Virus record (IMG/VR): IMGVR_UViG_3300042261_001117
Span: 25,277 to 89,276 of that record
Length of the DNA: 64,000 bases
From: a virus
Strand: one strand, 5' to 3'
Shown: positions 1-64,000 of the stretch, in pieces
Numbering within the stretch: position 1 is the first letter of the stretch
Layout of the letters: each line of letters starts with the position of its first letter
Made by a program: the position numbers and the translations under genes
The notes under the pieces: generated by a model
Told to the model about the DNA's origin: nothing
What the model saw: the letters and a program-made list of their open reading frames with translations, nothing else
The model's database searches: none

Positions 1-2
1 GC

Positions 3-830
3 GACGGCACCGGCTCGCCGATGCTGCAGAAGGCCCGGCTGCGCGACGCGATGAAGCGCTCGGACAAGGTCCGCAAGATCGCAGACCTCGCTGGCAAGAT
101 GGTGTCGATCGCGGCGCAGAAGCGCGCCAGCCGCGTGCGCCCGCAGCGCGAGGAGATCGTCGACGTGGTGTGCGGCGACGACATCGACCGCGCGCTCCCC
201 GGACAGTTGGCGCTGCTGGCCACGGACGCCGGACGCGCGGAGTTCGCGCGCCTGCTCTGCGGAGGAGAACTCCAGTGCTACGAGTACGACGCCAGCGAGC
301 CGAAGGGACGCGGGCCCATGGTGCTGTGCGTCGACAACAGCGGTTCGATGAGCGGCTTCCCCGAGTGCTGGTCGAAGGCGCTGGCGTTCGGGCTGGCTGA
401 GATCGCCGCCAAGGACAAGCGCGACGTGGTGATGGTGCACTTCGACGGGCGGGTGCAGCGGGTCGCGCGCTGGACGCGCGGCGCGATCGACGCGGCCACC
501 GCGCTCGATATGATCGAGTTCTTCAGCGGCGGCGGGACGGAGTTCGAGCCACCGCTGCGTGAGGCCGTCAGCCAGATCGCTGGCGGGCTCGACGGTGCGG
601 ACGTGGTGTTCATCACGGACGGCTACGGACGGGTGAGCGCGGGCTTCGAAGCCGAGTGGGCGGCGGTGCGGAAGAGCCAGAAGGTCGTCGGGTACGGCAT
701 CCTCATCGGCTACGACCACTGCGACGATACGATGCGCCGCCTGTTCGATCGGACGTGGGCGGTCGACGAGCGAAAGCTCGACGGCATGGAGGACGGGCTG
801 CTGGAGGAGATCGCTGCACGGTCGGCGTAG
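3..830 (+). CDS. VWA-domain protein (5' end outside window)
   Basis: The reading frame is open to the window edge and the first ATG (position 21) has no ribosome binding site, so the gene probably begins upstream. About 100 residues after that ATG lies a metal-ion-dependent adhesion site, DNSGSMS (DxSxS), followed by FFSGGGTEFEPPL and ITDGYG, which match the remaining metal-coordinating loops of a von Willebrand A fold. Family knowledge: phage and bacterial VWA proteins of the CoxE/ViaA type usually partner a MoxR-type AAA ATPase encoded just upstream. That partner would lie outside this window and cannot be checked. The next gene follows after 145 bases and a promoter. VWA fold: confident. 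Role: unknown. Confidence 0.85.
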   Translation, partial: DGTGSPMLQKARLRDAMKRSDKVRKIADLAGKMVSIAAQKRASRVRPQREEIVDVVCGDDIDRALPGQLALLATDAGRAEFARLLCGGELQCYEYDASEPKGRGPMVLCVDNSGSMSGFPECWSKALAFGLAEIAAKDKRDVVMVHFDGRVQRVARWTRGAIDAATALDMIEFFSGGGTEFEPPLREAVSQIAGGLDGADVVFITDGYGRVSAGFEAEWAAVRKSQKVVGYGILIGYDHCDDTMRRLFDRTWAVDERKLDGMEDGLLEEIAARSA

Positions 831-884
831 AAGCCGCTGTGGTGGCCAGCGTGCACGTCTATGAAAAATGGTTGTCGAAAAGAG

Positions 885-913
885 TTGCCAGCGCGGAACG
901 AGTCGCGTAACGT
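885..913 (+). promoter_or_regulatory. sigma70-like promoter
   Basis: TTGCCA (885-890), 17 bp, TAACGT (908-913). It lies in the 145-base gap before the gene at 976. The -10 hexamer TAACGT recurs at 36425, supporting a shared promoter type. Confidence 0.6.
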
Positions 914-975
914 CCACGATGCCAGCGACGCCCACGGTTGAGGCGCCGCGCCAACGGTCCGACAGGAGGTGCTTC

Positions 976-2514
976 ATGGCCAGCAAGATCACGGTCGCGG
1001 GTCGCGAGAACACGTTCAAGCTGCCCACCGCGGGGCAGCACATCGGCGACATCGTCGCGTGGAACCTCCGCAAGGTGGTGGTCGACGAGCGCACGCTGAA
1101 GTCGCTCGCCGACGCCAACGGCGTGTCGCACGACGCGCTGCCCAAGATGCCCAGCCACGCGCTGACCTTCAGCCGCGTGGCCAAGCGCCCCACCATCGCG
1201 CCGAAGGGCGTGCTGGTGCGCGCGATCCACGGCACCGAGGGCAACGTCAGCGCGTTCGCGATCGTCGAGGAGACCTACGACGGCGCCGGGCGCAGGGTGG
1301 GCCACCAGCAGATCGCGACGATCGAGTACGACACGAAGTCCGACGCGATCAGCATCGACGCCAGCGGGTCCAGCAAGGGCGCGGAGGTCGCGCAGGCCAT
1401 CCGCGAGGTGTACGGCGCGGAGACGGACAAGTGCACCACGCTCGACGTCAGCCAGTGGCTGGCGGACACGCTGAAGGGCGCGTGCCGGGGCTTCGTGATG
1501 CGCGAGAACGGCGGGCTCTACTGGGTCACCGCCGAGCACGCGGAGGAACTGCGCGCGCTCAAGAAGCTGGTCGAAGGCCTGACGACGAACCAGGGGCGCG
1601 CCGAGTTCAACCTGATCCCGGTGCACGACTCCGACGAGGCGCTCGAGGCCGCGCAGCGCGCCGCCCGCGACGCGCTGACGGAGGAGATCCGCGCGCTGGC
1701 GGAGGAGATCGACGGCTTCAACGACCGCACGCAGAAGCGCACGCTCGAGGACCGCATCGAGGCGGCGGACGAACTGGCCGCGCGCGCGGACCTGTACCAC
1801 AGCACGCTCAAGATGATGGCCGACGACCTGCTGGGCCAGATCGGCGGCATGCGCGACAACATCGACCGCATGCTGAGCGGGCGCCCGCTCAAGCCGGTGC
1901 GCGAGCACCGCGGGCGCGACACCCGCCTGCCGCCGAAGGGCACGGTGCTCACCGCGAAGTACAAGGGCCACGCGATCGAGGCGGTCGAGGCCGACGACGG
2001 CACGTTCACCTGCACGGTCGACGGGCAGCAGGCGATGGACGGCGACGCGCCCTTCAAGTTCCGCACGCTGAGCGGCGTCGGGCAGTGGGCGGTCGGGCAC
2101 GCGGTCAACGGCTACCTGCTGTTCGGGCTCGGATCGGACGAGCCCGTCGCGACGCCCGCGCCGGAGCCCACGATCGAGACGACGGAGACGGAGCCCGGCC
2201 ACCTCGAGACGACGGTCGAGTTCCAGCCCGCGCAGGTTCCCGCGAACGACCCGGCGCCCGACGCGCAGACGGTGCCCACGGTCGCCACGCCGATGACGGA
2301 CTTCGGGCGCTCGATCCTGATGGTGATCGGCGACAACGACGGCAGCGCGACCGCCAAGACGATCGCGACGACGCTCGGCAAGAGCACGGTCAACGTGCTC
2401 AACAGCGCCAAGAAGCTGGTGGCGAGCGGGCTGGTCAGCGTCTCCGGCGCGTCGGACGACGCGGTCCTGGCGCTGCTGCCCACCGGCTGGACCGAGTTCA
2501 ACACCAGCAACTAG
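976..2514 (+). CDS. DUF6744-like phage protein with C-terminal RAMA/DUF2924-like module and winged-helix tail
   Basis: 512 aa from the ATG at 976, preceded by a strong AGGAGGT. The same frame extends upstream to 868 without a ribosome site, so that start is rejected. The N-terminal ~250 residues resemble the phage family DUF6744, which is often found beside MoxR/VWA genes (recollection, moderate certainty). Residues ~190-290 are rich in Ala/Glu and probably helical. Residues ~313-386 form a module starting RDTRLPPKGT and ending NGYLLFGLG. The same module recurs in three virion-region proteins (45898, 51222, 53015). The last ~70 residues (SILMVIGDNDGSATAKTIAT onward) look like a winged-helix DNA-binding domain. 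A DNA-associated role is inferred; the exact function is unknown. Confidence 0.7.
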   Translation: MASKITVAGRENTFKLPTAGQHIGDIVAWNLRKVVVDERTLKSLADANGVSHDALPKMPSHALTFSRVAKRPTIAPKGVLVRAIHGTEGNVSAFAIVEETYDGAGRRVGHQQIATIEYDTKSDAISIDASGSSKGAEVAQAIREVYGAETDKCTTLDVSQWLADTLKGACRGFVMRENGGLYWVTAEHAEELRALKKLVEGLTTNQGRAEFNLIPVHDSDEALEAAQRAARDALTEEIRALAEEIDGFNDRTQKRTLEDRIEAADELAARADLYHSTLKMMADDLLGQIGGMRDNIDRMLSGRPLKPVREHRGRDTRLPPKGTVLTAKYKGHAIEAVEADDGTFTCTVDGQQAMDGDAPFKFRTLSGVGQWAVGHAVNGYLLFGLGSDEPVATPAPEPTIETTETEPGHLETTVEFQPAQVPANDPAPDAQTVPTVATPMTDFGRSILMVIGDNDGSATAKTIATTLGKSTVNVLNSAKKLVASGLVSVSGASDDAVLALLPTGWTEFNTSN

Positions 2515-2542
2515 AACGGCCGCGAGCGGGGATGGTCCTCGC

Positions 2543-2584
2543 AGCCCCAGCGCTACCGGTAACCGTGACGGTGGCGCTGGGGCT
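2543..2584 (+). terminator. Strong stem-loop between genes, no U-tract
   Basis: AGCCCCAGCGC (2543-2553) pairs perfectly with GCGCTGGGGCT (2574-2584). The stem continues inward as TACCG/CGGTG with one wobble pair, leaving a 10-base loop. Only TTC follows, so it may be a weak terminator, an RNA processing site or a stabiliser ahead of the helicase gene. Confidence 0.5.
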
Positions 2585-2605
2585 TCGCGGCTTCAGGAGT
2601 ACGCG

Positions 2606-4291
2606 ATGACCATGGTCTGCACCGTCGATCGCGGGCGCCTGCTGGTGCGCTACGACACAGAGAGCGAGCGTGGAGCACTGCGGACGGTGCTGGGCGCTGC
2701 GCTGGACCACGAGGCGGGCGGCTACCGCGTCCCGCGCGACCGGCGCGTGTTCGCAGCGCTCGAGCGCATCGGCGTGAGCGTCGACGGTCGCGCGGGCGAT
2801 GCCGCTGGCGCGGTGGTGCTCGAGGAGACGCCGCAGGACGCCGCGCGACGCCTGCGCGCGGTGGCCACTGTGCGCTCTGCGCCGCTCGAGTGGACTCCGC
2901 CGGACGGACTCGCGCTCTACCCGTACCAGGAGGAGGGCGCGGCGTCGATCGCTGCGCACCGCCGCCTGCTACTGGCTGACGCGCCGGGTGTCGGGAAGAC
3001 CATCCAGGTGCTGGCGTGGCTGGCGACGAACGCCGACGTGCGTCCCGTGCTGGTGCTGTGCCCGAGCAGCGTGCGACTGAACTGGTGCCGCGAGGCTGCG
3101 CGCTGGATACCGTGCGCGGTCGTGGCGACGTGGCGATCCGCTGCGGAAGCTCCCGCGCGCGTGGACGCCAGCGCGATCACCGTGTTGAGCTACGACCTCG
3201 CGGTTCGGTGCGAGACGCTGCTCAAGCGCCAGCGCTGGGCTGCCGTCGTCTACGACGAGGCACACCGCATCTCGAACACCGAGACGAAGCGCGGGAAGCT
3301 GGCCATCTCGCTGGCCAAGACCGCATCGCACGTGGTGGCGCTGACGGGGACGCCCGTGGTCAACCGGCCAGCGGAGCTATACCCCGTGCTGCGCGTGGTG
3401 GCGCCGGACGTGTTCCGGTCGTCGTGGGACTTCCGGCTGCTCTACTGCGGGATGGAGCAGCGTCGCATCTTCGCTGGCGGACAGCCTCGCTACGTGTGGC
3501 AGGCGAAAGGGCTGGCCCGTGCGGATGAACTCCGCGAGTTGCTCTCGTGCTGCATGCTTCGCAGGACGAAGGACGAGGTACTGGCACAGCTTCCGTCGAA
3601 GCGTCGCGTGGTGGTCGACGTCGAGATCGATCGCGAGGCCTACGACAGAGCAGAGGACGGGTGCTTCGCGCGCGCGGACGCCGCGCCGTCCGGTGCTGCA
3701 GCGCTGGAACGCACGGGGCGTCTCCGGCGCGAGATCGGACGAGCGAAGGCGGCGGCGGCGGCGGAGTGGATCGACGACTTCTGCGCGTCGGGGGAGTCGC
3801 TGGTGGTGTTCGCGCACCACCGCGAGGTGATCGAAGCGCTGACGAGCGCAATCGGTGTGTCGTGGGTCAGCATCACCGGCGAGACGGCGTCTGGCGATCG
3901 ACTGCAGCGCGTGGATGCGTTCCAGCGTCGCGACGCCCAGGTCATGGTTGCCAGCCTGCGCGCGGCTGGCGAGGGCATCACGCTTACACGGGCCAGCGAC
4001 GTTCTGTTCGTGGAGCGCGACTGGACGGCCGCAGCGGAAGAGCAGGCAGAGGATCGCTGCCACCGCATCGGGCAGGAGCGACCGGTCACCGCGTGGTACC
4101 TGCGAGCGGCGGGCACCATCGACGACGAGATCGCGGCGCTGGTGGAGCAGAAGCGCGCATTCGCAGGCCGCATGCTGGACGGAGCGCCAGACGAGCAACT
4201 GACGCTGCAATCCGACGCGGACGTGGTGTGCAAGTTGATAACGGAGCGGCGTTGTCGGTCGCGTTTGACAACCACGGTTGATGCGCGGTAG
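2606..4291 (+). CDS. SNF2-family DNA helicase/translocase
   Basis: 561 aa; AGGAG lies 7-8 bases before the ATG. The N-terminal ~60 residues are a small alpha/beta region, possibly HARP-like. The helicase core has Walker A GVGKT (128-132), DEAH box DEAH (217-220), motif III LTGTP, and motif VI QAEDRCHRIGQ (480-490). The last of these is diagnostic of SNF2/SMARCAL1-type enzymes. These proteins use ATP to translocate on double-stranded or forked DNA rather than fully unwinding it. In a phage it probably supports replication-fork or recombination processing, as suggested by the neighbouring annealing-protein candidate and SbcCD. The promoter of the next gene overlaps its 3' end. Confidence 0.93.
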   Translation: MTMVCTVDRGRLLVRYDTESERGALRTVLGAALDHEAGGYRVPRDRRVFAALERIGVSVDGRAGDAAGAVVLEETPQDAARRLRAVATVRSAPLEWTPPDGLALYPYQEEGAASIAAHRRLLLADAPGVGKTIQVLAWLATNADVRPVLVLCPSSVRLNWCREAARWIPCAVVATWRSAAEAPARVDASAITVLSYDLAVRCETLLKRQRWAAVVYDEAHRISNTETKRGKLAISLAKTASHVVALTGTPVVNRPAELYPVLRVVAPDVFRSSWDFRLLYCGMEQRRIFAGGQPRYVWQAKGLARADELRELLSCCMLRRTKDEVLAQLPSKRRVVVDVEIDREAYDRAEDGCFARADAAPSGAAALERTGRLRREIGRAKAAAAAEWIDDFCASGESLVVFAHHREVIEALTSAIGVSWVSITGETASGDRLQRVDAFQRRDAQVMVASLRAAGEGITLTRASDVLFVERDWTAAAEEQAEDRCHRIGQERPVTAWYLRAAGTIDDEIAALVEQKRAFAGRMLDGAPDEQLTLQSDADVVCKLITERRCRSRLTTTVDAR

Positions 4292-4294
4292 GAT
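4265..4294 (+). promoter_or_regulatory. sigma70-like promoter
   Basis: Consensus TTGACA (4265-4270), 18 bp, TAGGAT (4289-4294). It overlaps the end of the helicase gene and places transcription start about 20 bases before the ATG at 4320. Confidence 0.75.
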
Positions 4295-4319
4295 CGCGCG
4301 TGGATGGAGAGGAGACGCC

Positions 4320-4574
4320 ATGAGCATCGCAAGACGGTTCAAAGGAGACGTGCTGCGCAGCCTGATCGAGGAGGCGAACTACCGGACGTACCACGAGTTC
4401 GCGGTCGAGATGATCCAGCGCGGGTACCTGCGCTGCTCGGGCTCGCACGTCGGAGCGTGGATCGGCGGCAAGCGCCCGCAGGAGGACACGCTGCGGATGA
4501 TCTGTGCGGCGCTGACGGAGCGGCTCGGCCGCCGCGTGAGCGCGGACGAGATGCTGCACCCGATCGAGGAGTAG
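4320..4574 (+). CDS. Small helix-turn-helix-like protein
   Basis: 84 aa. GAGAGGAG precedes the ATG at 4320; an in-frame upstream ATG at 4278 lies inside the promoter and is rejected. The sequence suggests a helical bundle with an XRE-like second half: SGSHVGAWIGGKRPQEDTL could be the recognition region, followed by RMICAALTERLGRRVSADEM, a typical ending for Cro/C1-type HTH proteins. It has its own consensus promoter, consistent with an early regulator. The HTH assignment is from residue pattern only. Confidence 0.6.
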   Translation: MSIARRFKGDVLRSLIEEANYRTYHEFAVEMIQRGYLRCSGSHVGAWIGGKRPQEDTLRMICAALTERLGRRVSADEMLHPIEE

Positions 4575-4644
4575 CGGCGAGCCGCTAGCGCATGGGCGTG
4601 CGCTGGCGGCGGGTGCGGTTCCAGATCGCAACAGGGAGGAGCAC

Positions 4645-6030
4645 ATGAACGGCGGAGAGGCTCGCGCGTTCGACGCCAACCAGATGGCGGCGTACCTGGA
4701 GTTCGTCAACGAGATCAGCAAGACGGCCATCATCGTGGGCAACGTGATGGTCCCGAGCATCCCGGCGGGGCACCGCGTGATGCTGGCCACGCTCAAGATC
4801 GACGAGCGCGACCTGTTCCCCACGCAGTGGTTCCCCGACGACCGCGCGCAGGAGTACGCGGCGAAGGCCATTTGGGGCTGGAGCGCCACGGTCCTCGACC
4901 AGATCGCCCGCGCCGCGGGCGTGCGGTGGGACGTGGACCGCTGCAGGCGGCTCGACGACGGCAGCGACGACAACCGATTCGAGTACCGCGTCGAGGGCGA
5001 GTGGATGGACCTCGGCGGACGCAAGGTCGCGCTGGTGGGCACGTACGAGATCGACTTCTTCGAGTACCGCGCGGAGGAGCGCCAGAAGAAGCTGGACCAG
5101 TGGGACAAGGCGGTCAACCACGAGAATCCTAGCTGGCGCCGCCCGCCCAAGGACGCGCTGCCGGGCGAGTCGCGCGAGGTCTACGCGGACCGCAAGGCCG
5201 ACGCGGCGGAGCGCGCGCTCCGCAAGATGAAGCTCCGGCGCGGCGAGACGGGCGCGCGCAACCGCGCCATCGCCAAGGCGTTCGGGCTGCGTCGCGGCGG
5301 GTGGGTCAAAACCGAGGTGCTGGCCAAGGTGCTGCTGGTCGCGCGGCTGGAGCCGATCATCGACTTCGACCGCAACCCGGAACTGGCTCGCGCGCTGGCG
5401 CTCGACACGCTGGGCATCCTGGGCACGCTGGCCAAGACAGGGCAAGGCGACACGCTGCGGGCGCTGATCATGGGAACGCCGGACACGCCGCGCCGGACGA
5501 CGACGGCGCTGCCCGCTGCGCCGCAGCCGCAGGTCGTTCAGTTGCCGCCGCCCGAGCGCCTCGAAGATGTCGACGACGCGGACGACACGATCGACCACGA
5601 CGTCGCGGAGGCGGAGGGCGATGGAGCGGTTGCGCCCGAGGATGTCGTCGTCGAGCACGGGACGCAGACGGTGGCGGACAAGCAGCAGCCGATCGCGCAG
5701 CCGGTGGTGCGCGAGAAGGAGCCCGTCGCGCAGCCCGAGCCCGCGCAGGGGTCGCTGCTGCAGCCCGAGCCCGCGGCCAAGCGTGCTCCCGCCCGCAAGC
5801 CCGACTCTCCCGCTGCGAAGCCCGCCGCCACCTCGTCGCAGACGCCGCCGGACGTCGACACGTTCCGCGCCATCCCGCTGCACGAGAAGAAGGCATGGGT
5901 CTGCGACATGATCGATCGCAAGAAGCCGTACCCGGCGGACCGCATCGCGAAGTCGGACGTCGAGTCGCTGACGAGCACGGTGCTCGACGACCTGTACGGA
6001 GCGCTGATCCTGCGCGCGGACCGGAAGTAG
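4645..6030 (+). CDS. Candidate RecT/Erf-like single-strand annealing protein
   Basis: 461 aa; GGGAGGAGC precedes the ATG. Residues ~1-270 are an ordered alpha/beta domain. The segment GETGARNRAIAKAFGLRRGG (about 195-215) resembles the helix seen in phage RecT/Erf/Rad52-type annealing proteins (pattern E..AK.RAI...FGL). Residues ~275-405 are a Pro/Ala/Glu-rich linker, and the last ~45 residues form a small conserved-looking domain (TFRAIPLHEKKAWVCDMI). Such a fold plus an acidic tail is compatible with a DNA-binding recombination protein that recruits partners. It is followed at once by SbcD and SbcC, which fits a recombination operon. The assignment rests on motif resemblance; other phage proteins of unknown function share this helix. 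Confidence 0.4.
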   Translation: MNGGEARAFDANQMAAYLEFVNEISKTAIIVGNVMVPSIPAGHRVMLATLKIDERDLFPTQWFPDDRAQEYAAKAIWGWSATVLDQIARAAGVRWDVDRCRRLDDGSDDNRFEYRVEGEWMDLGGRKVALVGTYEIDFFEYRAEERQKKLDQWDKAVNHENPSWRRPPKDALPGESREVYADRKADAAERALRKMKLRRGETGARNRAIAKAFGLRRGGWVKTEVLAKVLLVARLEPIIDFDRNPELARALALDTLGILGTLAKTGQGDTLRALIMGTPDTPRRTTTALPAAPQPQVVQLPPPERLEDVDDADDTIDHDVAEAEGDGAVAPEDVVVEHGTQTVADKQQPIAQPVVREKEPVAQPEPAQGSLLQPEPAAKRAPARKPDSPAAKPAATSSQTPPDVDTFRAIPLHEKKAWVCDMIDRKKPYPADRIAKSDVESLTSTVLDDLYGALILRADRK

Positions 6031-6039
6031 GTGGTTGCC

Positions 6040-7194
6040 ATGATCGCCAAGTTCCTGCACCTCGCGGACCTGCACATCAACGCGCAGGCCACGCTGGCCG
6101 GGCAAGTGCGCGTCGGACCCAACGGCATCAACCTCCGCACCGCGGACCTGCTGCGCGCGATCGGCGCGGTGGCTGCGGAGGCGTCTCGCGACGGCGACCT
6201 GTTCGGCGCCGTCATCGCGGGAGACCTGTACGACCACGACCGCCCGACGCCGCTCGAGGAGGAGATCGCGGCGACGATCATCGAGACGCTCAGCGGCGCG
6301 TGCGCGGGCTGCAGTACGAAGGTGCTGGTGATCGATGGCAACCACGACATCCCGCGCGGGACGGGCCCGAGCGCACCGACGTCGCTGAACTGGCACCCGC
6401 TGGCGATGATGATTCACGATCCGGAGGTGGTCTGCTACTACGGGCTGCGGATCGGGTGTCTGCCGTACCCGCGCATCGGCGGCAACGCGGAGTTGCTGCG
6501 CGCGGGCGCGGTCGATGCGATTGCCGCGGGGCTGCGAGCGGGCGGCGCGGATGTGCTTGTCGCGCATGCGAACACAGGGCAGGCGGTGGCGGGCAAGCAG
6601 CCCCGCCCACTGGACGACGCGGTCACGCTCTCGCACGCTGTCCTGGCGCAGTTCCCGTGCGTGATGCTCGGGCATATCCACCGCCCGCAGGAGTGGGGCC
6701 CGGTCGCGTACTGCGGATCGCCGATGGTCGAGGACTGGGGCGAAGCAAACGACGGTACGGTGCGCGGCGCGGCGCTGTGGACGCTGGAGTGCGACGCAGA
6801 TCTGGCGTCGTCGCCGCCGGACTACACGGTGCGCTCCGCGACGCTGCGGAGACTCTCCGCTCCGGACAGGACGTGGATCGACATCCCGGCGGACCAGTGG
6901 TGCGAGGATTCCGTTGACCCGTCGTCGGGCGCGGTCCATCGTGTCAAGGGGCGGCTGCGGGCGACGGACGCCGCCGCGGTGCACGCGGAGATCAGATCGC
7001 TACGGGCGAAGGGCGCTCTGATCCAGGCGGAGATCACGATCGAGCAGGAGGACCGGCGCCGCAGCGAGGACGTGGCGCGTGCGCTGACCGACGATCAGAT
7101 CCTGCTGGGCGCGATCAAGCTGCGGCAGACCGATCCTGCGATCGTCGACGGCGCCATGGCGGTTGTGCAGGACATACTCGGGGGTGGAGCATGA
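6040..7194 (+). CDS. sbcD: SbcD/Mre11-like nuclease subunit
   Basis: 384 aa from the ATG at 6040 (AGGTGG upstream); a GTG at 6031 is a less likely start. The calcineurin-like phosphoesterase motifs are complete: DLH (10-12), GDLYD (61-65), GNHD (100-103), H176 in VAHANT, and GHIH (211-214). These ligate two Mn ions. The enzyme cuts DNA ends and hairpins when complexed with the SbcC/Rad50 ATPase, whose gene overlaps it by ATGA. Phages use such pairs (for example T4 gp46/47) for end resection feeding recombination-dependent replication. Confidence 0.93.
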   Translation: MIAKFLHLADLHINAQATLAGQVRVGPNGINLRTADLLRAIGAVAAEASRDGDLFGAVIAGDLYDHDRPTPLEEEIAATIIETLSGACAGCSTKVLVIDGNHDIPRGTGPSAPTSLNWHPLAMMIHDPEVVCYYGLRIGCLPYPRIGGNAELLRAGAVDAIAAGLRAGGADVLVAHANTGQAVAGKQPRPLDDAVTLSHAVLAQFPCVMLGHIHRPQEWGPVAYCGSPMVEDWGEANDGTVRGAALWTLECDADLASSPPDYTVRSATLRRLSAPDRTWIDIPADQWCEDSVDPSSGAVHRVKGRLRATDAAAVHAEIRSLRAKGALIQAEITIEQEDRRRSEDVARALTDDQILLGAIKLRQTDPAIVDGAMAVVQDILGGGA

Positions 7195-9524
7195 TCCCAG
7201 TTCGAATCGCGGTTCAGAACTTCAACAGCTACACCGGAGCGGAGATCGACTTCACCGGCGTGCGATCGGCGATGGTGGTCGGCGACACCGGCGCGGGCAA
7301 GAGCACGCTGTTCGTCGACGCGTTCCTGTGGGCGACCACCGGCCAGTGCCGGGCGCCCGGGATCGACGACGTCATCCGCCTGGGCGCGGACGAGTGCGGC
7401 GTCGATTACACGTACCTCGCGGACGGGCAGATGCGGCGCGTCGTGCGTACCCGGTCGCGGAAGGGCCGTGGAAGCGGCACGCTCGAGTACTACGTCGACG
7501 GCCAGTCGCGCAACGGCGCCAACGTGAGCGAGACGCAGAAGGCGATCCTCGCGGACCTGCGCGTCGACTACGCGACCATGGTGACGACGAGCTTCCTGGT
7601 CCAGGGCAAGAGCGGGGCGTTTGCGGAGGCGCCCAGGCGTGAGCGCATGGCGCTGGTGGCGCGGATGATCGGCTGCGACCGCTTCAAAATCTACGCGGAG
7701 ACCGGTCGCGAGATGGCCCGCAACACGAAGGCGGAGATCGCCGCTCGCGAGACGAACGCCGCGGCTCTGGAAGGACAGACCAGCGACGAGTTGCTCGAGC
7801 GGCTGCGGGTTGCGTGGGCGGATGCGACGGCGCTGCACCAGCGCTCGGCAGACCGCGAGGCGGAGATCGCGGTTGAGATGCTCAACGCCCGCAACCTCGT
7901 GGCCATGTGCGAGGACGGTGCCCGGCGCAACGCGGAGACCAGGGCTGCGCTCAACGCCGAACTCGGCAAGGGTGCGGACCTGCGACTGCGGCGCCGGTCG
8001 CTGGATGCGGAAAGCGAGCGACTCGACCGGGCGATGATCGATCTGCGGGCGCAGGTCGACGCGGATGCGCCAGATCTGGATGCGCTTCGAGCGGCGGCGG
8101 AGCTTGCCACGTCGGCAGCTACTGCTGCACGCGAAGCGGAGGTGGCGGCGCGAACCACGGCGGCGAACGCAGAGCGCGAAGCGGATGCTGCTCGACACGC
8201 GCACCAGATGGCAGAGCAGGAGGCGCTGGCGGAGTACCGCGCGAAAACGGCAGACCTGACCACTCGCACCGAGCGCGCCACCGCGGAGTGCAGGGCGCTG
8301 GCAGATCGCCTGCAGCAATCACGCGACGCGCGGAAGCGCATCTCGCAGGTGCCATGCGGAGGACTCGGCGACTACGCGACGTGCCCGCTGATCGAGGTCG
8401 CTGTCTCCAGCCAGTGCGACGAGGGTGCTCTGGCGGAGATGCTTTCCGCAGCGAACGCGGCGCTGTCTGCGCTGCAGTCGGAACGAATGTCCATGCCGTA
8501 TGCGGTGCAAGAGACGCAGAAGACGATCGAGACGAAGAGCACTCGTGTTGCGGCAGCAAAGACGCGCGACGATGCCACGGCGTCTGCCACGGAACGCCAA
8601 GCCGATGCACAGCGTGCGCTGCGCGCGCTCTCCGACGCGCAGTCGGCGCTTTCCAGCGCGGAGGCGCGCGCTACCGCGCAGGCGTCCGCCCGCGCGACCA
8701 TGGACGCAACGTCGGCCAACGTCGCGCGCGTGCGTGGCGATCTGGCCGCCATCGACGATGCCATCGCTGTGTCGGATCGCGAATGCGCGGTCTTGCGTGG
8801 TGCCATCGACGCGGAGGTCGACGCCCGGCTGGCGGCTTGCCGCGCGAACGTCGAGCGGCTGTCCACCGAGGCCGCGCAAGCGGCGCGCGCCACGGCGACC
8901 GCTGCTGGCGCAGTCGCGAACGCCGCGCGGGCCATCGACGACGTCGGCGCGATGCGCAAGCGGCTCGCGTCGGAGCGCGCTGAGATCCAGACGCGCGCCA
9001 AGCATCTCGCGCACATCGAGGTGGCGGTCGCGGCGTGTAAGGACGCGCCGCAGCTACTGATCGAATCCATCGTTCCCAGCATCGAGATGAAGGCGAACGA
9101 ACTGCTCTCGCGCGTCTCGAACACCAGCATGCAGGTGCAGCTACGGACGCAGGCGGAGTTGAAGTCGCGCGAGGCCATGGCGGAGACGCTGGACGTGATC
9201 GTGGTCGACGAGATCGGCGAGCGTCCGTACGAGATGTACTCCGGAGGCGAGCGCTTCCGCATCGACTTCGCGCTGCGGGTGGCGCTGTCGTGGGCGCTGT
9301 CGATCCGCGCGGGCGCTCCGCTCGAGATGCTGGTCATCGACGAGGGCTTCGGCACGCAGGACGCGGCGGGGAAGCAGGCCTTCGCGGAGTGCTTGAACTC
9401 GGTCAACGACTTGTTCGAGAAGGTGATCGTGATCTCGCACGTGCCCGAGATGGAGAGCGCGTTTCCTGCGCGCTTCCGCGTGACGAAGGGCCCGAGCGGC
9501 AGCACCATCGCGCGGGAGGTGTGA
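7191..9524 (+). CDS. sbcC: SbcC/Rad50-like ATPase subunit
   Basis: 777 aa, starting in the ATGA overlap with sbcD. Walker A is GDTGAGKST (31-39). The ABC signature SGGER (684-688) and Walker B MLVIDEG (713-719) lie near the C-terminus. Between them is a long Ala/Glu/Arg-rich coiled coil. A cysteine pair at about 389 and 398 (C-x8-C, ending ATCPL) sits mid-coil where a zinc hook is expected, but it is not the usual CxxC, so metal binding there is uncertain. It forms an ATP-gated DNA-end-processing complex with SbcD. Confidence 0.92.
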   Translation: MIPVRIAVQNFNSYTGAEIDFTGVRSAMVVGDTGAGKSTLFVDAFLWATTGQCRAPGIDDVIRLGADECGVDYTYLADGQMRRVVRTRSRKGRGSGTLEYYVDGQSRNGANVSETQKAILADLRVDYATMVTTSFLVQGKSGAFAEAPRRERMALVARMIGCDRFKIYAETGREMARNTKAEIAARETNAAALEGQTSDELLERLRVAWADATALHQRSADREAEIAVEMLNARNLVAMCEDGARRNAETRAALNAELGKGADLRLRRRSLDAESERLDRAMIDLRAQVDADAPDLDALRAAAELATSAATAAREAEVAARTTAANAEREADAARHAHQMAEQEALAEYRAKTADLTTRTERATAECRALADRLQQSRDARKRISQVPCGGLGDYATCPLIEVAVSSQCDEGALAEMLSAANAALSALQSERMSMPYAVQETQKTIETKSTRVAAAKTRDDATASATERQADAQRALRALSDAQSALSSAEARATAQASARATMDATSANVARVRGDLAAIDDAIAVSDRECAVLRGAIDAEVDARLAACRANVERLSTEAAQAARATATAAGAVANAARAIDDVGAMRKRLASERAEIQTRAKHLAHIEVAVAACKDAPQLLIESIVPSIEMKANELLSRVSNTSMQVQLRTQAELKSREAMAETLDVIVVDEIGERPYEMYSGGERFRIDFALRVALSWALSIRAGAPLEMLVIDEGFGTQDAAGKQAFAECLNSVNDLFEKVIVISHVPEMESAFPARFRVTKGPSGSTIAREV

Positions 9525-9527
9525 TCC

Positions 9528-9737
9528 ATGGAACTGACCATCCGATGCGCCAAGCATCCAGCGCAAAAGCTCGACGCGAAGATCGTCTGCCTCGCCAGCG
9601 GTGCGCACACGATCGAAGTCGAGCCGTGCTACGAGTGCCACACGACCGACGAGTGGGCGGGCTACCAAGACGGGCTGCACGACCGCCCGCGTAAGCGCGG
9701 CGGCAAGAAGCCGAACGGTGATCCGCATGAAGCGTGA
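9528..9737 (+). CDS. Small protein with cysteine/histidine cluster
   Basis: 69 aa; GGGAGGTG precedes the ATG, three bases after sbcC. It contains two separated Cys/His sites (RCAKH near the start and CYECH near residue 36) that could hold a zinc ion, and a basic C-terminus (RPRKRGGKK). No family recognised. Its 3' end overlaps the next gene by 11 bases. Confidence 0.6.
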   Translation: MELTIRCAKHPAQKLDAKIVCLASGAHTIEVEPCYECHTTDEWAGYQDGLHDRPRKRGGKKPNGDPHEA

Positions 9738-10122
9738 GCACAAGGCCATCACCACGAAGGGCGTCTCCATCGGCGGCGGGTGGTGGGAGTTGACTGCGAG
9801 CGCGCTGGACGACGACCGAAAGCCGCCGTTTCTGGCGCGCGTGTACGCGAACTCCTGGCTGATGGTCATGTGCTACGAGCGCTTCGGCGTCGAGTACGTC
9901 GGGCTGCGGCGGCATGACCGGAAGGAGTTCCAGTCCCCGTGGAGCGTGGTGCAGGAGATCAAGGAGCGCTTCTTCGCGGGCCGGTGCGCGGTGGAGTTCT
10001 ACCCCGCGCAGGACGACCTCGTGGACGACGCTCCGATGCGGTGGCTGTGGATGCTGCCGGATGACGCGCGACTCGGAGCGCTCGGGCTCGGGTGGGCAAG
10101 GGGTGGCGGAAGTCTCATGTAG
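9727..10122 (+). CDS. DUF7694-like phage protein
   Basis: 131 aa from the ATG at 9727, inside the end of the previous gene. The C-terminal half carries WSVVQEIKERFFAG, AVEFYPAQDDLVDDAP and RWLWMLP. This matches a small phage family in which an IKxE/G helix, an AVExYPA strand and an LWxLP strand recur (DUF7694 by recollection). Function unknown. Confidence 0.6.
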   Translation: MKREHKAITTKGVSIGGGWWELTASALDDDRKPPFLARVYANSWLMVMCYERFGVEYVGLRRHDRKEFQSPWSVVQEIKERFFAGRCAVEFYPAQDDLVDDAPMRWLWMLPDDARLGALGLGWARGGGSLM

Positions 10123-10131
10123 GGGGCGACC

Positions 10132-10413
10132 ATGCGGATCGCGATTCTCTGCGTGCTGGTGGTGCTGGCTGCGTGCTCGCGCGGCAACTACTGCAAGGAA
10201 GCGAAGACCATCATGGACGACTGCGGCTTCGGGCCGTCGTCGGAATCGTCGACGGCGCTGCGGTCGGCGTGCGACGCCGGAGCGGCGGACGCGGTGATGC
10301 TCGCGAAGTGCTTGATCGTGGCGGACCGCTACGAGCAGACGCGCGGGTGCTCGCAGATGCGGTTCATGACGTGCGTCGAACTGGTGTCGCGAGCACGATC
10401 CGGCAGGCTGTGA
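10132..10413 (+). CDS. Predicted lipoprotein
   Basis: 93 aa. Signal peptide with hydrophobic core ILCVLVVLAAC and lipobox LAAC (cleavage before Cys15). The mature part is ~78 residues with seven further cysteines (for example YCKEA, DDCGF, KCLIV, GCSQM), suggesting disulphides outside the cytoplasm. Phage lipoproteins of this size can act in superinfection exclusion or lysis; nothing here decides between these. It ends the upstream gene cluster, before a new promoter. Confidence 0.75.
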   Translation: MRIAILCVLVVLAACSRGNYCKEAKTIMDDCGFGPSSESSTALRSACDAGAADAVMLAKCLIVADRYEQTRGCSQMRFMTCVELVSRARSGRL

Positions 10414-10431
10414 TGGCCGGTCGAAACGGGC

Positions 10432-10461
10432 TTGACGGGAGCGGCGCGAACGGCGTAGCGT
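10432..10461 (+). promoter_or_regulatory. sigma70-like promoter of pseudoknot RNA 1
   Basis: TTGACG (10432-10437), 18 bp, TAGCGT (10456-10461). Predicted transcription start is near 10467-10468, at the first arm of the structured element that follows. Confidence 0.65.
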
Positions 10462-10465
10462 GTTC

Positions 10466-10564
10466 GTGCAACCGGCTCTGTTCACCAATCAAGCTCTCGC
10501 GCCCCCCGGTGGTGGCGACTCTTCGGAGCCGGTTGCACCCACCACCGGGGGCCACGCGAGTTTT
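10466..10564 (+). ncRNA. Pseudoknot RNA 1 (new candidate family)
   Basis: No ORF covers this gap. Four arms occur in order A-B-A'-B'. A is GTGCAACCGGCTC (10466-10478) and A' is its exact complement (10526-10538). B is CCCCCGGTGGTGG (10503-10515) and B' is its exact complement (10539-10551). This gives two perfect 13-bp stems that interlock. A' and B' are directly adjacent, allowing coaxial stacking. A CTC-TTCG-GAG mini-hairpin (10519-10528) sits between B and A' and competes with A'. CTCGCG (10496-10501) and CGCGAG (10555-10560) extend the B stem and TTTT follows, so transcription may end here. The replication-initiator gene starts 33 bases downstream. It could be a small RNA or a 5'-leader regulator. 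A second element of the same architecture lies at 23898-24000. Confidence 0.6.
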
Positions 10565-10596
10565 GTGCGCTGGGCGTAGCGTGGCGAGGAGTGCGC

Positions 10597-11709
10597 ATGG
10601 GCGGCACTAGCTGGGTACGCATGGACGCAGCGTACGACGACCATCCGGACGTTCGGCGCGCTGGGCTTGAGGGTAGCGTGGTGTTTCAGGCGCTCGTGCG
10701 CAGATCGAAGCTGTTTGGCCTCGACGGCATCGTCAGCAAGAAGTACCTCGACGTGGAGTACCTAGCGGACGTGCTGAAAGCTCCACAGGACTTCATCCAG
10801 CGCGGGCTGGTGGCGTGCTTGCGCGTTGGACTGATCCGCGACGGCGATGGCGGCGTGACGATACCAGGGTGGGATCGCTTCCAGAGTCCCGACACGTTGC
10901 GGAAGCAGCGCTACACGGAACGGCACGGACGAGACGCAGCAGATGGTGCGCAGCAGGTTGATCCGTTCCTGTCCGTTCCAAGAACGGACGAGAACGGACG
11001 AGAACGGATTGGAACGGATTGTCCGTCTGACGTGACGGTACGTGACGAGACAGGACGTGACGAGACGCACGAGCACTGCGCGCGCGCGCGTACGCACGAG
11101 GATTCGACCCCAGCACCCGCCGCACCGACCACGCCGCCGCCTGATCCCGCGCGGCTCGCTGCGATCCGAAACGAGATGGCCATGGCGGACGCGCAGCGAG
11201 AAGCCGAGAGCGGCGTGCGTGTGCGCCCACTTCGCGTCGATCCGGAGCGCGAGGCCCGTGACGCCGCGTGGGCGGAAGAGATGGCGCTAGCGGCCAACGT
11301 CGCGCACGACGACGGCAAGATCCTCTCGGTCTACCAGCACTGGCTCGACTCCGCGGGTTTGCCTCCGCGCTGCATGTGCCCCGACGACCTGTACATGGGC
11401 AAGACGTTCCGACTGCTGGTGCTGGAGCGGCTGAGAGACGGGCTGACCTACGACGACATGAAGCGGGCGATCACGTCGTGCCACGGAAGCAAGCGGCATC
11501 AGGAGCGCGGCGTGTCGGGGTGGGGCGCTATCCTGCGGTCGCTCTCGACGGTGCAGGAGTTCATGGCAATCGCCAACGCGAAGGCCAAGCCGCAGCAGCG
11601 ATCGGGTAGGCTGTCTGACGAGGAATTCGCGAAGCGGTACGAGGAGCGCAAGGCGGAGAAGGCGCGGAACGAGGCGCTGCTGGCACAACACGGTCGGGGT
11701 CCGAGATGA
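10597..11709 (+). CDS. Replication initiator / replisome-organiser-like protein
   Basis: 370 aa; GAGGAG 6 bases before the ATG. Residues ~1-105 look like a winged-helix DNA-binding domain (FQALVRRSKLFGLDG, DVLKAPQDFIQRGLVACLRVGLI, ending WDRFQSPDTLRKQRYTERHG), as in phage O/DnaD-type initiators. Residues ~115-200 are a low-complexity linker. The C-terminal region (ILSVYQHWLDSAG, LLVLERLRDGLTYDDMKRAI) resembles domains that contact the helicase loader. The linker-coding DNA contains a phased repeat array (10962-11027), reminiscent of the lambda origin inside gene O. It is followed by a loader-like gene overlapping by ATGA. Confidence 0.6.
   Translation: MGGTSWVRMDAAYDDHPDVRRAGLEGSVVFQALVRRSKLFGLDGIVSKKYLDVEYLADVLKAPQDFIQRGLVACLRVGLIRDGDGGVTIPGWDRFQSPDTLRKQRYTERHGRDAADGAQQVDPFLSVPRTDENGRERIGTDCPSDVTVRDETGRDETHEHCARARTHEDSTPAPAAPTTPPPDPARLAAIRNEMAMADAQREAESGVRVRPLRVDPEREARDAAWAEEMALAANVAHDDGKILSVYQHWLDSAGLPPRCMCPDDLYMGKTFRLLVLERLRDGLTYDDMKRAITSCHGSKRHQERGVSGWGAILRSLSTVQEFMAIANAKAKPQQRSGRLSDEEFAKRYEERKAEKARNEALLAQHGRGPR
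10962..11027 (+). repeat. 10-bp-phased iteron-like array (candidate origin)
   Basis: The heptamer GAACGGA or its complement TCCGTTC starts at 10962, 10972 (complement), 10982, 10992, 11002 and 11012 (direct). A degenerate TCCGTCT follows at 11022. Spacing is exactly 10 bp, one helical turn, so all sites face the same side of the DNA. Ten is not a multiple of three, so the repeat cannot be an amino-acid repeat and the constraint is on DNA. The array lies within the initiator gene. Confidence 0.65.
11030..11062 (+). repeat. Second short repeat set, ACGTGACG x3
   Basis: ACGTGACG occurs at 11030-11037, 11040-11047 and 11055-11062 (spacing 10 and 15), directly after the phased array. The last two copies extend to CGTGACGAGAC. 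A purely alternating purine-pyrimidine run rich in CG follows at 11077-11096. Probably part of the same DNA-level element. Confidence 0.5.
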
Positions 11710-12407
11710 ACCAGACTCAATGGCGCACCCACTGGAACAGTTTGCTGATCGGGTACCAGCGACGAGACGCCAGCGAGGAAGAGGAGCTTCTGTACCTGGA
11801 GCACCTCGAGAAGTGGCAGCCGGAGATCGTCGCGGCTGCGGTAAACGCTGCACTGGAGGAGGAGTCGTACTTCCCGCGCATCCAGTCTCTGGTGTCGCGA
11901 TGCCAGCAGATCGAGCACGACGCCCGGCGGGAAGCTGCGAACTCAAGGCCACGACCGGCGGAGGAGTACGACGCGAACGCGCGCACGTACGCGTGCAGGA
12001 ACTGCCTCGACACGGGCATGATCGACTGCACGATTCCGCGCGGGAAGCATCTGATCGTCGGCATGGACGGGCGGCTGCGGTTCCGAGACGCGCGGTCGAC
12101 GTCGGTGACGTTCTACTCGAACTGCCGCGTGCGCTGCACGTGCGATCGTGGGCTGGCGAAGCCCGCGTCGTTCGGCGCGCTGTTCTCGCCGGTGATGTTC
12201 CGAGCGCTGGGCTGGTGGGCGAACAGGCAGCACGCGCACATCAACGCCATCCACGGCTTCCGGGTGTTCGCGTCGTCGGAGGAATACGTCGCGTGGGCGG
12301 AGGAGCAGGTTGGCAGGGTGGTGCCGGGCTCGCATCGAGCGCCGGATCGAGCGCCGGAGTATCAGGATCGGCGCGTGACCGACTTCGACAGCGAGGTGAA
12401 CTTCTGA
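11706..12407 (+). CDS. Putative helicase loader-like zinc protein
   Basis: 233 aa, starting in an ATGA overlap with the initiator gene. The N-terminal ~70 residues (YQRRDASEEEELLYLEHLEK and YFPRIQSLVSRCQQ) resemble the helical domain of small phage helicase-loader/inhibitor proteins. The middle has CRNCLDTG and, after a gap, CRVRCTC, a plausible split zinc ribbon. No Walker motif is present, so it is not a DnaC-type ATPase. The role is inferred from position between initiator and resolvase. Confidence 0.45.
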   Translation: MNQTQWRTHWNSLLIGYQRRDASEEEELLYLEHLEKWQPEIVAAAVNAALEEESYFPRIQSLVSRCQQIEHDARREAANSRPRPAEEYDANARTYACRNCLDTGMIDCTIPRGKHLIVGMDGRLRFRDARSTSVTFYSNCRVRCTCDRGLAKPASFGALFSPVMFRALGWWANRQHAHINAIHGFRVFASSEEYVAWAEEQVGRVVPGSHRAPDRAPEYQDRRVTDFDSEVNF

Positions 12408-12964
12408 TGGACACGCTGGTGGTGTCGGTTGACCCTGGAACGGTCGGAGCGGTGGCGGTCGTGCGCTATCCGCACGCGGCGGACGTCGCGTCGATCCGCA
12501 AGGCGGTGGTCGGCGTGATCGAGTGGGGGCGTCGTGCAGGACAGACGCTCGAGACGGGGTCGCTGGCAGGTGCGTGCGCGGCGGTGAGCGAGATCGAGAA
12601 GCTGATCGCCACGACGGGCGTCGAGCGGGTGTTCGTGCGCTGCGAGACGGTGTGGGTTCCCCGCGGTGGAGCAAAGCGCCCGACGTCTCCGAAGAGCTTC
12701 CTCGGGCCCGCGATGGCGCTGGGCTGCTTCCTGCCGCTGGCGAGACCGATCGGGTTCTACGAACTGATGGCGCCGGACGAGTGGCGCAAGCTGCAGGGAT
12801 GGACGTGGCCGCGCGGGAAGTCGCACCGCGAGCAGGCAAAGGCCTACGCCGAGCAGCGGGCACTGGCGTTCATGGGTGATTGGGGCATGTCAGACCACGC
12901 TGCGGAGGCGCTGTGCATGGGGCTGGTGCCGCCGCCGATGGAAGTCGCGCGGGGGAAGCGATGA
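12407..12964 (+). CDS. RuvC-like Holliday junction resolvase
   Basis: 185 aa; TGATG overlap with the previous gene. RNase H-fold acidic residues are in place: D9 in VSVDPGTVGA, E80 in RCETVW, and D163-H164 plus E167 in SDHAAEALCMG, matching the RuvC pattern. Such phage enzymes cut four-way and branched DNA before packaging. The basic segment between E80 and D163 fits a DNA-binding loop. Confidence 0.85.
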   Translation: MDTLVVSVDPGTVGAVAVVRYPHAADVASIRKAVVGVIEWGRRAGQTLETGSLAGACAAVSEIEKLIATTGVERVFVRCETVWVPRGGAKRPTSPKSFLGPAMALGCFLPLARPIGFYELMAPDEWRKLQGWTWPRGKSHREQAKAYAEQRALAFMGDWGMSDHAAEALCMGLVPPPMEVARGKR

Positions 12965-13383
12965 AGATCGTCCGCGTCTACTGCACGCACTGCGCGGGCA
13001 AGCACTCGCTGAATGGAAAGCGCGGTCGTCTGCGCTTCACGCCGACCGGGATCGGATTCCGACCGGACGGCGCGACGGAGTACATCGCGCTGAACGCCAA
13101 GACCGTCGAGGAGGGGCGCGTGACGATCGTGCTGAACGGCGGGCGCGACGAGCGCAGCGTGTCGGTGTTCGTTCGACAGCCGCTTCCGCCGGACCCCGAT
13201 CGCGCGCTTCGCGAGGTGCGCTCGGCTGCTGAAGCTCGCAACGGCAAGAAGCCGTCGCGGTGGACGGACGTCGAGCCACCTGCGGACGCTGACAGCGACT
13301 ACGGCATCGACCGTGCGCAGACCGGCGTCGATGCAGACGACCTGGGCATCGAGGAGTTCAACGACTCGAACGGGGATGAGTAG
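12961..13383 (+). CDS. Unknown protein with CxxC near N-terminus
   Basis: 140 aa; ATGA overlap with the resolvase gene. It begins with a short strand and CTHC, then a beta-rich region (YIALNAKTVEEGRVTIVLNG). The last ~40 residues are acidic and likely disordered (PPADADSDYGIDRAQTG). Not recognised. Confidence 0.6.
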   Translation: MKIVRVYCTHCAGKHSLNGKRGRLRFTPTGIGFRPDGATEYIALNAKTVEEGRVTIVLNGGRDERSVSVFVRQPLPPDPDRALREVRSAAEARNGKKPSRWTDVEPPADADSDYGIDRAQTGVDADDLGIEEFNDSNGDE

Positions 13384-13387
13384 CGCC

Positions 13388-13867
13388 ATGGGGTTTCCTC
13401 TGGATGCAGGGACACGCGCGTCGATGGTTGGCAGGAGGATCGTCGCCCTACCTGCCAGGACTGCAGCGGGCGTTGTGATGAGCGTCGACCTGATGTTCGC
13501 GACGTGTCTGGTCGACGAGGACGAATACGGGCGCGCGCTGCCGCCGATGGAGCACCGGCGCGCGCGCTACACGATCCCGCACTCTGGCGCGCAGCCGTGG
13601 GCGTTCGATCTTGAGCGGCCGGAGGATCGAGCGCGGTGGGCGCTGGAGATCGCCAACGCGGGATCCGCGGAGTACGCGCTGCGAGACGCGGTCGAGGTCG
13701 TTGCGAACTGCGGTGTGACGAACGACCAGATCGCGGACGCAGCACGCATGGCGCTGGTGTTTGACGGCAGCACGACGGCGTGGAACCTGCAGGGGCTGCT
13801 CGTGCTCGAGAACCTGCTGCGGAAGCAGCGCGGGATGCCGCCGCACGAGTTCGGCGGGAAGGAGTAG
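13388..13867 (+). CDS. Unknown protein
   Basis: 159 aa from the ATG at 13388. An in-frame ATG at 13376 overlaps the previous gene and would add four residues. Not recognised. Contains VVMSVDLMFATCLVDEDEYG and a helical C-terminus (NLQGLLVLENLLRKQRGMPP). It lies directly upstream of the radical SAM gene. Confidence 0.55.
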   Translation: MGFPLDAGTRASMVGRRIVALPARTAAGVVMSVDLMFATCLVDEDEYGRALPPMEHRRARYTIPHSGAQPWAFDLERPEDRARWALEIANAGSAEYALRDAVEVVANCGVTNDQIADAARMALVFDGSTTAWNLQGLLVLENLLRKQRGMPPHEFGGKE

Positions 13868-13870
13868 ACG

Positions 13871-14689
13871 ATGGCTGGGATCTACGAGCCTCGCGGGCGC
13901 GCACTGGAGTACAGCCCGCTGGCGCTCAACCTGTACAACGGCTGTGACCACGCGTGCTCGTACTGCTACAACCGGCGCATTTACCGGTCGAACTGGACGG
14001 CCGACGCGAAGCCCATGGCGTGGCTCACGCTCGACGCGCTGCAGAAGACGTGCGAGAAGTACGCGGGCAGCCTCGATCAGGTGCTGCTGTCCTTCGTCGG
14101 CGACCCGTACTGCGCGGCGGACGAACGCGAGCGCTGGACGCGCGTGGCGCTGGAAGCGCTGCTGCACAACCGCATTCCCGCTGCGGTGCTGACGAAGGGC
14201 GGCAATCGCTGTCTGCGGGACGTGGACCTGTTCCGCGCGTTCGGTCGGTCGATCATGGTCGGTGCGACCATCACCGGCATGGACGACCTCGAGTCCGGCG
14301 CCGCGACGAACCAGCATCGCTGCGACGTGCTCGATGAACTGGCTCGGTGCGGTGTGCCCACCTGGGCGTCGTTTGAGCCGGTCATCGACCCGGAGAAGTC
14401 GTTGGCGTGGCTGGCGTACGTGCTTGATCGCGGTGCGGTGTGGATGGTCAAGATCGGCAAGTGCAACCAGTGGGGCGGGTGCGACGACTCGAAGATCGAC
14501 TGGGCCAAGTTCCTGGCCAACGCGGTCGGCATCTGCGAGGAGTCGACGGTGCGGTACTACATCAAGGACTCGCTGTGGATCGCGGCGGGGCGGCCGGAGT
14601 TCGTGTACGTCAACCACGCGGTGGCGATGGACGACGGCCACCGCAACCCGCGGCTGTTCCAATCGGAGCCGTTCGGAAAGGTGGCATGA
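13871..14689 (+). CDS. Radical SAM protein (SplB/Rv2578c-like)
   Basis: 272 aa. Iron-sulphur motif CDHACSYC at residues 25-32 (C25, C29, C32), preceded by EYSPLALNLYNG, as in the spore-photoproduct-lyase-like radical SAM group. Later blocks include LSFVGDPY, AVLTKGGNRCLRD, ATITGMDD and WASFEPVIDPEKS, which fit the TIM-barrel strands. Radical SAM enzymes cleave S-adenosylmethionine to start radical chemistry. The phage substrate is unknown. Neighbouring nucleic-acid genes (RuvC-like, Dam-like) make DNA repair or base modification plausible. Confidence 0.85.
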   Translation: MAGIYEPRGRALEYSPLALNLYNGCDHACSYCYNRRIYRSNWTADAKPMAWLTLDALQKTCEKYAGSLDQVLLSFVGDPYCAADERERWTRVALEALLHNRIPAAVLTKGGNRCLRDVDLFRAFGRSIMVGATITGMDDLESGAATNQHRCDVLDELARCGVPTWASFEPVIDPEKSLAWLAYVLDRGAVWMVKIGKCNQWGGCDDSKIDWAKFLANAVGICEESTVRYYIKDSLWIAAGRPEFVYVNHAVAMDDGHRNPRLFQSEPFGKVA

Positions 14690-14985
14690 TGGCTGGCATC
14701 GCGATTCACTGCGGGCTGTCGGTGCGTGGCGCCATCCACCGCGCGTCTGCCACGAAGAAGCGCTCGTACCTGAAGGGCATGTTCAAGCACCCGAGCGGCA
14801 CGCGGTCTATGACGCCCGACGAGGCGTTCGAACTGCTGCTCGACGAGTTGTCGAAGGGACACGAGGTGCTTCCGTTCAGCGACTCGTGCAAGAACTGGGA
14901 CTGGAAGCACGGGTGCAGGTGCGCGCAAGTGGCGCGAGCGCAGGCAGAGCAGGTGTCCGGAAATTCCGGAGACGTGACGCCGTGA
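14686..14985 (+). CDS. Small unknown protein
   Basis: 99 aa; ATGATG overlaps the radical SAM stop, with two possible in-frame Met starts. It has a basic N-terminus (SATKKRSYLKGMFKHPSG) and a helical centre. It ends in a GTGA overlap with the methyltransferase gene, so the two are probably translated together. Not recognised. Confidence 0.55.
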   Translation: MMAGIAIHCGLSVRGAIHRASATKKRSYLKGMFKHPSGTRSMTPDEAFELLLDELSKGHEVLPFSDSCKNWDWKHGCRCAQVARAQAEQVSGNSGDVTP

Positions 14986-15869
14986 AGTCGCCAATCGTGT
15001 ACTTCGGCAAGAAGGCCTCGGTGGCCGACGTCATATGGGCGCGGCTCGGCGACGTGCGCCGGTACGTGGAGCCGTTCTTCGGGAGCGGCTCCGTGCTGCT
15101 CTCGCGCCCGGCGCTGCCGACGCGCGTCGAGATCGCCAACGACGACTCGGTCTACGTGGCGAACTTCTTCCGCGCGATGCAGTCAGACCCGGACGGCGTC
15201 GCGCGCGCTGCTCGATGGCCGAAGCACGAGTGCGAGATCGCCGCGCGACACCGCTGGCTGCTGGCCCGGCACGACGAACTGAAGCGCGACCTCATGGACA
15301 ACGCAGAGAAGTACGACGCGCAGGCGGCTGGATGGTGGCTGTGGGGCAACGCGGCGTGGCTCGGGAGCGGCTGGTGCACAGTCGGGCGGAACTGCAACCG
15401 GACGCAGGTTCCGCATCCGACGCCACAGGGGTACTGGGCCATCGACGACTTTGAGAGCTACGCCCGCGAGATGCAGGAGCGGCTGTTGCGGGTGATGTTC
15501 ATGTGCGGCGACTGGACGCGCGCGGTGACGACAGCGATGCTCGGGCTCCATGCTTCCAACTGCGTCACCGGCGTGCTGCTTGACCCGCCGTACGACGCTG
15601 GGACGGGCGCGTTCTACACGAGCGACCAGCGGTCGGTCTGGCACGACGCGCAGCGGTGGGCAATCGAGCACGGCGACGACCCCGGACTGCGGATCGTGCT
15701 CTGCGGGTACGACGGCGTCGGCGAGGCGATGCCGCCAGAATGGGAAACGGTGCACTGGGACACCGGAGGAGCCTACGGCACGGCAGAGAGCACCGCGAAC
15801 AAGGAGAACGGGAAACGCGAGGTGCTGTACTTCTCGCCGCACTGCAACCGCCAGATGGCGCTGTTGTGA
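14982..15869 (+). CDS. Dam-like DNA adenine-N6 methyltransferase
   Basis: 295 aa from a GTG start overlapping the previous stop. Motif I (SAM binding) is FFGSGS (32-37) and motif IV (catalytic) is DPPY (201-204). A helical region with the sequence YDAQAAGWWLWGNAAW lies between them, as in D12-class enzymes. The N-terminal VYFGKKASVADVIWARLG is the family's usual opening. It methylates adenine-N6, probably to protect phage DNA from host restriction or to mark it. No cognate restriction gene is adjacent. Confidence 0.88.
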   Translation: MKSPIVYFGKKASVADVIWARLGDVRRYVEPFFGSGSVLLSRPALPTRVEIANDDSVYVANFFRAMQSDPDGVARAARWPKHECEIAARHRWLLARHDELKRDLMDNAEKYDAQAAGWWLWGNAAWLGSGWCTVGRNCNRTQVPHPTPQGYWAIDDFESYAREMQERLLRVMFMCGDWTRAVTTAMLGLHASNCVTGVLLDPPYDAGTGAFYTSDQRSVWHDAQRWAIEHGDDPGLRIVLCGYDGVGEAMPPEWETVHWDTGGAYGTAESTANKENGKREVLYFSPHCNRQMALL

Positions 15870-15907
15870 TGTCGCGATGCGAAAGCAAGACGCGCACCGG
15901 AACGGCA

Positions 15908-15937
15908 TTGACGCCGTTGGCAACCTGTGTTGAGAAT
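15908..15937 (+). promoter_or_regulatory. Possible promoter
   Basis: TTGACG (15908-15913), 18 bp, GAGAAT (15932-15937). The -10 element is weak. It lies in the 106-base gap before the gene at 15976. Confidence 0.4.
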
Positions 15938-15975
15938 GGGCGCGACGGTAGCACACGATGAAAGGAGCACCTCCC

Positions 15976-17370
15976 ATGCCGCGACACCGAACGACCACCC
16001 CCGACGAGCGCAAGCGCAAAGCGCTCGAGGCGAGGCGCGAGCCGATCAAGCTCGCGTCGCTCGTTAGCACGCTCAAGCTTCAGATCGACGACCTGCAGCG
16101 CAAGCTCGCGTCGGCGGACGCGCGGACGGCGCAGGCCGTCGGCATCGCCACGCACGAGCTTCGCGACGAACTCGAGCGCTTCCGCGCGGCGAAGGCGGTC
16201 CACGTGCCGCACCAGTTCGCGGACGAGGCTCGCAGCGCGGTCGAGAAGCTCGCGACGGACTTCCTCGCGCCGCTCTCGGAGCGGTGGAACGCGCTCGATC
16301 AGACCAACGTCCGCATGCGCGAGGAACTGAGCGCCGCGCTGGACCGCGAGCAAGCGCTGCTCGAGCGTGTCGAGTCGTCCGCCCGCGACGACGCGGCACT
16401 GATCGGTGAGATGAACGCGGCGAAGGCCGCGCAGATGGAACTGCTACTGGCGCTCCGCAACGCGTACGAGGACGGCGTCGCGCCGCCGTGGCTGGTGCGG
16501 TTCGCCAAGGCGTTCCACGACGCGCCGAATGGCAAGCTGAAGGACGAGCAGGCGACGGCGCTGTTCAACCGCGTCTACCGCTGGGCGATGGAGCAGGCGC
16601 GCGACGCCGCGCGCGACGTCAAGTCCGCGCTGGAGCGCGCGCGCGACGCGGCGTCCAAGAGCCCGCAGCCGCTGCAGGTCGGAACGTCGGCGGATGCAGG
16701 GCCGGGCTCTGCCGACAACGCGAAGGTGATCGAGGTCGCGGACGCGCTCGGCGTCCGGCTGGTCGATCCGGTCGCGGAGGAGTGGGAGTTGCGCTGGGTG
16801 GACGAGGACGGCAACCTCGCCATCGAGGTCGTGAGCGCGAGCCCCGCCGCAGTGGCGCAGGAGATCGCGGCGATCGTCCGCAAGCGGCCGATGCTCCGCA
16901 ACGTGATGGTCGAGACCAACGGCGTGGGCTCGATCGTGTACGAGACGCTGCGTCAGGAAGACCTGCAGGTGTGGGTGGAAGCGCACGTGACGACGAACGC
17001 CTCGCCGTTCCCGGAGCCCGCGCTGATGCGTCTGCCCGCGTGCGGGCACCGCAAGATGAAGGAGCCGGGCGAGTGCGACAACACCGCGACGCAGGAGCGC
17101 GACGGCGGGCTGGCGGTGTGCGGGCAACTGAAGCCGGGCGTGATCGACGGCAAGCCGGTCCCTCCCGCCGGGTGCGCGCACTACGAGATGCTGAACGCCG
17201 CGTCGAAGTCCGCTGGCGCCATCCGCGAAGCGCTCGAGCACACGGTCGGAGAAGAGCCCGGCGTCCCGATGCCCGGCGACAAGCCGAACTGCCACATCCC
17301 CGTCTCGTTCCGCGTGGTGAAGGACGACGAGGCGGTCGACGAGCAGCACCAGAACGGGGTGACGCCATGA
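15976..17370 (+). CDS. Unknown coiled-coil protein with cysteine-containing C-terminus
   Basis: 464 aa from the ATG at 15976, preceded by AAAGGAG; an upstream in-frame ATG at 15958 precedes that ribosome site and is rejected. Residues ~10-230 are strongly helical with heptad-like Leu/Ala spacing (LVSTLKLQIDDLQRKLASAD). From ~245 there is a compact region (ADALGVRLVDPVAEEWELRW). Residues ~345-400 hold several cysteines (LPACGHRKMKEPGECDN, AVCGQLKPG), possibly a zinc site. The OB-fold/HD nuclease gene follows with an ATGA overlap. Confidence 0.65.
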   Translation: MPRHRTTTPDERKRKALEARREPIKLASLVSTLKLQIDDLQRKLASADARTAQAVGIATHELRDELERFRAAKAVHVPHQFADEARSAVEKLATDFLAPLSERWNALDQTNVRMREELSAALDREQALLERVESSARDDAALIGEMNAAKAAQMELLLALRNAYEDGVAPPWLVRFAKAFHDAPNGKLKDEQATALFNRVYRWAMEQARDAARDVKSALERARDAASKSPQPLQVGTSADAGPGSADNAKVIEVADALGVRLVDPVAEEWELRWVDEDGNLAIEVVSASPAAVAQEIAAIVRKRPMLRNVMVETNGVGSIVYETLRQEDLQVWVEAHVTTNASPFPEPALMRLPACGHRKMKEPGECDNTATQERDGGLAVCGQLKPGVIDGKPVPPAGCAHYEMLNAASKSAGAIREALEHTVGEEPGVPMPGDKPNCHIPVSFRVVKDDEAVDEQHQNGVTP

Positions 17371-18308
17371 AGCTCGCCAACTGCCAGACGGGCGCGGCGT
17401 TCGGGCTCGATCTGCTCGTGACCGACGTGTCGACTGGCAAGACCAAGAAGGGCTCCCCGTACCTGTCGTTGATGCTGAGCGACGGTGTGGATCGGATCAG
17501 CGCGCGCTGGTGGGACTGCGACAACGCGGACGGCGCGGTGCAGAAGGGCTCGATCTACTACGTGACCGGCAACATCAACGAGTACCAGGGCGAGCGGCAG
17601 GCGATCGTGGCGAGCATGGCGCCCAGCGACGCGGCGCCCGAGGACTTCATGCCCCGCAGCGCGACGACGCCGGAGCTTCTGTTCGGGCGCATCGACCACT
17701 ACATCCGCACGATCGCATCGGAGCCGCTGCGCGAGGCGGTGGCGACGCTGGTGCAGGGGCTGTGGCACGATCGTTTCTACGCGGCACCCGCGGCGTCGTC
17801 CAACCACCACGCCCGCGTCGGCGGGCTGGCGGAGCACACGCTGTCGATGCTCGACGAGTGGGCGGCGCTGGCGCCGGTGCTGGACCGCTGGCACCCGGAC
17901 CTGCTGGACCACGACGTGATGGTCGCGGGCATCGTGCTGCACGACCTCGGCAAGGCGGTGGAGATCGAGTCGACGCCGGGGTTCCCGTACAGCACGCACG
18001 GGCAGATGCTCGGGCACATCCCGATGGCAGCCATCGCGGTGCGAGGTGCGCTCGGCGACTACGCGAACACGGAGCGCGGGCTCCGCGTGCTCAACTGCAT
18101 CCTGTCCCACCACGGCAAGCTGGAGTGGGGCAGCCCGGTGGTGCCGCGGTGCCCCGAGGCGGTGTTGCTCCACGAGATCGACATGCTCGACAGCAGGATG
18201 GAGCACTTCGCGCAGTTGGTCGCGAATGGCGTGGGCCAGGACGGATGGACGGAGCGCGACAAGCTGTTCGACGGGGCCATGCGCGGTCCCATGCAGCGGG
18301 AGGACTGA
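17367..18308 (+). CDS. YhaM-like OB-fold/HD-domain 3'-5' exonuclease
   Basis: 313 aa; ATGA overlap. Residues 1-85 are an OB-fold (FGLDLLVTDVSTGKTKKGSP, IYYVTGNINEYQGERQAIV). Residues ~130-300 form an HD phosphohydrolase domain: HH at 147-148 in NHHARVGGLAEHT, HD at 192-193 in VLHDLGK, and LSHHGKLEWG. This layout and length match the Gram-positive YhaM/CBF1 family of Mn-dependent 3'-5' exonucleases acting on RNA and single-stranded DNA. Here it probably processes RNA or DNA 3' ends during early infection. Confidence 0.85.
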   Translation: MKLANCQTGAAFGLDLLVTDVSTGKTKKGSPYLSLMLSDGVDRISARWWDCDNADGAVQKGSIYYVTGNINEYQGERQAIVASMAPSDAAPEDFMPRSATTPELLFGRIDHYIRTIASEPLREAVATLVQGLWHDRFYAAPAASSNHHARVGGLAEHTLSMLDEWAALAPVLDRWHPDLLDHDVMVAGIVLHDLGKAVEIESTPGFPYSTHGQMLGHIPMAAIAVRGALGDYANTERGLRVLNCILSHHGKLEWGSPVVPRCPEAVLLHEIDMLDSRMEHFAQLVANGVGQDGWTERDKLFDGAMRGPMQRED

Positions 18309-18311
18309 CCG

Positions 18312-18734
18312 ATGGACCAGAACGATCGTTTATGGACGCTGGACGAGTTCGGCTGCTCGTGGATGACGCGCGAGGACGGGTCGCTCGCGCAGGTGGTGCT
18401 GCTGGACCGCCGCAACGAGGTGCTCGCGCGCTTCTACGCGCAGTCGCACGGCGGCAAGATCCGCTTCCCCGGCTTCGTGATCAACGAGGAGCAGGAGGAG
18501 GCCTACGTCGACGAGTACAAGACCGAGTCGGCGGCGAAGAAGGAACTGCTCGGCGTGGCGCTGCTCTGCCGCATCGCGCGGCTCGAGGAGACCGTGCGCG
18601 TGGCCACCGCCAAGCTCCGCCACACCGACCTGATCGGCGACGCCGCCATTGCCAAAGACCTGCTCGACAGCGCGCTCGCGCCGAAGTCGCAGGCCTTCGA
18701 CGACGGGCTCGACGAGCCCCCCACGGAAGTCTGA
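18312..18734 (+). CDS. Unknown protein
   Basis: 140 aa. N-terminal half is beta-rich (AQVVLLDRRNEVLARFYAQ), then a helix-rich region (SAAKKELLGVALLCRIARLE). Not recognised. It is the last gene before a promoter and terminator pair. Confidence 0.6.
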   Translation: MDQNDRLWTLDEFGCSWMTREDGSLAQVVLLDRRNEVLARFYAQSHGGKIRFPGFVINEEQEEAYVDEYKTESAAKKELLGVALLCRIARLEETVRVATAKLRHTDLIGDAAIAKDLLDSALAPKSQAFDDGLDEPPTEV

Positions 18735-18737
18735 GGA

Positions 18738-18767
18738 TTGCGCTGGGCGCAGACGACGTGGTAATCT
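18738..18767 (+). promoter_or_regulatory. sigma70-like promoter
   Basis: TTGCGC (18738-18743), 18 bp, TAATCT (18762-18767). Expected start near 18774, only ~12 bases before the terminator stem. Confidence 0.55.
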
Positions 18768-18785
18768 CCGACCGCTCCTTCCCCG

Positions 18786-18830
18786 CCCCTGCAGGACGTG
18801 ACGCCCCACGACACCGCAGGGGTTCTTTTT
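18786..18830 (+). terminator. Intrinsic terminator / attenuator-like hairpin
   Basis: CCCCTGC (18786-18792) pairs with GCAGGGG (18816-18822). An inner CGTG/CACG helix (18797-18800 and 18807-18810) caps it, and TTCTTTTT follows. The ribosome site GAGGAGG for the next gene begins right after the T-run. It either terminates the upstream operon or attenuates transcription from the promoter at 18738. Confidence 0.75.
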
Positions 18831-18843
18831 GAGGAGGCATCCC

Positions 18844-20292
18844 ATGGCACGAAAGCGATCGGCAGCGGACCAGACGCCGCTGACCATCGACGACCTCGCA
18901 TCCGACCCCCGCAACCCTCGCACCATCTCGGAGACCGCGCTGGCTGGGCTTGACGTGTCGGTGACGACGTGGGGCGACCTGTCGGGCATCACGTTCAACC
19001 GCAGCAACGGGCAGTTGATCGGCGGGCACCAGCGGGTTCGTCTGCTGCGCGCAGCCGGAGCGCAGGTGCAGTACGACGAGCGGGGCCCGTTCCTGGTCGA
19101 CCCGCGCACCGACGAGCGCTTCCCGATCCGCGTGGTGGACTTCGACGAGGAGAACCACCTCGCGGCCAACCTCGCAGCGAACGCGCCAAACCTGCAGGGT
19201 GAGTTCTCGGTCGACGCGTTGCCGATCTTGGAGTCTCTGTCCGAAGACCTGCCGGACCTCTACGGGTCGCTCGGGTTTGACGCGCTGGCGGAGACGCTCG
19301 GCGCGCAGTTCAAAGAGCCCGACGCCGGTGGCCCGCGCACGACCACGCCCGGTGAGCACGACGACGACGTCCCGCCAGCGCCCAAGAATGTCGTCAGCCG
19401 GACGGGAGACATCTGGTGCATCGGGAAGCACAAGCTGATCGTCGCGGACGCGGGAGATCGCGCGGCCATCGCGAAGCTGATGGGGGGGGGCGTCGCGGAT
19501 CTGTGCTTCACCAGCCCGCCGTATGGCCAGCAGCGCGAGTACAAGAGCGGTGGCATCAACGACTGGGACAAGCTCATGCAGTCGGTGTGCGCGGCTCTTC
19601 CGATGGCGCAGGACGGGCAGGTGCTGGTGAACCTGGGGCTGATCCACCGCGACAACGAGTACATCCCGTACTGGGAGCGGTGGATCGAGTGGATGCGGTC
19701 GGAGGGGTGGCGGCGATTCGCGTGGTACGTGTGGGACCAGGGAGCGGGCATGCCCGGCGACTGGGGCGGTCGGCTGGCTCCGGCGTTCGAGTTCGTGTTC
19801 CACTTCAACAAGGCGTCGAAGCATCCGAACAAAATTGTGGAGTGCAAGAACGCGGGAAAGGTGTCGCATGGCGTGGGCGGCGACGGTCTTCGCGGCAAGG
19901 ACGGCGAGTTCGGGACGTGGCAGCATGGCGGATCGCCGACGCAGTCGCATCGCATTCCAGACTCTACGATCCGCATCGAGCGACACCACGGAGCGATCGG
20001 CGACGACATCAGCCACCCCGCGGTGTTCCCGGTGGCGCTTCCGATGCACGTGATCGAGGCATACTCGCAGCACGGAGACGTGCTGTACGAGCCGTTCTGT
20101 GGCTCCGGGACCACGATCATCGCGGCGGAGCGCACGGGTCGCGTCTGCCGCGCTGTCGAGCTAGCGCCGGAGTACGCGGACGTGACGCTGGCGCGGTTGT
20201 CGCAGGTGTTCGAGAACATCCAGATCACGCTCGAGTCGACAGGCGAGGCGTACGAGGTGGTCGCGGCTCAACGGGACGGAGGTGACGCGTGA
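18844..20292 (+). CDS. ParB-like domain fused to DNA methyltransferase (TSPPY type)
   Basis: 482 aa. GAGGAGG precedes the ATG. Residues ~10-130 are a ParB/Srx-type domain (DDLASDPRNPRTIS, NGQLIGGHQRVRLLRAAGAQ). The methyltransferase domain follows, with motif IV TSPPY (223-227) before motif I FCGSGTT (418-424), the beta-class order. TSPPY is commonest in N4-cytosine enzymes, but specificity cannot be settled from the motif. The next gene is a paralogue with the same domain layout and a GTGA overlap. A run of nine G bases lies at 19492-19500. Confidence 0.88.
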   Translation: MARKRSAADQTPLTIDDLASDPRNPRTISETALAGLDVSVTTWGDLSGITFNRSNGQLIGGHQRVRLLRAAGAQVQYDERGPFLVDPRTDERFPIRVVDFDEENHLAANLAANAPNLQGEFSVDALPILESLSEDLPDLYGSLGFDALAETLGAQFKEPDAGGPRTTTPGEHDDDVPPAPKNVVSRTGDIWCIGKHKLIVADAGDRAAIAKLMGGGVADLCFTSPPYGQQREYKSGGINDWDKLMQSVCAALPMAQDGQVLVNLGLIHRDNEYIPYWERWIEWMRSEGWRRFAWYVWDQGAGMPGDWGGRLAPAFEFVFHFNKASKHPNKIVECKNAGKVSHGVGGDGLRGKDGEFGTWQHGGSPTQSHRIPDSTIRIERHHGAIGDDISHPAVFPVALPMHVIEAYSQHGDVLYEPFCGSGTTIIAAERTGRVCRAVELAPEYADVTLARLSQVFENIQITLESTGEAYEVVAAQRDGGDA

Positions 20293-21614
20293 GCGAGCAG
20301 AAGTTGCTGAGCATCGACGAACTGGCAAGCGCTCCATGGAACCCACGGACCATCAGTGATGCGGCACTGAGTGGGCTCGGCGGTTCGATCAAGGCGTTCG
20401 GCGACCTCGCTGGGATCGTCTGGAACGCTTCCAACGGGCAGTTGGTCTGTGGCCACCAGCGCATCAAGGTGCTGCGCGCCAAGGGTGCGACCATCGAGCA
20501 CGACGAACGCGGGCCGTTCATCGTGGACCCGGAGACCGGCGAGCGCTTCGGAATCCGCGTGGTCGAGTGGTCGGAGGATCGCCACGTGGCAGCATGCATC
20601 GCGGCCAACAACACCGCGATCACCGGCGAGTTCACCGCGGACACACTCCCCATGCTCCAGTCGATCGCGGACGACGATCCCGCGCTGTTCGCTGGTGCGG
20701 GCTTCGCACCGCTGCTCGAAGCGCTCGGGATGCAGTTCTCGGACACGCGGAAGGCCGGGCAGAGCGATCCGGACCAGGACGTCGCGCCACCTGCGCCCGA
20801 GGAGACCATCACCAAGACGGGCGACATCTGGCTGTGTGGGCCCCACCGCGTGGCGTGCGGCGACTCGCTGAAGGACGAAGACCTTGTGCGCCGCCTGTTC
20901 AACGGAGGGCTGGCGGACATGACCTTCACCGATCCGCCATACAATGTGAACTACGGCGAGACGATGAAAGACAAGCTTCGCGGGCCGAAGCACAAGAAGA
21001 TCGCCAACGACAACCTCGGCGCGGACTTCCCGGCGTTCCTGCTGGACGCGTGCAAGGTGATCATCGCGTGGACGAAGGGCGCGTGCTACGTCTGCATGTC
21101 GTCGTCGGAGTTGCACTCGCTGCAGAAGGCGTGGCTGGACGCCGGAGGGCACTGGTCGACGTTCATCATCTGGAAGAAGCACACGTTCACGATCGGCCAC
21201 GCTGACTACCAACGGCAGTTCGAGCCGATCCTCTACGGATGGGGCGAGGGCACGAAGCACTTCTGGTGCGGGGCCCGGGACCAGGGCGACGTGTGGGAGA
21301 TCGACAAGCCGAGCCGCAGCCCGCTGCACGCGACGACGAAACCGGTGGCGCTGGCGGAACGCGCGATCGTGAACTCCTCGAAGAGCCGCGACACGGTGTT
21401 CGAGCCATTCTGCGGGTCGGGCAGCACGCTGATCGCGTGCGAACGTACCGGGCGCATGGCGCGCACGTGCGAACTCGATCCCAGCTACGTGGACGCGCAG
21501 GTGGCGCGGTGGATGGCGTACTGCGGCGGGCAGGCGGTGCGCGAGTCGGACGGCTACAAGTTCCCGCTGGACGCTCCGGTGTTCAAAAAGGTCGCGGAGC
21601 AGAAGGATAAGTAA
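20289..21614 (+). CDS. ParB-like domain fused to DNA methyltransferase (DPPY type)
   Basis: 441 aa from a GTG overlapping the upstream stop. Same architecture as its neighbour: ParB-like residues ~5-120 (LASAPWNPRTISDAAL, NGQLVCGHQRIKVLRAKGA), then methyltransferase motif IV TDPPYN (214-219) and motif I FCGSGS near 375. DPPY with beta-class order is typical of N6-adenine enzymes. The pair looks like a duplication that diverged in the catalytic motif. Likely role: modification of phage DNA against restriction. Confidence 0.9.
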   Translation: MSEQKLLSIDELASAPWNPRTISDAALSGLGGSIKAFGDLAGIVWNASNGQLVCGHQRIKVLRAKGATIEHDERGPFIVDPETGERFGIRVVEWSEDRHVAACIAANNTAITGEFTADTLPMLQSIADDDPALFAGAGFAPLLEALGMQFSDTRKAGQSDPDQDVAPPAPEETITKTGDIWLCGPHRVACGDSLKDEDLVRRLFNGGLADMTFTDPPYNVNYGETMKDKLRGPKHKKIANDNLGADFPAFLLDACKVIIAWTKGACYVCMSSSELHSLQKAWLDAGGHWSTFIIWKKHTFTIGHADYQRQFEPILYGWGEGTKHFWCGARDQGDVWEIDKPSRSPLHATTKPVALAERAIVNSSKSRDTVFEPFCGSGSTLIACERTGRMARTCELDPSYVDAQVARWMAYCGGQAVRESDGYKFPLDAPVFKKVAEQKDK

Positions 21615-21642
21615 GCTCTCGCGCATCGGGTCACAATTCTTT

Positions 21643-21671
21643 TTGACAACGCGCGTGGCGCGGGCTACGCT
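21643..21671 (+). promoter_or_regulatory. sigma70-like promoter
   Basis: Consensus TTGACA (21643-21648), 17 bp, TACGCT (21666-21671). In the transcript, CCACC (21688-21692) can pair with GGTGG (21700-21704), leaving the AGGG of the ribosome site in the loop. Confidence 0.75.
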
Positions 21672-21706
21672 CTCCATCGACAGCAGACCACCAGGGCGAG
21701 GTGGCG

Positions 21707-22204
21707 ATGGACCAGGACTTCCGCGGCAGCACCTACGATCCGAACCAGGACCGCGACCGCCTCATGAACTACACGCAGCGGGTGTTCTCGCTGCTGCTCG
21801 ATGGTGCGTGGCACACGCCCGCGCAGTTGCGCGAGGTCGGCGGCGGTGAGTGGTCGCGGCGCGTGCGGAACCTCCGCGAGCCGCGCTTCGGGGGCTTCTC
21901 TGTCGACACCTCGCGCGACCCGGACAAGCCGGGCAAGTGGCTTTACCGGCTGCTGGACGTGGACCAGATCTCGCAGGCTCAGATCGACGCGGTGATGCGC
22001 GGCGACGTGGACGACCGCAATCCGCTCGCGCCCAGCACGCAGAAGGACCGCGAGACGCGGCTGCGGAAGTGCATCAACCGCCGCGTGGGCCGCATGCCGG
22101 AGGACTGGCTGCGGATGCTCGAGCAGTGGATGACGCACGGGCTTCCGGTGGAGATGGCAAAGCGGCAGGCTGCGAGCGCGCAGCAGGCCGCGCTGAGGTT
22201 GTAG
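21707..22204 (+). CDS. Winged-helix-like protein
   Basis: 165 aa; GCGAGG precedes the ATG at 21707. Residues ~20-70 (TQRVFSLLLDGAWHTPAQLR, EWSRRVRNLREPRFG) look like a small winged-helix domain. The basic C-terminal half (ETRLRKCINRRVGRMPEDWL) ends in a helix. First gene after a consensus promoter, so possibly regulatory, but not a recognised family. Confidence 0.6.
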   Translation: MDQDFRGSTYDPNQDRDRLMNYTQRVFSLLLDGAWHTPAQLREVGGGEWSRRVRNLREPRFGGFSVDTSRDPDKPGKWLYRLLDVDQISQAQIDAVMRGDVDDRNPLAPSTQKDRETRLRKCINRRVGRMPEDWLRMLEQWMTHGLPVEMAKRQAASAQQAALRL

Positions 22205-22213
22205 GGGGTGACG

Positions 22214-22444
22214 ATGGACCGCGCACCGGAGCCGTTGCTGGACGAGTACAAGGGCTTCAAGCTCAAGCACAACTGGCAGAACCCATCGCCCATGGGCTGG
22301 ACGACGAAGGCCTACTACGACGGCGTCCTGATCACGCTGGACCGCGACGCGAACGATCCGCTGAAGTCGCAGGCGGGCGTGCTCATGGTGCTCGACACAC
22401 TGTGCTACTGGGCGGACAACGAGCGGAAGCACAGGGAGAAGTAG
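22214..22444 (+). CDS. Small unknown protein
   Basis: 76 aa from the ATG at 22214, with AGGGGGTG upstream. Not recognised. Contains YKGFKLKHNWQNPSPMGW and a helix with VLDTLCYWADNERK. Ends immediately before the next ATG. Confidence 0.55.
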   Translation: MDRAPEPLLDEYKGFKLKHNWQNPSPMGWTTKAYYDGVLITLDRDANDPLKSQAGVLMVLDTLCYWADNERKHREK

Positions 22445-22747
22445 ATGCGCCTCCAGATCGAGATCCCCGACGAAGAACTGGCGCGGTCGATCGCGGCGAA
22501 CCTACTGTCGCGGCGCGATGGCAGAGCGCTGCTAGACGACGTGCTTCGCCGCATCGGGCCAGCACTCGACGCCGCAGTGCTGAACGCCGCTCTCCCTCTG
22601 GTCGAACGCGCGACGCGCACGTCGGTTTCGCAGATCGTTGAAGTGCGCGCTCGGCGGATGATGGGTAAGGACCAGCCGCTCAAGACGGCTGTCGACGAAG
22701 CGGTGCGGAAGCGCGTCGAGCAGCTTCGGATCGGAGGTGGGCTGTGA
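22445..22747 (+). CDS. Small helical protein
   Basis: 100 aa, directly adjacent to the gene before it. It begins MRLQIEIPDEELARSI and is mostly helical with basic residues toward the end (EAVRKRVEQLR). Not recognised. Ends in a GTGA overlap. Confidence 0.55.
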   Translation: MRLQIEIPDEELARSIAANLLSRRDGRALLDDVLRRIGPALDAAVLNAALPLVERATRTSVSQIVEVRARRMMGKDQPLKTAVDEAVRKRVEQLRIGGGL

Positions 22748-23406
22748 CCGAGTTCGTGAGCCCGCAGCACCTGCGCGACCTGTGGGACTGGTACGTGCGC
22801 GAGTGCCCCGACGTGAAGATCGACGGCAACCAGATGACCACGCCGGAGGGGTGGGTGCTGGTGCGACCGCCGGAGCCCGTCATCCCCGTCGTCGAGAGCG
22901 ACGCCATGCCGTTCGACGCGCTGCTGGCGATCTGTAGCGGTGGCCAGCCGGTGGGAGCGATCAAGAACCTCAAGTCGCCCAAGTTCGATCCGGAGACGGA
23001 AGCGGCGCTCGCCGCCATGGCGCGCGATGCCGACGAGCACTGCGACCGCACGGAACGACAGCGCTCCGCGGTGATGAGAGCGCTGTGGATGGAGTTCGGC
23101 GCGAACACGTGCACGCTCAACTACCTCGGCGGCCATGACTGCGGGCGGTCGATCATGGTGACGCCCGGTGGTGAACTCGCGTTCGACACGAGCGGGAAGT
23201 ACGCGCTGCGCCCGAAGATGACCACGACCAGCCGACAGGTCTTTGCCATCGCGAAAACCGCGCTCGAAGTGTTCCCGCGAGCGGAGATCGTCTGGTCGCT
23301 CGAGTGGTCGATGTCGGCGTACGAGCGCCGCGGGTTCGAAGAGATGCACGAAGTGCAGATGCGCGACCAGTTGTTCGACGCGATCGGAACGGAGGACCCG
23401 AAGTGA
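22744..23406 (+). CDS. Unknown protein
   Basis: 220 aa from a GTG. Not recognised. Residues ~90-130 are helical (AALAAMARDADEHCDRTERQ), followed by a beta-rich part (TLNYLGGHDCGRSIMVTPGG). Ends in a GTGA overlap with the secreted transglycosylase-like gene. Confidence 0.55.
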   Translation: MTEFVSPQHLRDLWDWYVRECPDVKIDGNQMTTPEGWVLVRPPEPVIPVVESDAMPFDALLAICSGGQPVGAIKNLKSPKFDPETEAALAAMARDADEHCDRTERQRSAVMRALWMEFGANTCTLNYLGGHDCGRSIMVTPGGELAFDTSGKYALRPKMTTTSRQVFAIAKTALEVFPRAEIVWSLEWSMSAYERRGFEEMHEVQMRDQLFDAIGTEDPK

Positions 23407-23888
23407 TCTCATCCTTCCTCGCGCTCCCGTCCGTCGCTCTGGCGTTGCTGCTGGCGCCGGACGCACGGGTGTCCACGTACCGCGCACTCGAGGTCGCGCT
23501 GGCGTGCGAGGCGTCGTGCCGCGGGACGCTGGTGCGCCCGGATGAGTGTGTAGCGCTCGCGTACGTCGAGACGCGGTTCAGACCGGAGCGCGTGAGCGCG
23601 AAGGGGTGCATTGGTGTCGTCCAGGTTTCGGTCTGCAACTTGCTGGTCGCAGGTCGTCGCGTGAACGCACCGGCAGCGGGGCCATGGGACGTCCACTGCA
23701 TCGCTGGCGGGATCGATGCGGGTGTCCTGGCGGCAGATGCACTGAAACGCGCGCACGGGGCATTGTGGCCCCGATTTTACGGCTGTGGCACGAAGGCGGC
23801 GCGCAGGGGCGACAGAGCGTGTGTGCAGCACGAGATGCGCGTCTACCGCGCCATGAAGCGACTTGCTAGTACGGCGCCGGTGTCGTAA
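23403..23888 (+). CDS. Secreted lytic-transglycosylase-like protein
   Basis: 161 aa from a GTG start. N-terminal hydrophobic signal ([17 protein letters not shown]). The segment ALAYVETRF with Glu56, followed by [11 protein letters not shown], matches the SLT-type pattern E-S/T-x-F...S..G..G..Q, in which the Glu is catalytic. Seven or so cysteines suggest disulphides in the periplasm. It may cut peptidoglycan during lysis or entry. Its location among early genes is unusual. The promoter of the next element lies inside its 3' end. Confidence 0.6.
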
Positions 23889-23891
23889 AAT
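23863..23891 (+). promoter_or_regulatory. sigma70-like promoter of pseudoknot RNA 2
   Basis: TTGCTA (23863-23868), 17 bp, TAAAAT (23886-23891). Expected start is about 23898, exactly the first base of the structured element that follows. Confidence 0.7.
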
Positions 23892-23897
23892 GATCCC

Positions 23898-24000
23898 GCT
23901 TGTGACCGCTTGCTTCGGCAAGCACGACAACTTGGTTCCTCACGGTGGCGGTGGGCATCTTCCCTTCGGGGCAAGCGGCACAAGCAACCACCGCCCCGTG
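23898..24000 (+). ncRNA. Pseudoknot RNA 2 (same architecture as RNA 1)
   Basis: Four arms in order X-Y-X'-Y'. X (23898-23912) pairs with X' (23972-23985) over 14 bp with one bulged A (23905). Y (23941-23954) pairs with Y' (23988-24000) over 13 bp with one bulged T (23946). A CCC-TTCG-GGG hairpin (23962-23971) sits between Y and X', and only AA separates X' from Y'. A local hairpin GCTTG-CTTCGG-CAAGC (23908-23923) can compete with X. Arm order, the UUCG mini-hairpin, near-zero X'/Y' spacing and the promoter position match RNA 1 (10466-10564), but the first-stem sequences are unrelated. No T-tract follows; the HNH gene starts 25 bases downstream, so this may be its leader. Confidence 0.6.
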
Positions 24001-24024
24001 GGGAGCCTCGCTTACGGTGCTGAA

Positions 24025-24690
24025 ATGCCACGAAAAGCGCTATATGGTGACGATCGCCTGGGCGCTATCATAAACATGATTGCAGTAAAGTCGATTGTTA
24101 AAGACGGATGTCTGATATACACTGGTTGTAAGGATGGTAGGTACCCATACGCGGAGGTGGATGGTCGCCATATTGCATTAAGCAGACTGATATACGCGAT
24201 TGTTTTTGGCAACATACCGGATGGTATGTACGTATGCCATAGATGCGACAACAAGCGCTGTGTAAACCCGGATCACCTGTTCATTGGCACACCGGCAGAC
24301 AACACGCACGACATGATGAACAAAGGGCGTCAAAGATTCGATTTGTCGCGTCCCGGGCGGGCGGCGGAGGTCGGGAATATAGGGTGGAGCGGAAAAACGA
24401 CAAGGGGACAACGCATCGTTGAGTTATTACGCGACGGAGTTGAGCGAACAACGCGTAATGTTGCAGAGCATCTTGGGTGCGATGTGTCTGCGGCAAAGCA
24501 AAGTTTGAAACTAGAACAAGAACATGGGAGAATCAATGTAAGGAAAGTCGCGCTTGTTACAATAAAAACCGGCGCAGTGCCAATATCACGCACAAAAAAA
24601 CGCTATCGCGAGTCCAGTAGGCGCTTGGTTAGTATGTGGTCAATACACTGCAATACGCTTGCCATCCTACGACACCGGAAGGAGACCTGA
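24025..24690 (+). CDS. HNH endonuclease (homing type)
   Basis: 221 aa. HNH motif in [20 protein letters not shown] (from about residue 69), with the two Cys pairs of a zinc-bound beta-beta-alpha fold and NPDHL. It is followed by DNTHDM, typical of free-standing phage HNH homing enzymes. The C-terminal part ([20 protein letters not shown]) looks like an HTH DNA-binding region. Base composition is clearly AT-richer than all neighbours, a sign of recent arrival. The ATG at 24025 has a poor ribosome site. No split gene was seen around it. Confidence 0.88.
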
Positions 24691-24691
24691 C

Positions 24692-25030
24692 GTGGAGTGC
24701 ACGCGCTGCGGGAACTGTTGCAAGACCTACCCGTGCCATCTCTGGCTTTATCAGTGGACGATGGACGGGGGTTCACCGCCGAAAGCTCCGCACGCGTGTC
24801 CGGATCTCCGCCCGATGGACGACGGCACGTGGATCTGCGGCGTGCTGGAGAACGCGCGGTTCCACGTCCAGATTGGCATGCGACCCGGCGGCTGGGACGG
24901 GCTGGTCGCTCGGCTGCTGCTGGTCGGAGACGGCTGCACCGCGACGGATCGCGTGCGGCGCGGGGAGCTTCTGCGCGAGGTTCCCGCTGACACGTTGCGG
25001 GCGATGACGATCGAAAGGGACGAGCCATGA
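24692..25030 (+). CDS. YkgJ-like cysteine-cluster protein
   Basis: 112 aa from a GTG at 24692 preceded by AAGGAGACC. It opens with CTRCGNCC, the first half of the YkgJ/UPF0153 metal-binding cluster. Further cysteines at HACPDL, WICGV and GDGCTATD could complete the site. A larger relative lies at 43458. Function of the family is unknown; metal binding is inferred. Confidence 0.6.
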   Translation: MECTRCGNCCKTYPCHLWLYQWTMDGGSPPKAPHACPDLRPMDDGTWICGVLENARFHVQIGMRPGGWDGLVARLLLVGDGCTATDRVRRGELLREVPADTLRAMTIERDEP

Positions 25031-25389
25031 CCGACGACGAACTGTTTGCGATGGACCCCGTCGACCGCGCGTGGGCGGTGCTGGACATCACGTACCGCGG
25101 GCGCCACCACCTCCCGAGCGGCGGGCGCAACGTGACCGTCCACCGGAACGGCAACTGGACGTACCTCGAGGCCAACGTCATCGCGCAGTTGGCCACGTTC
25201 GACTACGACGAGTTGTCGCGGCTGGTGTTCGCGGCGCACGACTACTGCGTGCGCGTGGAGATCGCGCAGTCGGGACGCGGGATGGTCAAGCTGCTGCTGC
25301 ACCCGAGGAACACGCGCGAGGGATCGACGATGGTGCGGCACCCCGGGCTGACCGACGCGTACACGGCGTACAAGGAGCGAGGAAACTGA
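25027..25389 (+). CDS. Unknown protein
   Basis: 120 aa; ATGA overlap. Alpha/beta pattern with YLEANVIAQLATFDYDELSR and a C-terminal KLLLHPRNTREG. Not recognised. Confidence 0.55.
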   Translation: MTDDELFAMDPVDRAWAVLDITYRGRHHLPSGGRNVTVHRNGNWTYLEANVIAQLATFDYDELSRLVFAAHDYCVRVEIAQSGRGMVKLLLHPRNTREGSTMVRHPGLTDAYTAYKERGN

Positions 25390-25391
25390 CC

Positions 25392-26105
25392 ATGGGCGAT
25401 CGAACGTGGGACCAGGAGTTCGACGAGTGGGACGGCGTACTGGAAGAGCATGCTCGCGTGCGAACCGGATCGCCGCTGGTCGTTGAGAAGCTGCGCGACT
25501 TCCTGCGCCGCGCGAAGGCCAACCTCGCGGAGTGCGTGAAGCTCGCAGACCGGCTGCAGGACCGCGCGGAGAAAGCGGAGAGCGCACTGGACATCGCACC
25601 GGCGTCGTTCGCGGTGCAGAAGCGGATCGTGCGCTGCCCGCACTGCTACACGCCGATGGAAGTGTGGGCGAAGGAGCCGGACGAGCCGTTCTCGACGACT
25701 TGCCCGCGCTGCACGTATTCGTTCGACGTGGTGTTCCGCGAGCGCGCGGTGGCGGTCGACGCGGAAAGGGCGGAGAACGAACTGGCTCGTGGCAACATGC
25801 ACGAGGCGACGTACCATCCCGGCGGTCTGCTGGAGTGGGCGGCGCAGCAGATCGGGTCGCTCGGCGCACGGCTGAAGCTCCGCGAGGAGGTCATCGAGCG
25901 CTTCGAACTGGAGCGCGCGGGCATGCGCGCGGACATCAACCGGCTGTGCGATGCTCGCGAGCGGGTGGCGATGCTGATTCCGCTCGGAGAGGACTCGGGA
26001 ACTGTCGAGGACAACCTCGAGCGCTACATTGCTCGGCTGAAGGCGCTGTTGGAAGAGCAGCGCGCGTGTCTGGAGAGCTACGCTGCTACGCGGGAGGAAC
26101 CATGA
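25392..26105 (+). CDS. Zinc-ribbon and coiled-coil protein
   Basis: 237 aa. Helical N-terminal ~75 residues, then a zinc ribbon CPHC...CPRC (about 80-105), then ~120 residues of coiled coil rich in Arg/Glu/Leu (LKLREEVIERFELERAGMRA). Ends in an ATGA overlap with a gene of similar design (short Cys cluster plus coiled coil). Confidence 0.55.
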   Translation: MGDRTWDQEFDEWDGVLEEHARVRTGSPLVVEKLRDFLRRAKANLAECVKLADRLQDRAEKAESALDIAPASFAVQKRIVRCPHCYTPMEVWAKEPDEPFSTTCPRCTYSFDVVFRERAVAVDAERAENELARGNMHEATYHPGGLLEWAAQQIGSLGARLKLREEVIERFELERAGMRADINRLCDARERVAMLIPLGEDSGTVEDNLERYIARLKALLEEQRACLESYAATREEP

Positions 26106-26629
26106 CGCCCAGTGACAAGTGCCCGGTGTGCGGCGCGCGGTCGGTCGATGATATCGTGGCGCTGTACGAGTGCGGAAAAGGAGGACGCGCAGACCCGTGT
26201 CCGCACGCGGAGGGCATGCTGTTCGAAGCGCGCGCGGAGATCGCGCGGCTGGAATCCAAGCTCAACGAATCGTGCGGGATGATGGTGCTCCAGACGATGG
26301 AGACCGGAAAGCTTCGGCTGGCGCTGACCGGGCTGGCCGGTCTTGATCCGCTCGATCCAGCGGTCACCATCGAATCCTGCGTGAAGCGCATCGAACAGCG
26401 CGAGCGCAACACGAAACTGGTGGCGGTGGAAGAGGCATCGAAGCTGATCGACAAGCGCATCGCGGAGGAAGTCGAACCGCGCATCCGGCATGCAGCGGAT
26501 GAACTTGGCGCACTTCGCGCAGAGGTCGACCGACTCAACGCCGAGGCCAACCGTCTCGTGCTGCTCGCGGTCAAGCACGGCGTGCCGGAGAAAGAGATCC
26601 AGTCGATCATCGTCGGATGGAACCCATGA
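26102..26629 (+). CDS. Cys-cluster and coiled-coil protein
   Basis: 175 aa. Starts with CPVCGARS and, after ~20 residues, ECGKGGRADPCPH, likely one zinc site. The remainder is helical with a predicted coiled coil (EARAEIARLESKLNES, DELGALRAEVDRLNAEANRL). Not recognised. Confidence 0.55.
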   Translation: MTPSDKCPVCGARSVDDIVALYECGKGGRADPCPHAEGMLFEARAEIARLESKLNESCGMMVLQTMETGKLRLALTGLAGLDPLDPAVTIESCVKRIEQRERNTKLVAVEEASKLIDKRIAEEVEPRIRHAADELGALRAEVDRLNAEANRLVLLAVKHGVPEKEIQSIIVGWNP

Positions 26630-27261
26630 ATCCCCGCAAGCCTCGCTACCGCCACGCGCCCGGCGAACCGCTCGAGCTTCACTGGGACGAGACGCCAGAC
26701 GAGTGGTACTGCCACGGACACGTCACGAAGGAGCAGTGGCTGGAGTCGTGCCTGTTCATGGTCAACGAGCACTTCGTGGTGGACGGCAACGATCCGGACA
26801 ACGAGCCCGACGACCCGGACGACCTCGTCGAGGTGTCGACGGACCCGCGCGACTGGGTCATCCGCCACGTGTGGGCGCGGTGGGAAATCTGTGCGGGCGA
26901 CACGGAGTACACGGACGACTCGTGGTACCGGGAGTTCCGCGAGTACCGAGATCGCGAGCGCGGAGCGTTTCCGGTGACGTGCGGGACGCCTGTCGACTGG
27001 CTGGTCGAGGATCAGAACGACCGCATCGACCGCGAAGTGCAGGAGATCACCGAAGCGCGGCTGCTGGAGAGCCTGTTTCCCGGTGCGGAGGTGCGAACGA
27101 AGCCGTGGCCGGAGGCTCGCTACCCGGGGTGGTTCGGCTGGACGCAGATCGAAGCCACGGACCACGGGCGGCGCTACGTCGTGGACGGGAAGGACTACTT
27201 CGCGCGGATCAGCAAAGGCGACATCGGCTACTGGCTGGCGACGAAGATCGGAAGAGTGTGA
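26626..27261 (+). CDS. Acidic unknown protein
   Basis: 211 aa from the ATG overlapping the previous stop; an in-frame ATG nine bases earlier is possible. Rich in Trp and Asp/Glu (DGNDPDNEPDDPDD). Not recognised. Possibly a DNA-mimic-like acidic protein, but nothing supports that beyond composition. Confidence 0.5.
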   Translation: MNPRKPRYRHAPGEPLELHWDETPDEWYCHGHVTKEQWLESCLFMVNEHFVVDGNDPDNEPDDPDDLVEVSTDPRDWVIRHVWARWEICAGDTEYTDDSWYREFREYRDRERGAFPVTCGTPVDWLVEDQNDRIDREVQEITEARLLESLFPGAEVRTKPWPEARYPGWFGWTQIEATDHGRRYVVDGKDYFARISKGDIGYWLATKIGRV

Positions 27262-27271
27262 GGAGCAGACG

Positions 27272-27982
27272 ATGAGAACGATCCGCATGCCGTTCAAGAT
27301 CGAGATGGTCTGCGCGGTGCTCGGGCTGCCAGACCCCGCCGGACGTGCGCGCCCGCTCAAGCGCGTGACGCGCCGCCCGATCAACACCCGCAACAGCGAG
27401 AGCGGCTCGTGCCCGACGAACTGGTGTGACCTCGAGCACCCGATCGCCGCCGACCCCAACAGCCCGTTCGGAGCGCACTGGAAGTGCAAGCTCACGCCGG
27501 AGGCCGCGCGGTTCTACGGCGACGACTCCACGGTGCACCGCGTGCGCCCGCGCATGCAGCCCGGCGACGCGATGATCCTCTGCGAGCCGCTGGTGAAGCG
27601 GTTCATCGCTGGCAACGTCGCGTGCTACGAGTCGGACGGATCGATGGTGTTGTGCAACGACGAGACGGTCGACTGGCGCTGGCGTCACGATCGCCTTTCG
27701 GGCATGTACATGCCGCGGTCCATGGTGCGCTACGTGCTTCCGATCGAGAGCGTGCTGCCATCGGTGGTCGGCGACGTCACCGACGCGGAAGCGTGGATGG
27801 AGGGCTTCGAGTCGCGCGAGGAGTTCCTGGCGCTCTGGAGCACCATCCACCCCGGCGGGCGAGACGACACGCCGCTGTGGCGATACCAGTTCGGAGACCC
27901 CGTGCTGGTGAAGACCGGCTTCCACAAGTACACGGGGCTGGCGATCGACCCGCTGCTGCGCGACGAACAAGAAGCGGACTGA
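27272..27982 (+). CDS. ASCH-like phage protein
   Basis: 236 aa; AGGAGCAG precedes the ATG. It opens MRTIRMPFKIEMVCAVL and later has RPRMQPGDAMILCEP, YMPRSMVRYVLPIESV, DAEAWMEGFESREEFLALW and TPLWRYQFGDPV. This series of blocks is typical of phage ASCH/PUA-like proteins, often annotated only as morphogenetic or hypothetical. The fold is proposed to bind RNA or a nucleotide. Function here unknown. Confidence 0.6.
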   Translation: MRTIRMPFKIEMVCAVLGLPDPAGRARPLKRVTRRPINTRNSESGSCPTNWCDLEHPIAADPNSPFGAHWKCKLTPEAARFYGDDSTVHRVRPRMQPGDAMILCEPLVKRFIAGNVACYESDGSMVLCNDETVDWRWRHDRLSGMYMPRSMVRYVLPIESVLPSVVGDVTDAEAWMEGFESREEFLALWSTIHPGGRDDTPLWRYQFGDPVLVKTGFHKYTGLAIDPLLRDEQEAD

Positions 27983-27990
27983 GGTGATCG

Positions 27991-28122
27991 ATGAACGAGT
28001 ACGGCGCCGAGTGGTTGCTGGGATGGTGCGTCGGGACGTTCGTCTGCCTCGCGCTGTACGGTGCGTGGCTGAAGTACGGCTGGCGCATCGGCGAGTGGCT
28101 CAAGCGGCTCAAGCGGAGGTGA
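27991..28122 (+). CDS. Small single-pass membrane protein
   Basis: 43 aa. GAGGTGATCG precedes the ATG. One hydrophobic helix (WLLGWCVGTFVCLALYGAWL) followed by a basic tail (KRLKRR), predicting N-out, C-in topology. Placed between two genes on the same strand without gaps. Could be a holin-like or accessory membrane peptide; no evidence decides. Confidence 0.55.
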   Translation: MNEYGAEWLLGWCVGTFVCLALYGAWLKYGWRIGEWLKRLKRR

Positions 28123-28126
28123 CGCG

Positions 28127-28399
28127 ATGGATCTGCAAGAGCGTTGTTCCTGTGACCGTGAGCCATGCGAGTGCGTCGTGACCAAGAAGCAGGCGTCCAG
28201 GTTCAAGCGTGCCATTCGCGCGCTGAACGACTTGATGGCAGAGGTCAACAAAACGCATCCAAACGCCTGCTGGTATCTGGACGGGACGGGGAACATGAAC
28301 TTGATGTCTGGCGTCAGCCATGTCGGTGGAGGACGTCAGCGTCAGGATAGGATCATGGAGAGCGTCGTGCTGTGCGGGTCGAGTGGCGGGGACTGGTGA
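28127..28399 (+). CDS. Small Cys-containing protein
   Basis: 90 aa. N-terminal CSCDREPCECVV may bind metal; a basic helix (KKQASRFKRAIRALNDLM) follows. Not recognised. Confidence 0.55.
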   Translation: MDLQERCSCDREPCECVVTKKQASRFKRAIRALNDLMAEVNKTHPNACWYLDGTGNMNLMSGVSHVGGGRQRQDRIMESVVLCGSSGGDW

Positions 28400-28403
28400 C
28401 GCC

Positions 28404-28892
28404 ATGGCCCACGAATGTCCGGACTGCGGGCAGGTCTGCCACTGCTCCGGAGACATCGACGACTGCGTGTTCAACGTCGACTCCTACGTCGAGGCGTGCG
28501 TCCATTGCATGGGCGTGGACGAGCCACCGGACGATGGAGACGACTGCGGGCAGTGCGGAACGTGCGCAGAGTGCGCGGAAGCAACGCGCGAGTACGTGGA
28601 AGGAGTCGGCATGAACGCAGTGAAGCGGTACACGCTCGATACGACGATCGGAATCCTCCGCGAGGCGGAAGACGGGTGGCTGGTGCGGCTCGAGGACGTC
28701 CAGCACCTGCTGGACCGCAATCGCGACCTCGAGGACGACGCTGCGAAGTGGAAGCTCTTCATGCACCACGTCGCGCAGGCAGCGGGCGTGACCGGCGTCA
28801 TGGAGCACGACGCGGGCGGCATCGTCTACGCGGTGCGGCGTCTCGCGGAGGACTCGCTGCGTCTGCGGAAGTTCGAAGAGGCGTACGAATGA
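28404..28892 (+). CDS. Cys-rich protein with possible internal start
   Basis: 162 aa. Residues 1-65 contain many cysteines (CPDCGQVCHC, CVHC, CGQCGTCAEC), likely zinc binding. The second half is helical (LLDRNRDLEDDAAKWKLFMH). An in-frame ATG at 28611 is preceded by AAGGAG with six-base spacing, so a ~93-aa product may also be made, or two genes have fused. Confidence 0.55.
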   Translation: MAHECPDCGQVCHCSGDIDDCVFNVDSYVEACVHCMGVDEPPDDGDDCGQCGTCAECAEATREYVEGVGMNAVKRYTLDTTIGILREAEDGWLVRLEDVQHLLDRNRDLEDDAAKWKLFMHHVAQAAGVTGVMEHDAGGIVYAVRRLAEDSLRLRKFEEAYE

Positions 28893-29206
28893 AGCCCGTG
28901 TTCTCCAGCGTTCGGTGCGTGGGCGGCGTGCTCGACGGCCACTTCATTGACCTGACCGGTACGGTACTGGAGCCCGTGCGCGGCCACGTCTACCTGCTGC
29001 GGTGCGCGAAGATCATCGCGGCTGACGGCGGCGGCGGCCCGTGCGGAGATGACTCGTACGTGTACTTCATGTCGCCGTACCGCAACGACCAGACGCCAGA
29101 AGACGCGACCCATGAAGCGCTGCATACGCTGTTCGGCGGCGCGGTGATCACGAAGGCGGAAGCAGACAGCTACAGGAACCCGTTGACAGGGGGCGACCGA
29201 TGTTGA
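28889..29206 (+). CDS. Unknown protein
   Basis: 105 aa; ATGA overlap. Beta-rich with SVRCVGGVLDGHFIDLTG and VYLLRCAKI. Not recognised. Confidence 0.55.
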   Translation: MKPVFSSVRCVGGVLDGHFIDLTGTVLEPVRGHVYLLRCAKIIAADGGGGPCGDDSYVYFMSPYRNDQTPEDATHEALHTLFGGAVITKAEADSYRNPLTGGDRC

Positions 29207-29730
29207 AACGGTACGACGGTGCGGTGTTGGAGGAGTGCGCGACGGGCGACTACGTGCTCTACCGGCACGCGCAGAAGGAGATCGACTGCTTGAACGCGCT
29301 GGTCGCGAAGCAAGCGGATGCCATCCGTGCCAGCGACGCGCTGGTGAACGACTGCGAAGGCCTCCGCGGCGCGCTGCAGATGCTCTACGCGGAGCGCGAT
29401 GCGCTGAAGGACGACGCGGTGTGTCTCAGCGAGTTGATCCACGAGGCCGTCGATCGCCTCTGCGAGTCGCTGCACGCTCTCCGTCCGCTGCCCGGCTGGC
29501 ACGAGTGGGCGGTCGGAGTGGAGGAGTTGATCGACCGGCTGAACTTCGCGCCGCGGCACAAGCGGGACGTCATCGATCGCCCGCCGGACGGCATGGACGG
29601 GCTTCGAGACGTGGACCATGCGTGCTACGAGTTCAAGCGCGGCACGCCGAGCGGCGACTGCGAGAGCGACGGGCACCACCTGTGCAGCGAGTGCGCAGAG
29701 ATGAAACCGGAGGAGGAGCACCATGGGTGA
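29200..29730 (+). CDS. Coiled-coil unknown protein
   Basis: 176 aa. Central helical stretch (KQADAIRASDALVNDCEGLR) and a C-terminal HHLCSECAEMKPEEEHH that may bind metal. Similar in style to other coiled-coil/Cys genes of this cluster. Not recognised. Confidence 0.5.
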   Translation: MLKRYDGAVLEECATGDYVLYRHAQKEIDCLNALVAKQADAIRASDALVNDCEGLRGALQMLYAERDALKDDAVCLSELIHEAVDRLCESLHALRPLPGWHEWAVGVEELIDRLNFAPRHKRDVIDRPPDGMDGLRDVDHACYEFKRGTPSGDCESDGHHLCSECAEMKPEEEHHG

Positions 29731-30310
29731 CAGGAAGTTCAAGACGATCATCAAGCACGGGCTGCCGGTGTGCAACTGCGAGAACGGCGACTGCCCCGGA
29801 TGCGAAGGGTACGCGGACGAGGTGCGCGCGACCTGCCTCGCGGACATCAAGCTGGCCATCGCGGAGCGCGAGGACGCCGCCCGCGTTCGCGACGCCGCGC
29901 TCGACGCCATCGACGCGGAGCCCGAATTCCCCGGTGACCTGCGCGATGTGCACCCGGAGATGGCTGCCGCGCTCGAGAATGCGTTGCGGGAGAACGACCT
30001 CGATCTGCTCGTGCACGCGATGCGCGTGGCGGTGCGGCTGACGAAGGCAGGAATCCGCGAGCGGTTCCTGGCGGCGAGCCCGCGGCGCCCGGTGGCGGTG
30101 GAGTGGACGACGCTCGGAGCGGGCGATCCGGTCAGCGTCCACGTCGCGACTCGTTGCGGAGACGTGGTGGCGGTGGTCTTCGACCAGGACCATGACTGCT
30201 TGGCGATCACGGCTGGCGGCTGCACGAAGTTCGGGCCACATGCGACGAAGATGCGCGAGTGGGCGGAGCACCAGTTGTGCTCCGGCGAGAACCAGACGGA
30301 CGGGCGGTGA
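29723..30310 (+). CDS. Cys-cluster unknown protein
   Basis: 195 aa. N-terminal CNCENGDCPGCEGY could bind metal; a helical middle (ADIKLAIAEREDAARVRDAA) and an alpha/beta C-terminus follow. Not recognised. Confidence 0.5.
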   Translation: MGDRKFKTIIKHGLPVCNCENGDCPGCEGYADEVRATCLADIKLAIAEREDAARVRDAALDAIDAEPEFPGDLRDVHPEMAAALENALRENDLDLLVHAMRVAVRLTKAGIRERFLAASPRRPVAVEWTTLGAGDPVSVHVATRCGDVVAVVFDQDHDCLAITAGGCTKFGPHATKMREWAEHQLCSGENQTDGR

Positions 30311-30312
30311 CC

Positions 30313-31041
30313 ATGGCGAAGGACGCGGCCATCAACGCACTGGACGACATCGCGAAGCTCTGCGGCTGCGCGGAATGGGAATACCCCGGGCAGGTCGTTC
30401 GCGACGTCGAGGTGATCGTTCGCGAACGTGAACGGACGCTGCGCTCGCTCTACGCGACACGGGCCCGCGACGTCCCGTGGCGCGAGGCACTCGCGGGTAT
30501 CGTCGGCAAGCGCGTCGTCATGGCGCTGCCCGAGCGGTTCCGCCACCGAAAGCTGATCTGCGCGCGATGCGGAACGGAGACGCGCTACATCGTCGGCGAC
30601 GAGGACAGCGAGTGGAACGCGTGGAGAAAGTCGTTCGAGCACGACGCCCACTGCCCGGTGCACCCACTGGCCACGAAGCGCCGCGTGTTCGTGTGCACGC
30701 CGCTGCGCGCCGACACGCTCGACGGCCGCTGCTACAACGTCAACTTCGCCCGCCGCGTCTGCCACGAGGCCATCGTCCGAGGCTACGTGCCGTTCGCGCC
30801 CCACCTGCTCTACACGCAGATGCTCGACGACGGAGACGCCGCCGAGCGGGAGCTTGGGATCGACTGCGGGCTGCAGATGCTGCACGCCTGCCACGAACTC
30901 TGGTGGGCCATGCCGCGCAACACGCTGGAGCACTCGGACGGCATGAAGACGGAGATCGCACTGGCCCAACGCATCGGCATCCCCGTCAAGCGCGTGCTGA
31001 TGCCCGATGGTCCGACCGACAACCCACAGCAGGAGGAGTGA
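30313..31041 (+). CDS. Protein with DUF4406/DUF7768-like C-terminal domain
   Basis: 242 aa. From about residue 125, RVFVCTPLRADTLDG, ARRVCHEAIVRGYVPFAPHL, YTQMLDDGD and ELGIDCGLQMLHACHELWW match DUF4406/DUF7768. That family is related to nucleoside 2-deoxyribosyltransferases and is common in phages. The N-terminal ~120 residues carry ICARCGTETR and a His/Cys-bearing HDAHCPVHP and look like an added zinc-containing module. A nucleotide-related role is inferred from family only. Confidence 0.7.
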   Translation: MAKDAAINALDDIAKLCGCAEWEYPGQVVRDVEVIVRERERTLRSLYATRARDVPWREALAGIVGKRVVMALPERFRHRKLICARCGTETRYIVGDEDSEWNAWRKSFEHDAHCPVHPLATKRRVFVCTPLRADTLDGRCYNVNFARRVCHEAIVRGYVPFAPHLLYTQMLDDGDAAERELGIDCGLQMLHACHELWWAMPRNTLEHSDGMKTEIALAQRIGIPVKRVLMPDGPTDNPQQEE

Positions 31042-31045
31042 GACC

Positions 31046-31540
31046 ATGGCCGAATCCCTTCGCGACTTTGCGGTGCGCTACGCGGAGCGCTTCATCGGGC
31101 GCCCGTACCGGTGGGGCGGCGACGACCCTTCAGGCTTCGACTGCAGCGGGCTCTGCGTCGAGGTGCTTCAGGCGTGCGGGCTGTTCGACCGCAAGAGCGA
31201 CGCGACGGCGGACACGCTCTGGCGCACGTTCGCGCGGCTGCAGACCACGGACGTCGTGCGGCCCGGGTGCCTCGTGCTCTTCGGCACGCCCGAGCGCGCC
31301 ACGCACGTCGAGATCGTGTGCCGCGTGGACCAGCGCAACGCGCCGGTGCCGGGCGGCGTCCGGCAGACCGTGATCACCACGATCGGCGCCAGCGGGGGCG
31401 GCTCGAAGACGCTCACCGATGCCGACGCGTGGGCGCAGAACGCCTACGTGAAGGTGCGTCCGATCCGCATCGCCGGTGCCCGTCAGGACGTGCTCGGGTT
31501 TGTGGACCCGTTCGTGGGGGTGGAAGCATGCCCCGCCTGA
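31046..31540 (+). CDS. NlpC/P60-family peptidase
   Basis: 164 aa; AGGAGGAG precedes the ATG. Catalytic Cys33 in GFDCSGLC, His87 in ATHVEIV, and a later polar region (TIGASGGGSKTL). YRWGGDDP precedes the Cys, as usual for the family. It cleaves peptidoglycan stem peptides and is probably an endolysin or a tail-associated hydrolase. No signal peptide is visible. No holin was recognised beside it, though a 54-aa membrane protein is encoded ~650 bases downstream. Confidence 0.85.
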   Translation: MAESLRDFAVRYAERFIGRPYRWGGDDPSGFDCSGLCVEVLQACGLFDRKSDATADTLWRTFARLQTTDVVRPGCLVLFGTPERATHVEIVCRVDQRNAPVPGGVRQTVITTIGASGGGSKTLTDADAWAQNAYVKVRPIRIAGARQDVLGFVDPFVGVEACPA

Positions 31541-32190
31541 CGCTGGTGGTCGAGTACGACGATGCCGCTCCGATCGAAGTCGGGTACGGTACGGAGGTGG
31601 TCGTTCGCACGCCGAAGCGCTCGGCGGAAGGTGCGCTGCGGATCATCGAGGGCACCGGCAAGCTGGTGAGCGTCGAGTTCGGAGACGCGCTGCACGATGC
31701 GGATGACGACGAGTCGACGGGTGTCGGTGTGCGCAGAGTCGCCGCAGATGGCAACGTCACGGAGATGGATTTCGACGCGCCGGAGCGCGTTGTGGCGCTG
31801 TTCGTCCACTCGTTCTCCAAGCTGTTCGAACAGCATCCGACCGCAGAGAACTACGTGCAGTTGGAGGTCAGGCGCGCGGGCGAGGACGCAGGCTACATCG
31901 TGACGGTCCAGCGATCGGACAGGAAGTCGCCGCACGAACTGCGCGTCGCGGCGGAAGCGCAACGCGACGAAGCGGAGATCCTGCTGCGAGAGATGGTCGC
32001 GCAGCACTGCGCGGACGACGGCACGATCCACGGGAGTCCGTACACGCTGCAGGCGTTCTGCCTGTCGACGAACGCTGACGCGCTCCAGTACCTCGTCGGA
32101 CGCGGGCAGGCGGTCGAGGTGTACGACGGGCTCGGACGCCAGTACTACGCGAGGTGGCCGGAGCCCGTGGCGGACGACGCGAAGGAGTAG
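31528..32190 (+). CDS. Unknown protein
   Basis: 220 aa, overlapping the peptidase gene by 13 bases. Beta-rich N-terminal half, helical segment near 150 (LRVAAEAQRDEAEILLREMV). Not recognised. Confidence 0.55.
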   Translation: MPRLTLVVEYDDAAPIEVGYGTEVVVRTPKRSAEGALRIIEGTGKLVSVEFGDALHDADDDESTGVGVRRVAADGNVTEMDFDAPERVVALFVHSFSKLFEQHPTAENYVQLEVRRAGEDAGYIVTVQRSDRKSPHELRVAAEAQRDEAEILLREMVAQHCADDGTIHGSPYTLQAFCLSTNADALQYLVGRGQAVEVYDGLGRQYYARWPEPVADDAKE

Positions 32191-32192
32191 CC

Positions 32193-32357
32193 ATGTGCGA
32201 CGGAAACCCCATCTACGCCACCGCGATCGGGATGAGCATCGGCGTGGTGCTCATGCTGGCCACGATCGGAGCGGTGTTGGTGGCGCGAGAGGTGGTGCGC
32301 TGGTGGCGCTGCGGTCGCCTGTTGCGGAACCTACGCGGCATCGGTGGTCCGTTCTGA
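32193..32357 (+). CDS. Small membrane protein
   Basis: 54 aa; AAGGAG precedes the ATG. A hydrophobic helix (AIGMSIGVVLMLATIGAVLV) is followed by a basic region (RWWRCGRLLRNLR). Single-pass, C-terminus inside. It sits near the NlpC/P60 gene and could be a holin candidate; this is speculation. Confidence 0.55.
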   Translation: MCDGNPIYATAIGMSIGVVLMLATIGAVLVAREVVRWWRCGRLLRNLRGIGGPF

Positions 32358-32613
32358 CAGTCCAAAGTCGAAAGTCTCGATACTCGCGCGCGCGCGAGTA
32401 GCCATCCTCCGCAAACGCAAGACGGCCATGGATGCAGAGATGCAGAAGCGGTCGTTTTCGTGCTGGTCGTGACGACCGGTCGCCGCAAAGTCGAACCGAA
32501 CGGTTACATGCGTGGTTGAGAAATAGCGTTGACAACGACGCGTGCCGGGGTACGATGGCGTCGTGTGCATCGGTCGGGCGACCGGTGTGGGTCTACCATC
32601 GCGGAGGAGCATC
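32358..32613 (+). promoter_or_regulatory. Intergenic control region with palindromes and promoter
   Basis: A 256-base gap without a credible gene. It holds a perfect 20-bp palindrome, TACTCGCGCG/CGCGCGAGTA (32381-32400), and the 10-mer CAAAGTCGAA twice (32363-32372, 32486-32495). It also holds a palindrome CGACCGGTCG (32473-32482) and AACCG-AA-CGGTT just after the second 10-mer. The promoter TTGACA (32529-32534), 16 bp, TACGAT (32551-32556) follows. CGACCGGT recurs downstream at 32579-32586, so copies flank the promoter. The minus-strand regulator nearby is a plausible ligand. Confidence 0.6.
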
Positions 32614-32898
32614 ATGACGGACAAGGTGATCGTGCGGACCGTGAACGCGGGCGTCCACTACGGCACGCTCGACAGCCGCGACGGCGGCGAGGTGGTGCTG
32701 ACGGGAACGCGCAGGATGTGGTACTGGGACGGCGCCGCGTCCCTGTCGCAGTTGGCGCGCGACGGCGTGTCGAAGCCGAAGACGTGCAAGTTCTCGGTGA
32801 CGCTCGACAAGATCACGGTGCTCGGAGCCATCGAGATCATTCCGTGCACCGAGAAGGCCGTGGCGTGCATCGAGGCGGTGCCCGAATGGACCGCGTGA
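32614..32898 (+). CDS. DUF6948-like phage protein
   Basis: 94 aa; GGAGGAGC precedes the ATG. VIVRTVNAGVHYGTLDSRDG, RRMWYWDGAASLSQLA, CKFSV and AIEIIPCTEKA match, in order, a small phage family that I recall as DUF6948. Function unknown. Its 3' end overlaps a Gly-rich repeat gene, a pairing I associate with this family in other phages. Confidence 0.7.
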   Translation: MTDKVIVRTVNAGVHYGTLDSRDGGEVVLTGTRRMWYWDGAASLSQLARDGVSKPKTCKFSVTLDKITVLGAIEIIPCTEKAVACIEAVPEWTA

Positions 32899-33212
32899 GC
32901 GGCTCCGGCTCCGGCTACGGCGACGGCTCCGGCTCCGGCTCCGGCTCCGGCGACGGCTACGGCTCCGGCGACGGCTACGGCGACGGCTACGGCTACGGCG
33001 ACGGCGACGGCTACGGCGACGGCGACGGCTACGGCTCCGGCGACGGCTACGGCTCCGGCGACGGCTACGGCGACGGCTACGGCTACGGCGACGGCGACGG
33101 CTACGGCGACGGCTCCGGCGACGGCTACGGCTCCGGCGACGGCTACGGCGACGGCTACGGCTACGGCGACGGCGACGGCTACGGCGACGGCTCCGGCTCC
33201 GGCGACGGCTAG
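32886..33212 (+). CDS. Gly-X dipeptide repeat protein
   Basis: 108 aa. After MDRVS, every second residue is Gly and the others are only Ser, Asp or Tyr. The DNA is a hexanucleotide repeat (GGC then TAC, GAC or TCC). A higher-order block containing DGYGDGYGYGDGDGYGDG occurs three times. It overlaps the previous gene by 13 bases and its stop overlaps that of the minus-strand regulator. Such sequence is disordered and sticky; expression and role are uncertain. Confidence 0.55.
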   Translation: MDRVSGSGSGYGDGSGSGSGSGDGYGSGDGYGDGYGYGDGDGYGDGDGYGSGDGYGSGDGYGDGYGYGDGDGYGDGSGDGYGSGDGYGDGYGYGDGDGYGDGSGSGDG

Positions 33213-33607
33213 ATCGTAGGATCGTGCACGTCCGGCCCGTCATCCACCGGCAGCGTGATGTCCGGCGGCAGCGGATCGAGCCCTAGCTCCGCTCGCAGCA
33301 CGCGCACCGACCCCAGCGGATCTTCCTCGTCCTGTCGCCGCCACCACGGTGCGTCGGCGTACCGCCGGTGCATCTCGGTCGCGTAGTCGGTGTACTCAAG
33401 TAGCTCGATCGGCGTGATGCCGAGTGCGTCGGACAGCGCGCACAGGGTTCGCAGCGACGGCCAGCGGGTGCCCGCTTCGTACTCCGTGATCCACCGCCCG
33501 AACGGCGTGGTCTGCCCGACGACGGACGCGCGGCGGGCAAGCTCGCGCTGCGAGAGCCCCATCTCGGTGCGGGCGGCTAGCAGTTTCGCTGGTGAGAACC
33601 GCCACAC
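33209..33607 (-). CDS. XRE-family HTH regulator
   Basis: 132 aa from a GTG (complement of 33605-33607) with GGAG seven bases upstream. Residues ~8-70 form the HTH: LLAARTEMGLSQRELARRAS, ITEYEAGTRWPSLRTLCALS, DALGITPIELLE. The C-terminal ~60 residues are acidic/Pro-rich. One of only two minus-strand genes in 64 kb, located between the accessory block and the terminase promoter. It is a good candidate for a repressor acting on palindromes at 32358-32613 or on the terminase promoter at 33940. Confidence 0.8.
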   Translation of the reverse strand: MWRFSPAKLLAARTEMGLSQRELARRASVVGQTTPFGRWITEYEAGTRWPSLRTLCALSDALGITPIELLEYTDYATEMHRRYADAPWWRRQDEEDPLGSVRVLRAELGLDPLPPDITLPVDDGPDVHDPTI

Positions 33608-33609
33608 TG

Positions 33610-33849
33610 CTACTCCTTGAGCGGCACGGCGAACGCGGCCAGCACCTCGGCGATGGAGCGGTCGACGACGTCCGGTGAGCCGGACACGTCGCGCAGGTGG
33701 TCAGACCAGCGCCGGACCTCGCGTTCGATGCGCTTGGCGGCTTCCGGCTCAGCGTTCGCCCAAAGTTCGGACAGGTCCACCCCCAGCAGCGCTCTGGACG
33801 CGATTGCTGCTGCAGCGTCTCTGGTTCGCTCGACGGGTCGACCGGACAT
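33610..33849 (-). CDS. Small helical protein, partner of minus-strand regulator
   Basis: 79 aa from the ATG at 33849; a TTG start at 33906 would give 98 aa. Mostly helical (DAAAAIASRALLGVDLSELW, AAKRIEREVRRWSDHLRDV). It ends two bases before the regulator start, so the two are probably co-transcribed. Not recognised. Confidence 0.5.
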   Translation of the reverse strand: MSGRPVERTRDAAAAIASRALLGVDLSELWANAEPEAAKRIEREVRRWSDHLRDVSGSPDVVDRSIAEVLAAFAVPLKE

Positions 33850-33939
33850 GGGCGGTAACGCTTGCGTCGGTGGTTGTTGAACCTTCTTGAATTCTACGGT
33901 CGCCAATCGAAATCAGCAAGGCCGGAACGCCAAACGCAG

Positions 33940-33967
33940 TTGTGAGCGGAAACGAGTGGTGTACAAT
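33940..33967 (+). promoter_or_regulatory. sigma70-like promoter for terminase genes
   Basis: TTGTGA (33940-33945), 16 bp, TACAAT (33962-33967), just before the ribosome site GGCGGAGGG of the gene at 33986. The minus-strand pair starts within 100 bases on the other side. Confidence 0.6.
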
Positions 33968-33985
33968 GAACGGCGGAGGGCGACC

Positions 33986-34651
33986 ATGACCGGCAGACAC
34001 GCAGGACCAGACGGGAAGAAGCGCGCGACCAGCAAGGAGAAGAAGACCTCGCCACGACTTGGCAAGCCTGGGCCGCACATCACCGTCGACCTCGCGCTCT
34101 ACCGCAGGGCGTGGGAGATCTACAAACTGCGGCCGTACCCGAACGCGATCTACGAGGGCATCCCGGAGATCGGGCGCACGTACGCGAAGCAGCTTGTCGA
34201 GCGCGGCGTGCCGGAGATTGGGCTGCCGCCGCTCTCGATCAAGATGCAGGTCGCGATGTCGTTGGCCACGCAGATGGACGTGGACGAGGCCGCGCAGTCG
34301 GTGGCGGTGGGGCGCAAGGCGCTTCGCACCGCGCTGCGCGCGATGCTGCTGCGCATCGATCAGGTGGTGTCGTCGCCGACCGAGCTAGCGCGGCTGTCGC
34401 CCGCCGCGTGCATCGCGCTGATCCCGAAGTCCGTCGAGTTGAACGAGAAGCTGTCGAAGCCGACCGATGAACTGACGATGGACGCGCTGAACCAGTTCAA
34501 CGACGGCGTCACGGACGTGCTGGGAGGCCTGTTCGCGTCGCTCCGCGACATCGCTGCCAAGCGTCTACCCAAGACGCCCGACGCCGCGAAGATGAACGCC
34601 ACCACGCCCGAGCGGCTCGACAAGCTGGAGAAGACCGGGGCCCTCGAATGA
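33986..34651 (+). CDS. terS: Terminase small subunit
   Basis: 221 aa from the ATG at 33986; upstream in-frame codons precede the promoter -10 and are rejected. Basic N-terminus (PDGKKRATSKEKKTSPRLGK), then an HTH-like region (AIYEGIPEIGRTYAKQLVER). The rest is helical with an acidic-to-basic end. It overlaps terL by ATGA, the typical terS-terL order. It should bind the packaging site and load the large subunit. Assignment rests on context plus the HTH. Confidence 0.7.
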   Translation: MTGRHAGPDGKKRATSKEKKTSPRLGKPGPHITVDLALYRRAWEIYKLRPYPNAIYEGIPEIGRTYAKQLVERGVPEIGLPPLSIKMQVAMSLATQMDVDEAAQSVAVGRKALRTALRAMLLRIDQVVSSPTELARLSPAACIALIPKSVELNEKLSKPTDELTMDALNQFNDGVTDVLGGLFASLRDIAAKRLPKTPDAAKMNATTPERLDKLEKTGALE

Positions 34652-36405
34652 AGTCCGCCGCACCTCCGCGCGGCGCCCGGCGACCGCAGGCGTCTCCGTC
34701 GCCGATCATCGTCCCGCGCATCACCGAGCCGCTGCGGGCGGTCGTCCCGCCCGCGGTGCTCCGCCAATCGAAGGAACTCAACCCCGAGCAGCGTACCGCG
34801 CTCAAGACCGCGATCGTGTCGGTGCTCGACGACTGGCTGCGTCCGTACCAGCGCGAGTGGCTGGCGGACACGTCCCAGCACAAGGTGGCCAACTGGTCGC
34901 GCCAGATCGGCAAGAGCGAGGTGATCTCGCTCGAGGCGATTCTTCAGGGCCTCGAGCCGCCGGAGACGATGGAGAAGTGCGAGATCCTCGTCAGCGCCAG
35001 CCAGTCGCAGGCGAACGAGATCATGATGAAGGCCGTGCGCTGGAGCCACATCATCGACGAGATCGCGCGCAAGACGCTGGGCGTCTCGATCTACATGAAC
35101 GGCAAGGGCCCGCAGTCCGCTCACCCGGAGCAGATCTGGTTGTACAATTCCGTGCGCGTCATCACGCTGCCCGCGAACCCGTACTCCGCTGCGGGCTACC
35201 ACGGCGACGTCTTTTGGGATGAGGTCGCCAAGACTCCCCACGATGACCTGATGTGGGACGCGCTGCACCCGATGATCTCCGGCAACAACTACCGCTTCCG
35301 CGCCACCAGCACGCCGTGGGGCGACCAGGGGAAGTACTACGAGATCTGGCACAACCTCCCCGACTGGTCGAAGCACCAAGTCACGATCATCGACGCCGTG
35401 CGCCAGGGCGTCCCGCGCGACCTGGAGTCCATGCGACGCCAGTACGACGCGATCACCTGGGCGCAGAACTACCTGTGCCGATTCCTCTCGTCGCTGACGA
35501 GCGCGTACCCGCGCGACCTGCTGAAGGCTGCGATCGAGTTGTACTCCGACCTGCCGGACCTACCGCGCGCGCCAGCTCCGGGCGTCTGGCCGGACGACGT
35601 GTACGTGACGCTGGGCATCGACATCGGCCGCACCAACGACCGCACCGCGCTGGTGTGGGAGTACGAGTACCCGCAGGGCTGCTACCGCTTTGAGCGCGTG
35701 CGGCAACTGGTCAAGATGCCGTTCGCGCAGCAAGAGCAGGTCATCCGCGAGATCCTGCGCGGCGGCGAAGTTCACAAGTGCCAGATCGACTCGACCGGCA
35801 TCGGCATGCAGATGGCGGAGAACCTCTCGAACGAGTTCCCCGAGATCGTGCGACCGGTGACGTTCACGAACCAGCAGAAGGCGCAGATGGTGCTGGCCAT
35901 GCGCGCGGACTTCGAGCGCGGCGTGCTGGCCATGGTGCCGGACAACGACCTGCTCAGCGACTTCACCTCGGTGCGGCAGGAGATCCTGGAGTCGTCGCGC
36001 ACGGTGCGGTTCGGCAGCGCACGCACCGCCAGCGGGCACGCGGACGGGCACTGGGCGGCAGGCCTCGCGCACGACGCGCAGGTCAACCGCGCGGAGTGGC
36101 AGGTCGGCGACAGCGACGTGGACGAGCCGGTCATCCGGCGTCGGCAGCAGGGCAAGGGCTTCTCGATCGAGACGCCGCTTCCGGTCGATCCGTACTACGG
36201 CGGCATGGGCGGGATGCCGAAGGGCAGCGACATCACCGGCGGCCCGAGCTACGAGGGCGACCTCGACGACCTGTCGATGCTCGACGACGAGACGCTGGAG
36301 ATGAAGCTGCTGGGGCTGGACCCGGACGACTACGACGAGGACCAGGAGAAGCGCACGGCTGGCCGCCGAGCGCAATTGTTCAAAGGCGTTCGCAAAAAGA
36401 GTTGA
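34648..36405 (+). CDS. terL: Terminase large subunit
   Basis: 585 aa. ATPase: Walker A variant RQIGKS (85-90), Walker B VFWDE (D191, E192), and ATSTPWG as the coupling motif. RNase H-like nuclease: D325 in GIDIGRTND, D381 in QIDSTG and D466 in HADGHWAAGLAHD. The R-x-IGKS loop is typical of the Mu gp28-like group. It packages DNA into proheads and cuts concatemers. The C-terminal ~90 residues are acidic and may contact the portal. Confidence 0.95.
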   Translation: MKSAAPPRGARRPQASPSPIIVPRITEPLRAVVPPAVLRQSKELNPEQRTALKTAIVSVLDDWLRPYQREWLADTSQHKVANWSRQIGKSEVISLEAILQGLEPPETMEKCEILVSASQSQANEIMMKAVRWSHIIDEIARKTLGVSIYMNGKGPQSAHPEQIWLYNSVRVITLPANPYSAAGYHGDVFWDEVAKTPHDDLMWDALHPMISGNNYRFRATSTPWGDQGKYYEIWHNLPDWSKHQVTIIDAVRQGVPRDLESMRRQYDAITWAQNYLCRFLSSLTSAYPRDLLKAAIELYSDLPDLPRAPAPGVWPDDVYVTLGIDIGRTNDRTALVWEYEYPQGCYRFERVRQLVKMPFAQQEQVIREILRGGEVHKCQIDSTGIGMQMAENLSNEFPEIVRPVTFTNQQKAQMVLAMRADFERGVLAMVPDNDLLSDFTSVRQEILESSRTVRFGSARTASGHADGHWAAGLAHDAQVNRAEWQVGDSDVDEPVIRRRQQGKGFSIETPLPVDPYYGGMGGMPKGSDITGGPSYEGDLDDLSMLDDETLEMKLLGLDPDDYDEDQEKRTAGRRAQLFKGVRKKS

Positions 36406-36430
36406 CGATCGTGATGGGCCGTCGTAACGT
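36402..36430 (+). promoter_or_regulatory. sigma70-like promoter
   Basis: TTGACG (36402-36407), 17 bp, TAACGT (36425-36430), overlapping the terL stop. It drives the accessory run from 36473. Confidence 0.7.
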
Positions 36431-36472
36431 GGCACCATGACGCGGACGAACCGCGGCGAGAGGGGGTCGACC

Positions 36473-36766
36473 ATGACGAGCTTCATCCGAGCCAAGTACG
36501 AAGGGCGCTGCAGCGACTGCGGGCGCCGCATGCCGGTCGGAACGCTCATCGCGTGGAAGCACGGTGCATCGCGCGAGGTGCGCTGCATCGAGTGCGAGGA
36601 CGTGCGCAGCCGCCAGCCGATGTTCATGGCCCACGCGGATCGCCACGAGCGCGACGACTACTACGCGCGCCGTGCACGCGCGGGCGTCAACCGCGCGCTG
36701 GCCGACGCCCGCCGGAACGAGATCGCCGCGATGACCGCGCAGGCGGTCGCCCACGCGGGTGCGTGA
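36473..36766 (+). CDS. Zinc-ribbon protein
   Basis: 97 aa from the ATG at 36473 (GAGAGGGGG upstream). An in-frame ATG at 36437 lies at the expected transcription start and is rejected. Residues ~10-45 form a zinc ribbon: CSDCGRRMPVG and CIEC, as in small phage treble-clef/ribbon proteins. The rest is basic and helical. Confidence 0.6.
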   Translation: MTSFIRAKYEGRCSDCGRRMPVGTLIAWKHGASREVRCIECEDVRSRQPMFMAHADRHERDDYYARRARAGVNRALADARRNEIAAMTAQAVAHAGA

Positions 36767-37161
36767 TGGAGCGCAAGAAGCACCTCTCCTGGCGCGGCGT
36801 CCTGCGCGAAGCCGCGACGGATATCCTGTCCACGGTGCGCTCGTCGCGCGACTGCGGAGCGCTTGACGAGAGCCGAAGCTACCGGCTGGACTGCAACACC
36901 GCAGATCGCGTGCGCGCTACGCTCGAGGAACTGCTCAACGGACCCATCCAGCGCGTGGGCGACGGCAACGCGACGCTGCTGGTGGCGCTGTCCGAAGCGG
37001 AGGCGGATGCGCTGCTTCGCGCGTACAGACACGCAGAAGCCTCCATCGACTACGACAGAACGAACGCCGCGCAGCACGGGTGGTCGCGTGCTGCCATCCG
37101 CTCGATGACCGGCGCCATCAGCCAGATCTATGACGCCAAGAGGAGGAACGCGCGATGCTGA
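36766..37161 (+). CDS. Unknown protein
   Basis: 131 aa; TGATG overlap. Alpha/beta with a helix ATLLVALSEAEADALLRAYR. Not recognised. Confidence 0.55.
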   Translation: MERKKHLSWRGVLREAATDILSTVRSSRDCGALDESRSYRLDCNTADRVRATLEELLNGPIQRVGDGNATLLVALSEAEADALLRAYRHAEASIDYDRTNAAQHGWSRAAIRSMTGAISQIYDAKRRNARC

Positions 37162-37289
37162 CGATGCAGACGCTCTGCGACCGCCTGTGCGCCACGAAGG
37201 GCGCGGGACGTACCGGGTGGCTTCACCCCGACGACGCCGAGCGCGTCGAGCACCTCGTGTGGTGCTTCAGTGAAGGGCTGGTGGCGTGA
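37155..37289 (+). CDS. Very small unknown protein
   Basis: 44 aa. AGGAGG lies eight bases before the ATG at 37155, inside the end of the previous gene. Its TGA shares one base with the next ATG. Sequence begins MLTMQTLCDRLCATKG. Support is the ribosome site and tight coupling. Confidence 0.45.
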   Translation: MLTMQTLCDRLCATKGAGRTGWLHPDDAERVEHLVWCFSEGLVA

Positions 37290-37642
37290 TGAGGAACGTG
37301 GTGGTCGATTGCGCGCTCGGCGCAGAACTGAACGCACAACTGGAGCAGCTTCGTGTCGCGGCGGCTGCGTGTCTGAAAGCCGCAGCGATGATCGACGCGG
37401 AGGACATCGTCGAACTGGCGCTCACGCACCGCAGCGACGTGGTGATCGGACGTCTGGCGATGGCGATGGACCTGATCTCGGTCGCTGCGGCCCGGCTCGG
37501 CGTCACACAAGCGGTCGCGAACAGCGAGATCCGGTGCAACGAAGACGCGCTGCTGACGGAAGAAGACCTGCAACGCGTCGGGCTGGTGGCCGTGCAGATG
37601 AACGAGAACGGCGACGGGTTCGGTCCGGTGGGCAACGCGTAG
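37289..37642 (+). CDS. Unknown helical protein
   Basis: 117 aa. Helical (ELNAQLEQLRVAAAACLKAA, DVVIGRLAMAMDLISVAAAR). Not recognised. Confidence 0.55.
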   Translation: MRNVVVDCALGAELNAQLEQLRVAAAACLKAAAMIDAEDIVELALTHRSDVVIGRLAMAMDLISVAAARLGVTQAVANSEIRCNEDALLTEEDLQRVGLVAVQMNENGDGFGPVGNA

Positions 37643-37651
37643 GGGGTGGAG

Positions 37652-37792
37652 ATGTTCGACGACCACGGGCGCTACGTGCACGAGGTGAGCGGAGAGATCG
37701 GCGTGCTGCTCACGCGCATGCTGCAGGCTGCGGTGCTGATCGGTGCGTGCGTGATCATGGGCGTCGCCGTGGCCGCGGCGTACGTGGGGTAG
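37652..37792 (+). CDS. Small membrane protein
   Basis: 46 aa. AGGGGGTGGAG precedes the ATG. One hydrophobic helix near the C-terminus (LQAAVLIGACVIMGVAVAAA). Located just upstream of the tRNA gene. Confidence 0.55.
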   Translation: MFDDHGRYVHEVSGEIGVLLTRMLQAAVLIGACVIMGVAVAAAYVG

Positions 37793-37841
37793 GCGATCCG
37801 GCAGTTGGGCGCGTTGGGACGTCGGCGGTCGGGTCGCGCAT

Positions 37842-37914
37842 GGGCCAGTAGCTCAGTTGGGTGAGCGCCACCCTTGCAAGGTGGAGGTCGCCGGTTCAAT
37901 CCCGGTCTGGTCCA
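37842..37914 (+). tRNA. tRNA-Ala (UGC anticodon)
   Basis: 73 bases. Acceptor GGGCCAG pairs with CTGGTCC and includes the G3:U70 wobble, the identity signal for alanyl-tRNA synthetase. The D-loop region is AGCTCAGTTGGGTGAGC. Anticodon stem CCACC/GGTGG encloses CTTGCAA, giving anticodon TGC. The T arm is CCGG-TTCAATC-CCGG. Discriminator is A and the CCA end is not encoded, so the host must add it. It would read GCA and other GCN codons. Confidence 0.93.
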
Positions 37915-37934
37915 CTGCGTTGGAGAGGTAATCG

Positions 37935-38204
37935 ATGGAGTACATCGTTAGAGACGTCACACACAGCCACCGGACGATAGATGTAGGCACGGGCTCGCTG
38001 TCGTTCGACAAGAAGACGCAGGCTGTTCACCTGTTCTCTGACGAGGGACGAGGCCGGTGCGTCGCGCAACTGGATCGAGCCATGGTGACGCAGATGGCGA
38101 CGGCTGGAATCTGGATTGTCGGGTACAAGCCAGACGGAATCGACAAGCATCGACGGCAGCGATTCGTACTGACCGAGTGGTTCTGCGCGTACAAGGAGCA
38201 CTAG
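37935..38204 (+). CDS. Unknown protein
   Basis: 89 aa; GGAGAGG precedes the ATG. Beta-rich start (IDVGTGSLSFDKKTQAVHLF). Somewhat AT-richer than its neighbours. Not recognised. Confidence 0.55.
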   Translation: MEYIVRDVTHSHRTIDVGTGSLSFDKKTQAVHLFSDEGRGRCVAQLDRAMVTQMATAGIWIVGYKPDGIDKHRRQRFVLTEWFCAYKEH

Positions 38205-38207
38205 ACC

Positions 38208-38402
38208 ATGGAGATGCAACTTCGAGAGCCCCGCGGAGCGATCGACCCGCGCTTGACCGAGTCAGAGGAGCGCGAGGTGCTCCGCCGCATGGACGCAGAC
38301 TTTGCGCGGCTGTTCGGCGCTGGCGGTCTGCCGGAGTGCCGGTGCTGCATGCCGGACCCCGCCACGGAAGAACGCATCCAGCGTTTACGGAGCGCGACGT
38401 GA
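38208..38402 (+). CDS. Small unknown protein
   Basis: 64 aa. Helix with DPRLTESEEREVLRRMDADF and a C-terminal CRCCMPDP that may bind metal. Ends in a GTGA overlap. Confidence 0.5.
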   Translation: MEMQLREPRGAIDPRLTESEEREVLRRMDADFARLFGAGGLPECRCCMPDPATEERIQRLRSAT

Positions 38403-38680
38403 CACGACGTCGCCAGCACACCGGCAAGCGCGTCGACAAGGCCAAGACGCTCGCGGCGCACGCGGGCTCTAGACTGCACGAGCGCTACGGGCTCGCGCAC
38501 CGCGACGCGGAGGCCATCGCGCAGTTGATCCGCGACGGGAAGTCGACGCCGGTCGAGAAGCAATCGAACGCCCGGTCTGTCCACGACGTGGTGTACGACG
38601 GCGTGACGATTCGCGTGGTCTATGACCGCGAGCGGAAGTGCTTGATCACCGCGCTGCCGAAGGAGGCGATCGGCTCATGA
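38399..38680 (+). CDS. Small unknown protein
   Basis: 93 aa from a GTG. Basic N-terminus (TRRRQHTGKRVDKAK), then SVHDVVYDGVTIRVVYDRER. The C-terminal part resembles short beta proteins that act on small substrates, but no family is clear. Confidence 0.5.
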   Translation: MTRRRQHTGKRVDKAKTLAAHAGSRLHERYGLAHRDAEAIAQLIRDGKSTPVEKQSNARSVHDVVYDGVTIRVVYDRERKCLITALPKEAIGS

Positions 38681-39276
38681 GCGCTACCGGACGATCTGAC
38701 GTTCGCAGACCGATGGACTGCTACGACACGCCTGACTGGTGCGTCGAGTGGCTGCTCAACTGCCCGGCATTCATAGGAAGCATCTGCGCTGGAGAGACTC
38801 CACGCGTGTGGTGCGACCCGTGCGCTGGCTCGGGCTCGATCGTGGGAGCGGTCAACGCGTGGTCGACGAAGCACCCGGATTGCACGCCGCTTCCGGAGTG
38901 GCTCGCGTGGGACGTGGCGCCCAGGTCGCCGATCGTGCGCGCCCACGACTACCTCGACGCGGCGTTCGATCCTCCGCGCGTCGACGTGCTGTTCACGAAT
39001 CCGCCGTACTCGATGGCGGAGGAGTTCATCCGCAAGGCGGTCACGCACTCGAGCGCGGTGGTGATGCTGCTCCGGCTGCCGTTCCTGGCCAGCCGCAAGC
39101 GGCTGCCGCTGTGGAGCGCGGTCGGAACGCCGGACGTCTACGTGCTGGCGAAGCGCCCGTCGTTCACGGGCGGCGGCACGGACGCGACGGACTACGCGTG
39201 GTTCTCGTGGCCGGTGACTGCTGCGAAGGAGAAAGCCAGCGGGGTGGTTCGCGTTCTTGACGGCTCGTTCGTTTAG
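38677..39276 (+). CDS. DNA adenine-methyltransferase-like protein
   Basis: 199 aa; ATGA overlap. Motif I DPCAGSGS (47-54) and catalytic motif IV NPPY (108-111) in TNPPYSMAEEFI. A following LLRLPFL and PSFTGGGTDATDYAWFSWP are common in small phage adenine methyltransferases of the Dam/NPPY group. It lacks an obvious separate recognition domain and is short, so it may be minimal. Fourth methyltransferase gene in the window. Confidence 0.85.
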   Translation: MSATGRSDVRRPMDCYDTPDWCVEWLLNCPAFIGSICAGETPRVWCDPCAGSGSIVGAVNAWSTKHPDCTPLPEWLAWDVAPRSPIVRAHDYLDAAFDPPRVDVLFTNPPYSMAEEFIRKAVTHSSAVVMLLRLPFLASRKRLPLWSAVGTPDVYVLAKRPSFTGGGTDATDYAWFSWPVTAAKEKASGVVRVLDGSFV

Positions 39277-39334
39277 CGCGACGGTAACGCTGGCGGTTGG
39301 GCGACCGCTGGCGTGGAGCGGAAGGAGCATCTCG

Positions 39335-39583
39335 ATGTGGCGCGGCATCACGCACTCGTGCGGACACCACTGGCATTACGAGCACACGCTCATGAGATCG
39401 GAGCATGGGTACGAACAGGAGCGCGAGACGCTGGCGCGGAGCAGCGACCACCCATGCCCGAAGTGCATCGGGCTCCAGCCGCCGTACCCGTTCAACGGCA
39501 CGGATGAGTTACGGGCGATCGGGACTCCGCTGAGCCTGCACGGTGCGGATGGAGTCGCGATCCCATGGCAGGTGAAGCCATGA
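39335..39583 (+). CDS. Small His/Cys-containing protein
   Basis: 82 aa from the ATG at 39335 preceded by GGAAGGAGC. Contains SCGHHWHYEH and CPKC, probably one zinc site. Not recognised. Confidence 0.55.
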   Translation: MWRGITHSCGHHWHYEHTLMRSEHGYEQERETLARSSDHPCPKCIGLQPPYPFNGTDELRAIGTPLSLHGADGVAIPWQVKP

Positions 39584-40212
39584 AGACCGGCAAGCACCGC
39601 CAGGAGCGCGTCCACGATGGCTTCGGCGACTGGATGCGGAACCGCCGCGAGCACGCGAAGTACGGGCTCCGCGAACTGGCTCGGCTCATGCCCGCGTCTG
39701 CGTCGTACCTGTCGCGGCTCGAGACGGGCAGCGAGACGAGCCCGCCGAGCGAGGAGTTCCTTGATCGCTGGAGCGACTTCGTTGGCGTGCGCGCGTACGA
39801 TGCGTGCTGGCACGCGCGCCGCATTCCGCACAAGATCGCGCGATACCTGACCAGCAAGTGGGACGGTCCAGCGCTGGCCATCGAGAACAACGAACTGCGC
39901 GAGGCGCTGCTGGCGCTCTACCGGCTGCACTGCCCTGCGACGGCTGAAGACAAGCTGCGGTACGACACCGATACCAATGGGTGGAACGCGATGCTGTTCG
40001 GCGTGCTCAAAAGCGCGCAGAAGGTGCTGGGCATCGATCGCGAGGCGGAGTGGAAGGTCATCAACGAGGAGATGGACGCGCTGCAACGCGAAGACGACGA
40101 CGTCGACGAACTCGTTCCAGCGGTCGTTGCGTGCATTGAGTGTCAACACCGCGCCGAGTGCATTGATCGCGGAGTCGATCACGTTTGTCCACCACAGGAG
40201 GATGCAAGATGA
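39580..40212 (+). CDS. XRE-family HTH regulator
   Basis: 210 aa; AGGTGA precedes the ATG, which overlaps the previous stop. Residues ~12-75 are the HTH: WMRNRREHAKYGLRELARLM, ASASYLSRLETGSETSPPSE. The C-terminal two thirds are helical and end with CIECQHRAECIDRGVDHVC, a possible metal site. Likely a phage transcription regulator. Confidence 0.75.
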   Translation: MKTGKHRQERVHDGFGDWMRNRREHAKYGLRELARLMPASASYLSRLETGSETSPPSEEFLDRWSDFVGVRAYDACWHARRIPHKIARYLTSKWDGPALAIENNELREALLALYRLHCPATAEDKLRYDTDTNGWNAMLFGVLKSAQKVLGIDREAEWKVINEEMDALQREDDDVDELVPAVVACIECQHRAECIDRGVDHVCPPQEDAR

Positions 40213-40727
40213 AGATCGAGAAGCTGACGCCGGAGCGGGAAGCGCAGATCGCGGTCTACCGCGATCGGTACTTCGCGCTGGCGACGAGCACGGAGCGTGC
40301 GGACCGCCCGCGAGCGGAAGCAGCGGCGCGCGCCATGGCAGAGATCGCTGGTGTGAAGGTCAACAGCGTCGTGTGGGCGGCGACGCCGCAGGACGGCCAA
40401 CGCGAGTACGAGAATGCGTGGGCCTCGCTGCGGGCCTCGCTGGGGGCCTCGCTGCGGGCCTCGCTGTGGGCCTCGCTGTGGGCCTCGCTGTGGGCCTCGC
40501 TGCGGGACTCGCTGCGGGACAGCGACTGGACTGCATTCTACATCTACGCGCAGGAGCAACTCGCGGTCGTGTACGACGAGCGCAGCGCCAACGTGCTGCG
40601 GCTGCACAACGAAATCGCGGCGTCGTGCTTCGCGCTGTGGATCGCGCCCGGCACGGTCATCCTGTGCGAGCGGCCGACGAAGTGCGAGGTCGTGGGCGGG
40701 AAGCTCGTCAACGTCGAGTGGGAGTGA
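40209..40727 (+). CDS. Protein with tetrapeptide repeat (W/R-A-S-L)
   Basis: 172 aa; ATGA overlap. N-terminal helical domain ending NSVVWAATPQDGQREYENA, then eight tandem tetrapeptides (WASL, RASL, GASL, RDSL) at residues ~71-102, then YIYAQEQLAVVYDERSANVL and a beta-rich end. Proteins with runs of such W/R/G-D/A-S-L/V repeats are widespread in phages and bacteria; the function is unknown. Confidence 0.65.
   Translation: MKIEKLTPEREAQIAVYRDRYFALATSTERADRPRAEAAARAMAEIAGVKVNSVVWAATPQDGQREYENAWASLRASLGASLRASLWASLWASLWASLRDSLRDSDWTAFYIYAQEQLAVVYDERSANVLRLHNEIAASCFALWIAPGTVILCERPTKCEVVGGKLVNVEWE
40419..40526 (+). repeat. 12-bp tandem repeat within coding sequence
   Basis: Eight units of NGGGCCTCGCTG-type sequence in register (40419-40514), then one decayed unit. 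First-base changes (T, C or G) switch Trp, Arg and Gly, giving a repeat prone to slippage in multiples of four codons. Confidence 0.85.
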
Positions 40728-40732
40728 CAACC

Positions 40733-41122
40733 ATGGTGGAGCGCATCCTGTTCGGGCTCGGGAACGGCATGTACGGCGGGCACCGCGGCGGCGTGGTGAT
40801 GGATGGGGAGTGCATGGGGCTGGCAGTCGATCCGCACTGCGACTCATCGGAGTACGGGCTGCACTCTGCGCTTGAGGACGCGGGCTCGTTCGTCGAGTTC
40901 ATGGAGGAGCGGATCGGCGTCAAGGGCATCCGCAGCACGGACGGTGATCCCGGCAGCGGGCTGTGGGTGTACGAGATCGCGGTCGATCAGAACCACGTCG
41001 ATCCGGACGAGTGGACGCACCTGCGCCAGGGCAAGCTGCGACGACCGTCTCCGGACGAACTCGACTTCGTCAGCGGCGGCATCCCGCCGATCGGATGGTC
41101 AGGTAGTTGCTACCGGCTGTAG
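40733..41122 (+). CDS. Unknown protein
   Basis: 129 aa. Contains MDGECMGLAVDPHCDSSEYG and LWVYEIAVDQNHVDPDEWTH. Not recognised. Confidence 0.55.
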   Translation: MVERILFGLGNGMYGGHRGGVVMDGECMGLAVDPHCDSSEYGLHSALEDAGSFVEFMEERIGVKGIRSTDGDPGSGLWVYEIAVDQNHVDPDEWTHLRQGKLRRPSPDELDFVSGGIPPIGWSGSCYRL

Positions 41123-41134
41123 AGGAGGAGAACC

Positions 41135-41704
41135 ATGGACGACGGACGCTACCGCGTCTGCGGTCGGCTCGGAACCACGCCCGCGGACGAGCAGAAGCTG
41201 GCGGTGCAGTTGGAGATCGTCTACTCCGGCACCCACCACTCGGACTGGATGCCCGTCAACCCGAAGCTGATCGCGTTCTTCATGGCGCATCCGCTCGAGA
41301 AGTGGTGGCCGCGCTTCGCCGGAGACGCCACGCTCGACGACGTGGAGCGCGTCTCCAAGCGCATCATGGACCGCGCAGGTCGGTGCCCGTGGCCGATCAC
41401 CGAAGACCTCGCGCGCGGACTGGCCCGCGTGATGACCGAGGTGGTCGTGGCCATCCGCGAACAGGTGTGGGCGGGCGAAGACGCGGAGGACGGCGACTTC
41501 GGGTTCGACGACACAGCGCTCTCGTGGGGCGGCATCCGCATTGGCATCAAGACGGATCAGATCGACGGGATGATCACCATCCCGCTGATCGAACAGCCCG
41601 CCTACGACTTCGACGTGAAGACGGGCGACACGCTGGGCGGGCTGATGGTGGCAGCGAAGGAAGCCGAGGCGCTGCTCCGAAAAGCTCTCGGGCCGGTGAG
41701 GTGA
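41135..41704 (+). CDS. Unknown protein
   Basis: 189 aa; GAGGAGGAG precedes the ATG. Alpha/beta; helical centre (DLARGLARVMTEVVVAIREQ). Not recognised. Confidence 0.55.
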   Translation: MDDGRYRVCGRLGTTPADEQKLAVQLEIVYSGTHHSDWMPVNPKLIAFFMAHPLEKWWPRFAGDATLDDVERVSKRIMDRAGRCPWPITEDLARGLARVMTEVVVAIREQVWAGEDAEDGDFGFDDTALSWGGIRIGIKTDQIDGMITIPLIEQPAYDFDVKTGDTLGGLMVAAKEAEALLRKALGPVR

Positions 41705-41706
41705 GC

Positions 41707-42237
41707 ATGGACCCGACGCAACCGGTCGACGGAAAGCTGGGCGACGAACTGCGCGATGGCGTGGACTTCGTCGTGGACAGCGGTGGTGCGATCGAGTGGG
41801 AGAATCCAGCGGGCAAGTCGCAGGCGTTCATGGGCGTCGACTGGGGCATCGGTCCAGACAGGATCGTGACGTCGGTGGTCGACCGCGACGGGGGCGTCAT
41901 CGCGTGCATCGATGGCGGGATGGCGTCGTCGGAGGACATCCGGTCACTGATTCGCAAGTGGAGCGAGACGCCGCAAGACCCTGCGCGGATGGTGCTGCTT
42001 CCTGACGAACCGCCCGTGATGTTCGTTCCGTTCACGCGGCGTGGGATCGACGAAGACTTCAAGCTGTGGATCGAGCGCGCGGACGCTGAGGTTCGACGAG
42101 CGTTCCAGATCCCGGAGAAGATGCTCCGCGGTGAGGAGCTTCGGAAGCGCATGGTCGAGTGGAAGCGACTGCCGAAGCGTGGAGAGCACCGCCGCCGCAA
42201 GGTCCAGACGCGGCGCGGAAAGAAAGCGTGGTGGTGA
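41707..42237 (+). CDS. Unknown protein with RNase H-like strand
   Basis: 176 aa. SQAFMGVDWGIGPDRIVTSV resembles the first strand of an RNase H-type fold, but other catalytic acidic residues are not evident. The C-terminus is strongly basic (RLPKRGEHRRRKVQTRRGKK), compatible with nucleic-acid binding. Not assigned. Confidence 0.5.
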   Translation: MDPTQPVDGKLGDELRDGVDFVVDSGGAIEWENPAGKSQAFMGVDWGIGPDRIVTSVVDRDGGVIACIDGGMASSEDIRSLIRKWSETPQDPARMVLLPDEPPVMFVPFTRRGIDEDFKLWIERADAEVRRAFQIPEKMLRGEELRKRMVEWKRLPKRGEHRRRKVQTRRGKKAWW

Positions 42238-42239
42238 GG

Positions 42240-42599
42240 ATGAACGCCGACGACCGCCGCTATCTCGAACGCGTGAGCGACGTGCTGTGCGCGTTGCCGC
42301 TCCCGTGCGCTGCCGGTGGCACGCAGTCGCAGAGCGTCGGCGGGTTCGTGTCGTTCGGCATGGACGGGAGCTTCGCCAAGCCGCTGATCGAGAAAGCGCT
42401 GCTGCTGGTCCGCTCCAGGGGCTTGCCGCAGTTCGACGAGTTGGATCAGCAAGACCTTGACGAAGCACTCGCGCGGCTGGAGGCGTTCGTGGTGCGGAGA
42501 CGCGCGGAGGACTGGTGCGAGTGGGTGCACCGCTCGCTCAACAGCAGACGTGCGGACTACGAGATCGGTCCACTTCCGACGATGGAGGATGCGCGATGA
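42240..42599 (+). CDS. Unknown protein
   Basis: 119 aa. Helical (KPLIEKALLLVRSRGLPQFD, LDEALARLEAFVVRRRAEDW). Ends in ATGA overlap. Not recognised. Confidence 0.5.
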   Translation: MNADDRRYLERVSDVLCALPLPCAAGGTQSQSVGGFVSFGMDGSFAKPLIEKALLLVRSRGLPQFDELDQQDLDEALARLEAFVVRRRAEDWCEWVHRSLNSRRADYEIGPLPTMEDAR

Positions 42600-43186
42600 G
42601 CACAGACAACGGCTCGAAGATGGACCGGCCGCCGTGCTACGAGACGGACCCCGCGAAGGTGTTCGGTGGGTGCGTTGCCGGTCCCGGCTGCGACGGGTGC
42701 GCGGCGGATCGGTCGCATGCTGGAGCGAAGCCGGAAGCGGATGTGGTTGAGAAACTCGACGCGCTGTTGACGTTCGCGGAGAAGGCCGCACCCGGCTTGC
42801 AGACGCCAGCGCTGATCCGTGCGTCGACGCCGGGACTGCGCGAAAAGTTCTACAAGGAACACGCGCGCTGCGAGGATTGCGGCGGAACTGGGTGGGCGCG
42901 TGTGCATGCAGGAAACGACGAGTGGCCGCTGAAGCGATGCTCGTGCGGCGGCGAATCGTCGACGCCATCCGTCGTCGTCCGCAATCGAGAAACCGGCGCG
43001 ACGACCGAGCACACGCACGCTGATCTTCGCGAACAACGCATCCTTGTGGAGTCGACGTACTACGGGCGCCCGATGTCCGAACTGTCGCGCGAGGAACTGA
43101 TCACCGCTCTGGAAGAGTGCGGGCGCGCCATGCGCGAGATGGAGCAGCGACTCCGCGACCGAACGAAGCTGGGGGTCGGAAGATGA
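42596..43186 (+). CDS. Zinc-site protein
   Basis: 196 aa. N-terminal GGCVAGPGCDGC and a central ARCEDCGGTGWARVH...KRCSCGG, the latter like a DnaJ-type CxxCxGxG zinc element. C-terminal helix (ELITALEECGRAMREMEQRL). Not recognised as a family. Confidence 0.5.
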   Translation: MSTDNGSKMDRPPCYETDPAKVFGGCVAGPGCDGCAADRSHAGAKPEADVVEKLDALLTFAEKAAPGLQTPALIRASTPGLREKFYKEHARCEDCGGTGWARVHAGNDEWPLKRCSCGGESSTPSVVVRNRETGATTEHTHADLREQRILVESTYYGRPMSELSREELITALEECGRAMREMEQRLRDRTKLGVGR

Positions 43187-43461
43187 CAATCACCACGTTG
43201 GTGTTGTTGGCCTTCGCAGTTCTCGCTGCTGCCGGATTGGCGTGGAACAGTTGGCGCGCGCGGAAGCGGCAGCGGGCGTTTCAGCGGTATCTCGACAAGC
43301 ACCACGACGACTACCACTACCGCATCATCGCAGTCGGCAAGAAGATCGACGCCCCGATCAATGTGGTGGTCGGCGACCGCCATACCATAGCGAAGTTCCC
43401 GTCTGTGTCCGGCGCACCGGGCCACTACGCGATCTACCGCGGCGGGCGGGTGACGCGATGA
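43183..43461 (+). CDS. Small membrane-anchored protein
   Basis: 92 aa. N-terminal transmembrane helix (TTLVLLAFAVLAAAGLAW) then a basic segment (RARKRQRAFQRYLDKHH) and a beta-rich domain. Could be a spanin- or lysis-type inner membrane protein; only topology is seen. Confidence 0.5.
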   Translation: MTITTLVLLAFAVLAAAGLAWNSWRARKRQRAFQRYLDKHHDDYHYRIIAVGKKIDAPINVVVGDRHTIAKFPSVSGAPGHYAIYRGGRVTR

Positions 43462-43931
43462 TCTGCCTGCTCACGTACCGCGGGTACTACAAGCCCATGC
43501 GCGCAGCCGAGGTTCCGTCGTGCTCTGGCTGCGGCGCGTGCTGTGGCATCTACGGTGTCCCGATCAAAGCGGAGGAGTCCGCGTCGCTGGAGCCGTGGAC
43601 GTGTGATCAGCGGGACGAAGGACGCCACGGCATCGTCGACTACATCCCGCTCGTCGGTGCTGGCGGCGCGGCGGTGAAGTCGAAGCACCGGAATGTCGTC
43701 TGCATCGCTGACGAGAGCGTCACCGGGAGGTGTCGGAAGCTGACCGGCACAGTCGGATCTGACGCCGCGTGCTCGATCTACCACGCACGTCCCACCGACT
43801 GCCGGACGTTCGTGGCTGGCTCGTGGAACTGCTTGACGTCTCGTCTGGCGATGGGGCTGGGCGTGCCCGGGTGGTTCGCGCGAGCCCACGCACGCGTGCA
43901 TGCGCTGGCCAGCGCCGCTCCGGTCCACTGA
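43458..43931 (+). CDS. YkgJ-family cysteine-cluster protein
   Basis: 157 aa. CSGCGACCGIYGVPI, then VVCIADESVTGRCRKL, then ACSIYHARPTDCRTF. These are the three blocks of the YkgJ/UPF0153 metal (Zn or Fe) chelating fold. A short relative lies at 24692. Family function is unknown. Confidence 0.8.
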   Translation: MICLLTYRGYYKPMRAAEVPSCSGCGACCGIYGVPIKAEESASLEPWTCDQRDEGRHGIVDYIPLVGAGGAAVKSKHRNVVCIADESVTGRCRKLTGTVGSDAACSIYHARPTDCRTFVAGSWNCLTSRLAMGLGVPGWFARAHARVHALASAAPVH

Positions 43932-43938
43932 GCCCGTC

Positions 43939-43967
43939 TTGCGATCCCGTCGTCCTGCGTGTACGAT
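43939..43967 (+). promoter_or_regulatory. sigma70-like promoter for virion-proximal genes
   Basis: TTGCGA (43939-43944), 17 bp, TACGAT (43962-43967). The same -10 occurs at 32551 and 49425. Confidence 0.65.
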
Positions 43968-44000
43968 TCTGGCGCGATCCCTCGCAGCCGGAGGCATCCC

Positions 44001-44663
44001 ATGCCGCGTTTTTCGCTGAAGGACGTCAAGACCGCGACGCTAGAGCACCGCTGGAACCCCGATAAGGACGACGTCAGCGAGGACGTGATCCGCGCGATGC
44101 AGGGGCTCGACGTGGAGAAGGGCGGGATCGACGCGCTGGCGAAGATCATCGACCTGGGAGCGGTCGAAAAAGCCGTCGCTCCGGCGCGCGAGGATGCCCC
44201 ACGTTCGAAGCAGTCGTCCGGCGGCGCCAACGACGCAACCGCGAAGCCCAAAGCGAAGGACGACGGCAAAGCGCCCGCGCCGGACGGTGAAGCGGACGAC
44301 TCCGGACCCGAGGACGCCATCAAGCCGCTCATCATCGAGGTCTACAAAGCCTGGGCGGGCACGACCCGCGGCCAGACGCTGCCCGAGGGCGCACCCGCGT
44401 GGGTGCAGGCGCAGCAGGGCGAGAACGCCGCGAAGTTCGCGCTGCGCGCGGCGGGCGAACTCGCCAAGATGCCCGAGGCGCGCGAGGCCATGGTGTCGGT
44501 GGGGCACGGGCCAGACTGGGACGACTGGGTCGCGGCGGTCATGCGCTACGACGGCGCGAAGGCGCTGGCGGACAAGCCCGCGCCCGGCGCCGTCGAGAAG
44601 GCGCTGCTGGACACGTCGCCGCTCGCCGCTCTGGCACAGTTGGTCGAGGAGCACGGTGCATGA
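44001..44663 (+). CDS. Unknown, possible virion-module protein
   Basis: 220 aa; GGAGG precedes the ATG. N-terminal ~60 residues ordered, then an Ala/Lys/Asp-rich linker (KPKAKDDGKAPAPDGEADD), then a helical domain (GENAAKFALRAAGELAKMPE). First gene after a TACGAT promoter, upstream of the modular proteins. Not recognised. Confidence 0.5.
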   Translation: MPRFSLKDVKTATLEHRWNPDKDDVSEDVIRAMQGLDVEKGGIDALAKIIDLGAVEKAVAPAREDAPRSKQSSGGANDATAKPKAKDDGKAPAPDGEADDSGPEDAIKPLIIEVYKAWAGTTRGQTLPEGAPAWVQAQQGENAAKFALRAAGELAKMPEAREAMVSVGHGPDWDDWVAAVMRYDGAKALADKPAPGAVEKALLDTSPLAALAQLVEEHGA

Positions 44664-44950
44664 GGTTCGTGCGGCGCGGTGGCGACGAGGTGTCGCACGT
44701 GCAGTTGGTCGCGTTCAACCGCACCAACTGGAGCGAGAGCGAAGCGGAGTCGTGGATGCTGAACCGCGACCTCGCGACTGATGGCGGGTCGACGGCGGAG
44801 GACTGGCTGCTCTACCCGCAGGGAGAGAAGGACGAGACGCGGTACGACTACCGCGATCTGGTGCTGTCGCGCGTGGGTGGGCTGCCCGACGTGCGCGTGG
44901 TGATCGGCGTGCCCAACGGGCGCGCGATGCAACTCGGAAGGAGGCGGTGA
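44660..44950 (+). CDS. Small unknown protein
   Basis: 96 aa; ATGA overlap. SHVQLVAFNRTNWSESEAES and RYDYRDLVLSRVGGLPDVRV. Not recognised. Confidence 0.5.
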   Translation: MRFVRRGGDEVSHVQLVAFNRTNWSESEAESWMLNRDLATDGGSTAEDWLLYPQGEKDETRYDYRDLVLSRVGGLPDVRVVIGVPNGRAMQLGRRR

Positions 44951-45570
44951 TGCCCCAGGTGATCGAGATCGGGAAGCGCGGAGGGAAGATCGTTGGGCAT
45001 CGCGGCGGGAAGCCGGTGTACGGTGGCGACACGCCCACCGCTCCGGCCAAGCGCTCGTCTCCGACTGACGCCACGTTCGCCAACGACGACGTGAAGAAGA
45101 AGTACGGCGAGCACGTGAAGAAGATCCACGGTCTGCTCGACAAGATCGGACCGAAGATCGCGGAGACCGGCAACGACGTCCCCGCCGATTCGCACAAGTG
45201 GACCGGCGACCTGCACCACGCCAACGAGATGCTCGCGGAGGCCTCGTCGCACGTGGGCGCGGGAGACGGCACATACGAGGAGCCGTACCACCCCGGGCAG
45301 TCCGGCGCGGAGCGCCGCGCGCTGCACAAGAAGAACGCCGCGTCGGCGATCGGCAAGCTCCACGACGCGGTCGACAGCTTCCACCGCGGCAGCAATGACA
45401 ACCGCGTCGACTACGGGCACATCGGATCGCTCAGCGAGACGCGGAACCACCTGCAGAACCTCCACGACCAGTTGCACGGCGAGGGGCAGTACGCACCGCG
45501 GCGCGAGCCCCGCATGGTGCCGAGCGCGACGAAGAAGCCCGCGGCCATCGACAAGCTGCTCAAGGTGTAG
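44950..45570 (+). CDS. GKRGGKI-tagged helical protein
   Basis: 206 aa; TGATG overlap. Begins with the tag VIEIGKRGGKIVGHRGGKPV, shared with the proteins at 45898 and 51222 and, in variant form, 48787 and 53015. The rest is a His-rich helical domain (HVKKIHGLLDKIGPKIAETG, NHLQNLHDQLHGEGQ). It carries no RAMA-like module. Possibly a virion-packaged protein, by analogy to its tag-sharing neighbours. Confidence 0.6.
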   Translation: MPQVIEIGKRGGKIVGHRGGKPVYGGDTPTAPAKRSSPTDATFANDDVKKKYGEHVKKIHGLLDKIGPKIAETGNDVPADSHKWTGDLHHANEMLAEASSHVGAGDGTYEEPYHPGQSGAERRALHKKNAASAIGKLHDAVDSFHRGSNDNRVDYGHIGSLSETRNHLQNLHDQLHGEGQYAPRREPRMVPSATKKPAAIDKLLKV

Positions 45571-45573
45571 TCC

Positions 45574-45888
45574 ATGCACGCGCTGCTCAAACTCGGAACG
45601 GTCGAGGTTGTCCGCGCCACGCTGCTCGACGAACCGAAGGACTGGCACGAGGCGATCGACGCCACGGTGGAGTGGTCCGGCGACGACTCGATCCTCGCAG
45701 CGATCGAGGAGCACGAGGGCTCCTACGCGGAGACCGCACGGCTCGAGAACTACGCGGTCGCGCGCATGCGAGCGCTCGCAGACGAACTGCAGAGCGACGG
45801 CGTAGACGCCACGGTCGAAGTGCACGGCATCCCGGAGCGCCCGGCGGACCCAGCGACGGACGAGAGCGGGCAGCCGATCGTCTACTAG
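45574..45888 (+). CDS. Small unknown protein
   Basis: 104 aa. Acidic and helical (ETARLENYAVARMRALADEL). Not recognised. Confidence 0.5.
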   Translation: MHALLKLGTVEVVRATLLDEPKDWHEAIDATVEWSGDDSILAAIEEHEGSYAETARLENYAVARMRALADELQSDGVDATVEVHGIPERPADPATDESGQPIVY

Positions 45889-45897
45889 GAGGGCGTC

Positions 45898-47922
45898 GTG
45901 CCGCACATCGTTGAGATCGGGAAGCGCGGCGGCAAGATCATCGGCCGCAAGCCGGATGGCACTCCGATCTACGGCAAAGAGGGCCCCGACCGACAGCCAG
46001 CCGCGCAGGAGCAGCCCGGCGGTGAGCGGAAGCCCGCGCAGCAGGAACCGCCGAAGCGCGTGCGTGACGCACGACTGCCCGCGCAGGGCGTGCAGATGCG
46101 CGGGCGGTACAAGGGTGCCATGGGCGTGCTGGTCGAGAACGTCGACGGCACGTTCACGCTTTCGGTGGATGGCCAGCGCCACGGCGTCTACAAGAGCCCG
46201 AGCAGCGCGGCCAGTGCGTGGTTCGGAAGCGCTCAGAATGGCTTCCGGGTGTTCGGCATCCTCAACGCGAAGCCGGAGCCCGGTCCGAAGCCCCCCGAGC
46301 CCGAGCCTCCGAAACCCACGTGGCCACCGAAGCCCGTCGATCCTCCGAAGCCTCCGGTCCCGCCGGTCAACCGCGACGCGCGGCTGCCGAAGTCCGGCGA
46401 CTCGCGTGTGCGGCTGTGGAACGGATCGAAGGTCGCGGTCATCTTCGGCGAGGGCAGCGAGGTCGAGATCGAGGTCGACGGGAAGTCGCGCGGGAAGTTC
46501 AAGAGCATCTCCGCCGCGGCCAGTGCGATCACGGGCTCGGCGCAGAACGGGTACCGGTGGTTCGGGCTGGGCGGTGGCGAGAAGCCGCCGAAGCCGAAGC
46601 CGAAACCCAAGCCGACGCCGCCCACTCCGCCAAAGCCGCCGGAACCGAAGCCGATCGAGCCGGTCAAGCCGCCAGAGCCACCGAAGCCTCCGGAGCCGCC
46701 CGAGCCGAAGTCGGAAGCGTCGCAGGCCGAGTACAAAGCCGCGTGGTCGGTCGCGTCCGGCGCGAGCGCCGCGGCGTGGCGCGCGCAAAAGGGCGTCAAG
46801 AAGTCGCTGCCGCTCGAGCAGCAGATCGCGGCGCACCAGTCAGCGATCGACGCGTTCAAAAAGGCCAAGGACGAGTGGGAGAAGGTCGCTGCCATTGCGC
46901 GCAAGCTCGGGCTCGACAAGCAGGCCAAGTGGGCGGACCAGGGTGCGAGCGGATCGCAGTCGAGCATCTCGAGGAACCTCAAAGCCATCGAGAAAGCGAA
47001 GGCGCTGGACCACGTGAAGTCCGATGCGTCCACGACGCCGGTCGACACCTCCGCGCTACCGACGCTGGACGCGCTGCTATCCAGCCCCAGCGACGCGATG
47101 CTCGAAGGACTGCACGACTACACGAAGAAGCTGCTGGCGGCGTTCGGTGCGAGCGACGGGAAGATGGACGACGTCGCGGTGGAGCGCGCGGTGCAACAGT
47201 CGAAAACGATGTCGTCTGATATTGAGGCTACGTGTAAGCGCATTCACGATGGCATGCCGTCGATGCCAGAGAACTTCAAGATGGGCCTTTCGCACAGCGG
47301 TGTGGAGGGCTCGAACGCGCACATGAAGCTGCACAACGAGCTAATGAAGCGCTCGCAGTCGCAAGTAAACTTTTCGTCAGCAATGCTCACGCATCTGAGG
47401 CCAGGACATACGATCAGCGTCGAACTAACCGCGCCGCATGTATTTAGCAACGGAACCACATCGTACAATTACGGGCGTGCAAGCTGTCTATTTGAGAATC
47501 GGTTTCAATCCGTGATGAAGCTTGCTCCTGGCGACCCAAAAAAGTACGTGATCGTTCACGAAGCTGGCCACGCACTCGAGGGCGACGCCGGTTCTGGCGA
47601 TAGGCTGTCGCGCATCCAGACGCTGGCTACTAAGTACCGGAGATGGCAGTCGAATCGCACGAACAACAGCGGCATCACCGGCCACGTCGATCTGATCGGC
47701 ATGCCCGGCGAAAAGCGGCTGCGCGGCAAGTTCATCGACCCGTACGCCGCGAAATACTACGATCACGGTCACACGGAGATCGTCTCCATGGGGCTGGAGA
47801 TCTGGCACGAAGGCGGCGCTCGCCTCCGCAAGATGATCCGCGACTTCCCCGAGCACTACGCGATCATCCACGCGCTGGTCAGCGAGGCGCACAAGAAAGC
47901 GACGGCAGGAGGAACCACGTGA
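45898..47922 (+). CDS. Modular protein: tag, two RAMA/DUF2924-like modules, zincin metallopeptidase domain
   Basis: 674 aa from a GTG with TAGGAGGG upstream. Order: tag HIVEIGKRGGKIIG (3-16); module 1 (about 55-121, RDARLPAQG to NGFRVFGI); Pro-rich linker; module 2 (about 158-224, RDARLPKSG to NGYRWFGLG); long Pro/Lys/Glu linker; helical region; C-terminal zincin. The zinc motif HEAGH is at 554-558, with Glu in HTEIVSMG near 626 as likely third ligand. Around 47200-47640 the DNA is visibly AT-richer than the 5' part, suggesting the peptidase part was acquired. Architecture resembles phage polyvalent proteins. Target unknown. Confidence 0.75.
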   Translation: MPHIVEIGKRGGKIIGRKPDGTPIYGKEGPDRQPAAQEQPGGERKPAQQEPPKRVRDARLPAQGVQMRGRYKGAMGVLVENVDGTFTLSVDGQRHGVYKSPSSAASAWFGSAQNGFRVFGILNAKPEPGPKPPEPEPPKPTWPPKPVDPPKPPVPPVNRDARLPKSGDSRVRLWNGSKVAVIFGEGSEVEIEVDGKSRGKFKSISAAASAITGSAQNGYRWFGLGGGEKPPKPKPKPKPTPPTPPKPPEPKPIEPVKPPEPPKPPEPPEPKSEASQAEYKAAWSVASGASAAAWRAQKGVKKSLPLEQQIAAHQSAIDAFKKAKDEWEKVAAIARKLGLDKQAKWADQGASGSQSSISRNLKAIEKAKALDHVKSDASTTPVDTSALPTLDALLSSPSDAMLEGLHDYTKKLLAAFGASDGKMDDVAVERAVQQSKTMSSDIEATCKRIHDGMPSMPENFKMGLSHSGVEGSNAHMKLHNELMKRSQSQVNFSSAMLTHLRPGHTISVELTAPHVFSNGTTSYNYGRASCLFENRFQSVMKLAPGDPKKYVIVHEAGHALEGDAGSGDRLSRIQTLATKYRRWQSNRTNNSGITGHVDLIGMPGEKRLRGKFIDPYAAKYYDHGHTEIVSMGLEIWHEGGARLRKMIRDFPEHYAIIHALVSEAHKKATAGGTT

Positions 47923-48482
47923 AGCCCGAACACCTCGCGCTGGCGCTGCGGGTCAAGACCGGGCTGCCGTTCCAGCCGGACGCCATCCACCCCGGCGCGG
48001 TGCACTTCTGCCCGCGTACCGGCGAGACGTTCTTGCGCGTCTGGCCGGACGACGGATGCTACGTGGTGCAGGCGTTCATCGCATCGGAGCAGCGCTCTGT
48101 TGCGAAGTCGCTGGACGAGGTTCCGGACCTGATCGGCACGACGCTCGCGCGATCGATGTCGCGGGAGCACCACGGCGTCACTGTGGTCGCGGACGCGCTG
48201 GCGAAGGACATCGACCAGCGCGTGGCGGAGCGGCTGCTCGGTCGCGGGGCCCGCGTGGACCGGCTCGAAGACCTGGGAGACGGGTTCCTGACGTACGACA
48301 TCGTCGGCGTCGGGACGTGCAGACTGCGGCGCAGCGACAGCGGGCGCTCGGTGACGAGCGCGGAGTTCATGCCAGACGCGACGGACAAGTTCGAAGCGGA
48401 GAAAGACCTGGGCGGCATGACGCCCGAGCAGGCAGCGGACTGGATCGCGTGGCGGGCAGTGGCACCGCGCATCAAGGGGTGA
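47919..48482 (+). CDS. Unknown protein
   Basis: 187 aa from a GTG overlapping the previous stop. Beta-rich (AVHFCPRTGETFLRVWPDD) with helical middle. It could be an immunity or chaperone partner of the zincin protein by position, but there is no sequence support. Confidence 0.5.
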   Translation: MKPEHLALALRVKTGLPFQPDAIHPGAVHFCPRTGETFLRVWPDDGCYVVQAFIASEQRSVAKSLDEVPDLIGTTLARSMSREHHGVTVVADALAKDIDQRVAERLLGRGARVDRLEDLGDGFLTYDIVGVGTCRLRRSDSGRSVTSAEFMPDATDKFEAEKDLGGMTPEQAADWIAWRAVAPRIKG

Positions 48483-48485
48483 GCG

Positions 48486-48776
48486 ATGACTTGCATCCTG
48501 CGGGTGGAAGGCGACGTGGTGGTCACGCTGCACGTGCCCGGCAAGACGTGGGCGGAGATCGCCGATGCGGATCGCGCGGGGCGCGTGACGTGGGACGGCA
48601 ACGAGTCGCTCATCGAGCGTGCGCGCAGCCTGCGCCCGTACGTGGCCGCGTGCCGCTCGTCGGCTCAACTGCAGTCGCTCTGCAACGAACTGAACTACGG
48701 CGGCATCAACGCCGCGATGACGGTCGCGGACGCACCGCCCGCTCTGCCCGCGTACCCGCCCGAGGTGGTCGCGTAG
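48486..48776 (+). CDS. Small unknown protein
   Basis: 96 aa. ILRVEGDVVVTLHVPGKTWA then helical and Pro-rich end. Not recognised. Confidence 0.5.
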   Translation: MTCILRVEGDVVVTLHVPGKTWAEIADADRAGRVTWDGNESLIERARSLRPYVAACRSSAQLQSLCNELNYGGINAAMTVADAPPALPAYPPEVVA

Positions 48777-48786
48777 GAGGTGCCCG

Positions 48787-49119
48787 ATGCGCGCGGTGAT
48801 GAAGGTCGGGCCCCGCGGCGGGCAGATCGTCGGCTACCAGCACGGCGACATCACGAAGCCGATCTACAAGCGCGGCGATGACGGCACTATCGCCCCGCAC
48901 CCGCTCGAGCGGAACTCCAGCGAGTGGGTCTACGACCTCGAGCACGATCGGTACTCGCTCTACCGCGACGGCAACACCGTCCTGGTCTGGAGCAAGAAGG
49001 AGTGGCGCGACGACGGGCCTGTCACCATGCATCGGATCAAGATCGAACTCCCGGACGGAACTGCAGCGCACAACGCGCTCTGGTCGACAACGGCGGGTGC
49101 TCCGAAGCCTACACCATGA
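48787..49119 (+). CDS. Small protein with GPRGGQI-type tag
   Basis: 110 aa; AGGAGG precedes the ATG. Residues ~5-28 hold VMKVGPRGGQIVGYQHGD, matching the internal tag of the protein at 53015. The remainder is beta-rich (SEWVYDLEHDRYSLYRDGNT). The tag alone does not give a function. Confidence 0.55.
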   Translation: MRAVMKVGPRGGQIVGYQHGDITKPIYKRGDDGTIAPHPLERNSSEWVYDLEHDRYSLYRDGNTVLVWSKKEWRDDGPVTMHRIKIELPDGTAAHNALWSTTAGAPKPTP

Positions 49120-49394
49120 AGACGTACTCGAGCCTTAACGTCGACGAGTCGGCAAGCTCGGAGGTGATCTCCATGGGCATGCAGCGGATCGTGGGCGAGT
49201 GGGGGCTCGAGCAGCCCGGCGTCAGCCCGAACGACGTGGCGCGTCGGCTCACGAAGGACTGGGAGCACTTTGCGATGGCGGACCTCGTCATCGAGCATGC
49301 GCTGCACCGGGCGAAGGCATCGGGCAGGCTGCAGCCGACGAAGCGTGGGCGATCGGTCGAGAAGTCCGTGCGCTTCGTGGCGACGGTGGCGTGA
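49116..49394 (+). CDS. Small unknown protein, HTH-like
   Basis: 92 aa; ATGA overlap. QPGVSPNDVARRLTKDWEHF followed by MADLVIEHALHRAKASGRLQ looks like a winged-helix-type arrangement. Weak evidence. Last gene before the portal promoter. Confidence 0.45.
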   Translation: MKTYSSLNVDESASSEVISMGMQRIVGEWGLEQPGVSPNDVARRLTKDWEHFAMADLVIEHALHRAKASGRLQPTKRGRSVEKSVRFVATVA

Positions 49395-49401
49395 GCGCGG
49401 G

Positions 49402-49430
49402 TTGTGCGCGCACGTGAGATCGGGTACGAT
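49402..49430 (+). promoter_or_regulatory. sigma70-like promoter for portal gene
   Basis: TTGTGC (49402-49407), 17 bp, TACGAT (49425-49430), then GAGGAGG and the ATG at 49457. Confidence 0.65.
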
Positions 49431-49456
49431 TCCGCACTGACGCGAGGAGGGATCAC

Positions 49457-51205
49457 ATGGCGAGGCGCGGGCGAGGCGCGGGCATGGGCGGTGCTGCTCC
49501 GCGGCGATCCGGAGCGGCGATCCAGCACCTGCGCCAGCAACAGAACCTCCAGCAGTCGCAGATCCCGCACGAACCACGCGACGTCGACGAATCCCAGGCG
49601 CTGCTCTTTGACCCGGACACGCTTCGCGAGTGGCACGAGGTGCTCGAGGCCACGCGCACGCACAGCCAGTTCGGCGTCTACGCGCTGAAGCAGATCGCGC
49701 GCGCGCCCGGCGTCCAAGCCATCGTCAACACCCGGCTCAACCAGCTAGCGAACTTCTCCAGGCCTCGCGAGGACAAGTACGGGACCGGCTTCCAACTGGT
49801 GACGCGCGAGGCGAAGCGCTCGCCGACGAAGCAGGAGAAGCTCCGCGCCCGCGAGATCACGAAGATGATCCAGACGTGCGGCTCGTTCGACAAGCCGTAC
49901 GAGCGCTTCCAGCGCAAGCACTTCGACGTGTTCCTGCAGGAGTGCGGGCGCGACTCGCTGGTCCTCGACGTGTTCCCGTTCGAAGTCATCATGGACCGGC
50001 GCGACAAGTACCCGCGCTGGTGGCAGCCCGTCGACGGCGCGAAGATCTTCCGCGTCATCCCTCAGAACCCCTACGGCAACTACAGCCCGACCGACGCCGC
50101 GTACGTGCAGCGGTGGCAGGACCAGGACGTCGCGTGGTGGGCGATGGACCAGTTGTGCTGCGGCGTGCGCCGCAGCCGCACCGACATGGAAAGCCAGGGG
50201 TACGGCTACCCGGAACTCGCAGAGTGCCTCGAAGTCGTCACCGGAATGCTGGTGGGCTGGGCCTACAACTTCAAGTTCTTCCAGAACGGCGGGCCCCGCG
50301 GCGTCGTGAGCGTCAACGGCGAGATCGCGAAGAAGAAGCTGCTGGCGTTCCAACGGCAGATGCTGTGGGCGGCGAGCGGGCTGAAGAACGCGTTCCGTAC
50401 GCTGATCGTGAACCCGTCAGGCCCGAACGCGTCGATCAACTGGGTGCCGTTCGGCGTCCCGAACAAGGAGATGGAGTTCTCGTCGTGGATCGACTCGAAC
50501 TTCCGCATGCTGTGCGCGGTGTTCGGCATCGAGCCCGACGAGACAGGCTACCACTACGGCAACGGCACCGGGCAGAAGGCGCTGTTCGAGACGTCGCCGG
50601 AGGCCAAGCTCAAGTACGGGAAGAGCAAGGGGCTGAGCCCGTTCCTTCGCAAGATCGAGTTCTTCCTGAACCAGTACATCGTGTGGCGGCTCGAGAACGG
50701 CGAGGACTTCGAACTGCAGTTCCTCGGCGACGGCGCCATGAGCGAGAACGAGCGTGCGGACCTCGACGAGAAGCTGGTGCGCAGCACGCACACCATCGAC
50801 GAGGTGCGCGCGGAGCACGACCTCCCGCCGCTGCCGGACGGCAAGGGCGAGTTCATCCTCAACCCGACGTACTACCAGATCGCGGTGGGCGTGGATCAGG
50901 CTGCGCAGGGCGGCATGGGCGGTGGGATGGACGGGCAGGGCGGATCGCCCGGCCAGGACGCCGCAGGTGGCGCGCAGGACGGGCAGAACGGCGCGGGAGA
51001 GCAGGGCGGTGGCGGTGACGCAGCGGGACCGGACCTCGCGACGGACTGGGGCGACGCTGGCGCGTCGGTGCCGGAGCACGACTGGGAAGGAGCGGCGGGC
51101 GGTGCGATCGGCGCCGGTGGTGGCGATGCTGCGAAGGCCGTCGCTGCGCCGTCAAACGTAGTTGACAAACGCGCTGGGCTGCGCAGAGTCACGGTCGTAG
51201 CCTGA
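49457..51205 (+). CDS. Portal protein
   Basis: 582 aa. Blocks GYGYPELAECLEVVTGMLVG, WAYNFKFFQNGGPRGVVSVN, WVPFGVPNKEMEFSSWIDSN and AVFGIEPDETGYHYGNGTGQ are typical of HK97-type portal proteins. The C-terminal ~90 residues are Gly/Gln/Asp-rich and likely flexible. It forms the dodecameric ring at the capsid vertex through which DNA is packaged by TerL. The MuF-like gene lies ~4.3 kb downstream, separated by modular proteins. Confidence 0.92.
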   Translation: MARRGRGAGMGGAAPRRSGAAIQHLRQQQNLQQSQIPHEPRDVDESQALLFDPDTLREWHEVLEATRTHSQFGVYALKQIARAPGVQAIVNTRLNQLANFSRPREDKYGTGFQLVTREAKRSPTKQEKLRAREITKMIQTCGSFDKPYERFQRKHFDVFLQECGRDSLVLDVFPFEVIMDRRDKYPRWWQPVDGAKIFRVIPQNPYGNYSPTDAAYVQRWQDQDVAWWAMDQLCCGVRRSRTDMESQGYGYPELAECLEVVTGMLVGWAYNFKFFQNGGPRGVVSVNGEIAKKKLLAFQRQMLWAASGLKNAFRTLIVNPSGPNASINWVPFGVPNKEMEFSSWIDSNFRMLCAVFGIEPDETGYHYGNGTGQKALFETSPEAKLKYGKSKGLSPFLRKIEFFLNQYIVWRLENGEDFELQFLGDGAMSENERADLDEKLVRSTHTIDEVRAEHDLPPLPDGKGEFILNPTYYQIAVGVDQAAQGGMGGGMDGQGGSPGQDAAGGAQDGQNGAGEQGGGGDAAGPDLATDWGDAGASVPEHDWEGAAGGAIGAGGGDAAKAVAAPSNVVDKRAGLRRVTVVA

Positions 51206-51221
51206 GTCGTCGGAGGGTTCC

Positions 51222-52772
51222 ATGCCGCACGTGATCGAGATCGGGAAGCGTGGGGGGAAGATCGTCGGGCACCAGTCGGACGGGACGCCGATCTACGGGA
51301 AGGACACGCCGGACCACCAGCACACCGAGGCTCACCGCGCGTCGCATCGTGAGTGGAAGACGCGCTGGGAGTCGCGCGGCGCTGGGCGGTTCAACCAGAA
51401 GGTCGTCGAGCGTCGCGCAGACGAGCCGGTGCACGGCGCTGTGTTGCCCGGCAACTGGGACACGGACGGATCGCACAAGTTCGGGCAGCGCATCAGCGAG
51501 CACATCGACTACGCGGGGCACCGCCCGGTCACGAAGTACATGCTGCGGTCCGGAGCAACCAGCGACGACATCTACGGAACTCGCGCGTGGGACTTCAGTG
51601 GGCTGCACCATGGCGCCACGCACGAGAGCATCCACGACACCATCGACGAAGCGCAGGCCGCGGCGGACAAGCACGCGAAGAAGTGGGAGGCGGAGCACGC
51701 CAAGCGCGTCGCGGAGCATGCCAAGACCTCGAGCGCACGGAACGCGCGGCTCGAGAACGCGGGGACGCACTCGCACGAAGCGGTCGAAGGCGCTCGGATC
51801 AAGCTCGTCAAAGACGTCGCCAACGACGTCAAACTTGCAGTGTATCAAGTGGTCGATCATCCTGAGATCGAGGAGTTTTCGCACACGAATGGGCACCCGG
51901 GCGTTACGATCCACTGGCGCGACTGGGATTTCCCAAAAGACGAGTACGACGAGTCCGGCCACAGCCAGGATGAGCGCTTCGCGAAGAAGCGCAGCGCGAT
52001 CATGGACGCACTGAAGAAGTCGTTTGGCGCCAAGCTTGCGGACGTCGACGTCCAGATCTACCGCGGCGACAAGAACTACTTCGAAGCGTCGGTGGAAGCG
52101 AAGCCCCACGGCGAGTTCGGCATGGACAAGCCCGCGCCGGGATCGACGCCCACGCCGAAGCCGCCGGTCGAGGTGAAGAAGCCCGCGGACGTCGGGACGA
52201 AGCCGCCGGAGCGTGGCGACGCCCGCGAGAAGTACGAGTCGCTGAAGACCAGCGCTCAGGAAGCGGAAAACGGCGTCGAAGCCGCGTACAAACGTGGCGA
52301 CAACGCGGAGGCCTCGCGGTTGCACAAGAAAGCCGCGCACCTCTTCGGTCAGGCGGCGGCGCACAACGCGGACCACGCGGTGGGCACGACTGCGGAGCGC
52401 AAGCTGCTGGAGAGCGCCGCGCAGCACCACCACGCGGTGGCAGATGACGCGGCGCGCAAGGCGGCGGAGAAACCCGCTCCGAAGCCGGAACCCAGGCCCG
52501 ACGTGAAGCCGCCCGAGCCGAAGCCCGAGCCAAAAAAGACCACGTCGCTCTCGGTCGGTCGCGACCCCCGGCTCCCCGACAAGGGCACCGAGGTCAAGAA
52601 GACGTGGCGCGGCAAGAACGTCGTCCTCGTCGAGAACGACAACGGCCAGTTCCACCTCTTCGTCGACGGCGCGGAGCACGGCGTGTACTCGAGCCCGTCG
52701 AAGGCTGCGAGCACGCTCATGGGCAGCCCGCAGAACGGCTACCTGTTCTTCGGGCTCAACAAGAAGGGGTAG
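51222..52772 (+). CDS. Modular protein: tag, unknown domains, C-terminal RAMA/DUF2924-like module
   Basis: 516 aa; GGAGGG precedes the ATG. Tag HVIEIGKRGGKIVGHQSDG at residues 3-21. A His/Arg-rich region follows, then at about 195-305 an alpha/beta domain (VVDHPEIEEFSHTNGHPGVT, DVDVQIYRGDKNYFEASVEA) whose DNA is locally AT-richer. Then comes a helical segment, and the module GRDPRLPDKG to NGYLFFGLN at ~446-514. Located between portal and MuF-like genes. A candidate TTGACA (51162-51167) inside the GTCAA/TTGAC inverted repeat lies upstream but lacks a clear -10. Confidence 0.7.
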   Translation: MPHVIEIGKRGGKIVGHQSDGTPIYGKDTPDHQHTEAHRASHREWKTRWESRGAGRFNQKVVERRADEPVHGAVLPGNWDTDGSHKFGQRISEHIDYAGHRPVTKYMLRSGATSDDIYGTRAWDFSGLHHGATHESIHDTIDEAQAAADKHAKKWEAEHAKRVAEHAKTSSARNARLENAGTHSHEAVEGARIKLVKDVANDVKLAVYQVVDHPEIEEFSHTNGHPGVTIHWRDWDFPKDEYDESGHSQDERFAKKRSAIMDALKKSFGAKLADVDVQIYRGDKNYFEASVEAKPHGEFGMDKPAPGSTPTPKPPVEVKKPADVGTKPPERGDAREKYESLKTSAQEAENGVEAAYKRGDNAEASRLHKKAAHLFGQAAAHNADHAVGTTAERKLLESAAQHHHAVADDAARKAAEKPAPKPEPRPDVKPPEPKPEPKKTTSLSVGRDPRLPDKGTEVKKTWRGKNVVLVENDNGQFHLFVDGAEHGVYSSPSKAASTLMGSPQNGYLFFGLNKKG

Positions 52773-52777
52773 ACCAC

Positions 52778-53011
52778 GTGCGCGTCACGCTCGAAGAGGA
52801 CCACCCCGGAGAACTCGACGCCTGCGACGCGGTCGAGAAGGCGATCACCGCAGTGCGGAAGGCGGTCCCTGACCACCACGCGGCGGAGGAAGCCGAGCAG
52901 TCGAAGTACCAGTTGATGCGGTCGGAGCAGGCGGATGCGGAGCAGCGGGCGCACGCGCGGCTGCAGCGCATGGTGGCGGACGTGGAGCGGGTGCTGCGCA
53001 GGATGAGGTGA
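52778..53011 (+). CDS. Small helical protein
   Basis: 77 aa from a GTG. Highly helical, acidic then basic (AEEAEQSKYQLMRSEQADAE, RMVADVERVLRRMR). Not recognised. Confidence 0.5.
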   Translation: MRVTLEEDHPGELDACDAVEKAITAVRKAVPDHHAAEEAEQSKYQLMRSEQADAEQRAHARLQRMVADVERVLRRMR

Positions 53012-53014
53012 GCG

Positions 53015-55528
53015 ATGAAGCTGGTGTTGCACCGCGCGGAGAAGTCGCTGGACGTCGGCGCGCGCCCCACGACGAACCTGACTGGCACTGTCGAGGTGCC
53101 GCGCACCACGCACCCGGTGCTGGTGCAGCCGCCGAAGAAGAAGCGGCGCGAGCACGCGTTCACGGGCTTCATCGACTTCCAAGGGCTGAAGATCGACGTC
53201 GAGAACCGCCTGGGCGAGACGCGCTCGGGCGTCGACGGCGACGGGAAGCCGTGGTCGACGGAGATGGTCGCTGGGCACTACGGCGAGATCAGAAACACCG
53301 AGGGCACGGACTCCGACGCACTCGACGTGTACGTGGGGCCCAACCACGACTCGTCGCTGGTGGTGGTGATCCATCAATTCGATCCGCAGACCGCAGAGTA
53401 CGACGAGGACAAGTGCATGCTCGGTTACGACTCGGTCGAGGAAGCGATCGGCGCGTACAAGAAGCAGTACGACCGACCGGGCTTCTATCACGATGGCGAG
53501 TACGAAGCGCTGCCGATCGGTGCGTTCTGGCGCTGGGTGCACGACGGGCGGAAGCGCGGGTTCAAGATCGACGCGGAGAAGCTCGTCGGCGGTCGCGCGG
53601 ACGGGATGACGGACGCGGACTTCGACGCGGACGCGCTCGCCGCGGGCACGAAGCACGAGCGTGAGCACACGAACGACGAGGCGACCGCGCGGGAGATCGC
53701 GCGTGACCACCTTGCAGAGGACCCGGCCTACTACACGAAGCTGGCCAAGATGGAGGCGACCATGGGCGACGCGGACAAGAGCATCCACGTGGGGGCGCGC
53801 GATGAGGTCGCCAAGAGCCAGACGATCGTGAAGGTGGGGCCGCGGGGCGGCCAGATCATCGGCTACTTGCATGGCGACGAGAAGCATCCGATCTACGCGG
53901 AGCGTGGCGCTCACGTGGCGCCGCACCCGAGCGTCGCCAACGCGGGCGGCTGGTCGCAGCACTTCGTGGAAGGCGACGACCGACCGCACCACGTCTTCGT
54001 CCCGCACCACGATTGGGTTCGCAAGCTGCAGGTCGGAGACACCGTGCCCGACCCGATGAACCCAGGCAAGGTGACGACGGTCAGCGACATCCACTATCGT
54101 GGCGAGGACAAGCACGGCGCTCCGTACGTGGGCTTCTCCGTGCCGTTCGGCGACCGCGGGACCATCTCGTCGTCGTTCAAGGGCGGGAAGCCCGAGGCTG
54201 GCCCCGGCAGCCCGCTGCTGTCGGAAGACCTGAGCAAAGAGGGCGCGCGTGTGCGCCGTGACGCTGGCATCCCGACGCCTGCGATTGAGCACCACGACGT
54301 GTGGGCGGACAGTGCAATCGCCAACGAGCAGCGGGTGGTACAGCCCGCGCCGGAGCCGGATCCCGTCGTGCAGCCCGGCCCGGTTGTCCAGCCGGTCGAG
54401 ATCGCCAAGCCCCCCGTCGACGTCGGCCGCGACCCCCGGCTGCCCGCGCCCGGCACCACCATCTCCCGCGAGTACCAGGGCAAGCGCGTGGAGGTCGTCG
54501 AGCGGGACGGGAAGTTCCACGCGTCGATCGACGGCGCGGACGCGGGCGTGCACACGTCGCTCTCGAAGGTCGCCACCTCGATCGCGGGCTCGAGCCAGAA
54601 CGGCTACGCGTGGTTCAAGCTCGGCGCCGGGCAGAAGCGTGCGGCGGTGGAGAAGCCGGAGCCTGCGGTTGTTCCTGTCGCAGTGAAACCACGCGGCGTC
54701 GACGTGCAGAACATCGGCGGGTACTCGTTCGACGCTGCGGACGCCACGCGAGACGCTGGCACCAAGACGATGCACAGCGCGATGAAGAACGGCCACACGG
54801 TTCACCTGCACCACGACGGAGACAACTGGGTCGCCACCGCCCGCGGCAGGGACATCACCGCCACGCACGAGCACTCGACGCAGGACGGCGCGGTGCTCGG
54901 AGCGTCGAAGAAGTGGCACGATGCGCATGCGCAATCCCAGCGTGATGCCACCGCAGAAGACGCGCGGCGCGAGCTTGTGCAGCGTCAGACCGCGGATCAT
55001 GCGCATGCAACGAAGCGCGTCGACCCTGCGCCGATCACCAACGCGGAACTGGCGGAAAAGTACGCTGGTGCGTTCAAGAACTCGCGCGATCGTGGCACAG
55101 AACTTGTTCGTTCGCAGTACATATCCGGACGGGAAAGCCTCCGGCCGCATCATGGCGTGACCGACACTGGAGAGCCGTACGTCATTTACGCGACGAAGGA
55201 CAGCGGCCACGTCACGCACAAGGGCACTGTCATCCGCAATCCCGCCAAGTCGTGGCACACAGGGAGGATCAACGTCGCGTGGCCGACGCGCAGCAATCCG
55301 AACAACTTCGGGGGCATGGTTATCGACCGCGTCTACGACAAGACGGTACTCGGCGAAGACGACGCCAAGATTCGTCAGCACGACTACGCGCTGGCTGACA
55401 AGTATGATGCGATCATCGACGCGCTTAAGAGCGGTAAGCATCCATACGATGCGTCCAAAGCTCGCGCCAAGTCCGCTCCGAAGCCCGTCGAGAAGTCCAT
55501 CTTCATCGGCCCGCGCCCCACGGAGTAG
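53015..55528 (+). CDS. Modular polyvalent-type protein: InPase-like domain, tag, RAMA/DUF2924-like module, variable C-terminus
   Basis: 837 aa. Residues ~45-195 match the phage inorganic-pyrophosphatase-like domain: FQGLKIDVENRLGETRSG, GHYGEIRNTEGTDSDALDVY, VIHQFDPQTAEYDEDKCMLG. A helical segment follows. At ~271 comes the tag IVKVGPRGGQIIGYLHGDEK, then a beta domain, the module GRDPRLPAPG to NGYAWFKLG (~471-540), a region with GGYSFDAADATRDAGTKTMH, and a C-terminal ~150-residue domain coded by AT-richer DNA. InPase-like domains are a hallmark of polyvalent proteins in phages. Enzyme activity is not proven by the motif set. Confidence 0.75.
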   Translation: MKLVLHRAEKSLDVGARPTTNLTGTVEVPRTTHPVLVQPPKKKRREHAFTGFIDFQGLKIDVENRLGETRSGVDGDGKPWSTEMVAGHYGEIRNTEGTDSDALDVYVGPNHDSSLVVVIHQFDPQTAEYDEDKCMLGYDSVEEAIGAYKKQYDRPGFYHDGEYEALPIGAFWRWVHDGRKRGFKIDAEKLVGGRADGMTDADFDADALAAGTKHEREHTNDEATAREIARDHLAEDPAYYTKLAKMEATMGDADKSIHVGARDEVAKSQTIVKVGPRGGQIIGYLHGDEKHPIYAERGAHVAPHPSVANAGGWSQHFVEGDDRPHHVFVPHHDWVRKLQVGDTVPDPMNPGKVTTVSDIHYRGEDKHGAPYVGFSVPFGDRGTISSSFKGGKPEAGPGSPLLSEDLSKEGARVRRDAGIPTPAIEHHDVWADSAIANEQRVVQPAPEPDPVVQPGPVVQPVEIAKPPVDVGRDPRLPAPGTTISREYQGKRVEVVERDGKFHASIDGADAGVHTSLSKVATSIAGSSQNGYAWFKLGAGQKRAAVEKPEPAVVPVAVKPRGVDVQNIGGYSFDAADATRDAGTKTMHSAMKNGHTVHLHHDGDNWVATARGRDITATHEHSTQDGAVLGASKKWHDAHAQSQRDATAEDARRELVQRQTADHAHATKRVDPAPITNAELAEKYAGAFKNSRDRGTELVRSQYISGRESLRPHHGVTDTGEPYVIYATKDSGHVTHKGTVIRNPAKSWHTGRINVAWPTRSNPNNFGGMVIDRVYDKTVLGEDDAKIRQHDYALADKYDAIIDALKSGKHPYDASKARAKSAPKPVEKSIFIGPRPTE

Positions 55529-55531
55529 CGC

Positions 55532-56434
55532 ATGCGCCTGACGCCCACCGACCTGCGCGAGATCCGCCAGATCATCGACGACCACTGGACGTCGTTGGTG
55601 GCGGAGACGTACGGGCCCGACGCGATCGGGCTGGCGGCGGCTGACGTGCAGCGGCTGGTGGACGCGGGCGTGCTGGACCCGAGCGTGTTGGGCACCAGCG
55701 ACCCGATCGGCGACGCGCGGGCGCTCGGGCTGGTGGAGACGCGGCTGAAGCTGTCGGGCATCGATCCTGCGCTGGCGACGGTGGAGCAGGTTCGCGCGGC
55801 GGCGCGCAACGCGGCACCGCTCATGCCGATCGAACAGGAAGCGGCGGCGTTCGCGCGGCAGTACGCTGCGCAGCATGCGGTCGCGCTGGGAAACAGAGTG
55901 GCGGATCAGATCCTGTCGGCGGTCAACGTGGAGGACGCGACGCTCCGCGCGCAGATGCTAACCACGATCCGCACCAAGACAGCGGAGGCGATCGAGACGC
56001 GGGCGAGCATCTCCAAGCTCACGAGCAGCCTCCGCAACGCGACCGGCGACTACGCGCGCGACTGGCGCAGAATCGCGGCGACGGAGATGCAGCGGGCGCA
56101 CCAGCATGGGGTGGCCACTTCGATCGCGCGCGACCTTGGCGACGGCGGGAAGAAAGACCCGCTGGTGGCAAAGATCCCGACGCCCGCGGCATGCCCGCGC
56201 TGCCGCGACCTGTACACCGAAGGCGGCAAGCCGCGCATCTTCCGCCTCAGCGAACTCATGGCGAACGGCGAGAACGTGGGGCGGAAGGCGAAGGAGTGGC
56301 TGCCGACGGTTGGGCCAATTCATCCAGCGTGCATGTGCGGCATGGTCAGCGTACACGAAGGCTGGTCGTTCGACGACGACTGGTCGCTCCGCCCGCCCGA
56401 GCCCGTCGCTCCTGCCGAACCCGTGGCGCCATGA
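55532..56434 (+). CDS. MuF-type head morphogenesis protein
   Basis: 300 aa. Helical N-terminal two thirds, then RIAATEMQRAHQHGVATSIA, CPRCRDLYTEGGKPRIFRL and VGPIHPACMCGMVSVHEGWS, the conserved core and Cys/His ending of the SPP1 gp7/Mu gpF family. These minor capsid proteins bind the portal and are found inside the virion. The short Cys-containing gene after it overlaps by ATGA. Confidence 0.88.
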   Translation: MRLTPTDLREIRQIIDDHWTSLVAETYGPDAIGLAAADVQRLVDAGVLDPSVLGTSDPIGDARALGLVETRLKLSGIDPALATVEQVRAAARNAAPLMPIEQEAAAFARQYAAQHAVALGNRVADQILSAVNVEDATLRAQMLTTIRTKTAEAIETRASISKLTSSLRNATGDYARDWRRIAATEMQRAHQHGVATSIARDLGDGGKKDPLVAKIPTPAACPRCRDLYTEGGKPRIFRLSELMANGENVGRKAKEWLPTVGPIHPACMCGMVSVHEGWSFDDDWSLRPPEPVAPAEPVAP

Positions 56435-56649
56435 CCGACGCCGCGAACCGTGCTCGCACAGTATCTCTCACGCGCATCCGCTGCCGCACGTGCGGGCACG
56501 ACCTCGCGTTCGAGTCGAACGGCAAGCTGAAGATCCGCATTCCCTCGCGCATGCTGGCGGTGTCGCTGGCGGATGGCTCGTGCGACATGACCTGCCCGAA
56601 CTGCAAGAGCGATACGAAGATCCCGCTGCGCTTCATCGCGCAGCCGTGA
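56431..56649 (+). CDS. Com-like zinc finger protein
   Basis: 72 aa. IRCRTCGHDLAFESNGKLKI then MTCPNCKSDTKI, two CxxC pairs separated by a beta hairpin. This matches the layout of the Mu Com type, a small RNA-binding translational regulator found near head genes. A Com function is inferred from size and layout only. Confidence 0.55.
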   Translation: MTDAANRARTVSLTRIRCRTCGHDLAFESNGKLKIRIPSRMLAVSLADGSCDMTCPNCKSDTKIPLRFIAQP

Positions 56650-56731
56650 TCTTCACAGCGCAACGCCCCGTAACGCAACGCGTTTTCTTTGTGTCTCGGA
56701 TCGTGCATCGCGCATCGTACTTGCAAGACTC

Positions 56732-56761
56732 TTGACAGACACCTTCCGCACTCGATACCCT
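56732..56761 (+). promoter_or_regulatory. sigma70-like promoter for capsid operon
   Basis: TTGACA (56732-56737), 18 bp, TACCCT (56756-56761). Expected start near 56768, followed by a leader hairpin. Confidence 0.6.
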
Positions 56762-56782
56762 GACAGCGACTTCGAGGCCTAG

Positions 56783-56829
56783 AAGAGGCGAGCGGCGGCG
56801 CGTGGTGAACGCGACGTTCCTCGCCTCTT
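56783..56829 (+). terminator. Leader hairpin before capsid operon
   Basis: AAGAGGCGAG (56783-56792) pairs perfectly with CTCGCCTCTT (56820-56829). Inside it, CGCGT (56799-56803) pairs with ACGCG (56809-56813). T residues are few after the stem. It sits between the promoter and the GTG at 56846, so it may be a terminator of the upstream operon or a stabilising 5' leader of the capsid mRNA. Confidence 0.55.
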
Positions 56830-56845
56830 TGCGTTTGGGGGCAGC

Positions 56846-58435
56846 GTGGGCCAGCAGCGGCACTTCAGCGACGATCCCGGCATCCAGGCACTCGCCGAGG
56901 CGATGTACTGGCGTGGAGCGCCGGAGTCCCGCGTGGTCAGCTACGCGGAGACGCTGAAGGACGTCGGCGTCGGCGCGGGCGAGATCGTGGACTGGGCGGA
57001 GGTGTTCGTTCCGACCGTCGCGATCGAGACGGTCGCGAAGGGCGTCGCGGCTCCTACCACGAAGCGTGGCGGCAAGATCCTGGCCACCGTGCGCGGCATC
57101 GCCACCAGCGAGCGCAAGGATCTGCAGGGCGAGAAGATCCTGCAAGACGGCGTCGACTGGCGCTACTTCCTGGCCAAGGGGTGGCTCAACGACGTGCACG
57201 ATAAGGGCACGGGCGGCGGGCTCGGCTACCCGACGACGATCAAGCACACGAAGGTCAAGGGCAAGGACGGCGTCGAGCGCCCCGCGACGGAGTTCGAGGG
57301 CGTGCTGCTCGACACGCAGAAGTCCCGCGACATCCTCGATCTGTACAAGGCGCTGGACGGGCACGACCGTGCGATCGGATCGAGCATCCAGGGTCCGGTG
57401 ATCCTGCGGCTCGACGACACGGGGAACCCCGCGGAGAAGGGCAAGACGATCGCGAAGATGCTGGCGATCGACCTGTCGCTCACGAGGCACCCGGTCAACG
57501 TGGACACGTACGGGTCGGTGGACCTGTGCGAGAAGAGCATCGACGCGCTGGGGCGCAAGCTCCGGTTCGCGATGAGTGCGGACAGCGCGGCGAAGGACAC
57601 CACTGCCGGTCACCCCGCGCCCACGTACGACGGTGGCGGCTCCGCCGCGCCGTTGTTCCGGCAGGATCACAACAGGAGGCCGAGCATGAAGCGGGCGGTG
57701 TGCAAGGACGCGAACGTCCAGAAGTACCTGGACGGGCTGAAGGACGACGACTACGACAACGCCGCCAAGGCCATGAAGGCCGCCGGTGTGCAGTTCGACG
57801 ACGGCGCGGACGACGAGCCCGACAACGACAAGGACGACGCGGAGAAGGCGCTGGCGGAGTACGACGCCAAGCTCGCGGCGGCCATGGCGGACGTCAAGGA
57901 CCACCTCGAGAAGGGCGGCAAGATCCTCTTCGCGGAGGGCGCCGAGGCCGAGGCCACCGTCGACACCACCGGCACGCTGCGCACCGTGCACGACACGCTG
58001 CAGCAGGTCGTGAGCGGCATCAACGGCATCGCGAAGGGCATGGTCCTGCTCGCGAAGTACGCCGAGGTGGCGAAGGGCATCCAGTCCGGCGCCACGCCCG
58101 CGCAGCCCGTCGACCTGAGCGGCGTCGAGAAGTCGCTCGGCGCGCTGTCGGAGCGGCTCGAGTCCATCGAGAAGGATCTCGGCGGCGCGACGGTCAGCCG
58201 CTTCGTTCGGCGCCCGGCGGACGGCTCGGTGGCGCAGCCCGGCGGCGCGCCCGGCAAGGTCGACCAGAGCAAGGTGCGCGACGCGGCGTTCCGCGAGTTC
58301 TCGCGCGCGGAGCGCATCGCCGACGACGCGGAGAAGTCGATCCGCATGGACGAACTCGCCGCGATCTTCAACAAACTGGACACGGGCATCGAGGTCACCG
58401 CGAAGGACCTCACGCAGTTCAACGTGACGCTGTAG
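56846..58435 (+). CDS. Capsid maturation protease / scaffold fusion
   Basis: 529 aa from a GTG preceded by GGGGG. Residues ~60-250 look like a prohead protease domain (ILATVRGIATSERKDLQGEK, GVLLDTQKSRDILDLYKALD, AIDLSLTRHPVN). Residues ~275-500 are helical and acidic, as in scaffolds (DEPDNDKDDAEKALAEYDAK, LSERLESIEKDLGG). The C-terminal ~50 residues (AAFREFSRAERIADDAEKSI) could be the capsid-binding end. Location directly before the major capsid gene supports this. Catalytic residues were not pinned down. Confidence 0.7.
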   Translation: MGQQRHFSDDPGIQALAEAMYWRGAPESRVVSYAETLKDVGVGAGEIVDWAEVFVPTVAIETVAKGVAAPTTKRGGKILATVRGIATSERKDLQGEKILQDGVDWRYFLAKGWLNDVHDKGTGGGLGYPTTIKHTKVKGKDGVERPATEFEGVLLDTQKSRDILDLYKALDGHDRAIGSSIQGPVILRLDDTGNPAEKGKTIAKMLAIDLSLTRHPVNVDTYGSVDLCEKSIDALGRKLRFAMSADSAAKDTTAGHPAPTYDGGGSAAPLFRQDHNRRPSMKRAVCKDANVQKYLDGLKDDDYDNAAKAMKAAGVQFDDGADDEPDNDKDDAEKALAEYDAKLAAAMADVKDHLEKGGKILFAEGAEAEATVDTTGTLRTVHDTLQQVVSGINGIAKGMVLLAKYAEVAKGIQSGATPAQPVDLSGVEKSLGALSERLESIEKDLGGATVSRFVRRPADGSVAQPGGAPGKVDQSKVRDAAFREFSRAERIADDAEKSIRMDELAAIFNKLDTGIEVTAKDLTQFNVTL

Positions 58436-58475
58436 GCGCGTCGAGACCAGGAACGGAAGGACCACGGAGGACCCC

Positions 58476-59924
58476 ATGGACACTCAGTTCGCAGATCGCG
58501 ACGTGCTGAACGGCGGCTTCCCGTCGACGGAACTCATGAGCATGTACCAGCAGGTCATGAAGGACATCATGGCCGGTCACCCGGTGCCCGGGTACACCGG
58601 CGGCGGCGCGCTCGGCCCGCTGATGCTGCAGGACATCTCCGGCACGCTGAGCGTCGCCGGGTACAAGACGAAGCACATCAAGTTCTGGCCGCGCGTCCAG
58701 AAGGCGCCCGACAAGCTGCACAACACCGTGCACGAGTTCACGCGCCAGCGCGACTACGGCGACGACCTGCCGTTCTACACGGCAGAGGGCGGCATCGGGC
58801 CCCGCGTCGACGTGTCGATCGAGAGGCTGTTCGCGAAGTGCCGGTTCATGAGCCACATCCGCCGCGTGTCGCACGCAGCGGGGCTCATCAACCCCATCAT
58901 CGGCCCGGCCAAGGACGCCGTCGAGAAGGCCAACTGGGACGCGTCCCGGTGGCAGCTTCGGCAACTCGAGCGCGGCCTGTTCTTCGGCGACTCGACCACG
59001 AACCCCGAGTCGATCGACGGGCTCAAGCACGCGTGCGAGATCGAGGGCAACGTCTACGACATGCAGGGCGCGGCCATCGACACCGACGCGCTCTACAACA
59101 TCACCGTGACGCTGATCCAGAACAAGTTCGGCGACCCCGACGCGATCTGGATGGACTACACGGCGAAGCAGGACCTCGCCAAGGTCTTCCACAACTACGT
59201 CAAGTACGACATCCAGCCCGGCGTGACCGCCGCCAACATCAACGGCGGTGTCAACGCGATCGGCCTGATCGGGCCCGAGAAGCTCGTCAAGTTCGAGCCG
59301 AACGTGTTCCTGGCGCCGGACGGCGCGCCCAGCGACACCGCGCTCGGCGCCGACCAGCCCGCGACGCCCACGATCAAGGTGCAGCCCGCGGCCACGGGCG
59401 ACGCCGCGTCGAAGTTCAACAGCGACGACGAGGGCAACTACTACTACAAGGTGGTGGCGTTCGGTTCCACCGGCGACAACGGCGGCGTGACCGGGTGCAG
59501 CGCGCCCGTGACGTCGAGCGTGGTCGCGGTGACCGAGGGCGACAAGGTCGCGCTGACGATCACGAAGCCCGGCAGCGACAGCGTGGTGTTCTACCGCGTG
59601 TACCGCACGAAGCCCGGCGGCTCGGTGTACTACAAGGTGTTCGACGTGCGGCAGTCGTACTCCGAGGGCGCGGTCGCCGACACGGTCATCACCGACTACA
59701 ACGAGTACCGGCCCGACACCACGACCATGTTCGTCGTCGAGCACGACCCCGAGATCTTCATCTGGCAGCAGTTGATGGGCTTCACCCGCATCCCGTTCGC
59801 GATGACCGAGCAGACGGGGCTGAAGCAGCCGTTCGCCTACGTGCTCTACGGCATGCTCGAGGTGATGGTCCCGTCGAAGATCTACATGATCAAGAACGTC
59901 GGGCGCGAGGTCGTGACCCTGTAG
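58476..59924 (+). CDS. Major capsid protein with internal Ig/FN3-like domain
   Basis: 482 aa; GGAGGACCC precedes the ATG. HK97-like features: N-terminal helical arm, GLFFGDSTTNPESIDGLKHA, DPDAIWMDYTAKQDLAKVFH, and a C-terminal strand region (AYVLYGMLEVMVPSKIYMIK). Between ~300 and 425 lies an inserted beta domain (GNYYYKVVAFGSTGDNGGVT, VVFYRVYRTKPGGSVYYKVF) resembling Ig/fibronectin type III folds that decorate capsids. Coded in the strongly G/C-ending codons expected of a highly expressed gene. Confidence 0.85.
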   Translation: MDTQFADRDVLNGGFPSTELMSMYQQVMKDIMAGHPVPGYTGGGALGPLMLQDISGTLSVAGYKTKHIKFWPRVQKAPDKLHNTVHEFTRQRDYGDDLPFYTAEGGIGPRVDVSIERLFAKCRFMSHIRRVSHAAGLINPIIGPAKDAVEKANWDASRWQLRQLERGLFFGDSTTNPESIDGLKHACEIEGNVYDMQGAAIDTDALYNITVTLIQNKFGDPDAIWMDYTAKQDLAKVFHNYVKYDIQPGVTAANINGGVNAIGLIGPEKLVKFEPNVFLAPDGAPSDTALGADQPATPTIKVQPAATGDAASKFNSDDEGNYYYKVVAFGSTGDNGGVTGCSAPVTSSVVAVTEGDKVALTITKPGSDSVVFYRVYRTKPGGSVYYKVFDVRQSYSEGAVADTVITDYNEYRPDTTTMFVVEHDPEIFIWQQLMGFTRIPFAMTEQTGLKQPFAYVLYGMLEVMVPSKIYMIKNVGREVVTL

Positions 59925-59933
59925 TGAACGGAG

Positions 59934-59963
59934 GCGGGCGCAGATCGCGAGGTCTGCGCCCGC
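59934..59963 (+). terminator. Perfect hairpin after major capsid gene
   Basis: GCGGGCGCAGA (59934-59944) pairs perfectly with TCTGCGCCCGC (59953-59963) around an 8-base loop. No T-run follows, so it may protect the capsid mRNA 3' end or terminate only partly. Confidence 0.6.
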
Positions 59964-59993
59964 ACGTTCCCGCAGGTCACGCGGGAGGAGCAA

Positions 59994-60284
59994 GTGGCGA
60001 GGAAGAGACCGACCGGCACCGCACCGGCGAGCGTCGTCAACCCGACGACGCCGCAGGCAGACGCCGCGATCGATTCGGCGGAGATGGCCCGACCAGAACC
60101 GCAGCCCGCGCTTCGTGAACCCGAAGTCGTGTGCCGGGCGCTCGCCGGGCAGCCGATGACCATCGGCGTCCATCGTTGCCACGTCGACGCGATCGGCGTG
60201 GTGACGCGCGACGATGGCGAGCCGTTCGACGAGGCGACGCTGGCGAAGTTCCGGCGCCTCCGCGGCTACACCGTCGAGGAGTAG
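59994..60284 (+). CDS. Small unknown head-region protein
   Basis: 96 aa from a GTG with GGGAGGAG upstream. Disordered N-terminal half (Pro/Ala-rich), then HRCHVDAIGVVTRDDGEPFD and a helix. Position suggests a head accessory protein. Confidence 0.5.
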   Translation: MARKRPTGTAPASVVNPTTPQADAAIDSAEMARPEPQPALREPEVVCRALAGQPMTIGVHRCHVDAIGVVTRDDGEPFDEATLAKFRRLRGYTVEE

Positions 60285-60287
60285 GCC

Positions 60288-60812
60288 ATGACGACGACCG
60301 GGAGCCTGTTCAGCCGTCGCAACCGCCGCAAGAGCCCCGCGATCGACGCGTCGCAGGCGTTCAGCGACACTGCGAAGGCGCACGTCTTCACCGACACCAG
60401 CGACCCGATCGTCTACGCACCGCCCGCGCGCAGCGGCGAGCCGAACCAGTACGAGAACCTCGGGCTGATCGGACCGCTCGATGCAAACGACGACCCGCCG
60501 AGCGAGTGGGAGACGGAGCCCGAAGGGCGCGTCATCGTCGGCAGCGGCATCGGCAAGATCGGCATCTGGCCGGACACGCTGACCGGCTCTGCGAAGGTCG
60601 CGGTGTGGACGAAGGTGCGCGTGGCGTCGATCGAGGAAGGCCACGAAGGCGAAGCATCGTACGTGTGGGTGTGCACCGGCGTCGTCGACCTGGGCGGCGA
60701 CGCGGACCTCGTCGAGGTCGTGGTGCCCACGCGCTTCCGCGACGTGTTCGTGCAGGTCGTCGAAGGCGCCACCGAGGAGACGCCCGTGACGCTGCGCATC
60801 GGCGCCTGCTAG
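60288..60812 (+). CDS. Unknown head-region protein
   Basis: 174 aa. Beta-rich after residue 60 (GIGKIGIWPDTLTGSAKVAV, YVWVCTGVVDLGGDADLVEV). Could be a decoration or neck protein by position after the capsid gene; not recognised. Confidence 0.5.
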   Translation: MTTTGSLFSRRNRRKSPAIDASQAFSDTAKAHVFTDTSDPIVYAPPARSGEPNQYENLGLIGPLDANDDPPSEWETEPEGRVIVGSGIGKIGIWPDTLTGSAKVAVWTKVRVASIEEGHEGEASYVWVCTGVVDLGGDADLVEVVVPTRFRDVFVQVVEGATEETPVTLRIGAC

Positions 60813-60851
60813 ACGACGCGCCTTCCGTCGTCGGGCTCCGCGCTAGAGCCC
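60812..60851 (+). other. Two tandem hairpins in the intergenic gap
   Basis: GACGACG (60812-60818) pairs with CGTCGTC (60826-60832), loop 7. Immediately after, GGGCTC (60833-60838) pairs with GAGCCC (60846-60851), loop 7. No T-run. Located just before the ribosome site of the connector gene at 60868. Confidence 0.55.
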
Positions 60852-60867
60852 TTGGAGGAGGGCGCAG

Positions 60868-61608
60868 ATGGCCGCAACCCCGCTTACCGCTGACTGGCTC
60901 AAGAAGGTGTTCCTGTGGGGCGTGGACCTCACGGAGGACAACAACCTTCCGTACCCGGACGAGTTTTTCGAGCACGCGATCAAGTTCGGCAAGGACTTCT
61001 TCGCCAAGAAGTGCGACGTGCAGGTGCCGCGCAAGACGATCCACGAGCAGCACGACTGGAGCGCTGCTGCGAAGGACGAGTTCTCGCTGCTGCAGCTTCG
61101 GGTGGTGCCGGTGCGGGAGATCGTCGGCGTCACGCTCAAGTACGGGCAGAAGGACATCTGGCGCATCCCGCATGACTGGATCGTCTACGACGAGGACGAG
61201 CCCGAGCAGGTGCAGATCGTCCCGACGACCGGCGCGTACCCGATGAGCGTCGCGGAACTGGCGTTCAGCCAGCACGTCGTGCTGTCGAAGTACCAGCGCT
61301 TCCCGCGGTACTACGAAGTCGAGTACGAGGCAGGGCTCGACGACGAGGACTTCAGCGCCGACGAACTGGACGTGATCGGCAAGTGGGCAGCCATCCAGAT
61401 CCTCAACACCGCGGGTGACCTGATCGCTGGCGCTGGCATCGCGTCGCTGTCGGTCGGGCTCGACGGCGTGTCCACGAGCAAGAGTACGACGTCCTCTGCG
61501 ACGAATGCGGGCTACGGCGCTCGCATCATCCAGTGGCAGAAGGAGATCGCGCACGAGGTGGCGGTCATCCGCTCGCGCTACCACGGGCTGAACATGATGG
61601 TGGTGTAG
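60868..61608 (+). CDS. Head-tail adaptor (gp6-like)
   Basis: 246 aa; GGAGGAGGG precedes the ATG. N-terminal helices with a fold seen in HK97 gp6-type adaptors, which bind below the portal. LLQLRVVPVREIVGVTLKYG, then VLSKYQRFPRYYEVEYEAGL and DELDVIGKWAAIQILNTAGD. The order of genes (capsid, adaptor, stopper, completion, terminator) supports the call. Confidence 0.65.
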   Translation: MAATPLTADWLKKVFLWGVDLTEDNNLPYPDEFFEHAIKFGKDFFAKKCDVQVPRKTIHEQHDWSAAAKDEFSLLQLRVVPVREIVGVTLKYGQKDIWRIPHDWIVYDEDEPEQVQIVPTTGAYPMSVAELAFSQHVVLSKYQRFPRYYEVEYEAGLDDEDFSADELDVIGKWAAIQILNTAGDLIAGAGIASLSVGLDGVSTSKSTTSSATNAGYGARIIQWQKEIAHEVAVIRSRYHGLNMMVV

Positions 61609-62442
61609 ATGCCCGCGCCGATCATCGACGACCAGGGGTTTCTGAGCGACGTCTGGTGGATGCCGAAGGTCAACTCTTCGCGCGCCGACGTTGATCCGAA
61701 GCTGCTGCTGGAGCACATCTACAACAAGGGCATCATCGCGACGTGGTGGGCAGCCGCGCGCTGCCCATGCGGAACGCCTGGGCGACCCGCCGATCCAGAT
61801 TGCCCGGTGTGCAGAGGCGACGGGTGGGACTTCTTCGCGTCGCAGGTGGTGCGGGTGCTGGCGGTTGGACTGCGGACGGACCTATCGCTCTTCGAGAAGG
61901 CCAACCTGATGATCCCGGGCAGCGGCGTGTTCTGCGTGCGCCCAGAGCACTCCCCGGCGTTTATGGACCGGCTCGTGCTCGAGCACAGCCGCATCACGCT
62001 GTCCGAGATGCGTGTGCGTCGCGCAACACTCGACGACCCGATCGAGCAGTTGAGCTACCCGATCGTTGGCCAGCCGTACCGGAGAGCGCCGACCGACGAG
62101 GAGCCCAACCCCGAGCCGGGCATGATCGACGTGCTGCTGCTGCGCGCGCAGGACGCGGACGGGCTCGTCGGCGACCCGCTGGTCAACGGCGAGGACTTCG
62201 AGATCGGAGACGGCGGGACCATCGACTGGTCGCTCGGCGACGCCGCGGGCACCGCTCCGCCGGTCGGCAAGCAGTTCTCGATCTACTACAAGACCCGCCC
62301 GGTGTACCGTGTGACCAGCGACTCGCACGTGGTGCGCGACACGATGACGAAGTGGAAGGTGGAGATCCCGGAGCACCAGTACCTGCCGGTGCAGTTCCAA
62401 GCGAAGCTCGAGTGGAACTGGCGGGCGGACGAGGGAGCATGA
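61609..62442 (+). CDS. Head closure / stopper-like protein
   Basis: 277 aa, ATG immediately after the previous stop. Two CxxC-like pairs near residues 51-68 (RCPCGTPG, CPVCRGDGWD), then beta-rich sequence (LMIPGSGVFCVRPEHSPAFM, QFSIYYKTRPVYRVTSDSHV). The Cys-containing zinc region is frequent in neck proteins of this position. Assignment by location and fold type. Confidence 0.55.
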   Translation: MPAPIIDDQGFLSDVWWMPKVNSSRADVDPKLLLEHIYNKGIIATWWAAARCPCGTPGRPADPDCPVCRGDGWDFFASQVVRVLAVGLRTDLSLFEKANLMIPGSGVFCVRPEHSPAFMDRLVLEHSRITLSEMRVRRATLDDPIEQLSYPIVGQPYRRAPTDEEPNPEPGMIDVLLLRAQDADGLVGDPLVNGEDFEIGDGGTIDWSLGDAAGTAPPVGKQFSIYYKTRPVYRVTSDSHVVRDTMTKWKVEIPEHQYLPVQFQAKLEWNWRADEGA

Positions 62443-63236
62443 GCGCAGAAGTAGAAGCGCCGTTCACGCGGGAAGACCTGCTGCTGGCGTTCCGCGCCAC
62501 GCGTGCGGACCTGTCTGCGTGGGTGGCGCAGGTGGCGTGGGACGCTCACCGCCAACTGACAACGCTGGCCCAGCAGCGGCTCAAGACGTCGCTCCGCGAC
62601 TACCAAGAGGGCATCCAGCCGGTGGTCGAGAACGGCATGAGCGCGTCGTTCTCGCTGGTGGGCTGGCTGCCGAACGCGGTGGAGTGGGGCTGCGAGCCGT
62701 ACGACATGCGGACGACGCTGCTGCACGGTCCGAACGCGCAGGTCGTTCCGCGTGGGCAGCCCGGCATCCACGATGGCAAGAAGGGGCGCTACCGGTCGAT
62801 CCCGTTCCGCCACTACACGCCGGGATCGAGTGGGTACGAGGGTTCGGTTATGGGGATGCCGTACGAGCAGATGCTGGGGCCCGACGCCGCGCGGAAGCTC
62901 GGGCAGCAGGTCTACAATACGATGCGAGCGCGAGTGGCCGCAGCGAAGGCGAGCGGCTCCGCAAAGACGGTGCGTCTGCCAGCGTCTGCCGGTGGCCCGC
63001 TGCTTCGCCCGCACCACTCGACCGGCATCTACACCGGAATGGTCCGTCCGGAGCGCGCGTACAAGGGCACAACGCAGGGCTTCTACCAGACGTTTCGCAC
63101 CATCTCGGACGGCAACCCGGTGGGGTGGATGCACCCGGGCATCGAGCCGCAAGGGCTGATGATGGCCACGGTGTCGTACCTCGAGCAGACGGCGGGAGCC
63201 ACGCTCGTGGAGATCATGACCGCAGGTGACGCATGA
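62439..63236 (+). CDS. Tail completion / neck protein
   Basis: 265 aa; ATGA overlap. Helical start (LLLAFRATRADLSAWVAQVA), then beta-rich region (FSLVGWLPNAVEWGCEPYDM) that resembles HK97 gp10-type neck proteins. C-terminus RTISDGNPVGWMHPGIEPQG is the conserved box of that group (SDG.P..W.HPG). Connects head stopper to tail. Confidence 0.65.
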   Translation: MSAEVEAPFTREDLLLAFRATRADLSAWVAQVAWDAHRQLTTLAQQRLKTSLRDYQEGIQPVVENGMSASFSLVGWLPNAVEWGCEPYDMRTTLLHGPNAQVVPRGQPGIHDGKKGRYRSIPFRHYTPGSSGYEGSVMGMPYEQMLGPDAARKLGQQVYNTMRARVAAAKASGSAKTVRLPASAGGPLLRPHHSTGIYTGMVRPERAYKGTTQGFYQTFRTISDGNPVGWMHPGIEPQGLMMATVSYLEQTAGATLVEIMTAGDA

Positions 63237-63925
63237 ACGACGGCGTCGACAAGATCGTGGCGGACTACCTCGAGCGCGTGAAGGTCACGCTGCTGACCGA
63301 CGACGCGCTGTGGACGCGACTGCTTGGACGATCGCTCGACGCAGCGACGATCGCTGTGGTGCGGGACTCGTTCCGCGGTGCGAAGGAGCACGTGGCCACG
63401 CCCACGGTGGTGCTGGCGTACCCGCGCAGCCGCCAGCCGTGGCCCGTGTGGTGCGTGGTCCTGCTCGAGGACACACCCGACGAGGAACTGCTCGGAGAGA
63501 GCGAAGGCATCGAGCGTGACGACGAGACCGGCGAGGACGTCGAGGTGCAGACGATCGTGAGCCGCCAGACGGTGGCGATCATGGTCATCGACAATCGCAA
63601 CCCCGACATCGCTCGGTGGCAGTCGATGCTGGTGAAGCGCGCGATGATGATGGGGCTCGACGAGATCCTCAGCGACGAGGAAAACTCCGTCAGCGGGATG
63701 TACTTCAGCGGCATGGGCGACATGCCGCCGATGCCGTGGCTGCCGGAGGAACTGTACGGGCGCACGCAGCGGTGGTCGTTTGTCGTCGCGGAGAGCGTCG
63801 CGAGCGGCTACGACGGGCTGGTGCGCGGGCCTCTGTACGTAGGAGCGGAAGGCTTCGTCCTCGACGAGGATGGCGAGGTGACCGGCGGTGGGCACGCGTA
63901 CAGCGCCCGCGAGGACGAGGAGTAG
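63233..63925 (+). CDS. Tail terminator-like / neck protein
   Basis: 230 aa; ATGA overlap. N-terminal helix, then beta strands VVLAYPRSRQPWPVWCVVLL, SRQTVAIMVIDNRNPDIARW, and a helical segment (LVKRAMMMGLDEILSD). Fits the fourth neck gene, which caps the tail tube in sipho/myophages. Assignment by position. Confidence 0.55.
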   Translation: MNDGVDKIVADYLERVKVTLLTDDALWTRLLGRSLDAATIAVVRDSFRGAKEHVATPTVVLAYPRSRQPWPVWCVVLLEDTPDEELLGESEGIERDDETGEDVEVQTIVSRQTVAIMVIDNRNPDIARWQSMLVKRAMMMGLDEILSDEENSVSGMYFSGMGDMPPMPWLPEELYGRTQRWSFVVAESVASGYDGLVRGPLYVGAEGFVLDEDGEVTGGGHAYSAREDEE

Positions 63926-63935
63926 GCGCCGGGGC

Positions 63936-63964
63936 TTGTGCCGAACCGGCGCTGTGGGTAGAAT
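63936..63964 (+). promoter_or_regulatory. sigma70-like promoter for the next (tail) genes
   Basis: TTGTGC (63936-63941), 17 bp, TAGAAT (63959-63964), followed by GGAGGG and an ATG at 63991. Confidence 0.65.
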
Positions 63965-63990
63965 CGAGCGGACACGCGGAGGGACAGGCC

Positions 63991-64000
63991 ATGCCGGAGC
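63991..64000 (+). CDS. Start of next gene (cut by window end)
   Basis: ATG at 63991 preceded by GGAGGGAC. Only the first residues (MPE) are visible. Expected to be a tail gene from its place after the neck genes. Confidence 0.5.

Follow-up and report, generated by a model that had tools for sequence, protein, structure and literature searches.

Genes and operons around the two elements

The window, i.e., the whole stretch of 64,000 nucleotides that was analysed, sits within an 89,276-bp virus record. The gene map, in which almost every gene is on the + strand, is that of a tailed phage, with genes for a terminase, a portal, a head protein, a head protease, and a tail fibre. Also present are an SbcD/SbcC-like gene pair (6040-9524; all coordinates are those of the window unless stated otherwise), two adjacent ParB-like DNA methyltransferases (phrog_498; 18844-21614), and a gene (32886-33212) that contains long stretches of degenerate CGGCTACGGCGACGG repeats. 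The G+C content of the record is about 67%, and intergenic DNA makes up 4% of it.

Two elements with predicted interlocked stems, copy 1 and copy 2, lie on the + strand. Copy 1 occupies most of the 183-nt gap at 10414-10596, ahead of the replication operon. The gene on its 3' side (10597-11709, + strand) shows a weak match to a phage replication initiation family (phrog_16167, E = 6e-4); its ATG at 10597 is preceded by a GAGGAG ribosome site, and 36 nt separate the end of copy 1 from this start codon. Iteron-like direct repeats, AGAACGGACG and then TGACGAGACAGGACG, are found within the same gene (10961-11066) and suggest that, as in lambda O, an origin lies within the gene for the initiator.

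Copy 2 lies after the gene that closes one operon (23403-23888) and before a gene for an HNH_3 endonuclease (24025-24690, + strand; PF13392, E = 4e-11), the ATG of which, at 24025, matches the start of its homologues in the alignment. With 49% G+C versus about 67% around it, the HNH gene is probably a later insertion 3' of copy 2. As it looks inserted, copy 2 probably once stood ahead of the operon that starts at 24692 and that is now split by the HNH gene. A 45-codon frame is open across copy 2; the calculated chance of such openness at the local G+C is about 30%.

Predicted interlocked stems of copy 1 and copy 2

In both copies the arms follow the order A, B, A', B', where A:A' would form stem 1 (P1) and B:B' stem 2 (P2). 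In copy 1, arm A (10466-10480) pairs with A' (10524-10538) over 15 bp including one G-U, and arm B (10496-10515) pairs with B' over 13 contiguous and 6 further bp; B' (10539-10560) is followed by UUUUGU, and this 3' end (CGCGAG-UUUUGU) is a possible weak terminator. A UUCG hairpin, P3 (CUC-UUCG-GAG, 10519-10528), can be read from the sequence; it includes the first 5 nt of A' and would compete with the inner 5 bp of P1. In copy 2, arm A (23898-23913) and A' (23971-23985) form 15 bp with one bulge, and arm B (23934-23954) and B' (23988-24007) form 20 bp with one bulge and two G-U pairs. Its P3 (CCC-UUCG-GGG, 23962-23971) overlaps A' by 1 nt, and a local hairpin, GCTTGC-TTCG-GCAAGC (23908-23923), is an alternative for the 3' half of its arm A. 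The end of copy 2 is at 24007, which corrects the one given in the earlier note, and no U-run follows it (GGGGAGCC-TCGCTTACGG). No terminator was called at either copy by a tool that accepts loops of 3-8 only.

The entire record was screened blindly for compact A-B-A'-B' stems, with no sequence input. A stem-contiguity score was used in place of an energy-only pseudoknot ranking, which was non-discriminating in this G+C-rich genome. The screen yielded exactly copies 1 and 2, so that both of the pseudoknots described in the earlier note were recovered independently: they ranked first and second with scores of 14.9 and 14.3, and the next best score was 8.6. Among 1,000 dinucleotide shuffles of the record, the top score was 12.0 and the best second match 11.0, with none reaching 13. 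The Gumbel P for one such element is about 7e-5 per record, and this record holds two. Approximately 2.5 Mb of other fetched loci, mostly viral and screened on both strands, gave a maximum of 11.3, in an A+T-rich stretch. In addition, the stem 2 helices rank first (copy 2) and third (copy 1) among the local stems of the record. Two screen matches in other contigs were rejected for not having the same layout, one lying inside a coding gene (L199) and the other being a 10/13-bp interlocked repeat with almost no loops between tail genes (L037). The latter repeat (2569-2616 of L037, from an unrelated phage) is perfect, and pairing is conceivable between its loop and the region of the following ribosome site.

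The layout is shared to a degree that bears out what had been proposed for the UUCG position, the arm order, and the near-zero A'/B' spacing: the hairpin is directly 5' of A' or overlaps it in both copies, the A'-B' gap is 0 nt in copy 1 and 2 nt in copy 2, and 15 nt separate A from B in either copy when measured by the screen boundaries. Stem 1 likewise has unrelated letters that nevertheless pair, since the two stems are 15 bp each and only 5 of the 15 pairs are identical, about the level of unrelated stems. Stem 2 had been described as the same in both copies; this does not hold, as similarity is confined to the apical 8 bp (GGUGGUGG/CCACCACC versus GGCGGUGG/CCACCGCC) of a stem with 19 bp in total in copy 1 and 20 bp in copy 2.

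MAFFT did not align the arms of copies 1 and 2. As the copies cannot be aligned as homologues, the change of bases with kept pairing does not amount to phylogenetic covariation, and the earlier claim to that effect was overstated: it concerned two non-alignable copies, with no homologous locus in another phage. A third member is absent from every collection searched, and the only two copies are in one record. The proposed structure is thus backed by statistics and position, not by phylogeny, and on these grounds selection on the predicted shared fold is well supported.

By a rough estimate with a penalty of 9.6 and loop terms omitted, the pseudoknot of copy 1 has an energy of about -62 kcal/mol compared with -46 kcal/mol for the nested fold, and that of copy 2 has -61.5 compared with -58 kcal/mol; on the same rough estimate the knot is favoured by about 16 and 3 kcal/mol, respectively. 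For copy 1, chain-length arithmetic (2.8 A per base pair and about 6 A per loop nucleotide) leaves room for P1 and the inner 13 bp of P2 together but not for both full-length stems in one coaxial stack. The full P1 and P2 would be sterically tight, and the outer part of P2 may be partly open. A co-transcriptional switch is possible in copy 2, where the hairpin at 23908-23923 could form first and the 3' half of arm A then pair with A'.

Promoters and relatives of the phage

Copy 1 is preceded by the promoter TTGACG-N18-TAGCGT (10432-10461, + strand), which follows the pattern TTGAC-N17-19-TANNNT. The -10 given for it earlier needed correction, as TAGCGT matches TATAAT at 3 of 6 positions. The record contains six sites of this pattern on the + strand, five of them intergenic, and none on the - strand, and the same motif is kept upstream of the protease gene in a relative, L004. 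Because of the intergenic and + strand bias and the one site kept in L004, this is very likely a real promoter type of the phage lineage. The other five TTGAC promoters of the record have no such knotted leader. Upstream of copy 2, a promoter-like site, TTGCTA-N17-TAAAAT (23863-23891, + strand), matches 9 of 12 consensus positions, with one such site found in the stretch versus 0.1 expected; it is without TTGAC and falls within the upstream gene.

The two sites stop 4 nt (copy 1) and 6 nt (copy 2) before arm A, the distances being as stated in the earlier note. From the promoters, transcription is expected to start at the beginning of arm A, and thus of P1, in both copies (about 10466-10468 in copy 1). 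The fixed promoter offset, the common orientation, and the three G-U pairs point to RNA, more than to DNA, as the form under selection. The proposal of a selected RNA fold in place of a DNA operator is supported by improbable pairing, common orientation and layout, a predicted start at arm A, and G-U pairs, but not by covariation.

One kin, L004 (12.7 kb), was found when viral and genome contigs were scanned by single proteins, by alignment, and for motifs, and this best relative does not cover the region of either copy. No match to either element was found by blastn against phages or in cultured phages. Plasmid matches by blastn in Streptomyces and Nonomuraea (E = 8e-4 and 3e-3) were judged to be chance similarity, being short and partial with the partner arms absent; they fall in coding sequence wherever a gene table exists. 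With Rfam 15, only a tRNA was found in the window at the gathering score, and focused scans by E-value gave nothing credible. An HNH-associated RNA of the HEARO or omega type was rejected as well, since 80 HNH loci were without such an element and copy 1 has no HNH neighbour.

Ahead of its protease and capsid genes, the late operon of the phage has a promoter (TTGACA...GATACCCT) and a leader hairpin (together 56732-56829), the promoter-proximal hairpin itself spanning 56782-56829. Its position is kept in L004 (6456-6550 of that contig), its base is AAGAGGCG...CGCCTCTT in both phages, and the letters of its upper stem are rewritten in L004 with the pairing persisting. This shows, at the level of predicted pairing, that the lineage retains a structured promoter-proximal leader under sequence change, in this case a plain hairpin. 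A GCGA-loop hairpin is also seen directly after the major head protein gene of both phages (59926-59969; 9691-9722 of L004), with different stem letters.

Possible roles and known counterparts

We tentatively favour the reading that the elements are structured 5'-terminal RNA leaders that would act in cis on two operons, the replication-initiator operon (copy 1) and the operon now interrupted by the HNH gene (copy 2). Transcription would begin at arm A of each element, and P1 would form between the 5' end of the transcript and the 3' portion of the loop in P2, a long stable hairpin. With the UUCG hairpin in between, a knot would close the first 100 nt or so of the transcript. The likeliest task of such a knot would be to protect and insulate the operon mRNA at its 5' end, hiding that end from 5'-end-dependent decay; read-through or translation of the operon might be tuned as well. 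Protection of the 5' end would fit best because the sequence is free and the topology fixed, as a mechanical shield would need. On the other hand, a plain hairpin would suffice for this purpose, and the knot itself is unaccounted for by a cis-acting leader. Among the three roles suggested in the earlier note, one in cis fits the positions best; nothing specific was found for a decoy of a host defence factor.

The main rival, which we consider less probable, is that the elements are discrete genes for trans-acting small RNAs of about 100-110 nt, e.g., a protein decoy or regulator, with their own promoter and both ends in stems. It owes this rank to the UUUUGU after stem 2 of copy 1, a possible weak terminator that would release a small RNA. 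Each copy would have its own promoter, closed ends with free sequence suit an RNA recognised by shape, and a phage pseudoknot decoy has a precedent in phiTE. However, copy 2 lacks the U-run, no terminator was called at either site (again with loops of 3-8 only), and no toxin-antitoxin neighbour was found at either copy. Neither would a single decoy need two divergent copies at operon starts.

A bolder form of the cis-acting leader, which we regard as fairly unlikely, is a new class of phage RNA, a 5'-end lock, in which the first transcribed nucleotides are threaded into the loop of a long hairpin, shielding operon mRNAs against 5'-end-dependent decay. It would work by topology alone and hence without conserved sequence.

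Unlikely, too, are leaders for processive antitermination as in HK022, where nascent RNA binds RNA polymerase and downstream terminators are passed. The two promoter-proximal copies would suit it, but the put RNAs of that phage share sequence and these elements share only the top of P2. In addition, the downstream operons contain few intrinsic terminators and thus have little evident need, and Rfam offers no credible match. A translational operator, with a phage protein such as the product of 10597-11709 binding its own leader pseudoknot as T4 gp32 does, is improbable: copy 1 is suitably placed, ending 36 nt ahead of the coding region of a replication-type gene, but the genes after copy 2 are unrelated and the stem letters are wholly different between the copies.

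A feature at the DNA level, i.e., an operator, a hairpin substrate for the SbcCD-like nuclease of the phage, or the end of a mobile element, is quite improbable. The SbcD/SbcC-like genes at 6040-9524 would be in keeping with it, as would an 11-bp direct repeat, GGCGTAGCGTG, that flanks copy 1 (10452-10462 and 10573-10583). However, the record has 21 direct repeats of at least 11 bp at 80-160 nt spacing outside one repeat gene, so this one is not clearly above background, and no repeat of at least 6 bp flanks copy 2; a mobile element is thus unsupported. The shared orientation and promoter offset and the G-U pairs also speak against DNA. Chance inverted repeats are highly improbable, for a genome of 67% G+C yields many weak stems, but both elements score above 14 and no shuffle reaches 13.

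Leaders with a kept shape and free sequence escape the usual homology searches. If the pair is real, sequence-blind topology screens beside promoters could reveal more such phage RNAs, and with a knotted leader at the 5' end it would be simple to test whether phage mRNA can be stabilised, or RNA polymerase steered, by topology alone.

In HK022, two put RNAs of about 70 nt lie downstream of early promoters with their 5' region in duplex; each consists of two stem-loops, the copies are similar in sequence, and no pseudoknot is reported (PMC9378689). The elements resemble them in having two copies per phage, a promoter-proximal position, a structured 5' region, and a length of about 70-100 nt. 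Membership was nevertheless rejected, as put stem-loops are adjacent and alike between copies, whereas here the topology is A-B-A'-B' and the P1 stems share 5 of 15 pairs. The gene 32 leader of T4 and RB69 has, 67 nt before the start codon, a pseudoknot whose two stems are stacked coaxially, together with an A+U-rich operator (PMC3014915). This, too, is a pseudoknot in a phage leader ahead of a replication gene, a position that fits copy 1 only; the elements described here differ by their long stems, the UUCG hairpin, the 0-2 nt A'-B' junction, and the start at the predicted +1. Phage phiTE is described as escaping ToxIN through an RNA mimic, a pseudoknot decoy, and type III antitoxins (ToxI) and this mimic are, according to the same source, also small pseudoknotted RNAs encoded by a phage in the latter case (PMC3475682). 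ToxI is made of repeats beside an RNase toxin gene; copy 1 has no tandem repeats and neither copy has a toxin homologue beside it, and a type III antitoxin was rejected.

HDV-like ribozymes have the order P1-P2-P3-P3'-P1'-P2', with a P1 of 7 bp, a P4, and a J4/2 strand with the catalytic C between P1' and P2'. The order of the elements is identical, but they are without P4 and without a joining strand before P2' for a catalytic cytosine, and their P1 is 15 bp; with an A'-B' spacing of 0 and 2 nt and no Rfam match, an HDV-like ribozyme was ruled out. If the first nucleotides were indeed locked in the loop of P2 so as to shield operon mRNAs, such leaders would in principle be an analogue of the exonuclease-resistant RNAs of eukaryotic viruses.

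Follow-up and report, generated by a model that had tools for sequence, protein, structure and literature searches.

The stretch of DNA analysed here, referred to as the window, comprises 64,000 nucleotides (positions 25277-89276) of the 89,276-base virus record IMGVR_UViG_3300042261_001117; coordinates are those of the window unless they are marked as record positions. The two ends of the record (record positions 1-1354 and 87923-89276, the latter corresponding to window positions 62647-64000) overlap by 1,354 bases with 96.1% identity, and the record is therefore probably a near-complete genome. An overlap of this kind fits a genome that is circular or terminally redundant and was assembled from a mixed population. 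Four DNA methyltransferases are encoded, the number given by the first-pass annotation of this DNA: a D12 methyltransferase (14982), two ParB-N6/N4 methylases (18844-20292 and 20289-21614) and a Dam-like methyltransferase (38806), this last one recognized by PHROG alone, with a Pfam match below the cut-off. The two ParB-methyltransferase fusions are arranged in tandem with a four-base overlap. Positions 32886-33212 form an open reading frame (ORF) built of a GSGSGYGDG-type repeat (MDRVSGSGSGYGDGSGSGSG...).

The head genes follow the order terminase, many small genes, 44950, 45898, 48787, portal, 51222, 53015, MuF, head protease, and major capsid protein, numbers being start positions. All features given for this block lie on the plus strand. 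They include the genes of the terminase large subunit (34648-36405; phrog_5909, E 2e-48), the portal protein (49484-51205; phrog_12, E 8e-30), the head maturation protease (56846-58435; phrog_1028, E 5e-14), and the major capsid protein (58476-59924; phrog_752, E 2e-62). The MuF-like minor head protein (55532-56434) has a weak phrog_115 match, and is 61% identical to its counterpart in the nearest relative, L014, and 32-48% identical to those of other contigs. The 53015 gene, placed directly before MuF, encodes in one chain an InPase domain (PF18823; 53162-53539, E 9.4e-34), a DUF5661 stretch (53633-53755, E 2.3e-11), and the RGG peptide and module described below; it combines several unrelated domains and is encoded with virion genes, as polyvalent proteins are. 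InPase-type pyrophosphatase domains have been predicted in the literature to be packaged. The C-terminal part of the 45898 protein has no Pfam match and contains, by its sequence, a HEAGH zincin-like signature (47557-47571), and zincin-like peptidases are a recurring theme of polyvalent proteins.

Other repeated elements are found in the same block. The head protease (57593-57667) and the major capsid protein (58560-58634) have in common a 25-residue peptide, KDxTAGHPxPxYxGGG..., with 60% identity (E 1.4e-5); the sharing is also seen in L014, and the peptide is possibly a processing or assembly site. The motif (E/D)KS(I/L)xxG(A/P)R(P/D) appears in the 53015 protein at both ends and in the middle (53039-53068, 53774-53803, and 55490-55519) and several times between the domains of the L014 InPase protein, where it is perhaps a linker or a cleavage site. 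The 92-amino-acid product of 49116-49394 resembles the end of the 45898 protein by eye (SSEVISMG against TEIVSMG), with a BLAST match not significant at 0.01, and is perhaps a split or remnant copy of it.

Six copies of one short module are spread over five proteins of this phage. The 45898 gene (45898-47922) carries two of them (46063-46260 and 46372-46569), the 51222 gene (51222-52772) has one at its C-terminus (52560-52757), the 53015 gene (53015-55528) an internal one (54428-54622), and the gene at 976-2514 a fifth (1915-2130), all on the plus strand; the sixth lies outside the window, at record positions 21323-21532. The fifth copy starts at residue 314 of the 976 protein and is flanked by DUF6744 and a MarR-like winged-helix stretch; the description of this gene as early by its position is plausible. 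The first-pass annotation had reported five copies in four proteins, and all of them lie where it placed them. Its assignment of the modules to virion-region proteins holds for 45898, 51222, and 53015, which belong to the head block, but the other two module proteins are encoded elsewhere. The residues R, D, R, L, P, G, G, G, S, G, N, G, and F keep fixed places in every copy, in agreement with the start and end motifs first proposed, except that the first 45898 copy ends with FGI instead of FGL or FKL.

The module proteins match each other in self-BLAST with E values from 2e-6 to 1e-19, far beyond chance (about 1e-9 for the 976 copy). The copies themselves are only 37-53% identical to the 54413 copy. 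In two trees that included 98 non-redundant DUF2924 sequences, the six copies formed one clade (support 0.86 and 0.92), and for this reason they most likely descend by multiplication from a single ancestor. The four head-region copies are basic, with isoelectric points, in order of position, of 10.6, 9.9, 9.5, and 9.6, unlike the 976 copy (5.8) and the sixth copy (6.8). In the head-region proteins, linkers rich in proline and lysine lie beside the modules.

By Pfam, the module corresponds to the C-terminal half of DUF2924 (PF11149). The best match (E 2.5e-9) is that of the 45898 protein, in which residues 165-224 cover the second copy; the same protein, which holds the first copy as well, also has a sub-threshold DUF4357 match. 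The curated cut-off is reached by 45898 (38.0 bits) and barely by 53015 (31.3 against 31.2; E 2.8e-7), while the scores of 51222 (E 5.5e-6), the sixth copy and 976 (E 0.26) fall below it; all of them align with family members, and the 976 copy also aligns with the other copies. A profile-profile comparison of the six copies with 22 DUF2924 members gave P 3e-16, so that the DUF2924-like character claimed for the module is borne out by both methods. The matches span about positions 80-134 of the 135 of the family, and the N-terminal helical half, modelled as four helices in canonical DUF2924, is absent. With a consensus bait, 160 loci (L015-L174) encoding genuine members were gathered, the evidence being the database sequences returned. 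In 127 of the 160, the DUF2924 gene lies directly upstream of a large serine recombinase (one protein cluster, with one example confirmed by Pfam); adjacency of the two genes has also been noted in the literature for Wolbachia prophages. This neighborhood places the family among DNA transactions. DUF2924 itself may be an accessory factor of the recombinase.

The relationship to RAMA domains is more distant. The RAMA model (PF18755) finds nothing in any part of the record, even with the threshold relaxed to E 1. When DUF2924 and the modules were compared jointly with a profile of 31 non-redundant CcrM-type RAMA domains, P was about 5e-6 (score 33-34, against at most 25.6 in 100 column shuffles and 19.9 in 200), whereas the modules alone gave only P 0.006. 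The AlphaFold model of the module has a confident core of four strands and two helices. Foldseek returned no significant match of the module or of canonical DUF2924 to RAMA, to DNA-binding structures or to any other structure, and the module profile found no relative among solved structures. DUF4357 was considered as a bridge to RAMA, but the genomes searched yielded no member of it, and the control was equally without a match. According to the Pfam and profile-profile results, together with the null results for the RAMA model and Foldseek, the module is best described as a truncated DUF2924 domain that is probably a distant cousin of RAMA. The RAMA likeness first proposed thus persists as a remote link through DUF2924, and not as a Pfam or fold match.

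If this kinship is real, the conserved residues of the module suggest a role. In the RAMA domain of MPND, binding to DNA is nearly abolished by mutation of S113, of S115 or of W135, each of which contacts the backbone; these residues lie in the SPS and GCGW of the solved chain (the numbering being inferred from the construct). All six module copies have S/T-x-S, with threonine for the first serine in one copy, and NG-[YF]. DUF2924 members retain the serines of SxS and mostly have SGP at the last place. The search bait for MPND was a fragment, the evidence being the database sequence returned. Since the direct alignment with MPND is not significant, the correspondence between SxS/NG-[YF] and the MPND contact residues is to be taken as a lead. 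DNA attachment would be the likeliest role of the module.

A second element distinguishes the head block. Five of its proteins have in common a 27-residue RGG peptide of pattern xIG(K/P)RGG(K/Q)I(I/V)G...(P)IY. It is N-terminal in the products of 44950-45570 (44950-45027), 45898 (45898-45978; MPHIVEIGKRGGKIIG...PIYGK), 48787-49119 (48787-48870), and 51222 (51222-51302), and internal in 53015 (53816-53896), always on the plus strand. By tblastn the peptide was unconfirmed because the query is too short; a DNA-pattern scan of IMG/VR for the RGG core worked and gave 22 stretches (L220-L241), most of which contain homologues of the portal, MuF or InPase of the window. Since the pattern alone recovers these homologues, the RGG peptide is a marker of the portal/MuF/InPase head neighborhood. 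In L231, L236, and L241, MuF, InPase, the RGG peptide, and a head domain of poly(A)-polymerase/tRNA-nucleotidyltransferase type follow one another within single ORFs. The first 30 residues of P1 DarB are enough to direct a reporter to the capsid, which makes it a fair hypothesis, by analogy, that the RGG peptide is a candidate capsid-targeting tag; caution is advised by the internal copies, which differ from a simple N-terminal signal.

Relatives of this phage are scarce. Searches of IMG/VR with the portal, the capsid protein and module peptide patterns yielded almost no close relatives; the sole capsid relative was L014, whose capsid protein is 69% identical and whose InPase protein is without the module. 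Tblastn gave no match for the 45898 protein in phages or for the module in plasmids. Three loci returned by the module search (L011-L013) were discarded as carriers, the HMM giving no convincing module, and the only tblastn matches of the module in phages, from Corynebacterium, had an E value of about 2 and were taken as chance. None of the stretches fetched around the RGG matches contained the module. When the whole records behind 21 loci were searched, the module appeared on one 33-kb contig (record G237, L248), whose portal (45%), MuF (45-48%), protease (33%), and capsid protein (39%) are identical to those of the window to the extent indicated. On this contig, ahead of the portal and separated from it by ORFs with the RGG peptide, lies an ORF that extends over 1576 residues or more (L248:3-4730). 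Pfam finds in it a DUF2924 module (3.2e-14) and a ddrB-ParB domain (1.6e-18), besides a DarA_C match below threshold; the protein is incomplete, since the ORF reaches the contig edge. Its module (DPRIPPVGT...SRQNGLRFFGL) occupies a position intermediate between canonical DUF2924 and the copies of the window, of which it may be the sister, with a support of only 0.54. Another record, the 109-kb viral contig G226, has a DUF2924-like domain with a lysine-rich insertion at the end of a 358-amino-acid protein (L250:7512-8585) and also encodes an InPase-RGG-poly(A)-polymerase protein. The strongest reason to regard the association of the module with such proteins as more than a local accident is that the two occur together in two phages, packaged-type proteins being the partners in both.

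The reading that we tentatively prefer, with somewhat less than even confidence, is that a DUF2924 module binding the DNA backbone has been multiplied onto packaged and injected polyvalent head proteins that carry an RGG tag, in the manner of the P1 Dar proteins. Its computed starting points are the family, the copy number, the common origin, the head context, the RGG marker, and the ddrB-ParB module protein of the relative. One phage lineage would have multiplied a compact DUF2924-family module, distantly RAMA-like, onto several of its proteins. Three of them, the head-region polyvalent proteins, would probably be packaged and injected with the genome: entry into the prohead may be owed to the RGG peptide, attachment to the packaged DNA would come from the basic module, and the other domains (the pyrophosphatase, the zincin-like peptidase and parts of unknown nature) would act at the start of infection. 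That the module binds DNA, that the proteins are packaged and delivered, and what the RGG peptide does are our inferences. In favor of this reading are the DUF2924 match, the RAMA link above every shuffle, the recombinase neighborhood of the family, the retained SxS and NG-[YF], the basic head-region copies, the InPase-module protein next to MuF with its PB1-like counterpart, the head neighborhoods recovered by the RGG peptide, the ddrB-ParB module protein, and the P1 precedent. Against it stand the empty Foldseek searches, the P of only 0.006 for the modules alone against RAMA, the two copies that are neither basic nor in the head block, the InPase protein of L014 devoid of the module, the internal RGG peptides, and the lack of Dar domains in the proteins of the window. 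A broader version, which we consider rather doubtful, would be a standard kit for packaged effectors, in which an RGG prohead address of roughly 27 residues and one or two DUF2924/RAMA-like clamps allow a protein to enter with the genome and act on it in cis.

Other explanations have to be weighed against this one. The module might serve to position proteins in the head by docking onto other proteins or the scaffold, without contacting DNA, and its repetition beside the Pro/Lys-rich linkers of head-region proteins, as well as the lack of a fold match to a DNA-binding structure, are in line with this idea. However, docking in the head would not lead one to expect a copy in a winged-helix-bearing protein outside the head block, a family that adjoins serine recombinases, or head-region copies that are basic and retain SxS, and we regard this explanation as unlikely. 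It is also conceivable, though a little less so, that the module proteins are unpackaged, being late or intracellular DNA-associated proteins (active, for instance, in replication, packaging or the takeover of the host) that only happen to be encoded among head genes; two of the five are indeed encoded outside the head block, and DUF2924 proteins typically belong to cells or prophages and have a recombinase as their neighbor. Against this, the RGG peptide is tied to head neighborhoods, and the InPase protein adjoins MuF, while in other phages InPase is fused to the portal or to MuF. In PB1-like phages, the fusion is with the portal (765 amino acids) and stands directly before a 278-amino-acid MuF; virions of the PB1-like phage S1 contain minor head proteins of 84.5 and 31.7 kDa, which from their size and gene order would be the portal-InPase fusion and MuF. 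Least probable is the proposal of the first-pass annotation that the modules read DNA methylated by the four methyltransferases of the phage, so that packaged proteins attach only to their own modified genome: although RAMA, to which the module is distantly linked, has been called a modified-base reader in the literature, the complexes of CcrM and MPND RAMA with DNA are reported to show backbone contacts without base contacts, with no effect of 6mA on MPND (PMC9963953), the RAMA model finds no match, and canonical DUF2924 adjoins recombinases rather than methylases. Recognition of methylated bases by the module is therefore unsupported. The tethering role proposed with it went in the right direction insofar as a putative DNA-attachment module sits on head-region proteins, but its dependence on methylation finds no support.

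How a phage selects the proteins that it packages and keeps them with its DNA has, to our knowledge, been worked out in few cases, such as T4 with its internal proteins and P1 with its Dar system. Under the preferred reading of a DNA-holding module on packaged proteins, a portable clamp and the RGG peptide would help to predict packaged effectors from sequence, and a function would be suggested for DUF2924, a family without one. If the broader kit were true, the RGG peptide would be a capsid-targeting tag common to a wide range of phages, and DUF2924 would be a family of DNA clamps.

Compared with canonical DUF2924, the module shares the pattern PGTxLxRxW/YxG...SLS...G...NG/SG..FFGL but has NG-[YF] in place of SGP and is inserted in multi-domain phage proteins, with six copies in one phage; the window copies are not directly followed by a serine recombinase and sit in head-region and other multi-domain genes. 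With RAMA (PF18755; CcrM 6PBD, MPND 7YDT), the core can be aligned by profile-profile comparison, and SxS and the NG-aromatic fall at the DNA-contact places of the profile alignment; unlike RAMA, the module is devoid of the RAMA N-terminal part, and the fold search gave no confirmation. In PB1-like (Pbunavirus) phages, as here, InPase immediately precedes MuF within the head operon, but in the window InPase is separate from the portal, on a protein that also bears the RGG peptide and the module. A further parallel is the Dar system of phage P1 (DarA, DarB, and DdrB), whose proteins are packaged, co-ejected with the DNA, and protect it, and more generally the polyvalent proteins (Iyer et al., 2017), in the survey of which DUF2924 does not occur. 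The module proteins of the window have no Dar domain (DarA or ddrB-ParB) by Pfam and their pieces are divided among several genes, in contrast to P1; nevertheless, both systems have large multi-domain proteins encoded with the head genes and a short shared peptide as a possible capsid signal, and a ddrB-ParB domain occurs in the module protein of the relative, L248.
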